A model generated the notes under the pieces. That model searched no databases, was not told the DNA's origin, and saw only the letters and a list, made by a program, of their open reading frames with translations. A stretch of DNA of 64,000 nucleotides. Origin: Rhodoferax sp. TH121. Its GTDB lineage: Bacteria; Pseudomonadota; Gammaproteobacteria; Burkholderiales; Burkholderiaceae_C. Positions 1 through 64,000 of the stretch are shown here, piece after piece. How positions within the stretch are numbered: position 1 is the stretch's first letter; each line of letters starts with the position of its first letter. The position numbers were made by a program, and so were the translations under genes. The DNA is taken from assembly GCF_002251855.1 (NCBI RefSeq), contig NZ_NOXW01000012.1, positions 1 to 64,000 on the forward strand, written 5' to 3'.

Positions 1-41
1 GTACCGTGGGCGCTGGCGTGGTTGCAAAAATCATCGCGTAA
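1..41 (+). CDS. tuf: Elongation factor Tu, C-terminal end (partial)
   Basis: Only the last twelve codons and the TAA stop lie in the window. The readable tail TVGAGVVAKIIA is the standard EF-Tu C-terminus (E. coli ends TVGAGVVAKVLS). EF-Tu delivers aminoacyl-tRNA to the ribosome. A tuf copy directly upstream of trnW-secE-nusG is the usual betaproteobacterial order, which supports the call despite the short fragment. Confidence 0.9.
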   Translation, partial: TVGAGVVAKIIA

Positions 42-49
42 AGGACTCT

Positions 50-125
50 AGGGGTATAGCTCAATTGGCAGAGCGTCGGTCTCCAAAACCGAAGGTTGTA
101 GGTTCGATTCCTACTGCCCCTGCCA
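50..125 (+). tRNA. trnW: tRNA-Trp (anticodon CCA)
   Basis: A 76-nt cloverleaf can be folded. The acceptor stem AGGGGTA pairs with TGCCCCT (one T-G pair), the anticodon loop CTCCAAA carries CCA, the T loop is TTCGATT, and the 3' CCA is encoded. It sits 8 bases after the tuf stop codon and before secE, the usual location in beta- and gammaproteobacteria, so it is probably cotranscribed with tuf. Confidence 0.97.
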
Positions 126-145
126 CCTGGGAATAGGTGGCAACC

Positions 146-170
146 AAGCCCGCTACGGTGTAGCGGGCTT
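146..170 (+). terminator. Strong hairpin between trnW and secE
   Basis: An 11-bp perfect stem, AAGCCCGCTAC with GTAGCGGGCTT, closes a 3-nt loop. The following bases (CAGTGTCTTG) are only weakly U-rich, so it may act as a partial terminator or a 3'-end processing barrier for the tuf-trnW transcript. A second shorter stem (CCACCT/AGGTGG, 123-140) lies just before it and uses the tRNA CCA end. Confidence 0.6.
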
Positions 171-223
171 CAGTGTCTTGAGGATGCTGAAAATTTAGTA
201 CAAGTGAGACGCGAATAAAGACT

Positions 224-607
224 ATGGCCACGACACAAGTTCAAACTGTCAACACAGGCGCAGACAAAGCCAAGCTGGCGGTTGCTGTGCTGTTGGTGCT
301 TGGCGCACTGACAGCCTTTTATTTGCTGGGCAAGCAAGGCGCGCTGGTGCAGTGGGCTGCCTTGTTGCTGGGGCTTGGCTTGGCTGCCGGGATCTTTTTT
401 GCGTCGGAATCGGGTCGCCAACTCATTGCTTTTGGCAAGGATGCTTGGCGCGAAGTTCGTAAAGTCGTGTGGCCTGCTCGCAAAGAGGCGATTCAGATCA
501 CTGCGTATGTCTTCGGTTTTGTGCTCATCATGGCCTTGTTTCTGTGGTTGACGGACAAGACGCTTGAGTGGCTTTTTTATGACCTGATTCTGGGGTGGAA
601 AAAATAA
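224..607 (+). CDS. secE: Preprotein translocase subunit SecE
   Basis: This 127-residue protein is the length of the three-TM gammaproteobacterial SecE. Hydrophobic segments lie near residues 18-35, 42-61 and 92-113. The conserved amphipathic motif [18 protein letters not shown] (about 77-94) precedes the last segment; it clamps SecY in the inner-membrane SecYEG channel. The gene lies between trnW and nusG and its TAA stop overlaps the nusG ATG by one base, so the two are translationally linked. The Shine-Dalgarno site is weak. Confidence 0.95.
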
Positions 608-1197
608 TGACTGATGATGTGGTGATTTCCGCTGCAGAGCAGCCTGTGTCCGCGCCTGCGAACCCGGATTTGCGTTGGTATGTGGTGCATGCCTATTCTG
701 GAATGGAAAAGGCAGTTGAGCGCAACATCATCGAGCGCATCAACCGTGCCGGCATGCAGGGCAAATTTGGTCGCATCCTAGTGCCGATGGAGGAAGTGGT
801 TGAGGTCAAAAATGGCCAGAAAAAAACCACAGAGCGGAAGTTTTTCCCTGGCTATGTGTTGGTGGAAATGGTCATGGATGACGATACATGGCATTTGGTC
901 AAACACACCAATAAGGTAACCGGTTTTGTCGGGGGGGCCAAGAATCGCCCTGCACCCATCTCCGAAGCTGAGGTGATGAAGATCGTCAACCAGATGCAAG
1001 AAGGCACCGACAAGCCGCGTCACAAGATCGAGTTTGTGGTGGGTGAGTTTGTACGCGTCAAGGAAGGCCCCTTCACCGACTTCAATGGTTCGGTGGAAGA
1101 CGTCAACTACGAAAAGAGCAAGGTGCGTGTGTCGGTCACTATTTTTGGCCGCTCTACTCCTGTGGAATTGGAGTTTTCTCAGATTGAGAAAACGTGA
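607..1197 (+). CDS. nusG: Transcription termination/antitermination factor NusG
   Basis: This 196-residue protein has an N-terminal NGN domain ([20 protein letters not shown] near residues 21-40) and a C-terminal KOW domain ([17 protein letters not shown] near 143-159). NusG binds RNA polymerase and couples it to Rho or to ribosomal protein S10. I chose the ATG that overlaps the secE stop (TAATG) because it begins MTDDVV in the expected place. An in-frame GTG 12 bases upstream would add four residues inside secE and is less likely. Confidence 0.95.
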
Positions 1198-1352
1198 GCT
1201 TCACTAAAACCTAAGGTTTGCTGGCCAGTCATGGCCGGCGCTGCATTTGCGTTTTCCGACTCGGCGCGAATGAGTTTCTAGAGTCGTTAACCCCGGGGAG
1301 CCTCGGTCTGAATTGTTCAGTGCCAGGGCGTTATTACCCGTAAGGAGAAATC
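1198..1352 (+). other. nusG-rplK spacer, leader of the L11-L1 genes
   Basis: The 155-bp spacer holds a 7-bp hairpin (GCTGGCC/GGCCGGC, 1220-1239) without a U tract, then the L11 ribosome-binding site AAGGAGAAATC. In E. coli the equivalent leader carries the L1 repressor site; I cannot point to a clear L1-binding element here. No confident sigma-70 promoter was seen. Confidence 0.4.
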
Positions 1353-1784
1353 ATGGCGAAGAAAATCGTTGGTTTCATCAAGCTGCAAGTGCCAGCTGGT
1401 AAAGCCAATCCATCCCCCCCCATTGGCCCCGCTTTGGGTCAACGTGGCCTGAACATTATGGAATTCTGCAAGGCATTCAATGCGCAGACCCAAGGTGTTG
1501 AGCCAGGTTTGCCTTTGCCTGTGGTGATCACAGCATTCGCGGACAAGAGCTTCACGTTTGTCATCAAGACGCCCCCAGCCACTGTGCTGATCAAGAAAGC
1601 TATCAAGCTCGACAAAGGCTCTTCAAATCCTCTGAAGGACAAGGTTGGCAAGATCACACGTGCCCAGCTCGAAGAAATTGCAAAGACCAAGATGAAAGAC
1701 ATGACTGCCGCCGATCTGGATGCAGCCGTTCGTACCATCGCTGGTTCTGCCCGCTCCATGGGCGTGAATGTGGAGGGCGTGTAA
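1353..1784 (+). CDS. rplK: 50S ribosomal protein L11
   Basis: At 143 residues it matches the L11 length. The N-terminal domain contains the characteristic [19 protein letters not shown] (about residues 14-32), which forms the GTPase-associated centre with 23S rRNA, and the C-terminal RNA-binding domain ends [10 protein letters not shown] strong AAGGAG site precedes the ATG. The stop codon directly abuts the rplA start, so the pair is translationally coupled. Confidence 0.98.
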
Positions 1785-2480
1785 ATGTCCAAGCTCACTA
1801 AAAAGCAAAAAGCCCAAGTTGGCAAGATCGACAGCAACAAGCTGTACGCCCTGACAGATGCACTAGGTCTGGTGAAAGAATTCGCCAACGCCAAGTTCGA
1901 TGAGTCCATCGACGTGGCCGTGCAGCTCGGCATCGATGCCAAAAAGTCTGACCAAGTGGTGCGTGGCGCCGTAGTGCTGCCTAATGGCACTGGCAAGACC
2001 AAGCGCGTGGCTGTGTTCGCCCAAGGTGCCAAGGCTGAAGAAGCCAAGGCTGCTGGCGCAGACGTAGTGGGTATGGACGACTTGGCCGCTATGGTTAAGG
2101 CTGGTGACATGCCTTTCGACATCGTGATTGCTGCCCCTGATGCCATGCGTATCGTGGGTACCCTGGGTCAGATCCTGGGACCACGTGGATTGATGCCTAA
2201 CCCCAAGGTTGGCACCGTAACTCCTGATGTGGCTACAGCCGTGAAGAATGCCAAGGCCGGTCAAGTGCAATTCCGTGTGGACAAGGCTGGTATCGTGCAC
2301 AGCACTATTGGTCGCCGTTCCTTTGACGCCGCCCAACTGCAAGGCAACTTGGCGGCGCTGGTGGACGCATTGAACAAAGCCAAGCCAGCTTCCAGCAAGG
2401 GTCTGTATTTGCGCAAAGTCGCAGTTTCGTCGACCATGGGTGTGGGCGTCCGCGTGGACCTGCAAACCATCTCGGCGTAA
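1785..2480 (+). CDS. rplA: 50S ribosomal protein L1
   Basis: This 231-residue protein forms the L1 stalk at the ribosomal E site. L1 signatures include [20 protein letters not shown] near residue 38 and [18 protein letters not shown] near 130. In E. coli L1 also represses translation of its own rplKA message, which fits the immediate abutment to rplK. The ATG follows the rplK TAA with no gap. Confidence 0.98.
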
Positions 2481-2710
2481 TCGCAAATTTGGATGCTCCG
2501 CAAGGAGCGTCTGATGTGGTGGGCTGCCCAAGCCACAAGGTTCAGGCAGGCCATCCAAGACCGTTGGTGTACAGGCAACTGTACTTAATACTGAAGCCAA
2601 CGCAGATGGCGATCCCGCTGCAGATGGAATGTGAGTTCTGTTAACAGTTGGTCGCTGCAATGTGGAGCATGAGCAACGCAAGTTGCAAAGTGCATTTAAA
2701 GGAGTAGACC
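2481..2710 (+). promoter_or_regulatory. L10 leader RNA (rplJL autoregulatory leader)
   Basis: The 230-bp spacer ahead of rplJ folds like a ribosomal L10 leader. TTGGATG (2489-2495) pairs with CATCCAA (2552-2558) and encloses a GCTCC-GCAA-GGAGC hairpin (2496-2509) and a TGTGG/CCACA stem. The sequence CCAAGACCGTTGGTG follows the closing stem and resembles the conserved segment of known L10 leaders. By analogy, the L10-(L7/L12) complex binds here and represses rplJ translation. The rest of the spacer shows no gene. Confidence 0.7.
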
Positions 2711-3238
2711 TTGAGTCTGAATCGCAGTGAGAAAGAAGCGGTCATCAGTGATGTGACCGGCCTCGCCGCTAAAGCTCAAACGCTCGTGATCGCGGAATAC
2801 CGCGGCATCACGGTCGCTGACATGACCAAACTGCGCAACACCGCGCGCAGCGCTGGCGTGAGCCTGAGTGTGTTGAAAAACACCCTGGCCCGTCGTGCTG
2901 TTGCTGGTAGCAGCTTTGAAGTTGTCTCCGACCAGATGACCGGTCCCCTGATCTACGGCTTTTCCGAAGACGCAGTAGCCGCCGCCAAGGTGGTGGCCGA
3001 GTTCGCGAAAACCAACGACAAGTTGGTGATCCGAGCTGGTGCGTACGGCGGGAAGGCCCTGGACGTGAACGGCGTGAAGCAATTGGCAAGCATCCCTTCC
3101 AAGGAAGTGCTGTTGGCGCAATTGTTGGGCTTGATGCAGTCCCCCATCTCTCGCACAGCACGTGTGCTGGCAGCTTTGGCGGAACAGCGTGGCGCAGGTG
3201 CAGCAGAAGCTGCGCCCGCAGAGGCAGCCGCAGCGTAA
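2711..3238 (+). CDS. rplJ: 50S ribosomal protein L10
   Basis: This 175-residue protein anchors the L7/L12 stalk. The N-terminal [15 protein letters not shown] and the motif [15 protein letters not shown] (about 29-43) are typical of L10, and the C-terminal helix that binds L12 is alanine-rich. The start codon is TTG: it is the first codon in frame with the conserved N-terminus and is preceded by AAAGGAG at a 7-base spacing. A weak start suits a gene controlled by leader-mediated repression. rplL follows after 42 bp. Confidence 0.96.
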
Positions 3239-3280
3239 GCGCGGCCTGTCTGTAGTAACCAATATTGTTAGGAAATCAAA

Positions 3281-3658
3281 ATGGCATTCGATAAAGACGC
3301 ATTTTTGACCGCGCTGGACAGCATGACGGTCATGGAACTCAACGACCTGGTGAAAGCCATCGAAGAGAAGTTTGGTGTGAGCGCTGCTGCTATGGCAGCT
3401 CCCGCTGCTGGCGGTGCTGCTGCTGGCGGTGCTGCTGCTGAAGAGAAGACCGAATTCAACGTCGTTCTGGCTGACGCTGGCGCCAACAAGGTGTCCGTGA
3501 TCAAGGCTGTGCGCGAAATTACCGGTCTGGGCCTGAAAGAAGCCAAGGATTTGGTTGACGGTGCTCCCAAGGCTGTTAAAGAAGGCGCTTCTAAGGCTGA
3601 CGCCGAAGCCGCCAAGAAGAAGCTGGAAGAAGCTGGCGCCAAGGTCGAACTCAAGTAA
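3281..3658 (+). CDS. rplL: 50S ribosomal protein L7/L12
   Basis: The protein has 125 residues. The N-terminal dimerisation region [20 protein letters not shown] is followed by an Ala/Gly hinge (about 39-55), then the factor-binding C-terminal domain with [28 protein letters not shown]. It forms the multimeric stalk that recruits translation factors. It is the last ribosomal gene before the rpoB spacer. Confidence 0.98.
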
Positions 3659-3674
3659 TCGACTTTATTGCCTG

Positions 3675-3707
3675 GGCTGGAGGTTCCGAACAGGGCCTCC
3701 AGCCTTT
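3675..3707 (+). terminator. Hairpin after rplL (partial terminator/attenuator)
   Basis: GGCTGGAGG (3675-3683) pairs with CCTCCAGCC (3696-3704) around a 12-nt loop and is followed by TTTGCTGC, a short U run. In E. coli an attenuator lies between rplL and rpoB and sets the ratio of ribosomal protein to polymerase mRNA; this hairpin is in the matching place. Confidence 0.65.
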
Positions 3708-3735
3708 GCTGCTTGTGAACACTGAAATTAGTGTG

Positions 3736-3768
3736 CACTACAAAGCAGTCTCGGACTGCTTTGTAGTG
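3736..3768 (+). promoter_or_regulatory. Perfect 15-bp hairpin in the rplL-rpoB spacer
   Basis: CACTACAAAGCAGTC and GACTGCTTTGTAGTG form a perfect 15-bp stem on a TCG loop, followed by TCTTCTG. A long uninterrupted duplex with no proper U tract suggests an RNase III cleavage site or an attenuator. E. coli has an RNase III site in this spacer. Confidence 0.6.
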
Positions 3769-3932
3769 TCTTCTGATTCGACTGCAGAAGATGCCTTGGT
3801 ACGGGTTGTGTGCAAGGCACAACCGTCCGCCAGTGATTGGTAGTGGCCAATCGCCAAGCCTGTTGAGAGTGGTGCTCAACGCGACAGTCGCCTAGGACCC
3901 CCAGGATTCCTCAGCCTTTGCCCGGAGATCTA

Positions 3933-6900
3933 ATGGCTTACACATACACAGAACGCAAGCGGATTCGCAAAAACTTCGGTAGTCGCGATAGCGTGCTCGA
4001 GATTCCCTACCTGCTGCAGATGCAAAAAGACGCGTATACCGCGTTCCTGCAGGCTGACGTAGCCCCCAAAAAACGCACTGCGGAAGGCTTGCAAGCTGCT
4101 TTCGAAGCCGCCTTCCCAATCGTTTCCCACAACGGTTTTGTGGAAATGAAGTACCTTGAGTACAACCTTGCAAAGCCTGCGTTTGATGTCCGTGAATGCC
4201 AGACCCGCGGATTGACCTTCGCGTCTGCCGTGCGCGCCAAGGTGCAACTGATCATTTATGACCGTGAGTCATCCACTGGCCAGAACAAGGTAGTCAAGGA
4301 AGTCAAGGAACAAGAGGTCTACATGGGCGAGGTGCCCCTGATGACGGGCAAAGGCTCCTTCATCATCAACGGGACGGAACGCGTGATCGTGTCCCAGTTG
4401 CACCGTTCGCCCGGCGTGTTCTTCGAACACGACAAGGGAAAGACCCACAGCTCGGGCAAACTGCTGTTCTCCGCGCGCATCATTCCCTACCGTGGTTCCT
4501 GGCTCGATTTCGAATTCGACCCCAAGGACCTGCTGTACTTCCGTGTGGACCGTCGTCGCAAGATGCCCGTCACAATTCTGCTCAAGGCCATTGGCCTGAA
4601 CAACGAATCCATCTTGGCCAACTTCTTCGTCAACGACAACTTCCGTCTGATGGACAGTGGTGCGCAGATGGAGTTTGTGGCTGAGCGTCTGCGTGGCGAA
4701 GTGGCCCGTTTCGACATCACCGACAAGTCTGGCAAAGTTGTGGTGGCCAAGGACAAGCGCGTCACGGCGCGTCACACCCGCGAGTTGGAGCAATCGGGCA
4801 CTTCGCACATCAGCGTGCCTGAAGACTTCTTGATCGGCCGCGTGGTGGCCCGCAATGTGGTGGACGGCGATACCGGTGAAATCGTGGCCAAGGCCAACGA
4901 AGAGCTTACTGAAGCGCTGCTGAAGAAGCTGCGCACCGCTGGCATCCAGGACCTGGCTTGTATCTACACCAACGAGTTGGACCAAGGCGCCTACATTTCG
5001 CAAACCTTGCGCACGGACGAAACCGTGGACGAATTTGCTGCGCGTGTGGCCATCTACCGCATGATGCGCCCCGGCGAGCCCCCCACAGAAGACGCTGTGC
5101 AAGCGCTATTCCAGCGTCTGTTCTACAACCCCGACACCTACGACCTGTCGCGCGTCGGCCGCATGAAGTTCAACGCCAAGATGGGCCGTTCGGAATCGAC
5201 CGGCCCCATGGTGCTGACCAACGAGGACATCTTGGCTGTCGTCAAGATCTTGGTGGACTTGCGCAATGGCCGTGGCGACGTTGACGATATCGACCACTTG
5301 GGCAACCGCCGTGTGCGTTGCGTGGGCGAACTGGCAGAAAATCAGTACCGTACAGGCTTGGCACGTATCGAAAAAGCTGTGAAGGAGCGTCTGGGCCAGG
5401 CTGAGCAAGAGCCCCTGATGCCGCACGATTTGATCAACAGCAAGCCAATCTCGGCTGCCTTGAAGGAATTCTTCGGTGCTTCGCAGCTGTCCCAATTCAT
5501 GGACCAGACCAATCCGCTGGCCGAAATCACCCACAAGCGCCGCGTATCGGCCTTGGGCCCGGGCGGTTTGACCCGTGAGCGCGCTGGCTTTGAAGTGCGT
5601 GACGTGCACGTGACCCACTACGGCCGCGTCTGCCCGATCGAAACGCCTGAAGGTCCGAACATCGGACTGATCAACTCTTTGGCCCTGTACGCCCGCCTGA
5701 ACGAATACGGATTCATCGAGACACCGTACCGCCGCGTAGTCGACAGCAAGGTGACCAACGACATCGATTACCTGTCTGCCATCGAAGAAGGCAAGTATGT
5801 GATCGCCCAGGCCAACGCCGCTCTGAACAAAGATGGCGTGTTGATCGGTGATCTGGTGTCTGCCCGTGAAAAGGGTGAATCGATCCTGGTGAGCGCGGAC
5901 CGCGTGCAATACATGGATGTGTCGCCGGCACAAATCGTGTCGGTGGCGGCTTCGCTGGTTCCCTTCTTGGAGCACGATGATGCGAACCGCGCCTTGATGG
6001 GTGCCAACATGTCCCGCCAAGCTGTGCCCGTGTTGCGTCCAGAGAAGCCCATGGTGGGTACCGGTATCGAGCGCGTTGCTGCGGTCGACTCAGGCACCGT
6101 GGTGACCGCTACCCGTGGCGGCATCGTGGACTATGTGGATGCCACCCGTGTGGTGATTCGCGTGAACGACGCCGAAGCACAAGCCGGCGAAGTGGGCGTC
6201 GACATCTACAACCTGATCAAGTATCAACGCTCCAACCAGAACACCAACATCCACCAGCGTCCCATCGTCAAGAAGGGTGACAAGCTCTCCAAGGGCGATG
6301 TGATCGCCGACGGCGCGTCAACTGACCTGGGCGAAATCGCCATTGGCCAGAACATGTTGGTGGCCTTCATGCCTTGGAACGGTTACAACTTCGAAGACTC
6401 GATTTTGATCAGCGAGCGTGTGGTGGCCGAAGACCGATACACTTCCATTCACATCGAAGAACTCGTGGTGATGGCGCGTGATACCAAGTTGGGCGCCGAA
6501 GAAATCACCCGCGACATCCCCAACCTGAGCGAACAGCAACTGAACCGTTTGGACGAGTCCGGCATCATCTACGTGGGTGCCGAGGTTTTGCCTGGCGACA
6601 CGTTGGTGGGCAAGGTCACGCCCAAGGGCGAGACCACGCTGACACCGGAAGAAAAGCTGTTGCGCGCCATCTTCGGCGAGAAGGCCAGCGACGTGAAGGA
6701 CACGTCCCTGCGCGTGGACCAAGGTAGCTCCGGTACCGTGATCGACGTGCAAGTATTCACCCGTGAAGGCATCACGCGTGACCGTCGCGCACAGCAAATC
6801 ATCGACGACGAACTCAAGCGTTTCCGTCTGGACTTGAATGACCAACTGCGTATTGTGGAAGCCGACGCGTTTGACCGTATCGAGAAGCTGTTGACCGGCA

Positions 6901-8045
6901 AGGTAGCTAACGGCGGCCCTCAAAAACTGGCCAAAGGCACCAAGCTGGACAAGGCCTACCTTGCATCCGTCGAGAAGTTCCACTGGTTCGACATCCGCCC
7001 TGCGGACGAAGAAGTAGCAAGCCAGCTCGAGTCGATTAAAAACTCGATTGAGCAGCAACGTCACAGCTTCGACTTGGCTTTTGAAGAAAAGCGCAAGAAA
7101 CTGACGCAAGGCGACGAGCTGCCCGCTGGCGTGTTGAAGATGGTGAAGGTTTACATCGCCGTCAAGCGCCGCTTGCAACCTGGTGACAAGATGGCCGGCC
7201 GCCACGGCAACAAGGGTGTGGTCTCCAAGATTACGCCCGTGGAAGACATGCCTTACCTTGCCGACGGTACCCCGGTGGACATCGTGCTGAACCCGCTGGG
7301 CGTGCCTTCGCGTATGAACATCGGTCAGGTGCTGGAAGTGCACTTGGGTTGGGCCGGCAAGGGGCTGGGCCAACGCATTGGTGACATGTTGCAGCGCGAA
7401 GCCGCTGCAACAGAAATCCGTGGCTTCCTGGAGCAGGTGTACAACAGTGCTGGTCGCAAGGAAGACTTGGCCCAGTTGTCGGATGCTGAAGTTAAGGAAA
7501 TGGCCAAAGAGCTCACCAGTGGTGTGCCATTTGCCTCTCCTGTGTTTGATGGCGCCACGGAAAAGGAAATCGGCGACATGCTGCAGCTGGCGTATCCGGA
7601 CGATGTGGCCAAAGCCAAGGGCCTAACCGCTACGCGGACACAGGCGCAGTTGTATGACGGACGCAGCGGTGATGCGTTTGAACGCACCACTACTGTGGGT
7701 TATATGCACTACCTGAAACTGCACCACTTGGTCGACGACAAGATGCACGCCCGTTCAACCGGTCCGTACAGCCTGGTGACCCAACAACCGTTGGGCGGCA
7801 AGGCCCAGTTTGGTGGCCAGCGTTTCGGTGAAATGGAAGTGTGGGCGCTGGAAGCCTATGGTGCGTCTTATGTGCTGCAGGAAATGCTGACAGTCAAATC
7901 CGATGACGTGCAAGGCCGTACCAAGGTGTACGAAAACATCGTCAAGGGCGAGCACTCCATCGAAGCCGGTATGCCGGAATCGTTCAATGTGTTGGTCAAG
8001 GAAATTCGTTCCTTGGGCATCGACATCGAACTCGAACGTTCTTAA
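3933..8045 (+). CDS. rpoB: DNA-directed RNA polymerase subunit beta
   Basis: This 1370-residue protein begins [16 protein letters not shown] (E. coli MVYSYTEKKRIRKDFG). It contains the rifampicin-region sequence [27 protein letters not shown] and the active-site lysine block MAGRHGNKG (about 1087-1095). It forms half of the catalytic crab-claw with beta-prime. I chose the ATG preceded by CCGGAG; an upstream in-frame TTG at 3918 would add five residues and is unlikely. rpoC follows after 19 bp. Confidence 0.98.
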
Positions 8046-8064
8046 TTGAAAGGGAAAGAGTCAC

Positions 8065-11000
8065 ATGAAATCTTTACTCGACCTGTTCAAGCAGTTCACT
8101 CCCGATGAGCATTTCGATGCCATCAAGATCGGCATGGCTTCGCCCGAAAAGATCCGTTCCTGGTCTTTTGGCGAGGTGAAGAAGCCCGAGACCATCAACT
8201 ACCGCACCTTCAAGCCCGAGCGTGACGGCCTGTTCTGCGCCAAGATTTTCGGACCTATCAAGGACTACGAATGCTTGTGCGGCAAGTACAAGCGCCTGAA
8301 GCACCGTGGCGTAATCTGCGAGAAGTGCGGCGTTGAAGTCACACAGACCAAGGTTCGCCGTGAGCGCATGGGTCACATTGACCTGGCCGCTCCCTGCGCC
8401 CACATTTGGTTCCTGAAGTCCCTGCCCAGCCGTTTGGGCCTGGTGCTGGACATGACGCTGCGTGATATCGAGCGCGTGTTGTACTTCGAGGCATACGTGG
8501 TCACCGACCCCGGCATGACCCCGCTGAAGAAGTACAGCATCATGTCCGAGGACGATTACGACGCCAAGTTCAAGGAGTTTGGCGACGAGTTCACCGCCAA
8601 GATGGGTGCCGAAGGTATCAAGGATTTGTTGGAGTCTATTGACATCGAAGGCTCCATCGAGAAGTTGCGCAACGACCTGACCGGTTCCGAGCTGAAGATC
8701 AAGAAGAATGCCAAGCGCCTGAAAGTGCTGGAAGCCTTCAAGAAATCTGGCATCAAGCCCGAGTGGATGGTGCTCGATGTACTGCCCGTGTTGCCGCCGG
8801 ACCTGCGTCCGCTTGTGCCGCTGGACGGTGGCCGTTTTGCGACATCCGACCTGAACGACCTGTATCGGCGCGTCATCAACCGTAACAGCCGTCTGCGTCG
8901 TTTGCTGGAACTGAAGGCGCCGGAAATCATTGCGCGCAACGAAAAGCGCATGCTGCAAGAAGCCGTGGACAGTCTGCTGGACAATGGCCGCCGCGGTAAG
9001 GCCATGACGGGCGCCAACAAGCGCGCGCTCAAGTCGCTGGCCGACATGATTAAGGGCAAGAGCGGTCGTTTTCGCCAGAACTTGCTGGGCAAGCGTGTGG
9101 ACTACTCTGGTCGTTCCGTAATCACCGTAGGCCCAACGCTGAAGCTGCACCAGTGCGGTTTGCCGAAACTGATGGCCTTGGAGCTGTTCAAGCCCTTTAT
9201 CTTCGCGCGCTTGGAAGCGATGGGTATTGCGACCACCATCAAGGCGGCCAAGAAAGAAGTCGAGTCCGGCACGCCCGTGGTGTGGGACATTCTGGAAGAG
9301 GTCATTAAAGAGCACCCTGTGATGCTGAACCGTGCGCCTACGCTGCACCGTTTGGGTATCCAGGCCTTTGAGCCCATCCTGATCGAAGGCAAGGCTATTC
9401 AGCTGCACCCGCTCGTTTGCGCGGCTTTCAACGCTGACTTTGACGGTGACCAGATGGCTGTCCACGTCCCTCTGTCGGTAGAAGCACAGATGGAAGCTCG
9501 CACGCTGATGCTGGCCTCCAACAACGTGCTGTTCCCTGCCAACGGCGAACCGTCCATCGTGCCGTCGCAGGACGTGGTGCTGGGTCTGTACTACACCACC
9601 CGTGATCGTATCAATGGCAAGGGCGAAGGCCTGATCTTCGCCGACACTGGTGAAGTGCAGCGTGCCTTCGATGCCGGCCAAGTCGAGCTTAACGCCCGCA
9701 TCAATGTGCGTTTGACCGAGTGGACCAAGAACAAGGAAACAGGAGAATTCGAGCCTTCGACCAAGCTATGGGAAACCACAGCCGGCCGTGCGCTGTTGTC
9801 CGAAATTCTGCCGAAGGGCCTGCCTTTCTCCAACATCAACAAGGCATTGAAGAAGAAGGAAATTTCCAAACTCATCAATGTGTCTTTCCGCAAGTGCGGA
9901 TTGAAAGAGACCGTAGTGTTTGCCGATAAGCTGCTACAAAGCGGTTTCCGTCTGGCGACCAAGGCCGGTATCTCTATCTGTATCGACGACATGCTGGTAC
10001 CGCAGGAGAAGCACGACATCATTGGCCGTGCCCAAAAGGAAGTCAAAGAGATCGAGCAGCAGTACGTCTCCGGTCTGGTGACCTCTGGCGAGCGCTACAA
10101 CAAGGTGGTTGACATTTGGGGCAAGTCGGGTGACGAAGTGTCCAAGGTGATGATGGCCAAGTTGTCCAAGGAAACGGTCACCGACCGCCATGGCAAGCAG
10201 GTTCAGCAAGAGTCCTTCAACTCCATCTACATGATGGCCGACTCCGGTGCCCGTGGTTCTGCCGCGCAGATTCGCCAGGTGGCTGGTATGCGGGGTCTGA
10301 TGGCCAAGCCCGATGGCTCGATCATTGAGACGCCAATTACTGCGAACTTCCGTGAAGGTCTGAACGTATTGGAGTACTTCATCTCCACCCACGGTGCTCG
10401 TAAAGGTCTGGCTGACACGGCCTTGAAGACAGCCAACTCGGGTTACCTGACACGTCGCCTTGTCGATGTGACGCAGGACTTGGTCGTGACCGAACAGGAT
10501 TGCGGCACCCACAATGGTTACCTGATGCGCGCCATCGTCGAGGGCGGTGAAGTGATTGAGTCCTTGCGGGACCGCGTGTTGGGCCGCACCACGGCTGATG
10601 ATGTTCTGCACCCAGAAAACCGCGCCGTGCTGGCCAAGGCCGGCGACATGCTTGACGAAGACCTGATCGAAGAGCTGGAGGCCGCTGGCGTGGATGAGGT
10701 CAAGGTCCGTACGGCACTGACCTGCGAAACCCGCTTTGGTATTTGCGCCAAGTGCTATGGCCGCGACTTGGGACGTGGTGGTCTGATCAACGGCGGTGAA
10801 GCCGTCGGCGTGATTGCTGCGCAGTCCATCGGTGAACCCGGTACCCAGCTGACCATGCGGACCTTCCACATTGGTGGTGCGGCTTCTCGTGCCGCCATCG
10901 CCTCCAGCGTGGAAGCCAAGTCCAATGGTGTGATCGGTTTCAACGCCACGATGCGCTATGTGACCAATAGCAAGTCCGAGTTGGTAGTAATTGCCCGTTC

Positions 11001-12291
11001 CGGCGAAATCATCATCCACGACGAGCACGGTCGCGAACGTGAACGCCACAAGGTGCCTTACGGCGCCGTCTTGACCGTCAAGGCGGACCAGACCATCAAG
11101 GCTGGAGCCATCTTGGCGAACTGGGATCCGCTGACCCGCCCCATCATTACCGAGTTTGCAGGTAAGGCTCACTTTGAAAACGTCGAAGAAGGTCTGACCG
11201 TTGCCAAGCAAGTGGATGAAGTGACTGGTCTGTCCACTTTGGTGGTGATCGATCCCAAGCGTCGCGGCGCTGCCAAGGTCGTGCGTCCCCAGGTCAAGCT
11301 GATCGACGCCTCTGGCCACGAAGTGAAGATCCCTGGTACCGATCACTCGGTAACCATCGGCTTCCCGGTGGGCGCTCTGGTGCAGGTGCGTGACGGCCAG
11401 GACGTGGGCCCCGGCGAAGTGCTGGCCCGTATTCCGATCGAAGGCCAGAAGACCCGCGACATTACGGGTGGTCTGCCCCGTGTGGCCGAACTGTTCGAAG
11501 CCCGTTCGCCCAAGGACAAGGGTGTCTTGGCTGAGGTAACCGGTACCGTGTCCTTCGGTAAGGAAACCAAGGGCAAGGTCCGTTTGCAGATTACGGACCC
11601 AGAAGGCAAGGTCTGGGAAGAACTCGTGCCCAAGGAAAAGAACATCTTGGTGCACGAAGGCCAGGTGGTTAACAAGGGTGAGTCCGTGGTGGACGGCCCG
11701 GCCGACCCTCAAGACATTCTCCGCCTGCTGGGTTCCGAAGAGCTTGCACGTTATATCGTGGACGAAGTGCAGGACGTGTACCGCTTGCAAGGCGTGAAGA
11801 TCAACGACAAGCACATCGAAGTGATTGTTCGTCAGATGCTGCGCCGTGTGGTGGTCGAGGCTGCAGGTGATTCCGGCTACATCAATGGCGAGCAGGTGGA
11901 GCGTTCCGAGATGCTCAACACCAATGACGCCCTGCGTGCAGAAGGCAAGATCCCAGCGACCTACACCAACCTGCTGCTGGGTATCACCAAGGCTTCCTTG
12001 TCCACGGACAGCTTCATTTCCGCTGCGTCCTTCCAGGAAACCACTCGCGTGCTGACCGAGGCTGCCATCATGGGCAAGCGCGATGAGCTGCGTGGCCTGA
12101 AGGAAAACGTCATCGTAGGTCGCTTGATCCCCGCTGGTACGGGCCTGGCCTACCACGAAGCTCGCAAAGTGCGTGAGACCATGGATGATGCGGAGCGTCG
12201 TGCCATTGCTGAAGCCGAGGCGGCTGAATTGGCTGGCAGTGCAGACACCAGCGGTGAACTGGAAACCAACGAAGGAACTGCGGCCGAGTAA
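8065..12291 (+). CDS. rpoC: DNA-directed RNA polymerase subunit beta-prime
   Basis: The 1408-residue protein carries the catalytic NADFDGD magnesium-binding motif at residues 456-462. The N-terminal zinc finger has cysteines 70, 72, 85 and 88, and the second zinc site reads [13 protein letters not shown]. The trigger-loop region around [19 protein letters not shown] is intact. The start has a GGGAAAG site 7 bases upstream. The acidic C-terminal tail ([13 protein letters not shown]) is variable among relatives. Confidence 0.98.
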
Positions 12292-12315
12292 TCCGCTGAT
12301 GTTGCGTTAGTTCTG

Positions 12316-12353
12316 ATGCCCCAAGCATGTGTCGTGCAGCTTGGGGCATTTTT
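12316..12353 (+). terminator. Rho-independent terminator of the rpoBC operon
   Basis: ATGCCCCAAGC pairs with GCTTGGGGCAT over an 11-bp stem with a 12-nt loop, followed directly by TTTTTC. It lies 24 bp after the rpoC stop and just before the lemA-like start, so it ends the ribosomal/RNA polymerase operon. Confidence 0.9.
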
Positions 12354-12368
12354 CATGAGGGCGTCGCG

Positions 12369-12905
12369 ATGGATATGTCGCTGTTATTGTGGCTGGTTTT
12401 GGCCCTGCTACTGTTTTGGGGCGTGGGGCTGTATAACCGTTTGATGCGTCTGCGTGCGCGTGGGCTCGAAGTTCTCAGTGTGGTGGAAAAACAGGCAGGC
12501 ACCTGCGTCGGCTTGGTCAAGCAATTTGTAGGTAGGCCCGACGATCAGGGGCAGGTTCAGGTGGCCGCACAATGGGCAGACGTACATGCTGCAGCACTTC
12601 GTTTGGAACTAACGTTGGCGCAGCCACGTCTCGCACCTTTGCAGCCTAACGCAGTGGCGGCTGTATCCAAGGCATGGGCTGACATGCAGGCAGCGTGGCT
12701 GGCGGCTACTGAAGGACCAACGGATTTGGCGGGGCCTGTCATGCCCCCTGAGATGCAAGAGGCGTGGGCGGCTGCCAACCTCAAGGTACAAAGTGCCAGT
12801 GGCGGCTTCAACCAGATCATTGCACGGTACAACGAGGCAATTCACCAATACCCGGCCCGCTGGGCGGCGCCCTTGATGGGGTTTCACGCCGCCGGGTCAT
12901 TCTGA
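12369..12905 (+). CDS. LemA family membrane-anchored protein
   Basis: The 178-residue protein has one N-terminal membrane segment (about residues 3-21) followed by an alpha-helical domain. LemA traits are the opening YNRLMRLRARGLEVLSVVEKQ after the anchor and the closing ARYNEAIHQYPARWAAPLMGF. The family is widespread but its molecular role is not settled. I chose ATGGATATGTCG because it places the anchor at the N-terminus; an earlier in-frame start would lie inside the rpoC terminator. rsmB begins 3 bases after the stop. Confidence 0.8.
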   Translation: MDMSLLLWLVLALLLFWGVGLYNRLMRLRARGLEVLSVVEKQAGTCVGLVKQFVGRPDDQGQVQVAAQWADVHAAALRLELTLAQPRLAPLQPNAVAAVSKAWADMQAAWLAATEGPTDLAGPVMPPEMQEAWAAANLKVQSASGGFNQIIARYNEAIHQYPARWAAPLMGFHAAGSF

Positions 12906-12908
12906 TTC

Positions 12909-14234
12909 ATGAACAACCCTATGAAAGCCCCTCCCTTGTGGCGGCAGCTTCAGCAAGTAGCGCGGGCAAATGTGGCCGTCATGTCCGGTACGTCAGGAAC
13001 TGCCGCACTGGAATTGGTCGATGCCAACTTGCGCAGCGGTGTTCAGGCCCTTTGCTTTCATGTCTGGCGGCATTGGGGGCGGGCTCAGGCACTGCGTACC
13101 CAATTGGTTCGCAAGCCGCCGCCGCCCATGGTCGACGCACTGCTGTGTTCGGTGTTGGCGCTGGCTTGGAATGCCGAGGACAGTGCTTATGATGCGTTTA
13201 CGCTCGTCAACCAAGCCGTAGAGGCTGCGAAGCGGCAACCTGAAACCAAGGCGCAGGCCAATTTCGTCAATGCTTGTTTGCGGCGATTTTTGCGAGAGCG
13301 TGATGCATTGCTGGCTGCCACAGACGCAGACCCTGTCGCGCACTGGAACCATCCGCGCTGGTGGATCAACCGTTTGCAGAAAGACCACCCGCAGCAATGG
13401 GCGGAAATCCTGGCGGCCGCCAATCGGCACGCGCCCATGACATTGCGCGTAAACCAACGGCGCATACAGCCCCAAGCCTACCTTTCTCTGTTAAGGGCGG
13501 CTGGCATGGATGGACGGCAAGTGTCGGCCAATGCGATCGAACTTCAGAGCCCTGCTCCAGTGCAGGCATTGCCTGGTTTTGGCGATGGCTGGGTGTCTGT
13601 GCAGGATGCTGCCGCCCAAGTAGCGGCGCCTTTGCTGCTGAACGGCTACCGGGGGCAAGAGCCATGCCGCATTCTCGATGCCTGTGCGGCCCCCGGCGGT
13701 AAAACCGGACATTTGCTCGAGTGTACCGAGGCTGAAGTGCTGGCTTTGGAGGTGGACCCGCGTCGCGCAGAGCGTATCAGCAGCAATGTCCAGCGCCTTG
13801 GCCTGCAGACGCAAGTTATTGTTGCGGATGCGAGTGCTGTACCAAGCTGGTGGGACGGACGTCTTTTTAATCTGATTCTGCTGGATGCCCCCTGCACGGC
13901 CTCCGGTATCGTACGGCGACATCCTGATATCCGTTGGCTGCGTAGGGAGAGTGATGTTGCGCAATTGGCGGCCACACAAAGGCATCTTCTAAACACATTG
14001 TGGCCCTTGCTCTTGCAAGGCGGGCGCCTGTTGTTTTGTACCTGTTCCATTTTTCGGGCCGAAGGGGATGCGCAGGTTCAGGCGTTTCTTGGGCACAACA
14101 CTGATGCAGTTTTGCTGCCATCCCCGGGGCATTTGTTGCCGAACAGCAGCCCTGACTCGGGGCGAGTCGCTGACAATCCACTGGGTGACCACGACGGTTT
14201 TTTCTATGCACTTTTTGAGAAGCGTGCGGCCTGA
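12909..14234 (+). CDS. rsmB: 16S rRNA (cytosine-967-C5)-methyltransferase RsmB
   Basis: In this 441-residue protein an N-terminal NusB-like RNA-binding domain (to about residue 150) precedes a Rossmann methyltransferase domain. The SAM-binding motif DACAAPGGKTG is at 257-267, the first conserved cysteine is in DAPC (326-329), and the second is in the CTCS strand (377-379); together they define the two-cysteine m5C RNA methyltransferases. The gene overlaps neither neighbour in frame, but the DUF4390 start lies 8 bases after its stop, so an operon is likely. Confidence 0.95.
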   Translation: MNNPMKAPPLWRQLQQVARANVAVMSGTSGTAALELVDANLRSGVQALCFHVWRHWGRAQALRTQLVRKPPPPMVDALLCSVLALAWNAEDSAYDAFTLVNQAVEAAKRQPETKAQANFVNACLRRFLRERDALLAATDADPVAHWNHPRWWINRLQKDHPQQWAEILAAANRHAPMTLRVNQRRIQPQAYLSLLRAAGMDGRQVSANAIELQSPAPVQALPGFGDGWVSVQDAAAQVAAPLLLNGYRGQEPCRILDACAAPGGKTGHLLECTEAEVLALEVDPRRAERISSNVQRLGLQTQVIVADASAVPSWWDGRLFNLILLDAPCTASGIVRRHPDIRWLRRESDVAQLAATQRHLLNTLWPLLLQGGRLLFCTCSIFRAEGDAQVQAFLGHNTDAVLLPSPGHLLPNSSPDSGRVADNPLGDHDGFFYALFEKRAA

Positions 14235-14241
14235 GGGGGCC

Positions 14242-14823
14242 ATGCGCTGGCTCGCGGCCATTTGCTTTCTGGGTTTCTGCCTGCTGGGCAGAGCCCAAGG
14301 CGCAGCTGAAATCGTTTCTTTTGAGCTGGAGCGTGGCGCCGAGGAGCTGAGCCTCTCAGCCCAACTGCAATTTGAGCCGTCAGTAGCGGTGGAGGAGGCT
14401 TTACTCAAAGGCATTCCCATGGTGTTTGTGGCCGAAACCGAGTTGTTGCGCGAGCGCTGGTATTGGTACGACAAGTCTGTAGCCTCATCCGCGCGCCATT
14501 TTCGCTTGGCTTTCCAGCCACTAACCCGACGCTGGCGGCTCAATATCAGTTCTGGGCCCGTGAGTTCCACGGGGCAAGGTCTTGTTTTGAACCAGAGTTT
14601 TGACACGCTGCAGCAGGCCTTGGCTACGATCAAACGCGTTTCGCGTTGGCGTGTTGCGGGCGCAAATGAGCTGGATCCCACCGTGCGCTACCGCTTCGAG
14701 TTCCGTTTTCGTCTGGATCTGGGGCAATTGCCACGACCATTCCAGATTGGTGCAATTGGCCAATCGGAATGGGATATTTCCGTAGGGCGCTCGGAGCTAC
14801 TTGCGCCAGAGGCGGCCAAATGA
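14242..14823 (+). CDS. DUF4390 exported protein
   Basis: The 193-residue protein has an N-terminal signal sequence (MRWLAAICFLGFCLLGRAQG). Its mature part resembles DUF4390 (AEIVSFELERGAEELSLSAQLQFEPS, then LLRERWYWYDKSVAS). The function of the family is unknown. It regularly sits between rsmB and an NtrY-type kinase in betaproteobacteria. I chose the ATG preceded by GAGGGGG; an in-frame ATG at 14206 inside rsmB is possible. The stop overlaps the kinase start (ATGA), which suggests coupled translation. Confidence 0.8.
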   Translation: MRWLAAICFLGFCLLGRAQGAAEIVSFELERGAEELSLSAQLQFEPSVAVEEALLKGIPMVFVAETELLRERWYWYDKSVASSARHFRLAFQPLTRRWRLNISSGPVSSTGQGLVLNQSFDTLQQALATIKRVSRWRVAGANELDPTVRYRFEFRFRLDLGQLPRPFQIGAIGQSEWDISVGRSELLAPEAAK

Positions 14824-17093
14824 AGGCAGCGCAAACCCTGGTGGCCAATTCTGGCCACCAGACCTCGCGCGCTGTGCGGCGCGCCGTAGCGGTGGGCGCT
14901 GCCGCCATGGTGCTGATCGGCCTGCTGTTGCTGTATCTGCTGACTCAAGCAACCAATAACCGGGAGCTTTACGAACAGAACTACGCACGATTATTTGTTG
15001 TGAATATGGTGGTGGCTACCCTGCTGGGCGTCGCTATTGCCTGGGTCGGTTATCGCCTGATTGCGCGGCTGCGGCAAGGCCGGTTTGGCAGTCGTTTATT
15101 GGTCAAACTGGCAACCATTTTCGCGCTGGTCGGGGTCATGCCGGGGCTGTTGATATATGTGGTGTCCTACCAGTTCGTATCCCGGTCGATTGAGACCTGG
15201 TTCGATGTGAAGGTCGAAGGGGCCTTGGAAGCTGGCCTGAGTCTGGGGCGAGTTACCCTGGAGACCTTGTCCAGCGACCTAGCGACCAAGTCGCGTACTG
15301 CAGCGAGCCAACTCGTAGAGACCAGTGACTCCGCGACGGGTGAGGTTGCGGAACGCTTACTAGACCAATTGGGCGCTACAGACATCACCATCTGGTCCGG
15401 TTCTGGGACATTGATTTCCAGCGTAGGACTGTCGCGGTTTCAGCTCAGCCCAGATAAACCCAGCTCCAGCCAGTTTCGGACCGCACGGCAAGAGCGTTCG
15501 TTGGCCTGGGTCGAGGGTCTGGAGGACGCGGTACCCGGGGCTCTTGCCAATGCGCAAATCAAGGCCCTTGTGCCCGTGTCGAGTTCCGTGTTGGGTTTGT
15601 CCGCAGAGACCCGCTACATGTTGGTGTCGCGCACGCTGCCAGCGGGCTTGGTGGCGAATGCCATGGCGGTGGAGGCGGCCAACCGTGAGTACCAAGAACG
15701 AGCTTTGGCCCGTGAAGGACTCAAACGCATGTACATCGGCACGCTCACGCTCAGCCTCTTCCTTGCCGTGTTTGGCGCTGTGTTACTCGCGGTTGTGCTG
15801 GGGAACCAAATCGCCAAACCGTTGTTGCTGCTGACCGAAGGCGTCAGCCAGGTCGCGGCGGGGGACTTGACACCGAAGCTTGCTATGCAAGGGCGTGACG
15901 AGTTGGGCGGGCTGACACGCGCCTTTGCTTCGATGACCCAACAATTGGCGGACGCTCGCCTCTCGGTCGAAGCCAGTATGTCGCAGGTGGATGCAGCCCG
16001 TGCAAATTTGCAGACAATATTGGACAACCTGACCTCGGGGGTCGTTGTACTGGCGCCGGATGGTGGCATCGTTTCGTCCAATCCAGGCGCCACCCGCATC
16101 TTGCAGCGGCCATTGGCAGCCTACGAAGGGCAACGCATGGCCGAAGTGCCAGGGCTGCAAGTGTTCGGTGAGGCCGTGCAAAACCAGTTTGCCCAGTATC
16201 TGGGCAATCGTGTCGAGCACGGACTGGACCACTGGCAGCAATCGTTTGAGTTGGGTGGGGACACTGCGGTGCAAAGTCCGTTCGAGCGTGCAGTTACCCT
16301 CGTGGCGCGTGGTGCAGAGTTGCCCAGTGCCCAACGATTGTTGGTGTTTGATGACATTTCTGAAATCGTGTCGGCCCAGCGCGCCCAAGCTTGGGGCGAG
16401 GTAGCGCGCCGTTTGGCGCACGAAATCAAGAATCCCTTAACGCCCATTCAGCTCTCTGCTGAACGTATGGAAATGAAGTTGGCCGGTAAGCTCGAGGGGA
16501 CAGAGCTGGCAATCCTCACCAAATCGGTGAAAACCATCGTAGACCAGGTGGATGCCATGAAGCGCCTGGTCAATGAGTTCCGGGACTATGCGCGGCTACC
16601 ATCCGCCGAGCTCAAGCCCGTGGATTTGAATGCACTGGTACGCGACGTACTGCAGCTGTATGAATCGGATGCCAGCAAAGTGGTTTTGTTGGCCGAATTG
16701 GACGAAACATGCCCCCCAATCCGCGGTGATGCGCAACAGTTGCGGCAGGTGATTCACAACCTGGTGCAGAACGCCCAAGATGCGACAGAGTCAGCCGCCC
16801 TGCCAATGCCTGGACGTGTCACCGTGCGCACCCAAAACCTGGCGGCTGCAGAGCGTGTACGCCTGTCGATACAGGACGAAGGTACAGGATTTCCTGATCA
16901 CATCCTCAAGCGGGCCTTCGAACCCTACGTCACCACCAAAACCAAGGGAACAGGCTTAGGTCTGGCGGTGGTAAAAAAGATCGCTGACGAACACGGCACG
17001 CGTGTGGACATCACGAACCGCACCACGGAAGGCAAGGTAACTGGCGCGCAAGTGTCGTTATCATTGGCGATAGACCACAGCGCACAAGGTTGA
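14820..17093 (+). CDS. ntrY: NtrY-type sensor histidine kinase
   Basis: This 757-residue membrane kinase has two N-terminal TM helices, a large periplasmic region, a third TM near residues 305-330, a HAMP domain (LLTEGVSQVAAGDLTPKL), a PAS domain, and HisKA with phospho-acceptor His534 in RLAHEIKNPLTPIQLSAERM. A C-terminal ATPase domain carries FEPYVTTKTKGTGLGLAVVKKI. The order matches NtrY. The start overlaps the DUF4390 stop by four bases and the regulator gene follows 35 bp downstream, so they form a two-component pair. The signal sensed is unknown. Confidence 0.9.
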   Translation: MKAAQTLVANSGHQTSRAVRRAVAVGAAAMVLIGLLLLYLLTQATNNRELYEQNYARLFVVNMVVATLLGVAIAWVGYRLIARLRQGRFGSRLLVKLATIFALVGVMPGLLIYVVSYQFVSRSIETWFDVKVEGALEAGLSLGRVTLETLSSDLATKSRTAASQLVETSDSATGEVAERLLDQLGATDITIWSGSGTLISSVGLSRFQLSPDKPSSSQFRTARQERSLAWVEGLEDAVPGALANAQIKALVPVSSSVLGLSAETRYMLVSRTLPAGLVANAMAVEAANREYQERALAREGLKRMYIGTLTLSLFLAVFGAVLLAVVLGNQIAKPLLLLTEGVSQVAAGDLTPKLAMQGRDELGGLTRAFASMTQQLADARLSVEASMSQVDAARANLQTILDNLTSGVVVLAPDGGIVSSNPGATRILQRPLAAYEGQRMAEVPGLQVFGEAVQNQFAQYLGNRVEHGLDHWQQSFELGGDTAVQSPFERAVTLVARGAELPSAQRLLVFDDISEIVSAQRAQAWGEVARRLAHEIKNPLTPIQLSAERMEMKLAGKLEGTELAILTKSVKTIVDQVDAMKRLVNEFRDYARLPSAELKPVDLNALVRDVLQLYESDASKVVLLAELDETCPPIRGDAQQLRQVIHNLVQNAQDATESAALPMPGRVTVRTQNLAAAERVRLSIQDEGTGFPDHILKRAFEPYVTTKTKGTGLGLAVVKKIADEHGTRVDITNRTTEGKVTGAQVSLSLAIDHSAQG

Positions 17094-17128
17094 GCGCGGA
17101 CAAAGGCATCAAAGGGACTGCGCTAACA

Positions 17129-17800
17129 ATGGCAAACATACTGGTAGTTGACGACGAACACGGCATTCGGGAATTGCTCTGGGAAATTCTCAATGACGAA
17201 GGCCACACCGTCGAGCTCGCTGAGAATGCCGCACAAGCCCGTGCGGCGCGCCTGCGCGAGCGCCCTGATCTGGTCCTGCTAGACATTTGGATGCCCGATA
17301 CTGATGGCGTCACCTTGCTCAAGGAATGGTCCTCCACCGGGGCGCTTACCATGCCCGTCATCATGATGAGTGGCCACGCCACCATCGACACTGCAGTGGA
17401 AGCCACCAAGATCGGCGCTCTGGCGTTTCTAGAAAAACCCGTCACGCTTCAAAAATTGCTCAAGGCTGTGGAGCAGGGGCTAGCGCGCAACAGTCTGCGT
17501 AAAGCTGTACCAGTGCCTATTGCAAATTTGCAGGCCAATGAGCCCGTGGTGTCTCCTGCCACGCATAACGTGGCTGCTGTAGATGCTGGGCCAGTATCCG
17601 AACAGCGTTTCATGCTGGACAAACCCCTGCGTGAAGCGCGTGATGAGTTTGAAAAAGCGTATTTCGAATACCACTTGGCCAAAGAAAACGGCTCCATGAC
17701 GCGGGTTGCCGAGAAAACGGGCTTGGAGCGCACCCACTTGTACCGGAAGCTTAAACAATTGGGTGTTGATCTGACCCGCGGTAAGCGAAATGCCCCATAA
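17129..17800 (+). CDS. NtrX-like response regulator without AAA+ domain
   Basis: The 223-residue protein consists of a receiver domain (Asp8/Asp9, phospho-acceptor Asp52 in LLDIWMPDTDG, Lys103), a ~60-residue linker, and a Fis-type helix-turn-helix at the end (SMTRVAEKTGLERTHLYRKLKQLGVDL). Classical NtrX proteins are about 450 residues with a sigma-54 AAA+ ATPase between these parts; it is absent here and the reading frame is intact. It cannot therefore activate sigma-54 polymerase in the usual way. I chose the ATG after AAAGGGA. A TTG overlapping the ntrY stop is the alternative. Confidence 0.88.
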   Translation: MANILVVDDEHGIRELLWEILNDEGHTVELAENAAQARAARLRERPDLVLLDIWMPDTDGVTLLKEWSSTGALTMPVIMMSGHATIDTAVEATKIGALAFLEKPVTLQKLLKAVEQGLARNSLRKAVPVPIANLQANEPVVSPATHNVAAVDAGPVSEQRFMLDKPLREARDEFEKAYFEYHLAKENGSMTRVAEKTGLERTHLYRKLKQLGVDLTRGKRNAP

Positions 17801-17806
17801 ACTGAT

Positions 17807-17814
17807 GCTATAAT
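17807..17814 (+). promoter_or_regulatory. Extended -10 promoter of tRNA-Phe
   Basis: TGCTATAAT is an extended -10 box (TG-N-TATAAT) ending 10 bases before the mature tRNA 5' end. No good -35 box is visible, which is usual for extended -10 promoters. The TATAAT begins 8 bases after the response-regulator stop codon. Confidence 0.65.
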
Positions 17815-17824
17815 TCAAGGCTCA

Positions 17825-17900
17825 GGCCCGGTAGCTCAGTCGGTAGAGCAGAGGATTGAAAATCCTTGTGTCGGTGGTTCGATTCCGCCCCAGGCCACCA
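17825..17900 (+). tRNA. trnF: tRNA-Phe (anticodon GAA)
   Basis: A 76-nt cloverleaf with anticodon GAA in TTGAAAA, T loop TTCGATT and encoded CCA. The acceptor stem GGCCCGG pairs with CCAGGCC except for a C5-A68 mismatch, which is unusual for this tRNA. All other stems pair normally. Confidence 0.96.
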
Positions 17901-17909
17901 AACCTAAAA

Positions 17910-17940
17910 ATGGCTTCCAGCAATGGAAGCCATTTTTTTT
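17910..17940 (+). terminator. Rho-independent terminator of trnF
   Basis: ATGGCTTCCA and TGGAAGCCAT form a 10-bp stem on a GCAA tetraloop, followed by eight T residues. It sits 9 bases after the tRNA CCA end. Confidence 0.92.
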
Positions 17941-18078
17941 GCCTCGGCATTGTGCGTAGCGGCCCAGTAGTCCACTTGGGCTATTGATGGGCCCTGCAGG
18001 GCGGGGTACGCTCCTTCTTCAGAAACCCGTTGAGCGCAGGGCAGGGCGGGTTGGCAAAACAAAACGGGCTGGAGTAAC

Positions 18079-18675
18079 ATGCAGCCGACAACACGAGGGG
18101 TTCTCATGTTCAGCTTGTTTCGGGGCAAAGGTGACACGCCGGATCCCGCCAAGGACGCGCCAGACTCGCGCGGCTTGGAGGTGAAAGAGGACGACCCCGA
18201 CACGGCATGGAGCCTGTGGGACAGCGCCCTGGCGGAGCAAGATTCCAGGTTTCTGGATGTTCCTCCCGTATCCCGTGCCATGCCTGTGTCGCCCGAGCCT
18301 ACGGCTCGTAGTCTGGCCAAGGCGGCCGACGCCTACCCCGACCTAGAAATTCCCACCCAACCGCTGGGTCTGGAGGATGCATCTCCGGCACAGCGCATGA
18401 AAGCTGCGCTGGACATTGTGGAGCTGCATCACCACCGCATTGCCAACACCATCCGTACCCTGTGGGGCTACAAAGAGTGCAGCGTGTATATCAACAAGCT
18501 GATCATGAACGGTGGCGACGGCATGGGCAACGCCCGGATCGGCTTTAACCAGGAGGCGGCCGACGCCATGCTGGTCTTGGCGGATTTGCACGACGCAGAA
18601 TTTGGCCCTGCCGATGGCGGCGGCCTGGGTATGGCTGACCTGTCCTTCAACAGTGGGTACAACGGACACCGCTAG
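18079..18675 (+). CDS. Conserved hypothetical protein
   Basis: I do not recognise this 198-residue protein. It has no signal peptide or membrane segment. The first ~100 residues are polar and low in complexity; the rest (from about LEDASPAQRMKAALDIVELHHHRIANTIRTLWGYKECSVYINKLI) looks folded and helical, ending in a Gly-rich tail. GGAG lies 4 bases before the chosen ATG; a second in-frame ATG at 18106 with AGGGG in front would give MFSLFRGKGD and is equally plausible. It is convergent with pldA, 27 bp away. Confidence 0.65.
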   Translation: MQPTTRGVLMFSLFRGKGDTPDPAKDAPDSRGLEVKEDDPDTAWSLWDSALAEQDSRFLDVPPVSRAMPVSPEPTARSLAKAADAYPDLEIPTQPLGLEDASPAQRMKAALDIVELHHHRIANTIRTLWGYKECSVYINKLIMNGGDGMGNARIGFNQEAADAMLVLADLHDAEFGPADGGGLGMADLSFNSGYNGHR

Positions 18676-18702
18676 GCCTCCGTGTCCGCAGGGCTTGCAG
18701 GC

Positions 18703-19722
18703 TTACCAGTCCAACAGCGTCAGCCCCACGCTCAGCACGGTGCGGCGACGGTTGTAGTCCATCAACGAATCGCCATAGCCGCTGAACAGCTCGGTATGGA
18801 AGCGCAAACTGCTGCGGTCGCTGTGGTTGCCGGCCGAGCCAATTTTATGTAGCCATCCCAGGCGGACGGAGCCGTTGCCTTCAGCTTTGAGGGAATGGCG
18901 CAGCGTCAGCGCCAGGGTGTTGTTCGGGTCCACATTCCAGGCGGCGGCCATTTCGGCACGGCCCACCATGTCCTCGATGTCCGGGTTGTCATCGCTGGCG
19001 GCATCTTCAGGCAGACGCTGCCACAGGCTGGCGTTGATGGCCACTTTGCTGCCCAGCTCCAGCCCGGCGCGGGCGATCACCCGGTTCCAGCTGCGCGAGA
19101 GCGGCAGGCTCTGGCCATTGCTCTGGTGGTTCAGACTCACGCCGCCGTAGCGCAGACGCCAGCCCGAGGGCAGGGCGGATTCAACGGGGAAGATATAGGT
19201 GAATTCGGGCTCGTGGTCGGTGGCGCGAAAGGGGCGTGACAGGTCGGCATTGAACAGCTGCCAGTACGACTGCTGGCTGTACGAGAACCACAGCGAATCA
19301 AGCCGGTTTGGGTCGCCGCCAGTCAGCAGGCCCTGGGCTACTTTGGTGCGCACCGAGAGCTGAATGCGTGTTTCAGTGGTGGTGTAGGGTTGGAAGCTTG
19401 CCGTGTGACCTGCCGCCGGTGAACTGGGTGCCGTGTTGACGCTGTCCGAGCCGATGACGGACAGGCTGATGGGCCGGTAGCCGCGGATGCCAAAGGTGCC
19501 GCAGTCGCTGGCGGGCTCCAACTCCCAGAAGCGCGACAGCGGGGTGGCGGCCGGGTTTTTGCAGCTCACCACCTCCACGGGGACTGGGGTGTTCACCGGC
19601 GCAGGGGTTGCCGCCAGCGGTTGGTTGCTGGCCATCGCTTCAGTACCATTTTGGGCCATAGCCCCCATGGATACTGCGCAAGCAGCTATTAAAAAAAGAG
19701 CGTTTGTGGTGCGGTACATCAT
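18703..19722 (-). CDS. pldA: Outer membrane phospholipase A (OMPLA)
   Basis: The 339-residue protein hydrolyses phospholipids in the outer leaflet of the outer membrane. The family catalytic triad is visible as His199, Ser201 and Asn213 in SLNHQSNGQSLPLSRSWNR, with the upstream strand QQSYWQLFNADLSRPFRATDHEPE also matching OMPLA. The C-terminus ends in an outer-membrane signature (VGLTLLDW). Residues 1-23 are the signal peptide, ending AMA, and residues about 7-30 are encoded by a copy of the dispersed repeat described below. The start overlaps the helicase stop by four bases (ATGA). Confidence 0.93.
   Translation of the reverse strand: MMYRTTNALFLIAACAVSMGAMAQNGTEAMASNQPLAATPAPVNTPVPVEVVSCKNPAATPLSRFWELEPASDCGTFGIRGYRPISLSVIGSDSVNTAPSSPAAGHTASFQPYTTTETRIQLSVRTKVAQGLLTGGDPNRLDSLWFSYSQQSYWQLFNADLSRPFRATDHEPEFTYIFPVESALPSGWRLRYGGVSLNHQSNGQSLPLSRSWNRVIARAGLELGSKVAINASLWQRLPEDAASDDNPDIEDMVGRAEMAAAWNVDPNNTLALTLRHSLKAEGNGSVRLGWLHKIGSAGNHSDRSSLRFHTELFSGYGDSLMDYNRRRTVLSVGLTLLDW
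19642..19705 (-). repeat. Dispersed 65-bp repeat, copy in pldA signal peptide
   Basis: Read on the minus strand it has the shared core TTAATAGCTGCTTGCGCAGT followed by ATCCATGGGGGCTATGGCC. It is in frame in pldA and encodes ALFLIAACAVSMGAMAQ, the hydrophobic core and cleavage site of the signal peptide. Confidence 0.8.
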
Positions 19723-21854
19723 TTTTGGGCGGCGGCCTGGGCCGCATTGGCTTGGGCTTTTGCGGCAAATTCGGCGCGCAGGGCGCGCAGTTTCTCGCGC
19801 GGGTCTTCTTTCACGGTGGCCTGGTCCAGGCCCATCTCGGCAATGAAACGGCTGGGCAGGGCGGCCACCATCTCGCGGCCTTTCTTGCGGCGGCGTGTCC
19901 AGCTTACCGCCAGGCTGCGCTGGGCGCGGGTGATGCCCACGTACATCAGGCGGCGTTCTTCCTGCAGGCGGGCTGCGATGTCTTCATTGGCGGATTCATG
20001 CTCCATGCTGGAGCCACCCAGGGTGTCGGCCCCATCGCCTAGCTTGAAAGGCAACATGCCCTCAGTCACGCCTACCAGCAGCACATGGGGCCACTCCAGG
20101 CCCTTAGAGGCGTGCAGGGTGGACAGGGTCACCACGTCCTGGTCCTTCTCGCGCTCGCTGATGGTGGAGAGCAGGGCGATGGTCTGGGACACTTCCAGCA
20201 GGTTTTTGACCTCGCGCGTGCTGGTAGTGCCGGCGGCGTCCTCAATTTGGCCACCGCAGCGCTGCGCCATCCACTCGCAAAACTCCATCACATTGCTCCA
20301 CTTGGCGGAGGCGACGGATTCGCTGTCCTCACCGTCGTAGAGGTGTTTCTCGTAGCCAATGTCCTTGAGCCATTCCATGATGAAGGCCATGGCGGCCTCG
20401 GCACCTTCGGTATGGCGGGCGCGGAATTGCAGGTCGTTGATGTAGCGGCCGAACTCGTGCAGGCTGCCCAGCGCCTTGGCACTGAGCACGCTGGCCAGCG
20501 ACGAGGAGAACAGCGACTCGAATAGGCTGAGCTTGTACTGCGTGGCAAACACACCCAGCGAGCCCAGTGTCTGGTGGCCAATACCGCGCTTGGGTGTGGT
20601 CACGGCACGCAAAAAGGCCGGGTCGTCGTCCTCATTGGCCCAGAGACGGAACCAGGCACACAGGTCGCGTATCTCGGCGCGATCAAAAAAACTCTGCCCG
20701 CCGGAGACCTTGTAGGGGATACCGGCCCGGCGCAACGCTTTCTCGAAGGGCTTGGCCTGGTGGTTGGCGCGGTACAGCACCGCAAAGTCGCGGAACTCCT
20801 TGTACTGCTTGCCCTGCGCATCCACCGTGCCGTTGGCGCGCAGGCTCTGGATGCGGGCGACCACGCGCTCGGCTTCGTGCTCCTCGTTGTCGGCATCCAC
20901 CACGCGCACCGGTTCGCCCTCGCCCAGTTCGCTGAACAGCGTCTTGGGAAACAGCTTGGGGTTGGGGCCGATCACATTGTTGGCGGCGCGCAGGATGGCG
21001 CTGGTGGATCGGTAGTTCTGCTCTAGCTTGATGACCTTGAGGGTGGGAAAGTCCACCGGCAGTTTTTTCAGGTTGTCCAGCGTCGCGCCGCGCCAGCCGT
21101 AGATGGACTGGTCGTCGTCCCCCACCGCAGTAAAGCGCGCCTTCTCGCCCACCAGGTATTTCAGCACTTCATATTGCGTGGCATTGGTGTCCTGGTACTC
21201 ATCCACCAGCACATGGCCCAACAGGCCTTGCCAGCGCTCGCGCACCTCCGGGTAGTCGCGCAGCAGTTTCAGGGGCAGGGTAATCAGGTCGTCAAAGTCC
21301 ACACTTTGGTAGGCTGTCAGCCGCTCTTCGTAGCGCGCCATGGCGGAGGCGATGATGCGTTCGTTGTCATCCGCCGCCTGGGCCAGGGCCTGGTCGCTGT
21401 TGAGGCCGGCACCTTTCCAGGCGCTGATGGTCCACTGCCATTGCCGTGCCGTGGCAGCATCAATCGTGCCGCCCGCATCCTTGATGATGCTGGTTACATC
21501 GTCGCTGTCCAGAATGCTGAACTGCGGCTTGAGTCCCAGCACCGCGCCGTCTTCACGCAGCATGCGCACGCCTAGCGCGTGGAAGGTGCACACCAGCACG
21601 TCCTTGGCCGCCCGGCCAATCAACTGCTTGGCGCGTTCGCGCATCTCAGCCGCTGCCTTGTTGGTGAAAGTGATGGCGGCAATGCGGTTGGCTGGCAGGC
21701 CCATCTGGATCAGGCGCGCAATCTTGTGCGTGATCACGCGTGTTTTGCCCGAGCCCGCTCCGGCCAGCACCAAGCAGGGGCCGTGCAGGTAGTTGACCGC
21801 CTCTTGCTGGGCGGGGTTCATGCCATGGTTGACGTTGGGGGAGGGGGCAGACAT
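19719..21854 (-). CDS. rep: UvrD/Rep-family ATP-dependent DNA helicase
   Basis: This 711-residue superfamily 1A 3'-5' helicase has Walker A GAGSGKT near residue 32, motif II DEYQDTN, motif III DDDQSIYGWRG, QNYRS, and late motifs TLHASKGLEW and YVGITRAQ. The N-terminal MNPAQQEAV and overall length fit Rep better than UvrD (E. coli Rep 673, UvrD 720), though a UvrD/PcrA name cannot be excluded. Rep clears proteins ahead of replication forks. I chose the ATG encoding MSAPSPNVNHG; an in-frame extension upstream lacks family similarity. pldA follows with a 4-base overlap. Confidence 0.9.
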   Translation of the reverse strand: MSAPSPNVNHGMNPAQQEAVNYLHGPCLVLAGAGSGKTRVITHKIARLIQMGLPANRIAAITFTNKAAAEMRERAKQLIGRAAKDVLVCTFHALGVRMLREDGAVLGLKPQFSILDSDDVTSIIKDAGGTIDAATARQWQWTISAWKGAGLNSDQALAQAADDNERIIASAMARYEERLTAYQSVDFDDLITLPLKLLRDYPEVRERWQGLLGHVLVDEYQDTNATQYEVLKYLVGEKARFTAVGDDDQSIYGWRGATLDNLKKLPVDFPTLKVIKLEQNYRSTSAILRAANNVIGPNPKLFPKTLFSELGEGEPVRVVDADNEEHEAERVVARIQSLRANGTVDAQGKQYKEFRDFAVLYRANHQAKPFEKALRRAGIPYKVSGGQSFFDRAEIRDLCAWFRLWANEDDDPAFLRAVTTPKRGIGHQTLGSLGVFATQYKLSLFESLFSSSLASVLSAKALGSLHEFGRYINDLQFRARHTEGAEAAMAFIMEWLKDIGYEKHLYDGEDSESVASAKWSNVMEFCEWMAQRCGGQIEDAAGTTSTREVKNLLEVSQTIALLSTISEREKDQDVVTLSTLHASKGLEWPHVLLVGVTEGMLPFKLGDGADTLGGSSMEHESANEDIAARLQEERRLMYVGITRAQRSLAVSWTRRRKKGREMVAALPSRFIAEMGLDQATVKEDPREKLRALRAEFAAKAQANAAQAAAQK

Positions 21855-22005
21855 GGGTAACGCGAGGTAAGAAGGGTGACCGGGGGAGGTCGCCGCAAGG
21901 ACTCGGCCAAAGCCGGAGCGCCATCTTAACGGGTCAGCACAACCCGTGCCCCAGCTGCCGTGCTTGTCAGCCCGGTGGCAGGCCCGACGCCCAAACCCCG
22001 CCACA

Positions 22006-22986
22006 ATGGAGGCCGTGCTACAAATCCTGACTGTTACCTTTCCTTTCTTTGCCTTGGTGTTGTGTGGCTATCTGGCCGCCCGCCGCGGCATGCTGCCATT
22101 GGCAGCCATTCCCGGCCTCAACGGCTTTGTGTTGTTCTTTGCGCTGCCCTGCATGCTCTACCGCTTTGGCGCCAGCACGCCCATCGCCGAATTGCTGGAC
22201 GTGCAGGTGGCGCTCACCTACCTCCTGTGCGCCCTCATCATGGTCGGCTTTGTGGTGGCGGTGACGCTGCACGGCCGCATTGGCTGGAACGACGCCGCCT
22301 TTGGCGCACTGGTGGGCGCCTTCCCCAACACTGGCTTCATGGGCGTGCCGCTGCTGGTGGCCCTGCTGGGCGCCAAGGCCGCTGGCCCAGCCATCGTCAC
22401 CATCTTGGTGGACATGGTGATTACGTCGTCGCTGTGTATTGCCCTCTCGCGCCTGGGCGGAACCGATGGTGTGTCGGCCACGCAGGCCGCCAAAAACGCG
22501 CTCAAGGGCGTGGCCGCCAACCCCATGCCCTGGTCCATTTTGCTGGGGGCCCTTGTGTCGGCCTTGCAATTGGAGCTTCCCAAACCGGTGGTCACCACCG
22601 TGGGCCTGCTGGCCGATGCGGCCTCGCCCGTGGCGCTGTTCACCATTGGCGCAGTGCTGGCCCGCTCCCAAATGCTGGCCAAGGACGACAAAACCCACGA
22701 AGTGCATTGGCAGGAGTACGTGCCGGTGGCGCTGATCAAGCTGTTTTTGCACCCGCTCTTGGTGCTGCTGGTTGGCGTGTCGGCGGTGAGCCTGGGCGTG
22801 CCCATCGACAAGTTTGCGCTGACTGTGCTGGTGCTTCTGGCCGCACTGCCCAGCGCCAGCAATGTATCCCTTTTGGCCGAGCGCTTTGGCGCCGACAACG
22901 GGCGCATCGCGCGCATCATCTTGGTGTCCACTGCGGCGGCATTCTTCACCTTCTCGGGGGCAGTGGCGCTGATGGTGGGGATTTAG
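22006..22986 (+). CDS. AEC-family transporter
   Basis: The 326-residue integral membrane protein has about ten TM segments in two halves and matches auxin efflux carrier/malonate-type permeases: FPFFALVLCGYLAARRGMLP at the start, GLNGFVLFFALPCMLY, then a helix pair around FPNTGFMGVPLLVALLG and the second-half motif LPSASNVSLLAERFGAD. Substrates of bacterial AEC proteins are mostly organic acids; none can be deduced here. Divergent from the helicase, with a 151-bp gap. A GTG at 22015 is an alternative start. Confidence 0.88.
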   Translation: MEAVLQILTVTFPFFALVLCGYLAARRGMLPLAAIPGLNGFVLFFALPCMLYRFGASTPIAELLDVQVALTYLLCALIMVGFVVAVTLHGRIGWNDAAFGALVGAFPNTGFMGVPLLVALLGAKAAGPAIVTILVDMVITSSLCIALSRLGGTDGVSATQAAKNALKGVAANPMPWSILLGALVSALQLELPKPVVTTVGLLADAASPVALFTIGAVLARSQMLAKDDKTHEVHWQEYVPVALIKLFLHPLLVLLVGVSAVSLGVPIDKFALTVLVLLAALPSASNVSLLAERFGADNGRIARIILVSTAAAFFTFSGAVALMVGI

Positions 22987-22987
22987 G

Positions 22988-23055
22988 TGCTATTGATTTG
23001 GTAGCTGCTTGCGCATAATCCATGGGCTCTAGGGTCTGGTTTGGCTTGAAATTTT
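22988..23055 (+). repeat. Dispersed 65-bp repeat, intergenic copy
   Basis: TGCTATTGATTTGGTAGCTG is followed by CTTGCGCATAATCCATGGGC, then TCTAGGGTCTGGTTTGGC and TTGAAATTTT. It begins just after the AEC transporter stop codon. The signal-peptide reading frame has a TAA here, so this copy is not coding. It is the most complete copy in the window and serves as the reference. Confidence 0.8.
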
Positions 23056-23106
23056 GGCTGTCCCTTCGTTTGCTGGTGGCTTTGCGTGGGCGTGCACAAT
23101 AGACCC

Positions 23107-23460
23107 ATGAACCTTGTTTCCCAAGTCGTCTCCGTCGTGCTGCGCACGGTGTTGAAGCTCACTGTACTGGCAGCAGCCTTGGTGTTCATCACCAGCCTGC
23201 TGATCGTGGCCCTGCTCAGCCTCGTGTTTGTGTTGCTCAAGGCACTACTCACCGGGCGCAAGCCGGTGTTTGTCACCACCTTCCAGCGCTTCAACCAGGC
23301 GCGCCAGCAGTTCAAGCGCGGTGGTTTTGGCGCCGCAGGTTCGGCGGCAGCGAAGGGTTTCGGCCATCAGGCTCCGGCTGCGGATGTGGTGGATGTACAG
23401 GCGCACGAGGTTCGTGATGATCAGACTTTGCCTTATGCACCGGGCGAGCCTAGACGTTGA
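23107..23460 (+). CDS. Small membrane protein of unknown function
   Basis: This is a 117-residue protein with one strongly hydrophobic region, about residues 14-45 (LKLTVLAAALVFITSLLIVALLSLVFVLLKALL, long enough for one or two helices). A basic segment and a polar tail (DVVDVQAHEVRDDQTLPYAPGEPRR) follow. I do not recognise a family. It stands alone between the repeat copy and the convergent SUKH-like gene. Confidence 0.65.
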   Translation: MNLVSQVVSVVLRTVLKLTVLAAALVFITSLLIVALLSLVFVLLKALLTGRKPVFVTTFQRFNQARQQFKRGGFGAAGSAAAKGFGHQAPAADVVDVQAHEVRDDQTLPYAPGEPRR

Positions 23461-23508
23461 ATCGGTATTGCAATTTGCTTGCAAGGCTGCTAAGTCGGCT
23501 ACCCCCCC

Positions 23509-24021
23509 CTAAACATATCCGTACCCCGTTTCTCCACTTAGCCAAAACGTTTCCTTTGAAGCCACAAGTTTTTCGAGCAATTCAGTAAAAGACTTCGCGA
23601 CAATTTGGTTATAGCCAACGTTATTTAGCGTCTCGTGAAAAGTGTCTAAAAATCGTGCTTCGGTTTGGATGCTAAGGTCGATACAAAGGTAGTCACTGTT
23701 TTGGACATCGATCAATCTGTACCAACTCGCATGCAGTTGGTGAAGTGGTGAATTGGTATGTGACCAGCCTGACTCTAGGACCGACTGCATCTCATCAACT
23801 GGCAGTAAATACCATTGCCAGAATGCTCCGTTGTAAGGCAGATCACCTTCGTTTTCCGTTCGGTGCAGCATTGCTCCGTTTGCTTTCGAATAGAAGTAGA
23901 CGAGATCGCAGGGCATTCCCATTTGATCGAGTCGTTGGAGTTGATCCACATTAGCTGGCTCAAATAATTGGTGGTCGTGTTTCATGACCTGCAACAGTGT
24001 GTCAATTCGCATCATGGACAT
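23509..24021 (-). CDS. SMI1/KNR4 (SUKH)-like protein
   Basis: The 170-residue soluble protein contains the SUKH signature of a Pro-rich turn followed by a helix and an NG: MPCDLVYFYSKANGAMLHRTENEGDLPYNG near residues 36-65, and later strands FWQWYLLPVDEMQSVLESG and NSDYLCIDLS. SUKH proteins are commonly immunity proteins against contact-dependent or polymorphic toxins. Base composition is visibly more AT-rich than neighbours. No toxin gene lies next to it, so it may be an orphan immunity gene. The family assignment is by pattern only. Confidence 0.6.
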   Translation of the reverse strand: MSMMRIDTLLQVMKHDHQLFEPANVDQLQRLDQMGMPCDLVYFYSKANGAMLHRTENEGDLPYNGAFWQWYLLPVDEMQSVLESGWSHTNSPLHQLHASWYRLIDVQNSDYLCIDLSIQTEARFLDTFHETLNNVGYNQIVAKSFTELLEKLVASKETFWLSGETGYGYV

Positions 24022-24044
24022 CTCTTCACTGAGGACGCTTACTG

Positions 24045-24112
24045 TTTTGCTATCAAAATGGTATCCACCATCGCAGGCAATACATGGCCTGCGGACCTAA
24101 AAATCACTCAAA
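24045..24112 (+). repeat. Dispersed 65-bp repeat, diverged copy before priA
   Basis: TTTTGCTATCAAAATGGTAT, then CGCAGGCAATACATGGCCT, matches the order of the reference copy but with many changes. It fills the gap between the SUKH-like start and the priA stop, so it may have come in with, or next to, the acquired gene. Confidence 0.5.
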
Positions 24113-26246
24113 TCGCCAGTGGATCCACATCAATCGCCCAGCGGATCAGCCCCTTGCATTCGGGTTGGCTGCGGGTGGCGTGCAGTACGCTTTGCCAACC
24201 GTTGAGGAACTGCTGCAGCGCCGCGCGGGACGAACTTTCGATCAGCATCTGGGCGCGTTCCACATTGGCCACCCGCTGGATGGTCATGGGCACGGCGGGG
24301 TAGAGGGTGATCTGGTCCAGCAGCGGGGTCCAGCCCTCCCACTCCAGCATTTGGGTCTGGGCAAAGGTGCGTGCGGCGTTCAAGAAGGCCTGCGCGGCTT
24401 CCTGCGTCTTGGCATCGGCGCGCACCAGGGCCTGGGCGCTGAAGGGCGGCATGGCGGCCTGCTCGCGTTCTTTCAGCTGCTGCTCGGCAAAGGCCGGGTA
24501 GTCGTGTTTCTTGAGCGCGGCATACAGCGGGTGCGTGGGCTGGAAGGTCTGGATCCATACCTCGCTCTGCGCGCCCAGTGACGCATCGCGCCCGGCGCGG
24601 CCGGCGGCCTGCATCAAGAGGCTGAACAGGCGTTCGGGTGCGCGGAAGTCGCTGCTGAACAGGGCGTTGTCGGGGTTCACCGCCGCCACCAGGGTGATGC
24701 GCCTGAAGTCGTGGCCCTTGGCAATCATCTGCGTGCCCACCAGCACATCCACCTCGCCCGCGTGCACCGCGGCCAGTTGTTCCTCCAGCGCGCCCTTGAG
24801 CTTGGTGCTGTCGGCGTCAATGCGGGCAATGCGCAGGTGCTCGCCACGCGGGTTTTGGGGGGTGACTGAGCCGGCGCGTTTCACGTCCACCAGCAGCTCG
24901 GCCAGGTGCTCTTCCAGCTGTTCGGTGCCGCGGCCGATGGGCGCAATGTCCACATTGCCGCAGTCCGGGCAGGCGCGCGGCACGCGTTCGGTAAAGCCAC
25001 AGTGGTGGCAGCGCAGGGTGCGGTCGACCTTGTGGAACACACGGAAGGCGCTGCAGTGCGGGCATTCACTCTTCCAGCCGCAGTCATCACAGGCCAGCAC
25101 CGGGGCGTAGCCGCGGCGGTTCAGAAACACCATGACCTGCTCACCGCGCGCCACGCGCTCCTTGATGGCGTCGATGAGCGGTAGCGAAAACACGGCCTTG
25201 CGCGGCTGGTGGTTCATGTCCACCCGGCGCACCAGCGGCAGCTTGCTGGCTTCGCCCACGCGGCTGGGCATGTGCAGGCGCAGGTAGCGCCCGCCTTCGT
25301 CGGCCGGGCGGCTGTGGTGCCAGCTCTCCAGCGAGGGCGTGGCCGACCCCAGAATCACCTGGGCGCCTTCGAGTTTGCCGCGGTAGACGGCCAGGTCCCG
25401 CGCCGAGTAGCGCGCGCCCTCGCTACTTTTGTAGCTGGGGTCGTGTTCTTCGTCCACCACGATGAGGCGCAGTTTGGGCAGGCTGGCAAACACCGCCATG
25501 CGCGTGCCCAGCACAATGCGCGCCGCGCCGCCATGCGCCGCCAGCCAGCTCTTGAGCCGCTGCGGATTGGTCATGCCGCTGTGCAGGCTCACCACAGCGT
25601 GTTCACCATACAGCGGCGCAAAGCGGGCCTTGAAACGCTCTTCGAGCTGCGGCGTCAGGTTGATCTCCGGCACCATGATGAGCGCCTGGGCGTCCGGGTC
25701 TGCCGCCAGCAGCTTGTGCACACAGTGCAGGTAGACCTCGGTTTTGCCGCTGCCGGTGGCGCCAAACAGCAGAAACGGCCCGGGGTGCGCTGCAATCTGG
25801 GCCACGGCGCTGGCCTGCTCGGGCGTGAGAGCCGGTACTGCCAGCACGGCGCCGCTCGCGCCTTCCACGGGTTTGGCGCGCTTGAGTCGGCGCGCCATCT
25901 GCTCGGGACTCAGCTCGCGCAGCTGCGGAGGCAGGGCGGCCAGGGCCACCTCACCCGCCGAGCGCTGGTAGTAGCTGGCGGTAAATGTAAGCAGTTGTTG
26001 CCACTGGTTTGAGAGCGGTGCGATGCCTTCCAGCGCCCCCGCAATCGCCCGCACCTTGGTCGGGTCGAACTCGCCGGTGGCCTCGGCCCCGCCCTTGTCC
26101 CACACCACGCCCAGGGTCTCGCGATTGCCCAGGGGCACGCGCACCAGGGTGCCGGCCGGTAGCGGTTGCTCACTTTGGTAGGTCAGCACCGGCCCCAGCG
26201 CCGCGTGCGCAGGGGTGTTCACCAGCACGGGCAGCCAGTGGCTCAT
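24108..26246 (-). CDS. priA: Primosomal protein N' (replication restart helicase PriA)
   Basis: The 712-residue protein has an N-terminal 3'-DNA-binding domain (WLPVLVNTPAHAALGPVLTY), Walker A GATGSGKTEVYLH, DEEH box followed by DPSYKSSEGARYSARDLA, and a zinc region with eight cysteines in CDDCGWKSECPHC and CHHCGFTERVPRACPDCG. The C-terminal helicase lobe contains VLVGTQMIAKGHDF and QAAGRAGR. It reloads the replisome at stalled forks. The upstream spacer carries two DnaA-box matches. Confidence 0.97.
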   Translation of the reverse strand: MSHWLPVLVNTPAHAALGPVLTYQSEQPLPAGTLVRVPLGNRETLGVVWDKGGAEATGEFDPTKVRAIAGALEGIAPLSNQWQQLLTFTASYYQRSAGEVALAALPPQLRELSPEQMARRLKRAKPVEGASGAVLAVPALTPEQASAVAQIAAHPGPFLLFGATGSGKTEVYLHCVHKLLAADPDAQALIMVPEINLTPQLEERFKARFAPLYGEHAVVSLHSGMTNPQRLKSWLAAHGGAARIVLGTRMAVFASLPKLRLIVVDEEHDPSYKSSEGARYSARDLAVYRGKLEGAQVILGSATPSLESWHHSRPADEGGRYLRLHMPSRVGEASKLPLVRRVDMNHQPRKAVFSLPLIDAIKERVARGEQVMVFLNRRGYAPVLACDDCGWKSECPHCSAFRVFHKVDRTLRCHHCGFTERVPRACPDCGNVDIAPIGRGTEQLEEHLAELLVDVKRAGSVTPQNPRGEHLRIARIDADSTKLKGALEEQLAAVHAGEVDVLVGTQMIAKGHDFRRITLVAAVNPDNALFSSDFRAPERLFSLLMQAAGRAGRDASLGAQSEVWIQTFQPTHPLYAALKKHDYPAFAEQQLKEREQAAMPPFSAQALVRADAKTQEAAQAFLNAARTFAQTQMLEWEGWTPLLDQITLYPAVPMTIQRVANVERAQMLIESSSRAALQQFLNGWQSVLHATRSQPECKGLIRWAIDVDPLAI

Positions 26247-26376
26247 GGGGTGGACGCCCGGTGGGGCCGGGTGGGCAGAGGGGGATGCGGCACTTGGGCT
26301 AAATTATTGATGTGAACTTGCGAAACAAAGTCTAAGTACTTGATTTCAAAGCGCTTTACAGTTCGTTCACGTTTTC

Positions 26377-26385
26377 TGTGGATAA
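26377..26385 (-). promoter_or_regulatory. DnaA box TTATCCACA upstream of priA
   Basis: TGTGGATAA on the + strand is the reverse complement of the perfect high-affinity E. coli DnaA box. It lies 131 bp upstream of the priA start and is oriented like priA. Confidence 0.55.
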
Positions 26386-26530
26386 CTTTGTTGATATCTG
26401 CGCTTTGCCCCTGCCGAAGCCTTGTAAATCAAGGGTTTGCTTGCAATGCCCAGAAAAAAAGCAAACTTCAAATTCCTTATAAATCAAGCACTTACGGGCG
26501 CTATTTCTTTTGTAGCGGCCGTCACCCATG

Positions 26531-26564
26531 TGGGGGAAGGGATAACCCTAGGACCCCCATTTTT
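26531..26564 (+). terminator. Terminator-like hairpin without a + strand gene
   Basis: TGGGGG (26531-26536) pairs with CCCCCA (26554-26559), and GGG-ATAA-CCC forms an inner stem; TTTTTG follows. It points away from any annotated + strand transcript, so it could end an unannotated short RNA or be fortuitous. Confidence 0.4.
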
Positions 26565-26572
26565 GTGCATAA
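26564..26572 (-). promoter_or_regulatory. DnaA box TTATGCACA
   Basis: TGTGCATAA on the + strand reads TTATGCACA on the minus strand, which fits the consensus TTWTNCACA. It has the same orientation as the box at 26377 and sits 187 bp from it. Confidence 0.45.
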
Positions 26573-26619
26573 GTAAGTTTGCACAACTTAGGTTTGGTGC
26601 ATGAATCGTGGTAGTGCAA

Positions 26620-27771
26620 TCAGCTGCGCAAGCGTTTCGAATGGCTGTGCACTGCAGCCACCAGCGCCGCCACATGCTCTGGCGGGGTGTACTGGCTGAT
26701 GCCGTGGCCCAGATTGAAGATGTGTGTGGGGCCGGTGCCGCTACCCTGGTAGGGCGTGCCAAAACTGTCGAGCACCTTGGCCACTTCGGTTTCGATAGCA
26801 GCGGGCGGCGCAAACAAGACGTTGGGGTCGATGTTGCCCTGCAGTGCCTTGCCCGGGCCATTCTCGGCTCCGCCCACCAAGGCGCGTGCTTTCGTCAGGT
26901 TGACGGTCCAGTCCAGGCCCAGCACCTCGCAGTCCAGCGCCTGCATGTCCTGCAGCCACAGGCCGCCGCCTTTGGTGAATACGATGCGCGGCACCACCTT
27001 GCCGTCGCTACCCAAGCGCTTGAGTTGCTTCAAGACGCGGGCGGTGTAGGCCAGGCTGAATTCCTGGAAGGCGCCATCAGCCAGCACGCCGCCCCAGCTG
27101 TCAAAAATCATCACGGCCTGGGCACCGGCGTCGATCTGGGCATTCAGGTAGGCCGCGACCGAGTCGGCATTGATGGCTAGCATGCGGTGCATCAGGTCCG
27201 GGCGGCTGTACATCATGGTTTTGACCAAGCGGTAGTCGTCGCTGCCTTTGCCTTCGACCATGTAGCAGGCCAGTGTCCACGGGCTGCCGGAGAAGCCGAT
27301 CAAAGGCACGCGGCCCTTGCCGTCCACGGTCAATGCTTTGCGGATGCTGCTCACCGCATCAAACACATATTGCAGCTTGGCCATGTCGGGCACTTCGAGT
27401 TTGGCTACATCGGCTTCGGTCTTGATAGGGCTGGCAAAACGGGGGCCTTCACCTTGCGCAAACGAGAGGCCCAAGCCCATCGCGTCTGGCACGGTCAGGA
27501 TGTCACTGAACAGAATGGCCGCATCCAGCGGGTAGCGGTCCAGCGGCTGCAAGGTCACTTCTGTCGCGTAGTCGCGGTTGGTGGCCAGGCCCATGAAGCT
27601 GCCGGCCGTAGCGCGTGTGGCCACGTACTCGGGCAGGTAGCGCCCCGCCTGGCGCATCAGCCACACGGGGGTGTGGGGCGTGGCCTGGCGCATGCAGGCT
27701 TGCAAAAAGCTGGGGTTGTGCAGGGTGTCGAAAGACAGGGCGGCGGGAGCGTGCAGGGTGGTGTCGGTCAT
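26620..27771 (-). CDS. hemE: Uroporphyrinogen decarboxylase
   Basis: The 383-residue cytoplasmic enzyme removes four carboxyl groups from uroporphyrinogen III to give coproporphyrinogen III in heme synthesis. The signature [15 protein letters not shown] is at about 35-49; [16 protein letters not shown] and the C-terminal [15 protein letters not shown] are also typical. I chose the ATG encoding [10 protein letters not shown]; a longer in-frame extension has no family similarity. It lies 49 bp downstream of the CoA-binding protein gene, in the same direction. Confidence 0.97.
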
Positions 27772-27820
27772 GGACCGATTGTCGCAGTTCGGCCCCACCC
27801 GGCCTTTGTCTTGCCTCAAG

Positions 27821-28246
27821 TCAAGGCGCGAGGCGGGCGTGCTCCACCAGCAGGCACTTGTCCTGCACACACAACAGGCCAGCGGCCCGGGCCCGGGCCA
27901 GTGCCGCGTCGTGGCGTATGCCCAGCTGCAGCCAGAGGGCCGGTGCGCCAATGGCAATCGCCTCGTCCACTACCGGTGGAACGTCTTCGCTGTTGCGAAA
28001 CACGTCCACCATATCAATCGTTGCGTGGGCGGCGGCCTCGGTCAGGCTGCGGTAGACCTTCTCGCCCAAGATCTCGTTCGCATTGGGGTTGACGGGCACG
28101 ATGCGCCAGCCCTGGCGTTGCAGGTACTGCGCGACCTTGAAGCTATCGCGGTGCGGTTTGGGCGAGAGACCGACCACGGCCACGGTCAGTGGTTTGCGCA
28201 CCAGTTGGGCAATGGTCTGGGCTTCGGTCATGGCGGCAGCGGGCAT
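27821..28246 (-). CDS. CoA-binding domain protein (YccU type)
   Basis: At 141 residues it is a single Rossmann domain of the CoA_binding_2 family: [34 protein letters not shown] (about 22-55) and [20 protein letters not shown], then [22 protein letters not shown]. The family resembles the N-terminal domain of succinyl-CoA synthetase alpha; cellular role unknown. Seven bases separate it from the dsbD stop, so the two are likely cotranscribed. An in-frame ATG five codons downstream is an alternative start. Confidence 0.85.
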
Positions 28247-28252
28247 GGGGGC

Positions 28253-30493
28253 TCACAAGGTGGCAATGGCGCGGCGCAATTCACCGGGCGTCAGGATTTC
28301 GGACAACACCACGGGCGCCTTGCCCGGGGCGTACAGCACATACACCGGCACACCACTGCGCCCCAGGGCCTGCAGCGCCTGGGTGATGGTCGGGTCGCGC
28401 CGCGTCCAGTCTGCGCGCAACAGCATGACGCGCTTGGCGGCAAAGTCGGCTTGCACATCGGCGTGGGACAGCGTGGTCTTCTTGTTCACCTGGCAAGTAA
28501 TGCACCAGGCCGCGGTGAAGTCCACAAACACCGGCTGGCCCTGCGCCAGGGTGGCCTGTACCCGCTCGGGCGCCCAGGGCTGCCAGTCTGTTGCTTTGGG
28601 GGCTGCCGCAGTCGCGGCGGCAGAGGGCTCTTGATTTAAACCATATTGGGCTGTAGCACCCATAAATACTGCGCAAATAGCTATCGAAATAGTAGCAAAT
28701 GCCGGGCGGCTACGGCCGCGCAGGCCGAGCGACCATACCAGCATGCACAGGCCCACAATCAGCAGCAACAGGCTGGCTGCGCCGTCCACCCCGCTCAGAT
28801 GGCCCAGCACCCACACCAACCACACCACCGTGGCCGCCATGGGGAAGGCCAAAAACTGGCGCAGCGTGTCCATCCAGGCGCCCGGTTTGGGCAGCCAGCG
28901 GGCCACGGCGGGCACCCAGCTGGCCAGCAGGTAAGGCAGGGCCAGGCCCAGGCCCAGCGCCGCAAAAATGGCCAGCGCCTGCGCGCCCGGCAGCGTGATG
29001 GCATAGCCCAGCGAAGCGCCCATGAAGGGCGCGGTGCAAGGCGAGGCCACGGCCACCGCCAGCACACCCGACAAAAAAGCCTCGGCCACGGGGTGGCGCA
29101 GCTGCAGAGTGGCTAGGCGCTGTGGCAGCACGCTGCCTACGTTCAACCAACCCGCCAAGTTCAGGGCAATGAGGGTGAACAGCAGCGCCAGCGCGGCCAC
29201 TACGCCGGGCGTTTGCAACTGAAAGCCCCAGCCCAGCTGTTCGCCGCCCGCGCGCAGCGCCAGCAGCAAGCCACCCAGCGCCAGAAATGACAGCACGACG
29301 CCTGCCGTGTACGCCAGCCCCTGTGCACGCTGGGCCGTGCGGGACTGAGTGGACTGTGTGGCAAAGCCCAAGACTTTGATGGCCAGCACCGGGAACACGC
29401 AGGGCATGAGGTTGAGGATCAGCCCGCCCAGCAAGGCCGTGGCCAGTACCCACAGCAGGCCACCGGGCATGGCCGGGGCGGTGGTTTGGGCTTGTTGGGC
29501 ATTGGCGGCCAGCGCGGCTTGCAGCGCAGCGGGCACTTCGGCGCGGGCGGCGGTGGCGGGCCAAATGCCTTGCACCGCTGCCTCGGCACGCAGGCTTTCT
29601 TTGCCCTGCGTCAGCACCCAGGCCATGGTGGTGGGGCTGGTGTAACGCTGGGCCGAGTGCGGCACCTGGACGCTCCACTCGCCGTCTTGCCAGCCTTGGG
29701 TGCCGGCTTGGGCGGCAACCCCAGTCGTCACGTTATCGCCTTCGCCAGGCAGGGCAGGGGTGTGCAGCAGTTCGTGGGTTTCGGGGTAGGCGTTGAGGGC
29801 CTTGCCGCGCCAGCTGGCTGGCAGGCCGCTGACCCGCAAGGCCATGCCAGTGTCAGACACGGTGGCTTGCACGGTGCCTGCAAAGGGCTTGGGCGCAGCG
29901 GCCCAGGCCGCCTCAAAACTGGCACGGTGCAGCGCGGTCGAGCCGCGCAGTGGCAGGCGCAGCGCAAACTCCCCGTCTTGCGGAATACATTCTTGGCGGC
30001 ACACCAGCCAGCTGGCGGAGACACGCACTTCCAGGTCCTGCGACAGGCCGCTGGAGCGGAAGTCGGGCGCCACGGTCAGTGGCACCGGCAGCAGCACCGT
30101 GCCCTCAAAGCCCAGGTTGGCCAGGCTGCCAATGGCAATCTTGTGAGGCGTGGGCCAGGCAATGTCGCCCGCCATTACGCCGGGCGGCAGGGTCCAGGCC
30201 AGTGTGGTGGGCAGTCCGGAGTCGCCGGGGTTCTTCCAGTAGGTGTGCCACTGCGGCTGGTGCTGCAGTTGCAGGCCCAGCCACACCTGGGCGCCTGGCG
30301 CCACGCCCTGGGGCGCATAGGCCAGCAGCTCGGCGCGCACCTGTTCGGTCTGCACCACCGCTGTGGCAGCCCCGGTTTTGGACTCAAATTGGGCTCTAGC
30401 CCCTGTAGATATTGCGCAAATAGCTATTAAAAAGAGAGCAATTCGGGCGCGCCAAAGGGCGGGGCGAAGGGGGCGGACAGAAAACAAGGTCAT
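28253..30493 (-). CDS. dsbD: Protein-disulfide reductase DsbD (ScsB-like)
   Basis: The 746-residue inner-membrane protein passes electrons from cytoplasmic thioredoxin to the periplasm. In order: signal peptide (1-34, ending GARA), N-terminal immunoglobulin-like periplasmic domain (PQWHTYWKNPGDSGLPT), an eight-helix DsbD core with the cysteine sites LMPCVFPVLAIKVLGF and ASPCTAPFMGASLGYA, and a C-terminal thioredoxin domain with CITC in VDFTAAWCITCQVNKK. Two copies of the dispersed repeat are in frame: one encodes the signal peptide core, the other a hydrophobic segment before the thioredoxin domain. I chose the ATG encoding MTLFSVRPLR. Confidence 0.93.
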   Translation of the reverse strand: MTLFSVRPLRPALWRARIALFLIAICAISTGARAQFESKTGAATAVVQTEQVRAELLAYAPQGVAPGAQVWLGLQLQHQPQWHTYWKNPGDSGLPTTLAWTLPPGVMAGDIAWPTPHKIAIGSLANLGFEGTVLLPVPLTVAPDFRSSGLSQDLEVRVSASWLVCRQECIPQDGEFALRLPLRGSTALHRASFEAAWAAAPKPFAGTVQATVSDTGMALRVSGLPASWRGKALNAYPETHELLHTPALPGEGDNVTTGVAAQAGTQGWQDGEWSVQVPHSAQRYTSPTTMAWVLTQGKESLRAEAAVQGIWPATAARAEVPAALQAALAANAQQAQTTAPAMPGGLLWVLATALLGGLILNLMPCVFPVLAIKVLGFATQSTQSRTAQRAQGLAYTAGVVLSFLALGGLLLALRAGGEQLGWGFQLQTPGVVAALALLFTLIALNLAGWLNVGSVLPQRLATLQLRHPVAEAFLSGVLAVAVASPCTAPFMGASLGYAITLPGAQALAIFAALGLGLALPYLLASWVPAVARWLPKPGAWMDTLRQFLAFPMAATVVWLVWVLGHLSGVDGAASLLLLIVGLCMLVWSLGLRGRSRPAFATISIAICAVFMGATAQYGLNQEPSAAATAAAPKATDWQPWAPERVQATLAQGQPVFVDFTAAWCITCQVNKKTTLSHADVQADFAAKRVMLLRADWTRRDPTITQALQALGRSGVPVYVLYAPGKAPVVLSEILTPGELRRAIATL
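28631..28700 (-). repeat. Dispersed 65-bp repeat, internal copy in dsbD
   Basis: On the minus strand, TTTCGATAGCTATTTGCGCA, then GTATTTATGGGTGCTACAGC. It is in frame and encodes ATISIAICAVFMGATAQYGL, a hydrophobic stretch just before the low-complexity linker to the thioredoxin domain. Confidence 0.8.
30376..30440 (-). repeat. Dispersed 65-bp repeat, copy in dsbD signal peptide
   Basis: On the minus strand, TTTTTAATAGCTATTTGCGC, then AATATCTACAGGGGCTAGAGC. It is in frame and encodes IALFLIAICAISTGARAQ, the hydrophobic core and cleavage region of the DsbD signal peptide. Confidence 0.82.
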
Positions 30494-30536
30494 TGCGGGG
30501 TGGGAGCTGCGGCGAGCCCAATAGTTCCGGGGGCGT

Positions 30537-30866
30537 TCACTGGGGCGGGGTGACGGCGGTGAACACGGCCGGCAGCTTTTTGGGTGCACGGATGCGCAGC
30601 TGCTTGTTCACATTTTCCTGGCCAAACACCACCGTGATGTCGGCCACCGCCACGCCAAACAGCGGGGCCAGGTAGCGCACCATGTGGTCGGTGGCTTTGC
30701 CGTTTTGCGGCGCTGCGGTCACGCTCACCTTGAGCTGGGTGCCTTTGGGCTTGCCGATGGCGTCTTTGCTGGCGGCCGGTTTGCCCAGGATGTTGACGAT
30801 CAGGGTGTCGCCTTCCCAGGCAAAAAAGGAGTCGCCGGTGGCGTTGCGGGGGCGCGGGGAAGACAT
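30537..30866 (-). CDS. DUF167 / YggU family protein
   Basis: The 109-residue small cytoplasmic protein has DUF167 features: LIVNILGKPAASKDAIG, LKVSVTAAPQNGKAT, and the GQENVNKQLRI strand near the end. Its biochemical role is not known. It precedes dsbD by 43 bp in the same direction. The ATG follows a long in-frame extension that has no family similarity, so I placed the start at MSSPRPRNATG. Confidence 0.85.
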   Translation of the reverse strand: MSSPRPRNATGDSFFAWEGDTLIVNILGKPAASKDAIGKPKGTQLKVSVTAAPQNGKATDHMVRYLAPLFGVAVADITVVFGQENVNKQLRIRAPKKLPAVFTAVTPPQ

Positions 30867-30977
30867 GCGCGCATCATAGAGGGCACGCTGTGTATGTCTT
30901 TTGCTTGACCTGTGCCAAGGTGGGCGTTGATACTTTGCGCAACCACAACAGCTTTCATCACCAGGGAGTGAGCAGTT

Positions 30978-32996
30978 TTGCCCCAGCCAGCCGGTTTTGC
31001 AGCGCGTTTTCCCGTCTTGTCCTTGCGCCAGACGCTGATGCTGGGCGTGGCGCTGGGCATTCTGTTGCCCGCGCTGTTTTTGGCCTACTTTCAGGTCACT
31101 GCCAAACTCCAGACCGAGGTGGCCCTGCGTGTGGAAGCACCGATGCGCCAGTACGCCGAGGTGCTGTCGCGCGGCATGGCCGTGGCGGTGTGGAACCTGG
31201 ATCGCGGCGTGGCCAGCGAGCTGGTGGACGCCGTGATGCGCAACCCCGATGTGGTCAGTGTGACGGTCACGGACGAATTCCAAGATGTATTTGTGCGCAA
31301 GCACAACGACAACCTGTCCCCCGGCGCCACGCTCAGCGACCAGCGCGACATCATTTACAACGGTACCCGGGTGGGCCGCCTCACGGTGGAAATGACCTCC
31401 CAGCGCATCGAGCGCGAGTTGCGCCAGGACCTTCTGCGTTTTGCGCTGGCGCTGGTGCTGCAGATGGCGCTGGCGTTTTTGGTGATCTGGCCCCTGTTCA
31501 ACCGCCGGGTGCTCAAGCCCCTGCTGGAGCTGCGCGAAGATGCCCGCCGCCTGGCGCGCGGCGAGCTGGCTCTGCCGCTGTCCCCCCAGCGCAAAGACGA
31601 GATGGGCGAACTGGGCCACGCACTGGACACCATGCGCATGGACCTGGCAGCGCTGATGGCCGAACGCGAGCAAAAGACCCAGGCCTTGCAGCAAGAGCTG
31701 ACCGAGCGCGCCCGCACTGAGGAAGCCTTGCGGGTCAGCCAGACCAAGTTCAAGGCAATTTTTGATGCCTCGCCGGTGTCCATGTCGGTCTCACGGGTGA
31801 TGGATAACGATATGCAGACCATGGATGTGAACAGCGCCTGGGTGCGGGTATTCGGCATCGAGCGCGAGGTGGCCATTGGCTCCAACGGCTCTCGCACTGG
31901 CATCTGGAAAGACGTGGCCCAGCGCGAAGAGGGCAATCGCATCCTGCAGGAGCGCGGCGAGCTGCTTGGTTACCGGGCCTGGATGCTGCACGGCGTGACG
32001 CGGGCCGAGATGTTGTGTGAACTCTCGGGACGCATGGTGGTGCTGGGTGGAGAGCGTGTGCTCATCATGGCCTTTGACGACATCACGGCCAAGCACCGCT
32101 ACGAAGAAAACATCCTGCAGCTCAATGCCACGCTGGAGCACCGCGTGCAGGAGCGTACACAAGAGCTTTCCAGCACACTGGCCCAGCTCACTGCCGCACA
32201 GGGCGAGCTGGTGCGGGCCGAAAAAATGTCGGCCCTGGGCTCGCTGGTGGCAGGTATTGCGCACGAACTCAATACGCCGATTGGCAACAGCTTGACCGTG
32301 GCCAGCACCCTGCAAGACCATGCCAATGCCTTTGGCAACAGCATGGTCCAAGGCCTCACGCGCAGCAAATTGGAAGAGTTTGTGGGCAACACCCGGCAAG
32401 GCGCGGGCATCCTCATGCGTGGCTTGCAGCACGCGGCCGAACTGGTGTCCAGCTTCAAGCAGGTGGCGGTAGACCAGACCAGCCTGAACCGCCGCAGTTT
32501 TGACTTGCAGTCCACCGTCAGCGAAATCCTCCTCACGCTAGGCCCCACCATTCGCAAGTCCAACCACCAGGTCGAGTGCGACATTGCCGATGGCATCGTC
32601 ATGGACAGCTACCCCGGCCCGCTGGGACAGGTGCTGACCAACCTCATCAACAACGCGCTGCTGCATGCCTTTGAGGGCGTGGAGCTCGGTATTGTGCGGG
32701 TCAGTGCCAGCCTGACCCCAGATGGTTCGGTGCAATTGCAGGTGCGCGACAACGGCGTGGGTATCCCTGCCGCCCATTTGCCGCGGGTGTTCGACCCGTT
32801 TTTCACCACCAAGCTGGGCCAAGGCGGCAGTGGCTTGGGCCTCAACATCGTCTACAACCTGGTGACCAAATCGCTGGGCGGCACGGTGCATGTGGCCAGC
32901 AACCCGGGCCAGGGCGCCACCTTCAGCATGGTGCTGCCGCGCTTGGCGCCGGTCGTCGCGTTTGATCAACCTGAGCCCGAGGCCCTGGCGCAGTAG
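30978..32996 (+). CDS. Membrane-bound sensor histidine kinase (orphan)
   Basis: The 672-residue kinase has TM1 (about 18-40), a short periplasmic sensor region, TM2 (about 150-172), HAMP, a PAS domain (QTKFKAIFDASPVSMSVSR onward), a coiled coil, HisKA with His429 in EKMSALGSLVAGIAHELNTPIGN, and an ATPase domain with FDPFFTTKLGQGGSGLGLNIVYNLV. The HELNTP box marks the subfamily often linked to dCACHE or other extracellular sensing. The start codon is TTG with GGGAG upstream. No response regulator is adjacent. Divergent from the DUF167 gene. Confidence 0.88.
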   Translation: MPQPAGFAARFPVLSLRQTLMLGVALGILLPALFLAYFQVTAKLQTEVALRVEAPMRQYAEVLSRGMAVAVWNLDRGVASELVDAVMRNPDVVSVTVTDEFQDVFVRKHNDNLSPGATLSDQRDIIYNGTRVGRLTVEMTSQRIERELRQDLLRFALALVLQMALAFLVIWPLFNRRVLKPLLELREDARRLARGELALPLSPQRKDEMGELGHALDTMRMDLAALMAEREQKTQALQQELTERARTEEALRVSQTKFKAIFDASPVSMSVSRVMDNDMQTMDVNSAWVRVFGIEREVAIGSNGSRTGIWKDVAQREEGNRILQERGELLGYRAWMLHGVTRAEMLCELSGRMVVLGGERVLIMAFDDITAKHRYEENILQLNATLEHRVQERTQELSSTLAQLTAAQGELVRAEKMSALGSLVAGIAHELNTPIGNSLTVASTLQDHANAFGNSMVQGLTRSKLEEFVGNTRQGAGILMRGLQHAAELVSSFKQVAVDQTSLNRRSFDLQSTVSEILLTLGPTIRKSNHQVECDIADGIVMDSYPGPLGQVLTNLINNALLHAFEGVELGIVRVSASLTPDGSVQLQVRDNGVGIPAAHLPRVFDPFFTTKLGQGGSGLGLNIVYNLVTKSLGGTVHVASNPGQGATFSMVLPRLAPVVAFDQPEPEALAQ

Positions 32997-33034
32997 CCCG
33001 GCCTGCATGCAGGCTCAGGCTCTAAGATAGGCGC

Positions 33035-33865
33035 ATGCACAACCCTTCCCGTTTCTGGGCCGACTGGAGCACCCGTGATTTTGCGCAGTGCCAGGCCGAT
33101 GGCCGCTTGGGCGCCACCATTGCCGTCCTGCCAGTAGCCGCTACCGAGCAACATGGCCCCCACCTCCCTCTGCGCGTGGACACCGCCCTGGTAGATGGCG
33201 TGGTGGCAGCCGCCGTGCCCCATATTCCGGCCGAGGTACCCGCCTTGTTTTTGCCCACACAAGCGGTGGGTTTCAGCCCCGAGCATGCGCAATTTGCCGG
33301 CACGCTGACTTTCAAGGCCGAGACTGTGATTCGCCTGTGGACCGAATTGGGCGAGAGTGTGGCGGCCACGGGCGTGAAGAAACTGGTGCTGCTCAATTCA
33401 CATGGTGGCCAGGTCGGCCTGCTGGATGTGGTGGCCCGTGACCTGCGTGCCCGCCTTGGCATGTTGGTATACAGCGTGAATTGGTTTGGCCTGCCGCTTA
33501 CCGGGACGGCGGGCGAAGATGTGAACGCCTTGTTCAGCGCACACGAGCACCGCTTTGGCATCCACGCCGGGGAGATTGAAACCTCCATGATGCTGGCCTT
33601 GGCGCCGCAGCAGGTGGCCATGGACCAAGCGCAAAACTTTGCCTCCACCTCCGAAGAACGCGCCAAACGCTTTGCGATTTTGGGCAATGGCAGAAGCGCC
33701 AAACTGGGCTGGCAGATCCAGGACTACAACCCGTCTGGTGCGGTGGGCAATGCCGCCGCCGCCACCGCCGAAAAAGGTCGGGCGGTGCTCGATGCTGCAG
33801 GACGTGCGCTGGCGCAAACGTTGGCCGAAATCCACCAGCTACCAGCCGATACGCTGCAGAATTAG
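33035..33865 (+). CDS. Creatininase family protein
   Basis: This 276-residue metal-dependent amidohydrolase fold protein has the conserved TEQHGPHLPLRVDT (metal-ligand Glu, His, Asp; about residues 37-50), LLNSHGGQ near 126, and the acidic HAGEIETSMML near 187. Creatininase itself hydrolyses creatinine, but the family also holds amidohydrolases for other pathways (for example MftE), so the substrate is open. It is alone between the kinase and the convergent capA-like gene. Confidence 0.85.
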   Translation: MHNPSRFWADWSTRDFAQCQADGRLGATIAVLPVAATEQHGPHLPLRVDTALVDGVVAAAVPHIPAEVPALFLPTQAVGFSPEHAQFAGTLTFKAETVIRLWTELGESVAATGVKKLVLLNSHGGQVGLLDVVARDLRARLGMLVYSVNWFGLPLTGTAGEDVNALFSAHEHRFGIHAGEIETSMMLALAPQQVAMDQAQNFASTSEERAKRFAILGNGRSAKLGWQIQDYNPSGAVGNAAAATAEKGRAVLDAAGRALAQTLAEIHQLPADTLQN

Positions 33866-33970
33866 CCCCCACGCTCCGCCGCTGCGCGGGTCGCTGCCCC
33901 CCAAGGGGGCTAACTCGCCTTGGGGCGGCCCGGCGGCGAGTTGTTGCCCCCACGCTCCGCTGCTCTGGAC
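33866..33970. repeat. GC-rich palindromic intergenic repeat (Comamonadaceae type)
   Basis: CCCCCACGCTCCGC occurs twice as a direct repeat (33866 and 33947), around the stem AACTCGCC/GGCGAGTT (33912-33942) and the self-complementary CCCCCCAAGGGGGC. Similar C-rich intergenic elements are common in Comamonadaceae genomes, from memory and not checked. It fills the gap between two convergent genes and probably acts as a bidirectional terminator. Confidence 0.65.
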
Positions 33971-33976
33971 GAAATG

Positions 33977-34963
33977 CTAGTCCGGGTTGCGGCACTGCCT
34001 CACGGCGGCATCGCCGCGTTGCCAGCAGGGGCTGGCGGTGTTGACGTCGGGTGTAGGAATACCTTGCATGTCAATGCGTGCCACCCGTGTGTCAAAAGCT
34101 TGCACACCCGCCGCGTCCAGGCGCAATCGCAGCACCCAGCCCACGCGCTGGTTGGCGTTGTCGGTTTCCTTCATCACAAAATTGCCCACGCTGTAGACAA
34201 TCGGTTTGCCCCGGTAGTGCTCAATGTCTTGCGTCACGTGCGGGTGGCCGCCAATCACCACATCCGCCCCGGCATCCACCATCAGGCGGGCCAGCTGGCG
34301 CTGGCGGGCATTGGCCACCGTCTCGTTTTCCCAGCCCCAGTGCATCACCGGAATCACCAGGTCCGCCTTGTGCACGCTGCGGGCGGCGCGTATGTCAGCC
34401 ACCACCTGCTCGTCCTCACTCCAGGCGGATCCGGGTGCATCAAAGTCGGCCTCAAAGCTGCGCGGCATGAATTCGTTGTAACCCAGCAGCGCAATACGCA
34501 GCCCCTTGCGCTCGATGATCAGTGGGGTGTGCGCTTCTTGCAGGGTGTGACCGCCGCCAAAGTAGTCCAGCTTGACCTGGCGCATCAGGCCCAGCATCTC
34601 GGCAAAGGCCTCGCGCCCGTAGTCACCCGAGTGGTTGTTGGCCAGGGCCATGGCGTCAAAGTGGCGCTTGAGTACAGGGAGTGCGCGTGGGTGGGCGCGG
34701 AAGGTGTAGTTTTTGTCGCCAGCCGATCCGGTGGTGGCGACCACACACTCCAGATTGCCCAGGCGAATGTCCGCGTTTTTGAAAAGTGTGGCAAAGCCCG
34801 CAAACGGGTCCTGCCCGCGCTCGATCATGCGGCCCGCATCGTCGTCGAGCACGATGTCGCCTGCAAACACCAGTGTCACGGGCGCGGTCTGGGCCAGCAC
34901 AGTCGCCACGCACAAGCAACCCGCCATCCCCCAGCCGCAAAGCCGTAGCAGTGCGCGCATCAT
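33977..34963 (-). CDS. CapA/PgsA-type metallophosphatase family protein
   Basis: The 328-residue protein starts with a signal peptide (MMRALLRLCGWGMAGCLCVATVLAQ). Family motifs VTLVFAGDIVLDDDAG, LGNLECVV, ALANNHSGDYG and IGGHPHVTQDIE fit a calcineurin-like fold found in poly-gamma-glutamate CapA/PgsA. No cap or pgs genes surround it, so a role in polyglutamate is not shown. It lies downstream of the secreted 131-residue protein with a 4-base ATGA overlap. Confidence 0.8.
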   Translation of the reverse strand: MMRALLRLCGWGMAGCLCVATVLAQTAPVTLVFAGDIVLDDDAGRMIERGQDPFAGFATLFKNADIRLGNLECVVATTGSAGDKNYTFRAHPRALPVLKRHFDAMALANNHSGDYGREAFAEMLGLMRQVKLDYFGGGHTLQEAHTPLIIERKGLRIALLGYNEFMPRSFEADFDAPGSAWSEDEQVVADIRAARSVHKADLVIPVMHWGWENETVANARQRQLARLMVDAGADVVIGGHPHVTQDIEHYRGKPIVYSVGNFVMKETDNANQRVGWVLRLRLDAAGVQAFDTRVARIDMQGIPTPDVNTASPCWQRGDAAVRQCRNPD

Positions 34964-35355
34964 GGGGCCACCCCCTGCAGGCCGCATTCGTACTGCAGTT
35001 CCCGCTCCACCTCACCGGCATAGACAAACTGTTTGCCGGTTAGCGAGGAGGTGTTGACGAATGGCGGCAGGTACGTGGCCTGCTGCACCAAGACGGGCTG
35101 ACGCCTGGTGTCCAGGTAGGCATAGAGCTTGATGTACTCCAGCTGGGTGCCTTCACCCACCGCCACGACCTTGAACCGAAAGCGCCCGCCCACATCCACC
35201 GACGCCACAGGGTAGGGATTGCGCACGGGTGTGGCATCCAGCGTTTGGGTACTACCGGCATAGGTGAGCTGGCAGCGCAGGGTCGGCGTGCCGTGGGCAG
35301 CCGTCAGGGCAAAGGCGGTTGCGCAGGCAAAGGCAAGGTGCGAGGTCTTGGGCAT
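34960..35355 (-). CDS. Small secreted protein of unknown function
   Basis: The 131-residue protein has a signal peptide (MPKTSHLAFACATAFALTAAHG). The mature part has two cysteines (LRCQLTYAG near its start and ELQYECGLQG near its end), likely a disulfide. The text between reads as beta strands (RFRFKVVAVGEGTQLEYIKLYAYLDTR). No family recognised. Its stop overlaps the CapA-like start by four bases, so they are probably translated together and act in the same compartment. Confidence 0.7.
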   Translation of the reverse strand: MPKTSHLAFACATAFALTAAHGTPTLRCQLTYAGSTQTLDATPVRNPYPVASVDVGGRFRFKVVAVGEGTQLEYIKLYAYLDTRRQPVLVQQATYLPPFVNTSSLTGKQFVYAGEVERELQYECGLQGVAP

Positions 35356-35401
35356 GGCGGCATTGTGCGTCACGCTCGCACAGGGCCTAGCCCGCAGAGG
35401 C

Positions 35402-35749
35402 TTAGCGGATTCCGCGGATGTAGCGGTGCGCGTCCTGCTCACTGGCCCCCATGAGTGAGTCCGAGGCGCCGGGCATGGCCGGTTTAGCCACACTGCCGAT
35501 GACACCCAGCAGACCGCTGCGCGCCGTGCGGGGAGCGTGAACCGGCACCATGGCCAGCTCCAGCTTGGCGGCCCACTCTGCCAGGTCGGTGTGGCCGTCC
35601 TCCGCCGCACTGGCGCGGGCAAAACGCACGATTTCGGCGGCGTACTCGGTGTTGCTGGCCATCCATTCGGTGTCGGTCACGCGGCCGGTCTTGCGGCGCA
35701 GCAGCACATGCAAATGGGCGGCAATCGCCAGTTTTTCACTGTTCAACAT
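35402..35749 (-). CDS. Conserved hypothetical protein
   Basis: This 115-residue soluble protein is helical at the N-terminus (MLNSEKLAIAAHLHVLLRRKTGRVTDTEWMASNTEYAAEIVRFARASA), with a small C-terminal tail. No family recognised. It lies 24 bp downstream of amtB in the position where glnK is often found on the other side, but it has no P-II features. Confidence 0.65.
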   Translation of the reverse strand: MLNSEKLAIAAHLHVLLRRKTGRVTDTEWMASNTEYAAEIVRFARASAAEDGHTDLAEWAAKLELAMVPVHAPRTARSGLLGVIGSVAKPAMPGASDSLMGASEQDAHRYIRGIR

Positions 35750-35773
35750 GCAACATTCCTTGGGGTTATTCCG

Positions 35774-37225
35774 TCAGGCTCCCATGTGCTCCCGGTGCTG
35801 GGATACATCCAGGCCTGTGAGTTCGGCGTTGTCGTCCACCCGCAGGCCCACTATCACTTTGGTCAGCCACAGCAGCGCCCAGCTCATGGCACCGCTGTAA
35901 ACCAGCACCACCAGCACACCCAGCGCCTGCGTGGCCACACTGCCACTGACACCCGATATGTTCTTGCTGGCAAAGTAGCCCGTCATCAACGAGCCCACAA
36001 TGCCGCCAATGCCATGCACGCCAAATACATCCAGAGAGTCATCGGCATTGAGCATGCGTTTGAGCCCGGTAGCACCCCAGTAGCAGGCCAGCCCGGCCAC
36101 GCCGCCAAAAATGACCGCAGAACCGGGCGTGACAAAACCTGCCGCCGGTGTGATGGCCACCAGACCGGCCACCAGCCCCGAGCACAGGCCCAGCAGCGAA
36201 GGCCGCCCGCGCATGATCCATTCGCCAAACATCCAGGCCATAGCTCCGGCCGATGCGGCAATGTGGGTGACCGCCATGGCCAGGCCTGCGCGGCCGTCAG
36301 ACGCCACGGCCGAACCTGCATTGAAGCCAAACCAGCCTACCCACAGCAGGCCCGCTCCAGCCATGGTCAGTCCCAGGTTGAAGGGTTCAAACGGTTCCTT
36401 GCCGTAGCCCTTGCGCGCGCCCAGCATGTAGGCACACACCAGGCCCGATATGCCTGCATTGATGTGCACCACTGAGCCACCCGCAAAGTCCAGCACCCCC
36501 ATTTGCACCAGCCAGCCACCGGGCTCCCATACCCAGTGGGCAATCGGTGCGTACACCACGATGGACCACATGCCCACGAACCACAACATGGCCGAGAAGC
36601 GCATGCGCTCCACAAAGGCGCCCACAATCAGTGCGCCGGTGATGATGGCAAAGGTGAGCTGGAACATGGCGTAGACCGACTCGGGGATGTTGGGCGCCAC
36701 ATGGCTGACCGCTACCGTGCCAGCCTCTTTTAAATAGTTGAGACCCGTAAACCACATCCGGTCGGTGCCACCCAGCCAGGCGCTGCCGGGCGTGAACGCC
36801 AGCGAGTAGCCCACCGCAAACCACAACAGGCTCACCATGGCAGCAATGGCCACCACACTGGCCATGGTGTTGATCACACTTTTCTTGCGTACCATGCCGC
36901 CGTAGAACAGGGCAATGCCGGGGAGTGTCATCAGCAGTACTAGCGCGGTGCTGGTCATCATCCAGGCGGTGTCGGCAGCGTTCAGGCTGCCCTGGGCTAC
37001 CAAGCTGGGTTTTGTGAGTGCAGGTGGTGCCGCTGGGGGCGTTGTTGCTGCGTCGGCCGCCGCCGCAGGGGCCACTGCCACAGGGGGCTCTGCCGGGGTT
37101 GAGGCGGCCACCGGTGTCTCTGCTACCGTGCCACTAGCCGCTGTTTGTGCTGGGGCCGACAGGCTCCAGGCCAGCATCCACATGCCCAAGCAAGGGGCAA
37201 CCCACTTCGTTCCGAATCGGTGCAT
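35774..37225 (-). CDS. amtB: Ammonium transporter AmtB with N-terminal extension
   Basis: The 483-residue membrane channel of the Amt/Rh family has eleven TM helices. The two pore histidines lie in APIAHWVWEPGGWL and FGVHGIGGIVGSLMTG. Compared with a typical AmtB (~430), it has a signal peptide plus an Ala/Pro/Thr-rich periplasmic extension (about residues 28-80) before the first helix. GAGGAA lies ahead of the ATG. No glnK is next to it. Confidence 0.92.
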   Translation of the reverse strand: MHRFGTKWVAPCLGMWMLAWSLSAPAQTAASGTVAETPVAASTPAEPPVAVAPAAAADAATTPPAAPPALTKPSLVAQGSLNAADTAWMMTSTALVLLMTLPGIALFYGGMVRKKSVINTMASVVAIAAMVSLLWFAVGYSLAFTPGSAWLGGTDRMWFTGLNYLKEAGTVAVSHVAPNIPESVYAMFQLTFAIITGALIVGAFVERMRFSAMLWFVGMWSIVVYAPIAHWVWEPGGWLVQMGVLDFAGGSVVHINAGISGLVCAYMLGARKGYGKEPFEPFNLGLTMAGAGLLWVGWFGFNAGSAVASDGRAGLAMAVTHIAASAGAMAWMFGEWIMRGRPSLLGLCSGLVAGLVAITPAAGFVTPGSAVIFGGVAGLACYWGATGLKRMLNADDSLDVFGVHGIGGIVGSLMTGYFASKNISGVSGSVATQALGVLVVLVYSGAMSWALLWLTKVIVGLRVDDNAELTGLDVSQHREHMGA

Positions 37226-37293
37226 CGTGTTCCTCTGTGCGGTCCAACAGAGGCTTCAAAGCACAAGGCGTGCCAGTCGGCACCGGCGCATGC

Positions 37294-37962
37294 CTACGAG
37301 TACGTCACCCAGTCTGTGTAGGCTGCGTCGTCCAGATGCGGCAGCGTGTTGTAGGTCACCAGCATGTGGCGCTTGGGCGTGTAGGCCAGCTCGGTGATGG
37401 AGCTGTTGCGGATGCGCAGGTTCAGCTCAATCGTCGTCTCGGGTGTGGTGCCCAGGATGTGCCCCACGGCGGTGGAAATGGGGCCGCCGCTGGTGACGAT
37501 CAGCACATTGCCCGTGTGCCGCTGGCGCACATGGTCGAGTGCGCTGGTCACGCCTTCCACAAACGCGCCGTAACTCGGCATGCCCTGCGGGCTCACCACC
37601 CCATTCATCCACTGCGTCAGGCCGTCGCGCAGCAGGCGGAAGTGGTGGCGGTACATCTCGGGCGTATCCGCTTTCTCCAGCGGAGCGGGGTGAATGGCGT
37701 GGATCACCGCTGCACTGTCGTACTCGTTGAGTCCCGGCCATTCCAGCGCCTCATGCGTGAGGCCCGCACCCTTGGCGATGCCCGCCCACGTCTGCGCGTG
37801 GCGCTTGAGCGTGCCAGTGATCACCGCCTCGAACTGCAGCCCTTTGTGGGCAAAGTACTCTCCCAGCCGCACGCTCTGCTGGTGGCCGAGCTCACTCAGT
37901 TTGTCGTAATCCTCAGCCCCGAAAGAAGCCTGCCCGTGCCGCACCAGATAGAGATTTCCCAT
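37294..37962 (-). CDS. Histidine phosphatase family protein
   Basis: The 222-residue cytoplasmic protein of the phosphoglycerate-mutase-like superfamily begins MGNLYLVRHGQASFGAEDYD, with RHG carrying the phospho-accepting histidine. A second conserved region is NVLIVTSGGPISTAVG (Ser/Gly in place of the usual SHG). Arg residues of the catalytic pocket are present (GTLKRHAQT). Substrate unknown. Confidence 0.85.
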   Translation of the reverse strand: MGNLYLVRHGQASFGAEDYDKLSELGHQQSVRLGEYFAHKGLQFEAVITGTLKRHAQTWAGIAKGAGLTHEALEWPGLNEYDSAAVIHAIHPAPLEKADTPEMYRHHFRLLRDGLTQWMNGVVSPQGMPSYGAFVEGVTSALDHVRQRHTGNVLIVTSGGPISTAVGHILGTTPETTIELNLRIRNSSITELAYTPKRHMLVTYNTLPHLDDAAYTDWVTYS

Positions 37963-38005
37963 GGCGTAGATTTAAGCCGAATTGGCACTTGGCGCTTGTT
38001 AAATG

Positions 38006-38036
38006 TGCGACAGCAGCTATGAAATTAGGAGCGCAC
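38006..38036 (-). repeat. Dispersed repeat, short copy upstream of the phosphatase
   Basis: On the minus strand, TGCGCTCCTAATTTCATAGC, then TGCTGTCGCA. It keeps only the first half of the repeat and lies in the 119-bp gap between the phosphatase start and the LysE stop. Confidence 0.55.
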
Positions 38037-38081
38037 TTCAAAGCGTCCGAATATCGGGGGGAGGAAACTGGCTTGCGAGGT

Positions 38082-38720
38082 TCATGTTCCCGTACGCTGT
38101 TGCGTCAAGAGTTTGACCGCCAGAGCCCCTAGCACCAGACCCATGACATAGCGCTGAATGGCGAGCCACAAGCGATGCTGCGCGAACCAGCTTGCCATGG
38201 CTGCCGCGGAGAGGGTGACCATCAAATTGACGCTGGAGCCGATGAAGACTTGGGTAAAGCCCAGCACCAAGCTTTGCACGAACACCGAACCTGACTCAGG
38301 GGCAATGAACTGGGGCAAGACAGAGAGGTAGAAAACCGCCACTTTCGGGTTCAGGGCGCTGGTGAGAAAACCCATGACAAACAGCTTGTGGGGTGGTTCG
38401 GCCGGCAGGTCGTTGGGTTCGAAGGGAGAACGAGCTCCGGGGCGTACCGCTTGCCACGCCAGCCAGGCTAAATACAGAGCCCCGGCTAATTTCAACAATT
38501 CGTAGCCCATGGGCACTGCCATGAAAAGAGCGGTGAGGCCGACAGAAGCACACAGCATGTGCACCGAAAAGCCCAGAACCACGCCACACCACGACATGAC
38601 ACCCGCCCGGCGCCCTTGGCACAAGGAGCGCGAGATGAGATAAATCATGTTGGGCCCGGGTGTGATCGCCATCAGCAAGGCTGCGGCAGCAAAGATCAGA
38701 AGCTGTTGAGTGGCAATCAT
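38082..38720 (-). CDS. LysE-family amino-acid exporter (1)
   Basis: The 212-residue membrane protein has six predicted TM segments. The LysE/RhtB signature ITPGPNMIYLISRSLCQGRRAG is at the N-terminus, and LTSALNPKVAVFYLSVLPQF follows the third helix. It is the last of eleven close-set minus-strand genes; the gap to the dehydratase gene upstream is 48 bp. Substrate cannot be told from sequence. Confidence 0.88.
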   Translation of the reverse strand: MIATQQLLIFAAAALLMAITPGPNMIYLISRSLCQGRRAGVMSWCGVVLGFSVHMLCASVGLTALFMAVPMGYELLKLAGALYLAWLAWQAVRPGARSPFEPNDLPAEPPHKLFVMGFLTSALNPKVAVFYLSVLPQFIAPESGSVFVQSLVLGFTQVFIGSSVNLMVTLSAAAMASWFAQHRLWLAIQRYVMGLVLGALAVKLLTQQRTGT

Positions 38721-38768
38721 GGTGCAGTGAATGGGGACGAGGGATTGGTGATGGCTTCTTGCGAAAAA

Positions 38769-39740
38769 CTAGCCGCGTAGCACTTCGGCAAATACCGCCG
38801 AGTCCACATTTCCCCCGCACAAGGTGATCCCCACCGTTTGCCCTTGCAAACTGGCGCGTTCTTGCATCGCGGCGGCAAAGCTCGCAGCCCCCGCGCCTTC
38901 GGCCACGTTGTGGGTGCAGGCGAAGATGTTGCGCATGGCTTGGGCGACTTCGTTGTCGGTCACTTGCACGATGTGATCGATGGCGCCCATCAATATCTCT
39001 AGGGCTTCAGGGTCGGCGACGCGGCAGGCCATGCCGTCGGCCAGTTGGGTGGTCACGGGCGCTTCCACCACCTTGCCGGCTGCGAATGAATCGGCATAGG
39101 TGGTGGCGTGTGCGCTCACCACGCCGACGATGCGGGCCTGGTGGCCCAGCGCGCGTTTGGCGGCCACGGCGCTGCAGGCGCCTGAGCCCTGGCCGATGGG
39201 CACGTAGATCACGTCCAACTCCGGCGCGGCCTTGAGCAGCTCCCACCAGTAGGTGGCCACGCCGCGCAGCAGGTCGGGATGGAAGCTGGGCACCATGTGG
39301 GCGCCACGGTCTTGGGCCAATTGGATGGCGAACTCGCGGCTCTCTTGAAAGTCGGTGCCGTGTTCGATGAGGGTGACGCCCAGTGCGCGCATGGCGGCGT
39401 TCTTTTCTACCGAGTTGCCGTGCGGGACCACGATGGTGCAGGGCACGCCGTGCGCCCGTGCGGCCCAGCCGATGCTCTGGCCGTGGTTGCCGCGCGTGGC
39501 GCTGATAACCTCGGCGGGCAACGCACCGCGTTGGGCCAGTTGGTCAAAGTAGGTCAGGCCGCCGCGGATTTTGAAAGCGCCCACCGGCGTGTGGTTTTCG
39601 TGCTTGACCCAGCAGGTGGCGCCCAGCAGGCTGGAGAGCTGGCCCCAGCGGTACTGCGGCGTAGGGCCGAATTCGCGGTACACCACCTGGGCCGCAGCTT
39701 CGATGTCTTGCAAGGTGGGGAGTAGGGCGTTGGCAGTCAT
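38769..39740 (-). CDS. PLP-dependent threonine dehydratase-like enzyme
   Basis: The 323-residue fold-type II PLP enzyme has Schiff-base Lys57 in PVGAFKIRGG, the phosphate-substrate loop ATRGNHGQSIGWAARA, the PLP-phosphate-binding QGSGACSAVAAK and C-terminal CGGNVDS. The family covers threonine/serine dehydratases, hydroxyectoine EutB and racemases; the N-loop reads TRGNHGQ where catabolic enzymes have SSGNHAQ, so the substrate may differ. It lies between two LysE exporters, 25 bp downstream of one. Confidence 0.85.
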   Translation of the reverse strand: MTANALLPTLQDIEAAAQVVYREFGPTPQYRWGQLSSLLGATCWVKHENHTPVGAFKIRGGLTYFDQLAQRGALPAEVISATRGNHGQSIGWAARAHGVPCTIVVPHGNSVEKNAAMRALGVTLIEHGTDFQESREFAIQLAQDRGAHMVPSFHPDLLRGVATYWWELLKAAPELDVIYVPIGQGSGACSAVAAKRALGHQARIVGVVSAHATTYADSFAAGKVVEAPVTTQLADGMACRVADPEALEILMGAIDHIVQVTDNEVAQAMRNIFACTHNVAEGAGAASFAAAMQERASLQGQTVGITLCGGNVDSAVFAEVLRG

Positions 39741-39765
39741 GGTGGGTCCTGAAGCAGTGTGAAAT

Positions 39766-40428
39766 TCAATGTGCGTGGGTGCTGGTGCGCAGCAGCTGCA
39801 GACCGGCTATGCCGAACACGGCGGCCAGCAAGCCTTCCAGCCCGCGGCGGGCGCGGGCATAGACGCGGCGTGCGGCAGGGGTAGAAAACGCCAGCGCATA
39901 GCCGCCGAAGATGGCCACCCCCATGACCATGCAGCCACCCACCACCACCCAGGCCAGGTGGGGCGAGGCGCCGGCCGGGATGCCCACCGTGACCGTGGCC
40001 AGCCAGCTCAAAACGGCTTTGGGGTTGGTGAGGTGCATGGCCAAACCACGCACATACAGGCTGCGCGCATCCACCGCCTGCGGTGTGCCCGCTGCGGCCG
40101 CAGCTTTGGGCTGCATGGCCGCGCGGCCCGACTTGAGGGCCAGCCACAGCAAATACAAACCGCACAGCACTTTCATGGCGATGAGCCCGGCCCCGAAGCT
40201 GGCCAGCAGTTGCGAAATGCCCAGTGCCGCCAATACGCCCCAGAACCACGAGCCGCTCAAAATCCCTAGCGTCAGCCACAGCGCGGGGCGGCGTCCGGCG
40301 TTCATGGCCATGCCCATGATGGCCATGTTGCTCGGGCCGGGGCTGGCGGTGCCGATCAAATAGGTGGTCCAAGCCAGCGCGAGTTGCGCGGCCATGGGGG
40401 CGTGCAGCCACGCATCCTGCGGCGCCAT
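39766..40428 (-). CDS. LysE-family amino-acid exporter (2)
   Basis: The 220-residue membrane protein has the signature TASPGPSNMAIMGMAMNAGRR and the middle motif LTNPKAVLSWLATVTVGIP. Six TM segments are predicted. The chosen ATG overlaps the phzF-1 stop (TGATG); a GTG one codon upstream is possible. Its insert between helices 3 and 4 (QPKAAAAAGTPQAVDARS) is longer than in the other LysE proteins here. Confidence 0.88.
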   Translation of the reverse strand: MAPQDAWLHAPMAAQLALAWTTYLIGTASPGPSNMAIMGMAMNAGRRPALWLTLGILSGSWFWGVLAALGISQLLASFGAGLIAMKVLCGLYLLWLALKSGRAAMQPKAAAAAGTPQAVDARSLYVRGLAMHLTNPKAVLSWLATVTVGIPAGASPHLAWVVVGGCMVMGVAIFGGYALAFSTPAARRVYARARRGLEGLLAAVFGIAGLQLLRTSTHAH

Positions 40429-41366
40429 CACAGCGTGACCTTTCCTTCAATGCACGTAACCGAATCACCACCCACCCACACCTGGCCCTGCGCGTCTTGC
40501 TCAATGTAGACGCGGCCGGCACGGCCTATGCAGGTGCCCTGGGCGGCCACGTAGCGGGCGGGGGCGATGCCGTCTGCAATCAGCCACTGGGCCAAGCTGG
40601 CGTTGAAGCTGCCGGTGACCGGGTCTTCCAGCACGCCGATGTCGGGTGCGAAAAAGCGCACCTCCACGGTGGGCGTGTCGTCATCCGCGGTGCTGGCGCC
40701 AGCGTCGCGGCTACCGAAGGCCCGCGCCTCGCGGTTGCTGCGCACTATCAAATCAGGAGCTGCTGGCGCACTTTCTATGCCGGCTACGCCCACACCAGGC
40801 ACCAAACCCTTGAGGGCGGCGGCGTCGGGCTGCAGGCTGAGCACGGTGTCCATGCTGTCCAGCAGCAGGCCCAGCCAGGTGGGGCCGTTGTTGAGCCACT
40901 GGGCTGCCAGAATCTGTTGCGGCTGCAGGCCCAGGGCCGCGGCCACACGGGCGATCAGCGCGGCATCGGGCGTGGTGCGTTGTAGGCTGGGCGCGGCAAA
41001 GGCCAGGCGCGTGCCGTCGCGGCGCAGAGACACCAAACCTTTGGCGCACTCTTGCACGATAGTTCCAGCCGCCTTGGGCGTGCCGCCCGCCTGCAGCCAG
41101 GCGTGGCAGCTGCCCAGCGTGGGGTGGCCGGCAAACGGCAGCTCATCGGCGGGGGTGAAGATGCGCACCCGGTAGTCCGCGCCCTGGGCCGCCGCTGCGG
41201 GGCTGGGGGGCAGCAAAAAAGTGGTCTCGCTCAGGTTGGTCCAGCGGGCGAAAGCCTGCATCTCTTCGTCGCTGAGGCCACTGCCGTCCATCACCACGCC
41301 CAAGGCGTTGCCGAGGTAGGGGATGCGGGTGAAGACGTCGACTTGTTGGTAGGCGCGTGGGGTCAT
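40428..41366 (-). CDS. PhzF-family isomerase/epimerase-fold protein (1)
   Basis: The 312-residue protein has two diaminopimelate-epimerase-like domains. PhzF signatures are ARWTNLSETTFLLPP (catalytic Glu in NLSET; about residues 35-49), LPFAGHPTLGSCHAWL, and DPVTGSFNASLAQWL. PhzF isomerises DHHA in phenazine synthesis, but most family members have unknown substrates. A reverse-oriented copy of the dispersed repeat encodes GIESAPAAPDLIVRS and a further insert makes it 22 residues longer than the paralogue. The gap to phzF-2 is 16 bp. Confidence 0.85.
   Translation of the reverse strand: MTPRAYQQVDVFTRIPYLGNALGVVMDGSGLSDEEMQAFARWTNLSETTFLLPPSPAAAAQGADYRVRIFTPADELPFAGHPTLGSCHAWLQAGGTPKAAGTIVQECAKGLVSLRRDGTRLAFAAPSLQRTTPDAALIARVAAALGLQPQQILAAQWLNNGPTWLGLLLDSMDTVLSLQPDAAALKGLVPGVGVAGIESAPAAPDLIVRSNREARAFGSRDAGASTADDDTPTVEVRFFAPDIGVLEDPVTGSFNASLAQWLIADGIAPARYVAAQGTCIGRAGRVYIEQDAQGQVWVGGDSVTCIEGKVTL
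40742..40800 (+). repeat. Dispersed 65-bp repeat, copy in phzF-1
   Basis: GCACTATCAAATCAGGAGCT, then GCTGGCGCACTTTCTATGCC and GGCTACGCC. It lies antisense to the gene and in frame, at the position equivalent to the copy in phzF-2. Confidence 0.72.
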
Positions 41367-41382
41367 GGGCTGTCTCGTCGGG

Positions 41383-42255
41383 TTACAGGGTGGCTGTGCC
41401 GCGTATGCAGGTGACCGAGTCACCGCCCACCCAGACCTGACCGCTGGCATCCTGGCGGATGTGGATGCGGCCATCGCGCTGGATGCAGGTGCCCTGGTGC
41501 ACCACGTAGCTGGCGGGCATGTATTCGTCCGCAATCAGCCACTGGGCCAGGCTGGCGTTCAGGCTGCCGGTGACCGGGTCTTCATTGATGCCGTTGAGTG
41601 CGGCAAAGGCACGTACTTCCAGTTTGCTTGCTATGGAATCAGGAGCTGCTCGCGCAGTATCTACGGCGGCTACGCCTACTTTGACGCCCAAGTTCTTGAG
41701 GGCGGGGTGGTCAGGCTGCAGTTGCAGCACAGACTGCATGTCGTCCACCAGCACGCCCAGCCAGTCGGTGCCGTTGCTCAGGTGCTGGGCCGAGATGATT
41801 TGCTTGGCCGTCAGGCCCAGCGCATGGGCCACCTGCGCCAGCAAGCCAGGGCTGGGGTTTTTGCGCTGGAACGAAGGGGTTGCAAAGGCCAGGCGCGTGC
41901 CATCGCGGCAGATTTGTACCAGGCCTTTGGCGCACTCTTGCACGATGCGGTCTTTGGCTCGGGGCGTGCCACCGGCCTCCAGCCAGGCGTGGCAGCTGCC
42001 CAATGTGGGGTGGCCGGCAAAGGGCAGCTCGCCGCCGGGGGTGAAGATGCGCACCCGGTAGTCCGCACCCTGCGCCGCCGCCTCGGGGCTGGGCGGCAGC
42101 AAAAACGTGGTCTCGCTCAAATTGGTCCATCGTGCAAAGCCCTGCATCTGCGCATCGTTCAGGCCACTACCGTCGAGTACGACGGCGAGCGGGTTACCCA
42201 GATACGGCTGGGCAGTGAACACATCGACTTGGGCGAAGGGGCGGAGCTGGGGCAC
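41383..42255 (-). CDS. PhzF-family isomerase/epimerase-fold protein (2)
   Basis: The 290-residue paralogue of the next gene downstream has the same signatures (ARWTNLSETTFLLPPSP, LPFAGHPTLGSCHAWLEAGG, DPVTGSLNASLAQWL). A reverse-oriented repeat copy encodes DTARAAPDSIASK. The tight tandem arrangement and equivalent repeat positions indicate a local duplication. The gap to the GST gene upstream is 24 bp. Confidence 0.86.
   Translation of the reverse strand: MPQLRPFAQVDVFTAQPYLGNPLAVVLDGSGLNDAQMQGFARWTNLSETTFLLPPSPEAAAQGADYRVRIFTPGGELPFAGHPTLGSCHAWLEAGGTPRAKDRIVQECAKGLVQICRDGTRLAFATPSFQRKNPSPGLLAQVAHALGLTAKQIISAQHLSNGTDWLGVLVDDMQSVLQLQPDHPALKNLGVKVGVAAVDTARAAPDSIASKLEVRAFAALNGINEDPVTGSLNASLAQWLIADEYMPASYVVHQGTCIQRDGRIHIRQDASGQVWVGGDSVTCIRGTATL
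41628..41688 (+). repeat. Dispersed 65-bp repeat, copy in phzF-2
   Basis: TTGCTATGGAATCAGGAGCT, then GCTCGCGCAGTATCTACGGC and GGCTACGCC. It is antisense to the gene and in frame; closest to the reference copy in its first 45 bases. Confidence 0.78.
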
Positions 42256-42279
42256 GAGGAGCCTTTCTAGGGTTGAGCG

Positions 42280-42903
42280 TTATGAAATAGGGAGGTCGAG
42301 CACACCGCGTGTAGCGGGGCGCGCCAAGATGGCCGCAAACCAGCGCTCCAGGTGCGGCCAATCAGGCCGGGGCTGGGGCAGGGCGAACCAGCGGTGCACA
42401 TCGCAGGCCACGGGAATGTCGGCCATGCTGAAGTGCTCGCCGCACATCCAGGTGCGGGTGGCCAAATGGTCGTTGAGCTGGGCCATGGCCGGCTCGGTGG
42501 CGGCGGTGGAGCGGGCAATCACCGCCGGGTCGCGCTTGTCAGCCGGCGTGCGGAACCATTGCAGAAAAGCGCCACCGCTGTCGCGGTTCAGGGTGGTCTG
42601 TTGCCAGTCCATCCAGCGCTCGGCGTCAAAACGTTGCGCCAAGTCTTCGGGATAAAGCTCGGCATTCCCATACTTTGCGCAGAGGTAGCGCACGATGGCG
42701 TTGCTCTCCCAGAGCGTGAAGTCGCCGTCCTGCAGCGTGGGCACCAGCGCATTGGGGTTCATGGACAGGTATTCGGGGGTTTTGACCACCCCGAAGGCCA
42801 TGCCCGCATCGCTGCGGGTAAAGGCGACGCCGGTTTCTTGCGCTGCCCACACCACCTTGCGTACGTTGAGCGAACTCAGGCGCCCCCAGATATGGACCGT
42901 CAT
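42280..42903 (-). CDS. Glutathione S-transferase family protein
   Basis: The 207-residue protein has a thioredoxin-like N-terminal domain (HIWGRLSSLNVRKVVWAAQE, then NPNALVPTLQDGDFTLWESNAIVRYL with the ES glutathione contact) and an all-helical C-terminal domain ending FAAILARPATRG. A fairly typical bacterial GST; substrate unknown. Its ATG lies 2 bases after the aminotransferase stop, so it is cotranscribed. Confidence 0.9.
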   Translation of the reverse strand: MTVHIWGRLSSLNVRKVVWAAQETGVAFTRSDAGMAFGVVKTPEYLSMNPNALVPTLQDGDFTLWESNAIVRYLCAKYGNAELYPEDLAQRFDAERWMDWQQTTLNRDSGGAFLQWFRTPADKRDPAVIARSTAATEPAMAQLNDHLATRTWMCGEHFSMADIPVACDVHRWFALPQPRPDWPHLERWFAAILARPATRGVLDLPIS

Positions 42904-42905
42904 GT

Positions 42906-44132
42906 TCAGCTCCTTTGGGCGTGAATGGCTTCGGCCAGTGCGGCCACACCGCGGTGGATCTCTTCCACACTGGGGGTCACAAAGCTCAGGCGCATGGATC
43001 GGGCATCGGCATTGCCGGCGTAGAACGGTGCACCGGGCACAAAGGCCACGCCCTTGTCCACGGCATGGGGCAGCAGGTCCACGGCGTTCATGCCAGCAGG
43101 CAAACGTGCCCACAAGAACATGCCACCGGCCGGGGTGTTCCAGGTGAAGGTGCTGTCGGCATTGGCAGAGTCCGGGCCTTGCGATTCGGGGAAGTGCTTG
43201 GCCAGTGCTTCTAACATCGCGTCGCGCTGAGCTTTGTAGAGGCTGCGGATGGTGGGCACATGGCGGTCCAGGAAACCGTTTTGCATCACCTCATAAATCA
43301 GGCGCTGGTTGAAGCCGGGGCTGTGCAAATCGGCTGCTTGCTTGGCTTGCAAGAGCTTGGGGTACACCGCCTTGGGTGCGACGATAAAGCCCATGCGCAG
43401 GCCGGGCGCCAGCACCTTGGAGAAGGAACCTAGGTAAATGCCGCCCTCGGGGTTGCGGGCAGTCAGCGGCGCGGGGGGCGCCTGGTCAAACCACAGGTCG
43501 CCATAGGGGTTGTCTTCCATGATGGGCAGGCCACTGCGGGCGGCCTCCGCGCTCAGGGCCGCGCGGCGCGCTTCAGTCATGCTGCGGCCGGTGGGGTTCT
43601 GGAAGTTGGGCAGCACATACAAAAAGCGTGCGTCGGCCGACTTGGCAGCCAGGTCGGCAATGTTCACGCCTTCGTCGTCGCTGGCCACGCTCACCACGTT
43701 CGGCTCCATGGGGGTGAATGCCATCACCGCGCCCAGGTAGGTGGGGGATTCGACCAGCACTTTGCTTTCCTTGTCGATCAAGATTTTGGCGACCAGGTCC
43801 AAGCCCTGCTGCGAGCCGGTGGTGATGAGCACCTGCGCGGGGTCTACGTTCCAGGTCACGCCAGCGGCGGCGCTTTGGGCTTTGAGCTGCGCAGCAACCA
43901 GTTCGCGCAGGGGGCCGTAGCCCTCCGAAGCGGCGTATTGCAGGGCGCCTGCGGGGTCGTCCTTGAGCACCTTGGCGCAGGCGGCTTCAAACTCGGCCAC
44001 GGGGAAGGTCTTGCTGCTGGGCAGGCCGCCGGCAAAGCTGATGATGCCGGGCTTCTCGGTCACTTTGAGGATCTCGCGGATCACCGAGGGGTTCATCTTG
44101 GCGGCACGTTCGGCCAGGGTCCATTGCGTCAT
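42906..44132 (-). CDS. Fold-type I PLP aminotransferase (2-aminoadipate type)
   Basis: The 408-residue enzyme resembles LysN/KAT aminotransferases: SFAGGLPSSKTFP near the start, QYAASEGYGPLRE, LITTGSQQGLDL, LPNFQNPTGRSM, and the PLP lysine in YLGSFSKVLAPGLRMGF. A C-terminal RLSFVTPSVEEI completes the domain. It would transfer the amino group of a bulky or branched 2-amino acid. GGAG lies 8 bases before the ATG. It sits between the GST and the cupin genes. Confidence 0.88.
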   Translation of the reverse strand: MTQWTLAERAAKMNPSVIREILKVTEKPGIISFAGGLPSSKTFPVAEFEAACAKVLKDDPAGALQYAASEGYGPLRELVAAQLKAQSAAAGVTWNVDPAQVLITTGSQQGLDLVAKILIDKESKVLVESPTYLGAVMAFTPMEPNVVSVASDDEGVNIADLAAKSADARFLYVLPNFQNPTGRSMTEARRAALSAEAARSGLPIMEDNPYGDLWFDQAPPAPLTARNPEGGIYLGSFSKVLAPGLRMGFIVAPKAVYPKLLQAKQAADLHSPGFNQRLIYEVMQNGFLDRHVPTIRSLYKAQRDAMLEALAKHFPESQGPDSANADSTFTWNTPAGGMFLWARLPAGMNAVDLLPHAVDKGVAFVPGAPFYAGNADARSMRLSFVTPSVEEIHRGVAALAEAIHAQRS

Positions 44133-44174
44133 AAAAGCTCCAGAGAAATTCGGGGTCGTCTTGTCAGTGTTCGC

Positions 44175-44504
44175 TCAGTCCACCACAAACAGGGTGGCAC
44201 CCAGGGGCGCGGTTGAGCGGTGGGGTTCTGAATTGTCGGCCACTTGGTAGCTCATGCCGGGGCGCAGGGTGAAGCTGCGGCCGTCTTCCAGCTCGGTGTG
44301 CAGCTCGCCCTGCAGGCACAGCAGGATGTGGCCTTTGACACACCAGTGGTCCGACACGTAGCCCGGCGTGTACTCCACCATGCGCACCCGCACACAGCCA
44401 AAGTGTTGCGTGCGCCACAGCGCGCGGCCAGACTGGGCGCTTTTTTCTTCGGCGGGGATGGTGGACCAGTCGGTGGTGCCAAAGGGAATGTTGTGCAGTT
44501 CCAT
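44175..44504 (-). CDS. DHCW-motif cupin protein
   Basis: At 109 residues it is a single cupin barrel with the motif SDHWCVKGHILLCLQGELHTELEDGR and LRPGMSYQVADNSEPHRS. The DHxC.KGH arrangement marks a small family that often lies next to amino-acid transporters; biochemical role unknown. Gap of 42 bp to the aminotransferase, 10 bp to the LysE gene. Confidence 0.8.
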   Translation of the reverse strand: MELHNIPFGTTDWSTIPAEEKSAQSGRALWRTQHFGCVRVRMVEYTPGYVSDHWCVKGHILLCLQGELHTELEDGRSFTLRPGMSYQVADNSEPHRSTAPLGATLFVVD

Positions 44505-44514
44505 TACGCGGCTT

Positions 44515-45117
44515 TCAGCTTCTCAGCATGGGGTAGAGCGAGGCCACCAGGGCCAGTGCCATGGTGATGTTGAAGATGCGCAGGCGCCGCGGGTCTTGCA
44601 GCAGGCCGCGCATGGCCTGGCCAAAGCCCAGCCACACCGCCGAGCAGGGGCTGCCCAGCACCAGCGACATCAGCGCCAGCAGCAGCACCTGGGGCAGAGT
44701 AGCGTCGGGCGGCAGGTAGGCGCTCATGGCGGTGACGATCATGACCCAGGCCTTGGGGTTGATCCATTGGAAGGCGGCTGCGCCCCAAAAGCCCAGCGGC
44801 TGTGCGGCGGGCGCATCGGGGTCGGCACTGGCGGGGCGGGCCGTGGCCAGCTTCCAGGCCAGCCACAGCAGGTAGGCCGCGCCGCCCCAGCGCATCAGCT
44901 GGTAGAGCGCCGGAAACCGGTCCAGCACCGCATGCAGGCCCAGACCCACGCACAGCAGCATCACAGTAAAGCCGATTTGCACCCCCAGCAGGTGTGGCAG
45001 TGAGCGGCGCACGCCAAAGTTCACCCCCGATGCCATCAGCATGGTGTTGTTGGGCCCTGGTGTGACGGAGCTCACGATGAGGAACAAGGCCGCGGCGATC
45101 AACAGGTCGTAGGTCAT
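44515..45117 (-). CDS. LysE-family amino-acid exporter (3)
   Basis: The 200-residue protein has six TM segments. The signature SVTPGPNNTMLMASGVNFGVRRS is at the N-terminus and QWINPKAWVMIVTAMSAY in the middle. It starts inside the EamA stop (ATGA), so translation is coupled to the gene upstream. Confidence 0.9.
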   Translation of the reverse strand: MTYDLLIAAALFLIVSSVTPGPNNTMLMASGVNFGVRRSLPHLLGVQIGFTVMLLCVGLGLHAVLDRFPALYQLMRWGGAAYLLWLAWKLATARPASADPDAPAAQPLGFWGAAAFQWINPKAWVMIVTAMSAYLPPDATLPQVLLLALMSLVLGSPCSAVWLGFGQAMRGLLQDPRRLRIFNITMALALVASLYPMLRS

Positions 45118-46037
45118 GCAACGGCTGCTTTCACAGGGGTTTGCACCGGCATGCGCCGGCCGATGAAGACCGTGGCAATCACCGCCACGCCAAAGCCCAC
45201 GGTCACTGCGTCCAGCCGCTCACCGAGCAGCGGCACGGCAAACAGCATGCCCAGGAAAGGCTGCAGCAGCTGCACCTGGCTCACGCGCACCGTGCCGCCC
45301 AGGGCCAGGCCCTTGTACCAGGCAAAAAAGCCCAGCCACATGGAAAACACCGACACATAGGCAAACGCCACCCAGGCGCTGGCGGGCAGCGCCACGCTGG
45401 GGAATTGCCACACCGCCAGCGGCAGGTTGATGGGCAGCGCAATCACCAGCGCCCAGCAAATCACATGCTCGGCCCGCATGCGCTGCGAGAGCCGCCCGCC
45501 ATGGCCGTAGCCCACGGCCGCACAGGCCATGGCCAGCAGCAAGAGCACATCGGCCATTTGCAGCGACAGGCCACTGTGGCCCGAGCGCAGCACAGCAAAC
45601 GCCACCACCAGCGCCGTGCCGGCCAGTGCGCAAACCCAAAAGCCGGTAGACGGCCGCTGCCGGTTCAAAAAGGCGCCCACCACCGCAGTGGCCAGTGGCA
45701 GCACGCCCACCATCACGCTGGCGTGCACCGCCTCCACATGGCGCATGGCGATGGAGGTGAAGATGGGAAACCCAAACACCACCCCCAGTGCCACCAGCAC
45801 CAGCGGGCCCCAGGTGTCGCGCGGCGGCAGCGGCGCCTTGCTCCACCACAGCAACAGTGCGGAGAGCAGGCCTGCCACCACGGCGCGGCCCACCGCGATG
45901 AACAGGCCCGACATCAGCGGCGCCTCGGGCGTGCCCACGGCCAGGCGGGTCATGGGCAGGGTCATGGCAAACATGGTGATGCCCAATAGGCCCAGCCACA
46001 GGCCCTTTTTGAGGTTGGCAGTGTGTGAAGTGTTCAT
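45114..46037 (-). CDS. EamA/DMT-family transporter
   Basis: The 307-residue protein has ten TM helices in two EamA repeats (KKGLWLGLLGITMFAMTLPMTRLAV, then VCWAL-type second half with WLGFFAWYKGLALGGTVRVSQVQLLQPF). Drug/metabolite transporters of this kind often export amino acids or nucleosides. It overlaps both neighbouring LysE genes by four bases. Confidence 0.9.
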   Translation of the reverse strand: MNTSHTANLKKGLWLGLLGITMFAMTLPMTRLAVGTPEAPLMSGLFIAVGRAVVAGLLSALLLWWSKAPLPPRDTWGPLVLVALGVVFGFPIFTSIAMRHVEAVHASVMVGVLPLATAVVGAFLNRQRPSTGFWVCALAGTALVVAFAVLRSGHSGLSLQMADVLLLLAMACAAVGYGHGGRLSQRMRAEHVICWALVIALPINLPLAVWQFPSVALPASAWVAFAYVSVFSMWLGFFAWYKGLALGGTVRVSQVQLLQPFLGMLFAVPLLGERLDAVTVGFGVAVIATVFIGRRMPVQTPVKAAVA

Positions 46038-46669
46038 AACGATCCCATCCAGGCGGCCGTGGCCACCAACACGGCAGCCATGCCGCGGTTGAACCAGCGC
46101 AGCCGCTGCGCTGTGGCCACACCGGCCACCACCGGGCCGCTGAGCCAGTCGCGTAAGAGCGAGCCCATGGCGGCATAGAGCAGGTTGCTGAAGAAACCAA
46201 AGGCCAGCATCAGCGGCAGCGTGATGGCAAAACGCGCCAGCACATCCTCGCGCCCGGCCAGCCAGCCGGCGGTCACCGTCAGGCCCAGCATCCAGGCCTT
46301 GATATTGAGAAACTGCAGCGCCACGCCCTGCCAAAAGCTCACGTTGAGGCGGCTCGCACCCGCTTCCCCCAGGCTGCTGGCGCGGGCCAGCTTCACGGCC
46401 AGCCACAGCAGGTAGGTTATGCCCAGCCACTGGATGGCGCTGCGCAGCAGCGGCAAGGCCACCACCAGCGCGCCCAGGCCACCGGCACACAGCGTGAACA
46501 GCAGGCCCCAGCCCAGTGGCACGGCCAGCACAAAGTGCAGCGCGCCGCGCAGCCCCCGGTTGGCCGCCAGTGCGGTGGACAGCGTGGTGTTGGGCCCTGG
46601 GGTGAAGCTGGCCGCGGTGGAGAGCAGCAACAGCGCGGTGAATTCGGCAGCGGTAAACGTGGTGAACAT
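46034..46669 (-). CDS. LysE-family amino-acid exporter (4)
   Basis: The 211-residue protein has six TM segments; signature ASFTPGPNTTLSTALAANRGLRGA and middle motif LQFLNIKAWMLGLTVTAGWLAG. It is the first gene of the eleven-gene run and starts 100 bp from the divergent MocR gene, so it is likely under that regulator. I chose the ATG encoding MFTTFTAAEF; an earlier in-frame ATG would use up most of the regulatory spacer. Confidence 0.9.
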   Translation of the reverse strand: MFTTFTAAEFTALLLLSTAASFTPGPNTTLSTALAANRGLRGALHFVLAVPLGWGLLFTLCAGGLGALVVALPLLRSAIQWLGITYLLWLAVKLARASSLGEAGASRLNVSFWQGVALQFLNIKAWMLGLTVTAGWLAGREDVLARFAITLPLMLAFGFFSNLLYAAMGSLLRDWLSGPVVAGVATAQRLRWFNRGMAAVLVATAAWMGSL

Positions 46670-46768
46670 GCGATTCACTGTACTTTGAAAAACAACACAC
46701 TTGCAGTACAGTTTGTGCAAACAGAATCACAACTGTATTGCTGGCACGGCCAGCACAGAGGACACCCC
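46670..46768. promoter_or_regulatory. Divergent control region of the lysE run and the MocR gene
   Basis: The AT-rich 99-bp spacer holds ACTGTAC (46677-46683), its inverse GTACAGT (46706-46712), and AACTGTA (46731-46737). Three related half-sites, spaced 29 and 25 bases centre to centre, look like a MocR/GntR operator. No clear -35/-10 pair could be fixed. Confidence 0.55.
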
Positions 46769-48217
46769 ATGCTCATGAAAACTGCGGCCCAAAGCCTGGC
46801 CGAACAACTGGCGGCGCTGTTTGCCCAGCGCATCCGCGACCGCCTGCTGGCGCCGGGTGCGCGCCTGCCCTCGGTGCGCCTGTGTGCGCAGCAGCAGGGG
46901 GTGAGCCCGTCCACCGTGGTGGGCGCCTACGACCAGCTGCTGGCCCAAGGCCTGGTGGAGGCGCGCAAAAACCGCGGCTTTTATGTGCGCGAATTGCCCT
47001 CCGTGGCCGTGGGTGGTGCGCAAGCAGCTATTGATTCAGGAGCACACGGCGTTGCCAACCTCATGCTCACCGTGCCCCAGCGCTACGCGCCACTCAACGC
47101 CACGGCGCTGATCCGCGGCATGTTCAAGGGCGTGAGCAACAAGCCCCAGCCCGGCATGGGCGTGCTGCCCAAGGAATGGCTGCAGTCCACCTTTTTGGCC
47201 ACGGCGGTACGGCGCAGCTGCAGTGTGGAGGCGCTCAACGCGTTCTCATTGCAGTACGGCGAGCCCGCAGGTGACATCGGCTTGCGCCGCGCGTTGTCCA
47301 CCAAGCTGGCGGGCCTGTCGGTACACGCCGCGCCCGAGCAAATCATCACCACCGTGGGTGCCACCAACGCGCTGGACGTGGTGAGTCGCACGCTGCTGCG
47401 CGCGGGTGATTACGTGATGGTGGAAGAGCCCGGCTGGGCCATCGAGTTTGCGCGGCTCGACTCGCTGGGCATGCGCATCCTGCCGGTGCCGCGCCGCGCC
47501 GACGGGCCCGACCTGGAGGTGATGGCGCGCTACTGCGAGGCGCACCGCCCCAAGCTGTTTGTGAGTGTGAGTGTGTTTCACAACCCCACCGGGTTTTGCC
47601 TCTCGCCCAGCAGCGCCTACCGCATCCTGCAACTGGCCAACCAGCACGACTTTCACATTGTTGAAGACGACACCTACAGCCACTTTGCCCCCGAACACGC
47701 CACCCGCCTGTGCGCGCTGGACGGCCTGCAGCGCACCATCTACGTGGGCGGCTTTGCCAAAATCTTGGCGCCCAACTGGCGCGTGGGCTACCTGGCCGCG
47801 CCCAAAGACCTGGCCGAGCGCCTGCTGGACACCAAGCTGCTGTCCACCCTGACCACGCCTGCGCTGCTGGAGAAAGCGCTGGCCTGGTGCATCGACCAAG
47901 GCCAGCTGCGCCGCCATGCCGAGCGCATCCGCACCCAGCTCGATGCGGCACGGGCGCGCAGCGTGAAGCTGGCGCTGGCGCATGGCTGCACGTTTGCGTC
48001 CGACCCCGTGGGCCTGTTTGGCTGGGTGGAAACCGGGGTGGACACCGACGCCCTGAGCCAGCGCATGCTGGACGAAGGCTACCTGCTGGCGCCCGGCGCC
48101 CTGTTCCACGCCCAGCGCACACCCAGCAGCCTGATGCGCATCAACTTTGCCAGCACGCAAGAGGCGCAGTTCTGGAAAACCTTTGCGCGCCTGCGCGACG
48201 AACAGGTGGGCGCATGA
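46769..48217 (+). CDS. MocR-family GntR/aminotransferase regulator
   Basis: In this 482-residue protein an N-terminal GntR winged helix (LPSVRLCAQQQGVSPSTVVGAYDQLLAQGLVEARKNRGFYV, about 35-75) is joined by a linker to a fold-type I aminotransferase-like domain with PLP lysine in GGFAKILAPNWRVGY and HNPTGFCLS. MocR proteins sense amino acids or PLP derivatives and usually control a divergent gene; here that is the LysE run. The linker is partly encoded by a reverse repeat copy (AQAAIDSGAHG). GAGG lies 7 bases before the ATG. Confidence 0.92.
   Translation: MLMKTAAQSLAEQLAALFAQRIRDRLLAPGARLPSVRLCAQQQGVSPSTVVGAYDQLLAQGLVEARKNRGFYVRELPSVAVGGAQAAIDSGAHGVANLMLTVPQRYAPLNATALIRGMFKGVSNKPQPGMGVLPKEWLQSTFLATAVRRSCSVEALNAFSLQYGEPAGDIGLRRALSTKLAGLSVHAAPEQIITTVGATNALDVVSRTLLRAGDYVMVEEPGWAIEFARLDSLGMRILPVPRRADGPDLEVMARYCEAHRPKLFVSVSVFHNPTGFCLSPSSAYRILQLANQHDFHIVEDDTYSHFAPEHATRLCALDGLQRTIYVGGFAKILAPNWRVGYLAAPKDLAERLLDTKLLSTLTTPALLEKALAWCIDQGQLRRHAERIRTQLDAARARSVKLALAHGCTFASDPVGLFGWVETGVDTDALSQRMLDEGYLLAPGALFHAQRTPSSLMRINFASTQEAQFWKTFARLRDEQVGA
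47017..47044 (-). repeat. Dispersed repeat, half copy in the MocR gene
   Basis: On the minus strand, TGCTCCTGAATCAATAGCTG, then CTTGCGCA. Only the first half of the element. In frame, antisense to the gene, in the interdomain linker. Confidence 0.68.
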
Positions 48218-48579
48218 GCCGGCCCTGGTTGCTGGTGGTGGCCTTGGGCCTGGCAGGTGCTGCACACGCGGGAGGCGCCGAGCCCGTGCAAACACGCTGC
48301 GGCTGGTGGGACAACCCCAGCCCCGGCAACGCCTGGCTCATCGACCGCGATGGCGCGTGGGAGGTGGCCATCCAGGGCGGGCACCAGGCCGAGGGCGACT
48401 GGCCCGAGATTCCTGCGCGGCAGAAAGTGCGCGGCAACGGCAGCTATGGCTACGGCTGCGCCTGCCTGCGCGTGACCGTTAACCCCACAACCCGGCAGGT
48501 GCTGAAGATCGTCAGCGCCCAGGCGCGCCCTCTGCAGCAGTGCCGCGCCGACCCAGCGCTGGGCAAGCCGCCCGGCTAA
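48214..48579 (+). CDS. DUF4087 secreted protein
   Basis: The 121-residue protein has a signal peptide (MSRPWLLVVALGLAGAAHA) and a short Cys-rich mature part with RCGWWDNPSPGNAWLIDRDGAWEVAIQGG and YGCACLRVTV, which fit DUF4087. Function unknown. Its start overlaps the MocR stop by four bases (ATGA), so the two are read together. Confidence 0.78.
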   Translation: MSRPWLLVVALGLAGAAHAGGAEPVQTRCGWWDNPSPGNAWLIDRDGAWEVAIQGGHQAEGDWPEIPARQKVRGNGSYGYGCACLRVTVNPTTRQVLKIVSAQARPLQQCRADPALGKPPG

Positions 48580-48608
48580 ACCTATCAACTTTCATTGGAG
48601 ACTCCCCT

Positions 48609-48914
48609 ATGGTGACCTGCTATCTGCGCTACGTGATCGACCCCTACAAGATTGCCGAGTTCGAGCACTACGGCAAGCTCTGGATTCCGCTGGTTGAGCG
48701 CTATGGCGGTCAGCACCACGGCTACTTCCTGCCGTCCGAAGGCGCCAACAACATTGCGCTGGCTATGTTTACCTTTCCCAGCCTGGCCGCCTACGAGACC
48801 TACCGCCTGCAGTCCATGCAGGACGCCGAATGCCAAGCCGCTTTTCGCTATGCCGAAGAGACACGCTGCATCCTGAGTTACGAGCGCACGTTTTTCCGCC
48901 CGGTGTTCCGCTGA
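48609..48914 (+). CDS. NIPSNAP family protein
   Basis: The 101-residue protein is a dimeric ferredoxin-like alpha/beta fold: CYLRYVIDPYKIAEFEHYGKLWIPLVERYGGQHHGYFLPSEGANNIALAMFTFPSLAAYE, then RTFFRP at the C-terminus. NIPSNAP domains are small and of largely unknown role in bacteria. It starts 29 bp after the DUF4087 gene with GGAG ahead, and the acetyltransferase gene follows after 2 bp. Confidence 0.85.
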   Translation: MVTCYLRYVIDPYKIAEFEHYGKLWIPLVERYGGQHHGYFLPSEGANNIALAMFTFPSLAAYETYRLQSMQDAECQAAFRYAEETRCILSYERTFFRPVFR

Positions 48915-48916
48915 TC

Positions 48917-49423
48917 ATGGCCATGCAGATCCGCCCCGAAACCCCGGCCGACATCGATGCCATCACGGCGCTCACGGCCGCGGCCTTTCTGCACGCCGCG
49001 CACACCAGCCACACCGAGCAGTTCATCATCAATGCCTTGCGCGCAGCGGGCCAACTCAGCCTGTCGCTGGTGGCCGTGGACGGTGCCTTGCTGCTGGGCC
49101 ATGTGGCGTTGTCGCCGGTCACCGTGTCCGATGGCAGCACCGGCTGGTACGGCCTGGGGCCGATTTCCGTCTTGCCGTCGTCGCAGGGGCAAGGGGTTGG
49201 CAGCCAACTCATGCGGCGCGCGCTGACGGACCTGCAGGACCTGGGTGCGGCCGGGTGCGTGCTTCTGGGCGATCCTGGCTACTACGCTCGTTTTGGCTTT
49301 GCCCCCCATCCTGGCCTGGTGCTGGACGGCGTACCTCCTGAGTACTTCATGGCCATGGGTTTTGGTGGCGCGCTGCCGGTGGGTACGGTGCAGTACCACG
49401 CTGCATTTGATGCCGTGGCATAG
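48917..49423 (+). CDS. GNAT-family N-acetyltransferase
   Basis: The 168-residue protein has the acetyl-CoA loop LPSSQGQGVGSQLMRRAL (about 92-109), followed by GCVLLGDPGYYARFGFAP, the pattern of YhbS-like GNAT proteins. Substrate unknown. Two in-frame ATGs lie six bases apart; the first gives MAMQIRPETPADIDAI. Confidence 0.88.
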   Translation: MAMQIRPETPADIDAITALTAAAFLHAAHTSHTEQFIINALRAAGQLSLSLVAVDGALLLGHVALSPVTVSDGSTGWYGLGPISVLPSSQGQGVGSQLMRRALTDLQDLGAAGCVLLGDPGYYARFGFAPHPGLVLDGVPPEYFMAMGFGGALPVGTVQYHAAFDAVA

Positions 49424-49430
49424 TTATTGT

Positions 49431-49497
49431 TGCTATGTATTTCATAGCTGTTTGCGCAATAACCACGGCTTGCAAGGCCTAAAAGGTTTGAAATTCA
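49431..49497 (+). repeat. Dispersed 65-bp repeat, intergenic copy before the HDOD gene
   Basis: TGCTATGTATTTCATAGCTG, then TTTGCGCAATAACCACGGCT and GGTTTGAAATTC. It fills the gap between the acetyltransferase stop and the HDOD stop, so it sits where convergent transcripts end. Confidence 0.75.
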
Positions 49498-50715
49498 GGC
49501 CTGTGCAGCCAGGGAGCGCAGCAAGGCGCGGTTGACCTCGTCGGCCTCCAGCCTGTGGGCCCGGCAGACGTCGCGGATGACTTTGGTGTTGCCGCTCTCC
49601 AAGGCGCTGGCGGTTTCCAGCCAGGGGGCGTAGGGGCCGGTTTGGCCCAGGATGGCAGAGGCCACCCGGCCGGGCAGGGGCAGGCGGTGCAGGGCGGCGC
49701 CCAGGGTTTCGCCCAGCAGCAGGTCCACCTGCGAAAAGATGCCGCACAAAAACACTTCGCGGCGCAGGTCGTCTTCAATGCCGGCATCGGCCAGCCGCTC
49801 CATGATGCGGGCGCGCAGCACGATGGCGGCGCGGATGGGCTGCAGGTTGGCGTCTGCGCTGGCGTGGGGCATTTGCTCCATGAGCCAGGCGCGCAGGCGG
49901 CTGTAGCCCAGCGTCATGAGGCCTTGGCGAACGCTGCCGATCTCGGTGCGCAAGGACAGCGCGGCGGAATTGGCGTAGCGCAGGAAGCGGTACGTCAGCA
50001 GCGGCTCGTCGCCCAGGCGGTGCTCCAGGGCTTCCAGCGATTCGTCGGCATCGATGGCGTGTACCAGGTCCAGCAGCAGCTGGCGCGCGGGCTGAATTTG
50101 TTTGTAGCGGTAGCCGTAGAGCATTTCCTCAGTGGGCCAGCCGGCCACGCCCCAGGCGGCTTGGTGGTCCAGGGCGTGTTCCACCAGGGCTTGGCTGGCC
50201 AAGCCCTCGTACAGTTCACCCGGCAAGATGGGCGAGGTCCAATGGCCGTGGGTGTTGCCGCCGTCGTGGGTGCGCTGCAGCGCAGCGCGCAGGGCAGCTA
50301 GCGCCTCATGCGGGCTGATGCTGCGCAGGGTTTTGTGAAACAGGTTTTGCAGTTCGCCAGTGGGTGGGTGGCCGGCTTCGCCGCGCCAGAGCAGGCGCAC
50401 GCCGCGTTGCTGGGCTTTGCGCATGCGGCCCGCCAGCAGGGCGTCGCCCAGCCAGGGGTCCGGAATCTCCAGCCACATGCCTTGGGCCGGCGCATGGTCC
50501 AGCAGGTCGCTGAGCAGTCCGGGGGTGTGCACCACCAGAATTTGAGCGTCCAGGCCGGCGGGCCAGAGTTCGTGCAGGGTGTGCAGCAGGTGCTGCGCGT
50601 CCACCGCGCTGCTGAGGTTGGGCTCCACCACCAGGCGTGTGGCGCAGCGTTGGCGCCAGGCGTTCCACACGGGTTGGTAGCCCATGGTCACGCTGCCCAG
50701 CACGGAGTTGCTCAT
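49495..50715 (-). CDS. HDOD domain protein with degenerate EAL-like N-terminus
   Basis: The 406-residue protein begins with an EAL-like region (MGYQPVWNAWRQRCATRLVVEPNL) that lacks the catalytic EAL motif, followed by an HDOD domain (QLLLDLVHAIDADESLEALEHRLGDEPLLTYRFLRYANSAALSL). The combination is the YuxH type, usually linked to c-di-GMP or motility signalling. Three bases separate its start from the flgL stop, so it is the last gene of the flagellar run. Confidence 0.8.
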   Translation of the reverse strand: MSNSVLGSVTMGYQPVWNAWRQRCATRLVVEPNLSSAVDAQHLLHTLHELWPAGLDAQILVVHTPGLLSDLLDHAPAQGMWLEIPDPWLGDALLAGRMRKAQQRGVRLLWRGEAGHPPTGELQNLFHKTLRSISPHEALAALRAALQRTHDGGNTHGHWTSPILPGELYEGLASQALVEHALDHQAAWGVAGWPTEEMLYGYRYKQIQPARQLLLDLVHAIDADESLEALEHRLGDEPLLTYRFLRYANSAALSLRTEIGSVRQGLMTLGYSRLRAWLMEQMPHASADANLQPIRAAIVLRARIMERLADAGIEDDLRREVFLCGIFSQVDLLLGETLGAALHRLPLPGRVASAILGQTGPYAPWLETASALESGNTKVIRDVCRAHRLEADEVNRALLRSLAAQA

Positions 50716-50718
50716 GGC

Positions 50719-51969
50719 TTATCCAATGAAGTTGAATAGCGACAGCTTTTGCACCTGGGCATAGGACTGCAGCGCGGCCGAATAGCCGGTTTGCTGGTTC
50801 TGGAAGTCGGCAATGCCTTTGATCATGTCCAGGTCTTCGGCGCGGGAGCGGTCGGCTTCCAGCTGGATGCTGCGCGACTCTTGCGTGGAGGTGATGCGGT
50901 CGGCCCGGTTGAGCAGGTCACCGGCCTGGCCGCGTACGGCAGATATCCGCTCCATGCCAATGTCCAGGTTGCCCAGCGCCTGGGCCACCGCTTGCGAGGC
51001 GGCGTTGGCGTTGACTGCGCTGCCGATGTCGCGGATGGCGTCGTCCATGACGCTGAAGATGCTGGGGCTGGTGTCCACGGTGATGGTGTCCCCGGCCACA
51101 GGCAGGCCATTCACGGTCATCGACAGGCCGGGCATGGCTGTGATGGTGAAGCTGGGTGGCAGGTTGGACGGGAAGGACGCGGTCAGGCCCGACTGCGTGG
51201 GGCCGGCCACGGGTGGGCCTTCAGCCACGCTATAGGTCACCGTGGTGGTGCCGGCCACCGTAGACACGGCATCGATGGTGATGGAGTAGCTGGAGCCGTT
51301 GACCAAGGTGGGGTCGACCACCGTGACGGGGCCAGTCTGCAGTGTGCGGTCGGTCGGAATCTGGGACAGGGTGACGTTATAGGCGCCGTCGCGGCGGGCT
51401 TGCAGCATGAAGGCGCTCTCGCCATCGAGCGTGCCAGGGATGGCGTTTTCGCTGGCCGCGGCTTGGCCAGGCAGGCCCAAAAAGCTGTAGTCGGCGGGCG
51501 GCGAGTTGGGGCCGGCAAAGGGCACCTGGCCACTGCCCAGGGCAGCAAACAGGGGCAGGCCGTTGTTGTCTTTGCGGTTGGCCATGGTCAGCACCTGCTC
51601 GCGCAGGCCTTGCAGTTCCACGGCAATGGTGCGGCGTTCGGCGGCGGTGTTGTTGCCGTTTCCTGCGTTCACGGTGAGTTCGCGGAACCGTTGCAGCGCG
51701 CTGGTGATGTCGCCCAAGGTGCTTTCGGCCGAGGCGATGGAGTTCTTTTGTGCCTCCAGCGCACGCTGGTCGGTGGCAATGCGGGCCAGACGGGTGAGCG
51801 AACGCTCGGCCTGGGCGGCGCCGGTGGGGTCGTCGCTGGCGCGCACCACACGTTTGCCGGAGGTCAGGTTCTCTTGCAGGTCGGCCAGCTTGGTTTGCCG
51901 TGCCGTGAGGTTGCGCATCGCCAGGTCGTAGGTATTGGCCGTGCCCAGGCGAGATAAAGAAGTGGCCAT
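50719..51969 (-). CDS. flgL: Flagellar hook-associated protein FlgL
   Basis: The 416-residue HAP3 joins the hook to the filament. The N-terminal coiled-coil region (SRLGTANTYDLAMRNLTARQTKLADLQENLTSGKRVVRASDDPTGAAQAERSL) and the C-terminal helices ending LQSYAQVQKLSLFNFIG are typical of flagellin-like HAPs, with a variable middle. GGAGG lies 10 bases before the ATG. flgK is 20 bp upstream. Confidence 0.93.
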   Translation of the reverse strand: MATSLSRLGTANTYDLAMRNLTARQTKLADLQENLTSGKRVVRASDDPTGAAQAERSLTRLARIATDQRALEAQKNSIASAESTLGDITSALQRFRELTVNAGNGNNTAAERRTIAVELQGLREQVLTMANRKDNNGLPLFAALGSGQVPFAGPNSPPADYSFLGLPGQAAASENAIPGTLDGESAFMLQARRDGAYNVTLSQIPTDRTLQTGPVTVVDPTLVNGSSYSITIDAVSTVAGTTTVTYSVAEGPPVAGPTQSGLTASFPSNLPPSFTITAMPGLSMTVNGLPVAGDTITVDTSPSIFSVMDDAIRDIGSAVNANAASQAVAQALGNLDIGMERISAVRGQAGDLLNRADRITSTQESRSIQLEADRSRAEDLDMIKGIADFQNQQTGYSAALQSYAQVQKLSLFNFIG

Positions 51970-51989
51970 GGTGGTCGTCCTCCGGTGCC

Positions 51990-53987
51990 TCAGCGGTTGA
52001 GGCCTTGCATCAGGGTGTCAAAAATGCTTTGCGCGATCTGGATCATTTTGGCCGAGGCTTGGTAGGCCTGCTGGTACTGCAACAGTTTGGCAGCTTCTTC
52101 GTCCAGATTCACGCCCGATACGCCAGTGCGGTCTTTCTCCAGATTGGTGGCAATGGAGCTGGACACTTCGGCCGCGTACGCCGCGCTTTGGCTGCGGATA
52201 CCAATCTGCGAGATCAGGCTGGCGTAGCCGTCAGTCAGGGCGGCGCCGTCAAACATGGCCACATCACGCAGGTTCATCATGGCGGTGGCATTGCCCGAGT
52301 TGAGCTTGTAGTCCACGCCGTAGGCCGGGTCTTTGATGTCGATGACCGTGAAGGTGTCGCCCGGCTTGGGCGAGCCTTGCAGGGTGAAGGTCCAGCCGGT
52401 CAGCGGGTCGTTGTAAGTGGGCGGCAACGTCGGGTAGTTGTTGGGAAATTCTGCCTCGATGGCCTGACCCGGCGTGTAGGTGAACACGGTCGTGTTGGCT
52501 ACCGGGGTTTCGTCGCTGCGGGTGTAGGTGTTGGTGCCGGTAAAGGTGAACACCACCGGCGTGGCCAGCGACATGGGCAGTGTGCGCGCACTGATGGACA
52601 CCTGCTTGAGGCTGCCCTGGTTGGTGCTGCCCATGGAGCCCGCAATCGGGCTGGCCACTGCCAGGTTGCGCGGGGTTGCGAAGACGCTGTCGATGTTGCT
52701 GGCCGAGGTGCTGAAGGGCTTGAGCAAAAAGCGGTCGCCCACATTGGGCGTGCCCGACACAAAAATGTCCAGGCCGTCGACGTTGGCCAGTGCGCCCGAG
52801 GTGGGGGCAGGCGTTTGCGGAAAACTCACGACCAGGCCGTCGGAGCGGCGCGTGATGGAGCCGGAGGTCGCAGAGCTGAAGTTGACCTCGTAGTCCGACG
52901 CAGCAAACTTGCTGACATCGGTGATGGCCAGCGTCAGCCCGCCGGTACCGGTGTTGACCGTGGCCGGAGGCACGGGCTGGCGGATGTTTTGCCCATTGAA
53001 GGTGGCGGGAGTGAACAGGTTGCCGCCAAAGTTGCCATCCAGGTCCAGGCCGAGCTGGTGCTGCGCGTTCATGGCCGTACTGACGGCCATGGTCAGGCGG
53101 CCCAGCAGGTTGCGGCCTTCCACCAGGTCGCTGTTTTGGAAGCGCAGCAGTCCAGCAACTTCGCCGCCGCCCAGAGCGTTTTCGTCCAGCACCACGGTCA
53201 GGCCGTTGCGGGTGATGGCCAGCTTGTTCTTTAATGTGTCGCCAAAGTCATCGCTGACGATGGATACGGGCGACACCGTGGTGCCCAGCACCAAGGCCTG
53301 GCTGCTGGCCAGGAAGATGCCCACCGTGCCATCGTCGGCGGGGATGGAGGTGGTTTGCACGTACTGGTTGAGCTCGCGCACCAGTTGGTCGCGGCGGTCC
53401 AGCAGGTCATTGGGGGGCTGGCCTGTGCCTTGTGCGCGGGCAATTTCGTCATTCACCTCGGCAATGCCGCGTGCCAAGGTGTTGATGGCGCTGGCTTTTT
53501 GGCGCAACTCCTGGTCCACGCCTTGTTGGAGGTCGTCCAGCGATTGCGAGGCAGCCCGCATGCGTGAAGCGGTTTCGTCCACCCGGGTCAGTGCCACGGT
53601 GCGGGCGGTCAAGTCGGTGGGGGCGCTGGCCACATCGGAGAACGCGTTCAGCATCTCGCTGATGGAGGCTCCCAAGCCACTGGTGCCACCGGGGAAGATG
53701 CCTTCGAGCTGGCTGAGCTTGTCAGAGCGGGTGACGTCGGCTGCCTGTACCGAGCTGGCCAGGGTGGACTGGCGTGTCAAAAAGGCGCTGAAATTGCGCT
53801 GGATGGTTTGCACATCCACGCCCTTGCCGATGTAGCCACCGCCGCTGAATTGGCCCTCCACTGTTTGCAGCGTGACGGTCTGGCGCGAGTAGCCGGGCGT
53901 GTTGACGTTGGCAATGTTGTTGCCTGCCGTTTGCAGCGCAACCTGGTTGGCTTGCAGTGCGCGCGTGCCGATGTTGAGAATGCTCAT
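51990..53987 (-). CDS. flgK: Flagellar hook-associated protein FlgK
   Basis: The 665-residue HAP1 is the junction protein proximal to FlgL. N-terminal SILNIGTRALQANQVALQTAGNNIANVNTPGYSRQTVTL is the flagellar rod/hook motif; the C-terminus closes with the partner strand QQAYQASAKMIQIAQSIFDTLMQGL. The middle third is variable, as in other FlgK. It is 12 bp from flgJ. Confidence 0.94.
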   Translation of the reverse strand: MSILNIGTRALQANQVALQTAGNNIANVNTPGYSRQTVTLQTVEGQFSGGGYIGKGVDVQTIQRNFSAFLTRQSTLASSVQAADVTRSDKLSQLEGIFPGGTSGLGASISEMLNAFSDVASAPTDLTARTVALTRVDETASRMRAASQSLDDLQQGVDQELRQKASAINTLARGIAEVNDEIARAQGTGQPPNDLLDRRDQLVRELNQYVQTTSIPADDGTVGIFLASSQALVLGTTVSPVSIVSDDFGDTLKNKLAITRNGLTVVLDENALGGGEVAGLLRFQNSDLVEGRNLLGRLTMAVSTAMNAQHQLGLDLDGNFGGNLFTPATFNGQNIRQPVPPATVNTGTGGLTLAITDVSKFAASDYEVNFSSATSGSITRRSDGLVVSFPQTPAPTSGALANVDGLDIFVSGTPNVGDRFLLKPFSTSASNIDSVFATPRNLAVASPIAGSMGSTNQGSLKQVSISARTLPMSLATPVVFTFTGTNTYTRSDETPVANTTVFTYTPGQAIEAEFPNNYPTLPPTYNDPLTGWTFTLQGSPKPGDTFTVIDIKDPAYGVDYKLNSGNATAMMNLRDVAMFDGAALTDGYASLISQIGIRSQSAAYAAEVSSSIATNLEKDRTGVSGVNLDEEAAKLLQYQQAYQASAKMIQIAQSIFDTLMQGLNR

Positions 53988-53999
53988 GGTGGCGTCCGG

Positions 54000-54938
54000 T
54001 TACACCTGCAAGCGACGCAGGTGCAGGGTGGTGTTGATGGCGCGGCTCAGTTTGGCGGCGTACTCCGGGTCGGTGGCATACCCTGCTTTTTGCAGGCCAC
54101 TGGCAAATGCTTGGGCCGAACCTGTTTGGGCACGTACCTTGGCGTAACGTGGGCTCTCCGAGATCAGGCGGGCGTAGTCTTTGAAAGAGTCTTCGTAAGA
54201 GTCGTAGGCGCGGAACTTGGCAACCTGTTTTTTTGCAACACCGTTCACGTATTCGGTGGTGGTGATTTCTGCCACCTTGCCGGTCCAGCTGGCACCGGCC
54301 TTGATCCCAAACAGGTTGAAGGAGTTGCCGCCACCCTTGGTCTTGATCTGCGCGCGGCCCCAGCCGGTTTCGTGGCCGGCCTGACCCAGCATGAAGCTGG
54401 CGGGAATGCCGGTGGCTTTCTCCACCTTGCTGGCCACATCGGAGTGTTGGCGCACAAAGTTGGCTTGGCTCTCCGTCGGGGTGCGTTTGATTTTGACGGG
54501 GGGCAGGGTGGCATCGGACACGGTGGCCCGGGGTGCCGTGGACGGGGTGGCGCTGCCCAATGTCTGGGGGCGCACGGGCAAGGTGGATTCGGCGCCCGGT
54601 TCTGCGGTGATGCCCATTTGGCGTGTCAGTTGCTGTGCGATCAGGTCGGACAGGCCGCCGGGTTGGCCGGACATGCTGACTGCGAGCTGCTGGTCCAACA
54701 GGTCGGTACCGAGGTCGCTGCCGGGGTTGTCCAACATGCCGGATTTCATGGTGGCCTCGCGCATGCTTTTGACCAGCTCGCGCATGAACAGGGATTCGAA
54801 TTGTTTGGCCGTTTCCTTGATGGCTTCCGGCGAGTTTTTGCCCGCCTGCAGCTTGAGGTGGCCCAGCGACTGGGTGTCCACCGCCAGGCTCTGCATGCTG
54901 GTCAGCGAAGGGCTCGAATAGCTGTTGCCGTAACTCAT
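54000..54938 (-). CDS. flgJ: Flagellar rod assembly protein/muramidase FlgJ
   Basis: The 312-residue protein has an N-terminal rod-binding domain (FESLFMRELVKSMREATMKSGML) and a C-terminal glucosaminidase domain that cuts peptidoglycan so the rod can pass. The catalytic Glu is in LGQAGHETGWGR, and YDSYEDSFKDYARLI follows. The stop of flgI is one base from the FlgJ start. Confidence 0.94.
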   Translation of the reverse strand: MSYGNSYSSPSLTSMQSLAVDTQSLGHLKLQAGKNSPEAIKETAKQFESLFMRELVKSMREATMKSGMLDNPGSDLGTDLLDQQLAVSMSGQPGGLSDLIAQQLTRQMGITAEPGAESTLPVRPQTLGSATPSTAPRATVSDATLPPVKIKRTPTESQANFVRQHSDVASKVEKATGIPASFMLGQAGHETGWGRAQIKTKGGGNSFNLFGIKAGASWTGKVAEITTTEYVNGVAKKQVAKFRAYDSYEDSFKDYARLISESPRYAKVRAQTGSAQAFASGLQKAGYATDPEYAAKLSRAINTTLHLRRLQV

Positions 54939-54939
54939 G

Positions 54940-56082
54940 TCAGATAACCTCCAGCTCCGCGTTCAGCGCGCCGGCCGATTTGATGGCTTGCAGAATGGCC
55001 AACAGGTCTTGTGGTGTGGCGCCCAAGGAATTGAGCGCCTTCACCACATCGGTCAGCTGGGTGGCTGCGGGCAGCTGGATGAGCTTGCCGGCCTCTTGTT
55101 TGATGTCAATGGCCGCTTGTTCGCCCACCACGGTTTGTCCGCCCGACAGGGCGTTGGGCTGGCTGATGACGGGCGTGGAAGACACGCTGATGGACAGGTT
55201 GCCATGGGCCACGGCGCAGGGGCCCAGGGTCACGGCCTGGTTCATCACGATGGAGCCGGTGCGGGAGTTGATGATCACCTTGGCCGCTGCAATCGAGTTC
55301 TCGATGGGGAGTTCTTCCATCTCGGCGATGAAGGTCACGCGTTCATTGGGGCTGGTCGGGGCCTTCACTTGCACGGTGCGGCCGTCCAGCGCCTGGGCAA
55401 TGCTGTTGCCAAAACGGTTGTTGATGGTTTGGGCCACTTTGCGGGCGGTCTGGAAGTCCGAGGCGCTCAGGCTCAGGTTGATGGTGGGACCTTCTTGCAG
55501 TGCTGTGGGGACGCTGCGTTCCACCTGCGCGCCATCTGGAATCCGGCCTGCGCTGAGGTGGTTCACCTGCACCTTGCTGCCTCCGGCAGCAGCTCCGGCG
55601 CCCGCAACAATCAGGTTGCCCTGGGCTAGTGCGTAGACCTCGCCATCGGCGCCTTTGAGCGGTGTTGCAATCAGGGTGCCGCCCTTTAGGGATTTGGCAT
55701 TGCCAAGGGACGACACATTGATGTCCAGCAGCTGGCCGGGCCGGGCAAATGCAGGCAGCTGGGCGGTGACCAGCACGGCTGCCACGTTTTTCATTTGCAG
55801 CTGGGCTTGGGAGGCAGCAGTGAGCGTGAGCCCCAGCTGCTCCATGTAGTTCTTGAGGCCTTGGGTGGTGTAGGGCATCTGGGTGGTCTGGTCACCCGTG
55901 CCGTCCAACCCCACCACCAGCCCGAAGCCGGTGAGTTGGTTGCTGCGCACGCCTTCAATGGCGGCGATTTCCTTGATCCGTGCTGCGTGGGCGGGCCCAC
56001 TGCCTGCCATGACAAGTGCCACACACAGACCGCCAAGCCAGCGGCAGCCGGTGCTGAGGGGTGTTGGGTTCCAGTGTTTCAT
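54940..56082 (-). CDS. flgI: Flagellar P-ring protein FlgI
   Basis: The 380-residue periplasmic protein has a Sec signal peptide (ends GSGPAHA before ARIKEIA). The conserved N-terminus RIKEIAAIEGVRSNQLTGFGLVVGLDGTGD and the C-terminal PQDLLAILQAIKSAGAL are typical. It forms the ring in peptidoglycan around the rod. I chose the ATG encoding MKHWNPTPL; an upstream extension lacks signal-peptide features. Confidence 0.95.
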   Translation of the reverse strand: MKHWNPTPLSTGCRWLGGLCVALVMAGSGPAHAARIKEIAAIEGVRSNQLTGFGLVVGLDGTGDQTTQMPYTTQGLKNYMEQLGLTLTAASQAQLQMKNVAAVLVTAQLPAFARPGQLLDINVSSLGNAKSLKGGTLIATPLKGADGEVYALAQGNLIVAGAGAAAGGSKVQVNHLSAGRIPDGAQVERSVPTALQEGPTINLSLSASDFQTARKVAQTINNRFGNSIAQALDGRTVQVKAPTSPNERVTFIAEMEELPIENSIAAAKVIINSRTGSIVMNQAVTLGPCAVAHGNLSISVSSTPVISQPNALSGGQTVVGEQAAIDIKQEAGKLIQLPAATQLTDVVKALNSLGATPQDLLAILQAIKSAGALNAELEVI

Positions 56083-56148
56083 GTGCAGAGTCGGTAACGG
56101 GGACGGTCCGACTGGACCTGTTACCCCTCGGCACAATTCTGGAGATCT

Positions 56149-56865
56149 TTAGAAGGGGCTAACGTTCAAAAAGAACCGGGATAACCAGCCAACTGTTTGC
56201 GCTTCCCCTTGCGCACCACGGCCGCGCGATTCAACACGCACGTTGGCCACCTGGGTCGAGCTGATCACACTGCCAGGTTGCACCATGCGCGGGTCTACCG
56301 TGCCCGAGAAGCGCAGGACATCCACGTTCTGGTTCACGCCAATCTGCTTTTCTCCGGTGACCACCATGTGGCCGTTGGGCAATACCTCCACTACGGTGGC
56401 AGTGATGGAGCCGGCGAAGGTGTTGGCACTTTCCGTACCACCCTTGCCCGAGAAGTTGTTGTTGGTCGTGGCGCCGACGTTGAATTTGGAGAGACCGGAG
56501 AGGTCGTTGAATGGCAACGCCGTCACTGCGCCATCGACCGAGGTATTGCGGTTGACGGTGGAGGTGGACTTCTGGCTGGCTGTGACGTTTTCAGCAATCT
56601 GGATGGTTACGGTATCGCCCACCTGACGCGCGCGCCGATCTTCAAATGCGGGACGATAGCCTACGTTTTGGTAGAGGCTGCCGGTGTTGGGGCGGGCGGC
56701 CCCTGGGGTGGTGGCAGGCGTAGCCGCAACGCGTGGCTCGGCAAAATCGACGGTGACTTTTTGCGGTAACTGCTGACAGGCGCTGGTCAATGCCATGACG
56801 GCTGCTGCCGTGGCGGTGGCACGCAGCAAGCCGAGCGCTTTAGGGGCATGGGTGCGGTGGGTCAT
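56149..56865 (-). CDS. flgH: Flagellar L-ring lipoprotein FlgH
   Basis: The 238-residue outer-membrane lipoprotein has lipobox LTSAC with Cys30. The mature part shows the FlgH pattern LYQNVGYRPAFEDRRARQVGDTVTIQIAENVTASQKS and C-terminal WLSRFFLNVSPF. It makes the ring in the outer membrane. Confidence 0.95.
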   Translation of the reverse strand: MTHRTHAPKALGLLRATATAAAVMALTSACQQLPQKVTVDFAEPRVAATPATTPGAARPNTGSLYQNVGYRPAFEDRRARQVGDTVTIQIAENVTASQKSTSTVNRNTSVDGAVTALPFNDLSGLSKFNVGATTNNNFSGKGGTESANTFAGSITATVVEVLPNGHMVVTGEKQIGVNQNVDVLRFSGTVDPRMVQPGSVISSTQVANVRVESRGRGAQGEAQTVGWLSRFFLNVSPF

Positions 56866-56881
56866 GGCTTACCTTGCGGGT

Positions 56882-57664
56882 TTAGAGCTGGCCGAGCTTT
56901 TGCAGCATCTGGTCTGAGGTCTGGATGGCCTTAGAGTTCATTTCGTAGGCGCGTTGGGTTTGGATCATGGTGACCAGTTCCTGCACCACGTTCACGTTGG
57001 ACGTTTCCACAAAGCCTTGCATCAGGGTGCCCAAGCCGTTTTCTCCGGCATTGCCCGCGTTCGGCTGACCAGACGCCACACTTTCGGCGTACAGGTTTTG
57101 GCCTTTGGGCTCCAGGCCCGCGGGGTTGATGAAGCTGGCCAGGGTGATGGTGCCCACGGGTTGCGGCGCGGTATTGCCAGGCACTTGGACGGTGACTTCG
57201 CCGTTTTGGGCAATTGCCAGGCTGGTGGCGTTCGCAGGCACTGTGATGCCATTGAGCACGGGCAGGCCGCCGGAGGTGACCAGTCGGCCCTGGTTATCGA
57301 GTTGAAACGCACCGTCGCGGGTGTAGCCCACGGTGCCGTCGGCCATCGTGACCTGGAAGAAGCCGTTGCCCTGGATGGCGACGTCCAGATTGTTGCTGGA
57401 TTGCTGCAGGTTGCCTTGCGCAAAGGATCGGCTAGTGGCCACGGTGCGTACACCGAGGCCGATTTGCAGGCCGGTGGGCAAAACTGCCTGCTCGTTGACT
57501 GCCGTGCCTACCTGGCGCAGGTTCTGGTACATCAGGTCCTCAAATACCGCATGCGATTTTTTGAAACCGTTGGTGGAAACGTTGGCCAGGTTGTTGGAAA
57601 TGACGTCCAGCTGCATTTGCTGGGCTTCCATGCCAGTTTTGGAGATCCAGAGGGAATTGATCAT
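56882..57664 (-). CDS. flgG: Flagellar distal rod protein FlgG
   Basis: The 260-residue protein begins [46 protein letters not shown], the rod motif, and ends [36 protein letters not shown], the standard FlgG C-terminus. 86 bp separate it from flgF. Confidence 0.96.
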
Positions 57665-57750
57665 GTTATGTCTCCTGTAGAGCCGCTTCCAAGGAGCGGG
57701 GGGGCAGCGAATGTGAATGAGCGTGGAGATTCACCGCGTGTCCTAATGGT

Positions 57751-58491
57751 TTAGCCTTGCAGGCTCAGCAGCTGGCCGGCGGCGCGGTCGTTGGACTCGG
57801 CGGTTTGCATCAAGCGCATTTGCGCTTCGAACTGGCGGGCAGTCTGGATCATGCCAACCATGGCTTCAATAGCGTTGACGTTGGAGCCTTCGAGCATGCC
57901 GGGGTGAATGCGAGCGGTGTCTTCGGTGTTGAGTGGTTCACCCGACAAGGCGCGGAACAGGCCGTCATCCCCGCGCTTGAGTGGGTCCTCTGCGGTGGGA
58001 ACCACGAGCTTCAAGCGGCCCACGCTGTTGGCTGGCTGGTTGCCAATTTTGGCGCTGATGTTGCCGTCCGGGCTGATGCTGACATCCGCACCTGCGGGTA
58101 CCGTGATGGCGGATCCGTCACTGGAGAGGACTTGCAGTCCGTTGCCCGTGGTCAGCACGCCTTCGGCGTTTACTTCAAAGTGGCCGTTGCGGGTGTAAGC
58201 CTCGTTGCCGTCCAAGCCCTGTACCGAGAACCAGGCGTCGCCCAGTGCCATGGCATCAAGGGCGCGGTCGGTCCGCATGGCGGGGCCGGGTTTGGTGGAG
58301 TGACCGGCAGATGCTTCCAGTGCAAAAACGCGTGTGGTGGCGCCTTCGCCCCGCAAGGGCACCGCGCGGTAGGTGGCCAGTTGTGCCCGGAAACCATTGG
58401 TCGAGACGTTGGCCAGGTTGTTGGACAGGACCGCCTGGCGGTTTGCCGCCGCATTGGCGCCCGTCATCGCTGTGTAGATCAAGCGGTCCAT
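57751..58491 (-). CDS. flgF: Flagellar proximal rod protein FlgF
   Basis: The 246-residue rod protein starts [38 protein letters not shown] and ends VNAIEAMVGMIQTARQFEAQMRLMQTAESNDRAAGQLL. The DRLIYTAMTGA opening distinguishes FlgF from FlgG. It lies 16 bp from flgE. Confidence 0.95.
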   Translation of the reverse strand: MDRLIYTAMTGANAAANRQAVLSNNLANVSTNGFRAQLATYRAVPLRGEGATTRVFALEASAGHSTKPGPAMRTDRALDAMALGDAWFSVQGLDGNEAYTRNGHFEVNAEGVLTTGNGLQVLSSDGSAITVPAGADVSISPDGNISAKIGNQPANSVGRLKLVVPTAEDPLKRGDDGLFRALSGEPLNTEDTARIHPGMLEGSNVNAIEAMVGMIQTARQFEAQMRLMQTAESNDRAAGQLLSLQG

Positions 58492-58507
58492 GGTGGTTCA
58501 GCTCCGG

Positions 58508-59908
58508 TTAGCGCAGGTTGACCAGCGTCGACATGATCTGGTCCTGGGTCTTGATGGTTTGGGCGTTGGCCTGGTAGTTGCGCTGGGCCGTCATCATGTT
58601 GACCAGCTCGGCGGTCAGGTCGACGTTGGAGTCTTCCAGCGCGCCAGCGCGCAACTCGCCAAATTTGCCGATGCCCGGTTCGCCCAGCACGGGTTGTCCG
58701 GACGCAAAGGTCTCGACCCAATTGCCGCCGCCGGTCGGGGTCAGACCTTGGACGTTGCGGAAATCGGCCAAAGCGACTTTTCCGCGGGCTTGGCTTTCTC
58801 CATTGGAATAGCGGGTCATGATGACGCCCGAGGGGTCGATGCTGATGCCAGTCAGTTCACCTGCGGTGTAGCCGTCCTGCGTCAGGTTGGATACGGTAAA
58901 TGCCGTCCCGTATTGCGTGGCACCACTCAGATCCAGTGTGGCATTGAAGTTGCCGATGGCTACGTTGGGGGAGGTTAATGTCAAGGTTTGTGGTGCCGCG
59001 GGAGTTACCAGGCCGCCATTCACATCGAATGTCATCTGGAACAGGCTGCCTGCGGCCACCATGGTCAGTTGTGGGTCTGCAGCGTAGATGCCTGTCCCGG
59101 CAGCGGCGAAGGTGGCGCGCTGGTCTGGTCCCGGGTTGGCAGTGTTCCAGGTGCTGTTGGCGTTGTGGGTGGCGTAGGTCGCTGCGTTAGTCGCAAGTGC
59201 AGTGGTGCCTGCCGCCAGGGTGTTGGAGTCATACACCTCCCAGGTGTCCGCGGCCACTGCGGGATTGGCGGTCAGGTCAGGGCCGGTTTTGACGAAATAC
59301 AAGCTGACGGGCACTTCCACGCCTTGTGAGTCGAAGGCGGTAAGCGAGGTGCCGTAGGTGCTGATGGGCGTAGCCGGGGACACGCTGGCAGCAACCTTGG
59401 CGCGGGCATCGAGGTTGAATTCGGCCGTGATCTCTGTCGTCACCTGTGCGGGAATAGGGGCCCCGGTCGGGATGGTGAGGATCTGGGGTGTCACGCTGGT
59501 GGAGTTGCCCAGCAGGTCGGTGGGGTAGCCCATGACATTGGCTCCGGTGTTGGTCAGGATGTTGCCATCCCGGTCCAGCTTGAACTGACCATCACGGGTG
59601 AAGGCAGTAGAGCCATCGGGCATGGTGACCTGGAAGAAGCCGCCACCGTTGATGGCGACGTCCAGGCTGTTGCCTGTGATGTTGATGTTGCCTTGCGAGA
59701 ACTGCTGTGCGATCGTCGCGACCGATACGCCGATGCCCGCACCTTTGGACGCGCCACCAGCGGCACCCAGCGACGATGCCACCAAGTCTGCGAACTCCGC
59801 CCGCGACGATTTCATGCCGGTCGTGTTGGCATTGGCAATGTTGTTGCCAATCACGTCCAGGCTTTTGCTGGAGGCGTTCAAGCCGGAGAGTCCTGTTTGA
59901 AAGCTCAT
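58508..59908 (-). CDS. flgE: Flagellar hook protein FlgE
   Basis: The 466-residue protein has the conserved N-terminus SFQTGLSGLNASSKSLDVIGNNIANANTTGMKSSRAEFADL and C-terminus ELVNMMTAQRNYQANAQTIKTQDQIMSTLVNLR. The middle is variable, threonine- and alanine-rich. It polymerises into the hook. GAGGAA is ahead of the ATG. Confidence 0.95.
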   Translation of the reverse strand: MSFQTGLSGLNASSKSLDVIGNNIANANTTGMKSSRAEFADLVASSLGAAGGASKGAGIGVSVATIAQQFSQGNINITGNSLDVAINGGGFFQVTMPDGSTAFTRDGQFKLDRDGNILTNTGANVMGYPTDLLGNSTSVTPQILTIPTGAPIPAQVTTEITAEFNLDARAKVAASVSPATPISTYGTSLTAFDSQGVEVPVSLYFVKTGPDLTANPAVAADTWEVYDSNTLAAGTTALATNAATYATHNANSTWNTANPGPDQRATFAAAGTGIYAADPQLTMVAAGSLFQMTFDVNGGLVTPAAPQTLTLTSPNVAIGNFNATLDLSGATQYGTAFTVSNLTQDGYTAGELTGISIDPSGVIMTRYSNGESQARGKVALADFRNVQGLTPTGGGNWVETFASGQPVLGEPGIGKFGELRAGALEDSNVDLTAELVNMMTAQRNYQANAQTIKTQDQIMSTLVNLR

Positions 59909-59939
59909 GGTGTTTCCTCTGGGATACGGTTGGAAAAAT

Positions 59940-60593
59940 TTACAGAATGGATTTGACGTCGGTGTACGCCACTGCGTTGCGGCCGGCCAGTTCCAGTGTC
60001 ATGTTGCCGTTGCTGGAACCCACAGCCACCACAGTGTCGTGAGCCAAAGCGGTGTTGGTAACGGCCGCTCCCTTAAGCGTGGCCGTGACCTTGAACGTGG
60101 GTGCTCCCGTACCTTTGTAGTTGGAGGCATTCCACTGGAAGCCGTGCATGCCTGCGTCCTGGGCTCCCAGCTCGAATTTGTCGAGCACCTGACCACCGGG
60201 GGATAGCACCTGGATAGTGACCTTGTCCGCTTTGGTGGCGAGGTCTACCGCGCCGGCGGCGACGCCGTCTTTGATCGTGAGGGTGTTGGATTCGACCAGC
60301 ACACCCTTGCCCACCAGTGATGCACCCTGCAGCACTTGCATGGCGCTGAACTGGGTGGACATGCTCTTCATCGTTTCGTTGAGCTGTTGGATGCCCGACA
60401 CCGTGTTGATCTGGGCCATCTGGCTCGTCATCTGGGCGTTGTCCATGGGGTTCATGGGATCCTGGTTGTTCAGCTGCGCGACCAGGAGTTTGAGGAAGCG
60501 GTCTTGTTGCGCGGCCGCATCGGTTTGCTTGCTGGTGGTACTGCTGTTCACCAGCGCGCTGAGATCATTGGAGGAAGTGACGCTGCTAACCAT
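59940..60593 (-). CDS. flgD: Flagellar hook assembly protein FlgD
   Basis: The 217-residue hook cap protein has the conserved DRFLKLLVAQLNNQDPMNPMDNAQMTSQMAQINTVSGIQQLN in the N-terminal half, followed by the FlgD Ig-like domain. It caps the growing hook and is discarded when the hook is complete. Confidence 0.95.
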   Translation of the reverse strand: MVSSVTSSNDLSALVNSSTTSKQTDAAAQQDRFLKLLVAQLNNQDPMNPMDNAQMTSQMAQINTVSGIQQLNETMKSMSTQFSAMQVLQGASLVGKGVLVESNTLTIKDGVAAGAVDLATKADKVTIQVLSPGGQVLDKFELGAQDAGMHGFQWNASNYKGTGAPTFKVTATLKGAAVTNTALAHDTVVAVGSSNGNMTLELAGRNAVAYTDVKSIL

Positions 60594-60607
60594 GGTGGAC
60601 TCCTGGT

Positions 60608-61012
60608 TTATTGACCCATTTGCAGGGTCTTGAGCAGCAGCGTCTTGGCCGTGTTCATGACTTCTACATTGTTTTGGTATGAGCGCGATGCCGAGATCAT
60701 GTTGACCATCTCTTCCACCGGGTTCACATTGGACTGGGTGACATACCCTTCTGCATCTGCGGCAGGGTGCATGGGGTTGTGCACACGTTTGAACGGTTCA
60801 TTGCTCTCCTTGATGGAGCTGACCTTGACCCCAGAGGAGGCCGGTGACTCCATGGGGACGGTTTCAAATATGACCTGGCGGCTCTTGTAGGCTTGCCCAT
60901 CAGGGCCTGCCACAGCGTCTGCGTTGGCCAAGTTACTGGCGACCACGTTGAGGCGCTGGGACTGTGCGCTAACCGCACTGCCAGAGACATTGAAGATGGA
61001 AAACATGGACAT
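60608..61012 (-). CDS. flgC: Flagellar proximal rod protein FlgC
   Basis: The 134-residue rod protein has SIFNVSGSAVSAQSQRLNVVASNLANADAV at the N-terminus and VNPVEEMVNMISASRSYQNNVEVMNTAKTLLLKTLQMGQ at the C-terminus. Two ATGs are six bases apart at the start. Confidence 0.95.
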   Translation of the reverse strand: MSMFSIFNVSGSAVSAQSQRLNVVASNLANADAVAGPDGQAYKSRQVIFETVPMESPASSGVKVSSIKESNEPFKRVHNPMHPAADAEGYVTQSNVNPVEEMVNMISASRSYQNNVEVMNTAKTLLLKTLQMGQ

Positions 61013-61040
61013 GGGGTGCCTCTGTGATCAGGTCGTCGCT

Positions 61041-61484
61041 TTATTGGCCCTGAATGGCGCTCAAGATCGTCCGCGATGAGCCGTTAATAAAGCGGAGGGT
61101 GGCTTCATAGCGCACTGAGTTGTCTACAAAGCTGGCCCGCTCGCGGTCCAAGTCCACGCTGTTGCCATCCATGGCGGGTTGGGTTTGGACGGTGTAATCG
61201 AGCTTGCTATTGGCGCCAGCGCCTTCGGTGGCGCTGGGCAAAGGTATGTGGCGTGCATGGGTGGTGCCCGCGGCGCTCATGCTCTGGGTGGTGCTGGGGG
61301 CCAGCCTCAAGTCGGTGGATTCGCCAAGCGCTTGTCCCATGGCTTGTTTGAAGTTGATGTCGCGACCTGTGTAGCCTGGGGTATCTGCGTTGGCAATGTT
61401 GCTGGCAATCACCCGCTGGCGTTCGGCGCGCAGCACCAAAGCTTTCGATTGAAAGTCCAGGGCGTTGGTCAGATTGGCAAACAT
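61041..61484 (-). CDS. flgB: Flagellar proximal rod protein FlgB
   Basis: The 147-residue rod protein has VLRAERQRVIASNIANADTPGYTGRDINFKQAM and the C-terminal VDLDRERASFVDNSVRYEATLRFINGSSRTILSAIQGQ. I chose the ATG encoding MFANLTNAL, preceded by GAGG. It is the first gene of the minus-strand flagellar run and divergent to flgA. Confidence 0.95.
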   Translation of the reverse strand: MFANLTNALDFQSKALVLRAERQRVIASNIANADTPGYTGRDINFKQAMGQALGESTDLRLAPSTTQSMSAAGTTHARHIPLPSATEGAGANSKLDYTVQTQPAMDGNSVDLDRERASFVDNSVRYEATLRFINGSSRTILSAIQGQ

Positions 61485-61703
61485 GGCATACCTCAACGAA
61501 TAGCGCCTTGCACTACAGAGGTGTGGGCTTGGGGCGTGCGGCAATTATGGGAAAAGCTTAAATTTTCTAGACCTTGAATAGCGGGGTGAATGGGGCATAT
61601 TTACGCGCCTTGCTGGAGGAGGGGCTGCTTATAGTCTGGGCCTGCGTTGTGTCGTCCCAGCGGCTCTGTTGGTGCGTGCACAGCACCTATTTCGGAGTCC
61701 AGC

Positions 61704-62441
61704 ATGCTGTTTTTTTCTGCGTTAAACCCATCTGCCGTCGCGCGCGGCCTGGGCGTTCTTGCTTTGGTGTGCATGGGTATGTCGTCGGTGCATGCGCAAG
61801 ACGCTGGTTTGGAAGCACTGCGGCAAGAAGCCCAGCGCTGGGCCAATGAGGCGGTCCTGAAGTCCCAGCCACCGGGCGTAAATTTGCGGATGCGGGCCGA
61901 GGTCGGGGCGCTGGACAGTCGCCTGCGCTTGGCCCCTTGCGGCAATATCGAACCGCATTTGCCCGCCGGGGCCCGTTTGTGGGGTCGTAGCCGCGTGGGC
62001 TTGCGGTGTGTGGATGGGGTGACCCGCTGGAACATTACCTTGCCCGTGGTGGTGAGCGCGACGGGCAAGGCCTGGGTCATGCGAGGCCATGTGGCAGCAG
62101 GGGCATTGGTCACCGAGTCGGATGTGATGGAGGCCGATGTGGACTGGGCGGAAGAGCCCAGCCCCGTGTTGGCGGACCGCAACCAATGGGTGGGGCAGAC
62201 CGCCGCCCGCCTCCTGAGCACAGGGCAAACCCTGCGCCAAGGCATGGTCAAGCCCGCTCAAGTATTCCAAGCCGGCGCGTCCGTGCGGGTGCTGGCACAG
62301 GGTGCCGGTTTCCAGGTCAGCAGCCAAGCCCAAGCGCTGTCTGCTGGGGTGGTTGGACAACCGGCCCGTGTGCGCATGGAGAATGGCCGCGTAGCCTCAG
62401 GCATTGTGCTGGATATGCGTACAGTCAAAATAGAGCTCTGA
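61704..62441 (+). CDS. flgA: Flagellar P-ring assembly chaperone FlgA
   Basis: The 245-residue periplasmic protein has a signal peptide (ending SSVHAQ) and a SAF domain in which PVVVSATGKAWVMRGHVAAGALVTESDV is visible, then LADRNQWVGQTAARLLSTGQTLRQGMVKPAQ. It helps FlgI assemble. The divergent position relative to flgB is typical. GGAG lies 6 bases before the ATG. Confidence 0.94.
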   Translation: MLFFSALNPSAVARGLGVLALVCMGMSSVHAQDAGLEALRQEAQRWANEAVLKSQPPGVNLRMRAEVGALDSRLRLAPCGNIEPHLPAGARLWGRSRVGLRCVDGVTRWNITLPVVVSATGKAWVMRGHVAAGALVTESDVMEADVDWAEEPSPVLADRNQWVGQTAARLLSTGQTLRQGMVKPAQVFQAGASVRVLAQGAGFQVSSQAQALSAGVVGQPARVRMENGRVASGIVLDMRTVKIEL

Positions 62442-62466
62442 ACGGCCTTATTTGTGCAAAAAGCCC

Positions 62467-62493
62467 TAAAGTCAGTCATGATGCGGCCGATAA
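62467..62493 (+). promoter_or_regulatory. Sigma-28 (FliA) promoter of flgMN
   Basis: TAAAGTCA (62467-62474), 11 bases, GCCGATAA (62486-62493). This fits the enteric FliA consensus TAAAGTTT-N11-GCCGATAA in the right spacing, with a predicted transcript start near 62500, about 36 bp before the flgM ATG. Confidence 0.88.
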
Positions 62494-62535
62494 CTACCGT
62501 ACGAGGCTACGCCTACCGTAGTTTTGGAGAACGCG

Positions 62536-62868
62536 ATGAAAATAGGTCAACCCACAGATATCCCTGCTTCCGTATCGCCCACGGTGTCTGGTGCAGCCCA
62601 AAAAGCGGCCCAGAACGCCAACGCGAGCACTGCCGCCACCAGCAAGGCGACGCAAAGCACGCGCGCAGCGGGCGTGGCCGTGACCGTCTCGACGTTGGCG
62701 CGCTCGCTGGAGAAAACCGAGCGCAGCGAGTCTGCAGACATCGACACCCAGAAAGTGGCCAGCGTGAAAGCCTCCATCCAAGATGGCACCTACGTGGTCA
62801 ATGCCGAAGCCATTGCCGACAAGCTCTTGTCCAACGCGCAGGAAATGCTGAACCGCTCGGTGCGGTAA
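62536..62868 (+). CDS. flgM: Anti-sigma-28 factor FlgM
   Basis: The 110-residue protein binds and holds FliA until the hook is complete, when it is exported. The N-terminus MKIGQPTDI fits the FlgM family; residues 50-110 (VAVTVSTLARSLEKTERSESADIDTQKVASVKASIQDGTYVVNAEAIADKLL) carry the sigma-binding region. GGAGA lies 5 bases before the ATG. It is directly behind a sigma-28 promoter, giving a feedback loop. Confidence 0.93.
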   Translation: MKIGQPTDIPASVSPTVSGAAQKAAQNANASTAATSKATQSTRAAGVAVTVSTLARSLEKTERSESADIDTQKVASVKASIQDGTYVVNAEAIADKLLSNAQEMLNRSVR

Positions 62869-62907
62869 ACAGGTCCTGCGCACTCATTGAAGTGCGAGGA
62901 ACCTGAT

Positions 62908-63291
62908 ATGTCCCAACCTACCTTGGAATCTTTGCTCAGTGCGCTTGAGGCGCAGCTGGGTTTTTTGTCATTGGCGCTCAAAACCGGGGAGGTCGACGAC
63001 ATGGCAGTCCAGGCACAAAGCTTCCAGTCCTTCGTGGTGGAGGCCAATGCCTTGCTCGATCCCTGGAAGCCCTTGGGGCCTCATCTGCAGAGTGCCGAGG
63101 CAGCGCGTTTGCGGGCGTTGGCTGCGGGCTTGGCCCAAGTGCGTGAACAGATGCTGCGACGCCACGCGCTGGTGGAGCAGGCCTTGCACATGGTGGTGCC
63201 CGCCATGAACACGCCGGTGTATGCCGCTGCTGCGGGGCCTTATGGTGCCGGCGCGAAATCGTCTGGCCGTTTTCAGGTATTGAGCGCCTAA
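62908..63291 (+). CDS. flgN: FlgN-type flagellar export chaperone
   Basis: The 127-residue helical protein follows flgM by 39 bp and has the FlgN pattern of a long N-terminal helix (LESLLSALEAQLGFLSLALKTGEVDDM) and a Gly-rich C-terminal tail. FlgN binds FlgK and FlgL before export. GAGGA precedes the ATG. The name follows position and pattern. Confidence 0.82.
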   Translation: MSQPTLESLLSALEAQLGFLSLALKTGEVDDMAVQAQSFQSFVVEANALLDPWKPLGPHLQSAEAARLRALAAGLAQVREQMLRRHALVEQALHMVVPAMNTPVYAAAAGPYGAGAKSSGRFQVLSA

Positions 63292-63300
63292 AAACTGCGC

Positions 63301-64000
63301 TCAATGTGCGCGCATCTTGGCGCGCAGGCGGGCAATGGATTGGCTGTGCAGTTGGCAGACACGTGACTCTGTCACGTCCAGCACCGCTGCGATTTCCTTG
63401 AGGTTCATGTCTTGCTCGTAGTACATGCTCATGATGTACTGCTCACGTTCAGGCAGTGTTTTGATCGCTGCCACCAGAGATTCCCGCAGGCGCTGGTCGC
63501 GCAGCATGTTCAGGGGGTCCGCATCAGCATCTGCCACGTGCCGATCAAGAAAAGTGTCATCGTCGTCGTCGCGACGCGACATGTCCTCGAGATAAACAAG
63601 TTGTGTGCCGCGAACTTTGCCTAACAGGCTCTGGTAGTCGGCCAGGCTCATGCCAAGCTCGGTCGCAATTTCGGATTCTGCGGGGCTACGTCCCAACTTG
63701 TGCTCCAAGCGGCGCAATGCCACTTCAATTTCCTTCTGGCTCTTGCGTGAGCCTCGCGACATCCAGTCGTTTTCACGCAGCTCGTCGAGCATGGCTCCGC
63801 GGATACGCTGGGTGGCAAATGTCTCGAACTGAACTCCTTGGGACGCTTCGTACCGCGTCAGCGCATCGGACAACCCTATCAGGCCGACCTGGATTAGATC
63901 ATCCACCTCAACGCTGGGGGGCAGTTTGGCCATCATATGGTGCGCCAAACGCCGCACCAGTGGCTGGTACTGCTTGATCAGCGCGCTGCGGTCGAGCTGG
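63301..64000 (-). CDS. fliA: RNA polymerase sigma-28 factor FliA (5' end outside window)
   Basis: The visible 232 residues show region 2 (VEVDDLIQVGLIGLSDALTRYEASQGVQFETFATQRIRGAMLDELRENDW), region 3 and region 4 (LPEREQYIMSMYYEQDMNLKEIAAVLDVTESRVCQLHSQSI), all as in FliA. The frame is open to the window end, so only the first residues are missing. It directs late flagellar promoters such as the one ahead of flgM. It converges on flgN with a 9-bp gap. Confidence 0.95.
   Translation of the reverse strand, partial: QLDRSALIKQYQPLVRRLAHHMMAKLPPSVEVDDLIQVGLIGLSDALTRYEASQGVQFETFATQRIRGAMLDELRENDWMSRGSRKSQKEIEVALRRLEHKLGRSPAESEIATELGMSLADYQSLLGKVRGTQLVYLEDMSRRDDDDDTFLDRHVADADADPLNMLRDQRLRESLVAAIKTLPEREQYIMSMYYEQDMNLKEIAAVLDVTESRVCQLHSQSIARLRAKMRAH

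What the first reader, a model, noticed from the sequence alone, without database searches (positions are those of the whole stretch)
38082..48217. Eleven-gene exporter and PLP-enzyme run facing a MocR regulator: candidate new amino-acid pathway
Four LysE proteins, one EamA protein, a threonine dehydratase-like enzyme, two PhzF proteins, a GST, an aminotransferase and a DHCW cupin follow each other with gaps of at most 48 bp and several ATGA overlaps. A MocR regulator sits divergent at the head. The set suggests sensing, modification and efflux of a toxic or unusual amino acid or a derivative. I know of no described operon with this exact content, but cannot search.
Basis: partly seen in the sequence, partly recalled or inferred. 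Interest (0 to 1): 0.72.

Follow-up and report, generated by a model that had tools for sequence, protein, structure and literature searches.

The report
Amino-acid efflux and damage-control operon
A freshwater bacterium carries a long, conserved run of amino-acid exporter and enzyme genes facing a vitamin-B6-dependent switch gene, which most likely protects the cell from an excess or harmful small amino acid; it is a relative of a known kind of gene set rather than a new kind.

Summary
In detail: eleven minus-strand genes (38082-46669) with gaps of -4 to +48 bp face a divergent MocR gene (46769-48217). The run is not local: in 100 of 103 same-family genomes having both genes, the aminotransferase and PhzF lie within 8 kb (chance ~0.4). 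An operator-like motif lies in the MocR-divergent gap in 71 of 79 loci by a relaxed pattern (64 by a fuller one) and once in the window's own 4 Mb genome. EamA, aminotransferase and PhzF form the core; LysE, GST, the PRK06110 dehydratase, VOC, racemase, DHCW cupin and AlaX-like genes vary. Outside the family, some homologous MocR-headed runs add RidA or an AlaX-like gene, and one (L306) carries dehydratase, LysE, aminotransferase, GST, EamA and PhzF together. I read it as a MocR regulon for efflux and PLP-enzyme damage control against a small, perhaps serine/threonine-class amino acid; regulation, transport and substrate are inferred, not shown. Suvorova & Rodionov 2016 described such regulons in general terms, so it is a new member of a known kind. 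No relative of 78 has four LysE genes. Separately, a dispersed repeat sits inside coding genes of this genome.

The parts
46769..48217 (+). MocR-type regulator (wHTH plus aminotransferase-fold), divergent
   Evidence: Match along most of its length to the PdxR/MocR profiles, below the equivalog cut-offs; the lysine and arginine motifs of solved aminotransferases align (residue roles recalled)
46697..46738 (-). Putative MocR operator: ATACAG, 21 bp, CTGTACTG, 4 bp, TGT
   Evidence: Only match of the pattern in the 3.99 Mb genome, reversed-pattern control 0; in 71 of 79 MocR-divergent gaps by a relaxed pattern, 64 of 79 by a fuller one. Binding not tested
46034..46669 (-). LysE-family exporter 1
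   Evidence: PF01810 49.8 bits vs cut-off 25.6; nearest NCBIfam profile cysteine/O-acetylserine transporter, below cut-off
45114..46037 (-). EamA (DMT superfamily) transporter
   Evidence: PF00892 95.7 bits; an EamA homologue in 73 of 78 relative runs
44515..45117 (-). LysE-family exporter 2
   Evidence: PF01810 66.9 bits
44175..44504 (-). DHCW-motif cupin
   Evidence: NF038084 167 bits vs cut-off 70; in 8 of 78 relative runs
42906..44132 (-). Aminotransferase of the 2-aminoadipate / kynurenine aminotransferase II type
   Evidence: PF00155 86.8 bits; best solved relative is a 2-aminoadipate transaminase, E 5.1e-87
42280..42903 (-). Glutathione S-transferase
   Evidence: PF02798 and PF13410 over cut-off; in 36 of 78 relative runs
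41383..42255 (-). PhzF-family isomerase a (GTG start)
   Evidence: PF02567 198.7 bits, TIGR00654 over cut-off; Glu, His and Asp motif positions kept
40428..41366 (-). PhzF-family isomerase b
   Evidence: PF02567 184.9 bits, TIGR00654 over cut-off; Glu, His and Asp kept
39766..40431 (-). LysE-family exporter 3 (GTG start)
   Evidence: PF01810 95.5 bits
38769..39740 (-). PLP-dependent dehydratase, PRK06110 'threonine dehydratase'
   Evidence: NF004771 532.3 bits vs cut-off 317
38082..38720 (-). LysE-family exporter 4
   Evidence: PF01810 113.9 bits in the six-frame search; nearest NCBIfam profiles 2A76 (homoserine/threonine) and LeuE, below cut-off; not called in the runs of the closest relatives L091-L101

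Best explanation
The run is one MocR-controlled operon for amino-acid efflux and PLP-enzyme damage control. MocR, holding PLP, senses an amino acid (or its PLP adduct) and switches the divergent operon through the conserved operator. EamA and LysE proteins export the amino acid. The aminotransferase, the PRK06110 dehydratase and the PhzF isomerases convert it or reactive enamine/imine derivatives of it; GST and the cupin deal with side products. The likeliest ligand class is small hydroxy or beta-substituted amino acids (serine, threonine, homoserine, cysteine type; about 0.3 on its own). Shown: gene families, packing, synteny, operator-motif conservation, retained catalytic motifs. Inferred: single transcript, MocR binding, direction of transport, ligand, and each enzyme's reaction.
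For: Packing and divergent MocR. Aminotransferase and PhzF within 8 kb in 100 of 103 genomes having both. Among 78 MocR-headed relative runs: EamA 73, at least one LysE 52, PhzF 74, PALP labelled Tdh 37 (6 of these only 26-30% identical), GST 36, VOC 25, amino-acid racemase 15, AlaX-like 5. Motif in 71 of 79 gaps relaxed and 64 of 79 fuller; in 388 strand-readings of other divergent gaps 2 and 1, the one fuller hit being in L069, a locus with a MocR homologue that was not counted as headed; shuffles 0.05 and 0 per set. Unique in the own genome. Outside the family, of 12 MocR-homologue loci 8 have EamA, 7 LysE, 5 the aminotransferase, 5 RidA, 1 AlaX-like, 1 PRK06110 dehydratase. L306 carries dehydratase, LysE, aminotransferase, GST, EamA and PhzF behind a MocR homologue. 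RidA lies in the same MocR-headed run as the dehydratase in L240 and L289, which fits the published link between serine/threonine dehydratase, 2-aminoacrylate and RidA (start of abstract of PMC12188003 in the listing). AlaX edits Ser-tRNA(Ala) (recalled).
Against: No transcript, binding or transport data. The exporters score below every equivalog cut-off, so nearest-profile names are not substrates. AlaX-like genes (185 and 184 bits vs AlaXM cut-off 300) are in only 5 of 78 runs and the dehydratase in about half, so neither fixes the substrate. 26 of 78 runs have no called LysE (two of these, L044 and L089, hold uncalled LysE-coding DNA). The window's run has no RidA, AlaX or racemase. 3 of the 12 outside MocR-homologue loci (L245-L247) have none of the partners, and none of the 12 gaps fits the fuller operator pattern, 6 of 12 only its direct-repeat half. 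Of 30 outside aminotransferase loci 22 are not MocR-headed. Loci were chosen by AT or PhzF, so those frequencies are inflated.
Confidence: 0.55

Rival explanations
1. A PdxQ-type regulon for PLP (vitamin B6) homeostasis, with the transporters moving B6 vitamers or PLP adducts.
For: PdxQ regulons are described with DMT or LysE transporters, PLP-dependent aminotransferases, a GloA-family lyase and a PhzF-related protein (PMC5320631 passages). The MocR's best NCBIfam profile is PdxR, below cut-off.
Against: The PLP-metabolic oxidases (pdxO/pdxO2/pdxH) named for PdxQ regulons are not among the 12 genes here. The operator pattern occurs nowhere else in the genome. No such oxidase is among the 25 of 55 Pfam families shown for 39 unassigned genes of relatives (the other 30 families were not shown).
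Confidence: 0.12
2. A biosynthetic and export cluster for a non-proteinogenic amino acid made by the cell, as in the gvg cluster of Pseudomonas fluorescens WH6.
For: The gvg cluster pairs a MocR-like regulator with LysE-type exporters and an aminotransferase and is needed for 4-formylaminooxyvinylglycine (PMC8067088 passages).
Against: No carbamoyl- or formyltransferase or NRPS gene is among the 12. The core is spread through most surveyed genomes of the family, with enzymes swapped between neighbours, unlike a strain-specific metabolite cluster.
Confidence: 0.12
3. A catabolic operon that uses an amino acid as carbon or nitrogen source, with exporters as overflow valves.
For: Aminotransferase plus dehydratase could deaminate a substrate; several MocR regulons (GABA, taurine, ectoine) serve utilisation (PMC5320631).
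Against: No recognised importer and no dehydrogenase or acyl-CoA enzyme in the run. Four exporters of the LysE family plus EamA without an uptake system is the opposite of a utilisation operon.
Confidence: 0.1

Closest known systems
MocR regulons of Suvorova & Rodionov 2016, PdxQ and unassigned groups (PMC5320631; abstract, passages and part 1 of 3 of the results read)
   Same: MocR regulator; PhzF-related, DMT and LysE transporters, PLP aminotransferases, threonine dehydratase, a GloA-family lyase and RidA proteins occur in such regulons
   Different: No pdxO/pdxH in this run; the parts read give no operon with this content; supplementary tables not readable here
gvg cluster, Pseudomonas fluorescens WH6 (PMC8067088; passages read)
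   Same: MocR-like regulator, three LysE-type translocators and an aminotransferase in one cluster that makes and exports an unusual amino acid
   Different: Has carbamoyl-, formyl- and amidinotransferase genes and a class III aminotransferase; its table lists no PhzF, EamA or dehydratase
RidA / 2-aminoacrylate damage control
   Same: Outside the family some homologous runs place RidA next to the related aminotransferase, twice with a PRK06110-like dehydratase in the run (L240, L289)
   Different: No RidA in the window's run, and none at E <= 1e-4 among 2007 predicted proteins of the window and the loci L031-L155
PhzF of phenazine biosynthesis and YddE
   Same: Family profile and motif Glu, His and Asp kept in 118 of 118 PhzF sequences aligned, the window's two included
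   Different: No other phenazine gene in the run; the closest solved relatives of PhzFa are a hypothetical protein, then YddE, then PhzF

Membership tests
MocR-regulated operon | Regulator with wHTH and PLP-binding aminotransferase-like domain | tested here: met
   PdxR profile matched over residues 10-475, profile 2-447 of 448 (below equivalog cut-off); lysine and C-terminal arginine motifs align with solved aminotransferases. PLP binding itself untested
MocR-regulated operon | Repeat operator in the shared promoter region | tested here: met
   Motif in 71 of 79 gaps relaxed, 64 of 79 fuller; controls 2 and 1 of 388, shuffles near 0; unique in genome. Binding not tested
PdxQ regulon | PLP-metabolic oxidases (pdxO/pdxO2/pdxH) in the regulon | tested here: not met
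   None among the 12 genes; no second match of the operator pattern in the genome
PRK06110 threonine dehydratase | Curated equivalog cut-off | tested here: met
   532.3 vs 317 bits; activity untested
PhzF isomerase family | Family profile and Glu/His/Asp motif positions | tested here: met
Phenazine biosynthesis | Co-located phz genes | tested here: not met
   None among the 12 genes besides PhzF-family members
Assigned amino-acid exporters (cysteine/O-acetylserine, homoserine/threonine, LeuE, ArgO, LysE) | Score above the curated cut-off | tested here: not met
   All five transporters below the cut-offs shown
gvg-type amino-acid antimetabolite cluster | Carbamoyl- and formyltransferase genes | tested here: not met
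   None among the 12 genes
Single operon | One transcript | not testable with these tools
   Packing fits; terminator-like sites in 37900-48300, both strands, 7 vs shuffle mean 8.4 sd 2.9; no promoter-like site on the operon strand

The most novel reading that the evidence does not exclude
An order-wide stress regulon against a toxic small amino acid in which PhzF-family proteins work as enamine/imine tautomerases alongside or in place of RidA, which would give the orphan PhzF/YddE family a cellular role outside phenazine synthesis. Strict replacement of RidA by PhzF is already weakened: both sit side by side in L294 and L300.
Probability: 0.13. Interest if true: 0.62.

Novelty: new member of a known kind. 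Interest (0 to 1): 0.37.

Why it matters
MocR regulators are most numerous per genome in betaproteobacteria, and 48 of the 86 groups studied in PMC5320631 had no assigned function. This run offers a defined set with a conserved candidate operator, a divergent regulator and a small core, so the inducer can be sought by an ordinary reporter screen. The linkage of PhzF to an aminotransferase, a serine/threonine-type dehydratase and, in other families, RidA gives a testable lead on what non-phenazine PhzF proteins do.

Tried and rejected
PhzF as a strict substitute for RidA: suggested by no RidA at E <= 1e-4 in 2007 predicted proteins of the family loci (best hit E 0.046) against 5 of 12 outside loci; rejected as strict because two outside runs carry both.

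A simple recent tandem duplication of PhzFa/PhzFb: on a 43-sequence tree the two copies fall in different parts of the drawing, but deep support is near zero (0.063), and my script's split into copy a and copy b mislabelled three sequences (L096_12, L098_13, L100_11), so only the drawing was used and the question is left open.

The PRK06110 dehydratase as anchor of the module: in 20 regions from other families of the order it mostly sits in other contexts; in two (L229, L230) it is divergent to a MocR-like gene.

A first ORF-chaining attempt mis-called operons through overlong ORFs and was replaced by a dicodon caller. A first, stricter operator pattern fitted 44 of 79 gaps; most of the rest fit with one or two changes, and the relaxed patterns were set after seeing this.

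Paper searches (listings only, often a capped part of the papers found) that showed no paper on this exact operon: 20 of 56 listed; 1 paper, on Bordetella pertussis macrolide resistance, naming a DHCW cupin; none found; 5; 20 of 68; 12 of 28; 8 of 206; 10 of 115. No structure prediction was run; the folds are known families. Pfam families 26-55 were not shown, so absence of a PLP oxidase in relatives is not proven.
Full report
What is there. The window holds eleven minus-strand genes from 46669 down to 38082 with intergenic distances -4, -4, 10, 42, 2, 24, 16, -4, 25 and 48 bp, facing a MocR gene at 46769-48217. A dicodon gene caller, trained partly on these genes, returned the same 12 and no others in the stretch. 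Pfam and NCBIfam confirm four LysE proteins, EamA, a DHCW cupin, a class I/II aminotransferase, a GST, two PhzF proteins and a PLP enzyme that passes the curated PRK06110 'threonine dehydratase' cut-off. The six-frame search found fourteen LysE-family places in the whole genome, four of them here.

Where it comes from. The nearest named genomes by the aminotransferase are Rhodoferax, Curvibacter and unnamed Comamonadaceae (97-98% identity).

Is it conserved? In 150 genomes of the family (own included) PhzFb has a match in 117 and the aminotransferase in 149, the weaker ones being about 40% identical and probably paralogues. Taking aminotransferase best hits of 320 bits or more (114 other genomes) and listed PhzF places (113 of 116 other genomes), 103 genomes have both and in 100 the two lie within 8 kb; chance would give about 0.4. 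In G012 and G098 the two are on different contigs; in G056 they are far apart on one contig. Eleven genomes have the aminotransferase without PhzF and ten PhzF without a strong aminotransferase.

What is core and what is accessory. From 125 loci (60 chosen by PhzF, 65 by aminotransferase), 78 have a MocR-headed run besides the window, 45 from the first set and 33 from the second, with 78 different aminotransferase sequences. The aminotransferase is in all 78 (an anchor), EamA in 73, PhzF in 74, all three together in 69, at least one called LysE in 52, a PALP labelled Tdh in 37, GST in 36, VOC (Glyoxalase_3) in 25, an amino-acid racemase in 15, the DHCW cupin in 8, an AlaX-like gene in 5; 11 have two PhzF. 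Six of the 37 PALP genes are only 26-30% identical; the two PALP genes of this sort that were profiled are nearest to PRK08246, below its cut-off. Accessory labels rest on Pfam or NCBIfam for one representative per cluster. LysE genes per run are 0 in 26 (two of these hold uncalled LysE-coding DNA), 1 in 36, 2 in 11, 3 in 5 and never 4, so the window's content is unique in this sample.

Control region. The MocR-divergent gap carries ATACAG, about 21 bp, CTGTAYTG, 4 bp, TGT. A relaxed pattern fits 71 of 79 gaps (window included) and a fuller one 64 of 79; a stricter first pattern fitted 44. In 388 strand-readings of other divergent gaps (254 in L031-L155, 134 in L217-L248) the relaxed pattern occurs twice (L069, L246) and the fuller one once (L069, a locus that holds a MocR homologue but was not counted as headed); shuffled gaps give 0.05 and 0 per set. 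In the window's own genome the pattern occurs once, at this place, with zero for the reversed control. Outside the family, 6 of 12 MocR-homologue gaps carry the direct repeat TGTAYYG-N4-TGTNNYG but none fits the fuller pattern. No promoter-like site was found on the operon strand.

The regulator and enzymes. The MocR aligns with solved aminotransferases through the lysine motif and the C-terminal arginine motif (roles recalled), so it should still hold PLP and an amino acid; this is inference. The aminotransferase is closest in the PDB to a 2-aminoadipate transaminase, with kynurenine aminotransferase II further down. PhzFa is closest to a hypothetical protein, then YddE, then PhzF (PhzFb was not searched). 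The Glu, His and Asp motif positions are kept in 118 of 118 aligned PhzF sequences, the window's two included; the role of the Glu is stated in the abstract of PMC5524880 as seen in the listing, the others are recalled.

Outside the family. MocR homologues at E <= 1e-60 occur in 40 of 200 genomes of the order, own included. Of 12 loci fetched, 8 have EamA, 7 LysE, 5 the aminotransferase, 5 RidA, 2 VOC, 1 an AlaX-like gene, 1 the PRK06110 dehydratase (538 bits), none PhzF, and 3 have none of these. The aminotransferase subfamily is in 52 of 399 genomes of the order and 4 of 274 of the class, own included. Of 34 further regions, 30 gave an aminotransferase call: 8 are MocR-headed, 10 have RidA, 6 EamA, 5 LysE, 3 PhzF, 3 VOC, 2 the dehydratase, 2 GST, 1 an AlaX-like gene. 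L306 has a MocR homologue facing dehydratase, LysE, aminotransferase, GST, EamA and PhzF; Pfam confirms these six as PALP, LysE, Aminotran_1_2, GST, EamA and PhzC-PhzF. L294 and L300 carry RidA and PhzF side by side. Against the reading: 22 of the 30 are not MocR-headed, so this aminotransferase is not tied to the regulator everywhere.

How it most likely works. The recurring partners are EamA and LysE exporters, a PLP aminotransferase, a serine/threonine-type dehydratase and, in some relatives, RidA (2-aminoacrylate made from serine by IlvA accumulates without RidA: start of abstract of PMC12188003, listing), an AlaX-like protein (AlaX edits Ser- and Gly-tRNA(Ala), recalled) and an amino-acid racemase. 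Together they point to a small amino acid of the serine/threonine/homoserine/cysteine class whose excess or PLP-derived enamines harm the cell. The nearest exporter profiles (cysteine/O-acetylserine, homoserine/threonine) agree but score below their cut-offs, so they are only a hint. I give the general reading 0.55 and the serine-class substrate about 0.3.

Comparison with what is known. Suvorova & Rodionov 2016 (abstract, passages and part 1 of 3 of the results read; supplementary tables not readable) describe MocR regulons with PhzF-related proteins, DMT and LysE transporters, aminotransferases, a GloA-family lyase, threonine dehydratase and RidA, and predict a link between PhzF-like proteins and DMT transporters. 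The window's run matches that description without the PLP oxidases named for PdxQ. The gvg cluster of P. fluorescens WH6 (passages read) shows that a MocR-like regulator, LysE exporters and an aminotransferase can serve one unusual amino acid. I therefore file it as a new member of a known kind, with its particular combination and its distribution worked out here.

A side finding. A dispersed element, by eye some 55-60 bp long, with core ATAGCTGCTTGCGCA occurs 184 times at up to one mismatch in the 3.99 Mb genome against 0 for the reversed control. Of 30 of the 49 exact copies examined, 11 lie inside predicted genes; 7 of these 11 lie in the opposite orientation and the same phase and give an AQAA(I/M) peptide. 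In the operon one exact copy lies in the MocR gene after the DNA-binding part, and likely diverged copies lie in a variable segment of both PhzF genes (judged by eye). Exact cores occur in 21 of 100 genomes of the family, most abundantly here (49; next 14). The mode resembles the palindromic elements inserted in Rickettsia proteins (recalled). The one paper search made listed 10 of 147 papers, none of which by title or abstract start describes such an element in this family.

Noticed in passing
47017-47043 (MocR), 41626-41680 (PhzFa), 40740-40793 (PhzFb), 38012-38032, 49432-49458, 22989-23015, 19675-19701: Dispersed short repeat (core ATAGCTGCTTGCGCA): 184 copies at up to one mismatch genome-wide vs 0 control; of 30 exact copies examined 11 lie inside predicted genes, 7 of them in one orientation and phase giving AQAA(I/M); the PhzF copies are diverged and judged by eye.
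   Followed up: partly
37294-37962: Histidine-phosphatase-like gene downstream of the run; a homologue lies in the same-strand run in 27 of 78 MocR-headed relatives, so it may be co-transcribed or just a fixed neighbour.
   Followed up: partly
L109, L111, L112, L114, L115, L118, L145: In place of the PRK06110 dehydratase these loci have a distant PALP enzyme (26-30% identity); the two profiled (L109, L115) are nearest to PRK08246, below cut-off.
   Followed up: partly
L229:9535-11940, L230: In other families of the order the PRK06110-like dehydratase sits divergent to a MocR-like gene without the rest of the set.
   Followed up: no
1-18000: GC content is 0.53-0.59 between tRNA-Trp (50-125) and tRNA-Phe (17825-17900) against 0.58-0.67 in 18-52 kb; possibly an inserted region.
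   Followed up: no
44175-44504: The DHCW cupin family has almost no literature: one paper held both words, a Bordetella pertussis macrolide-resistance association study, seen in the listing only.
   Followed up: no
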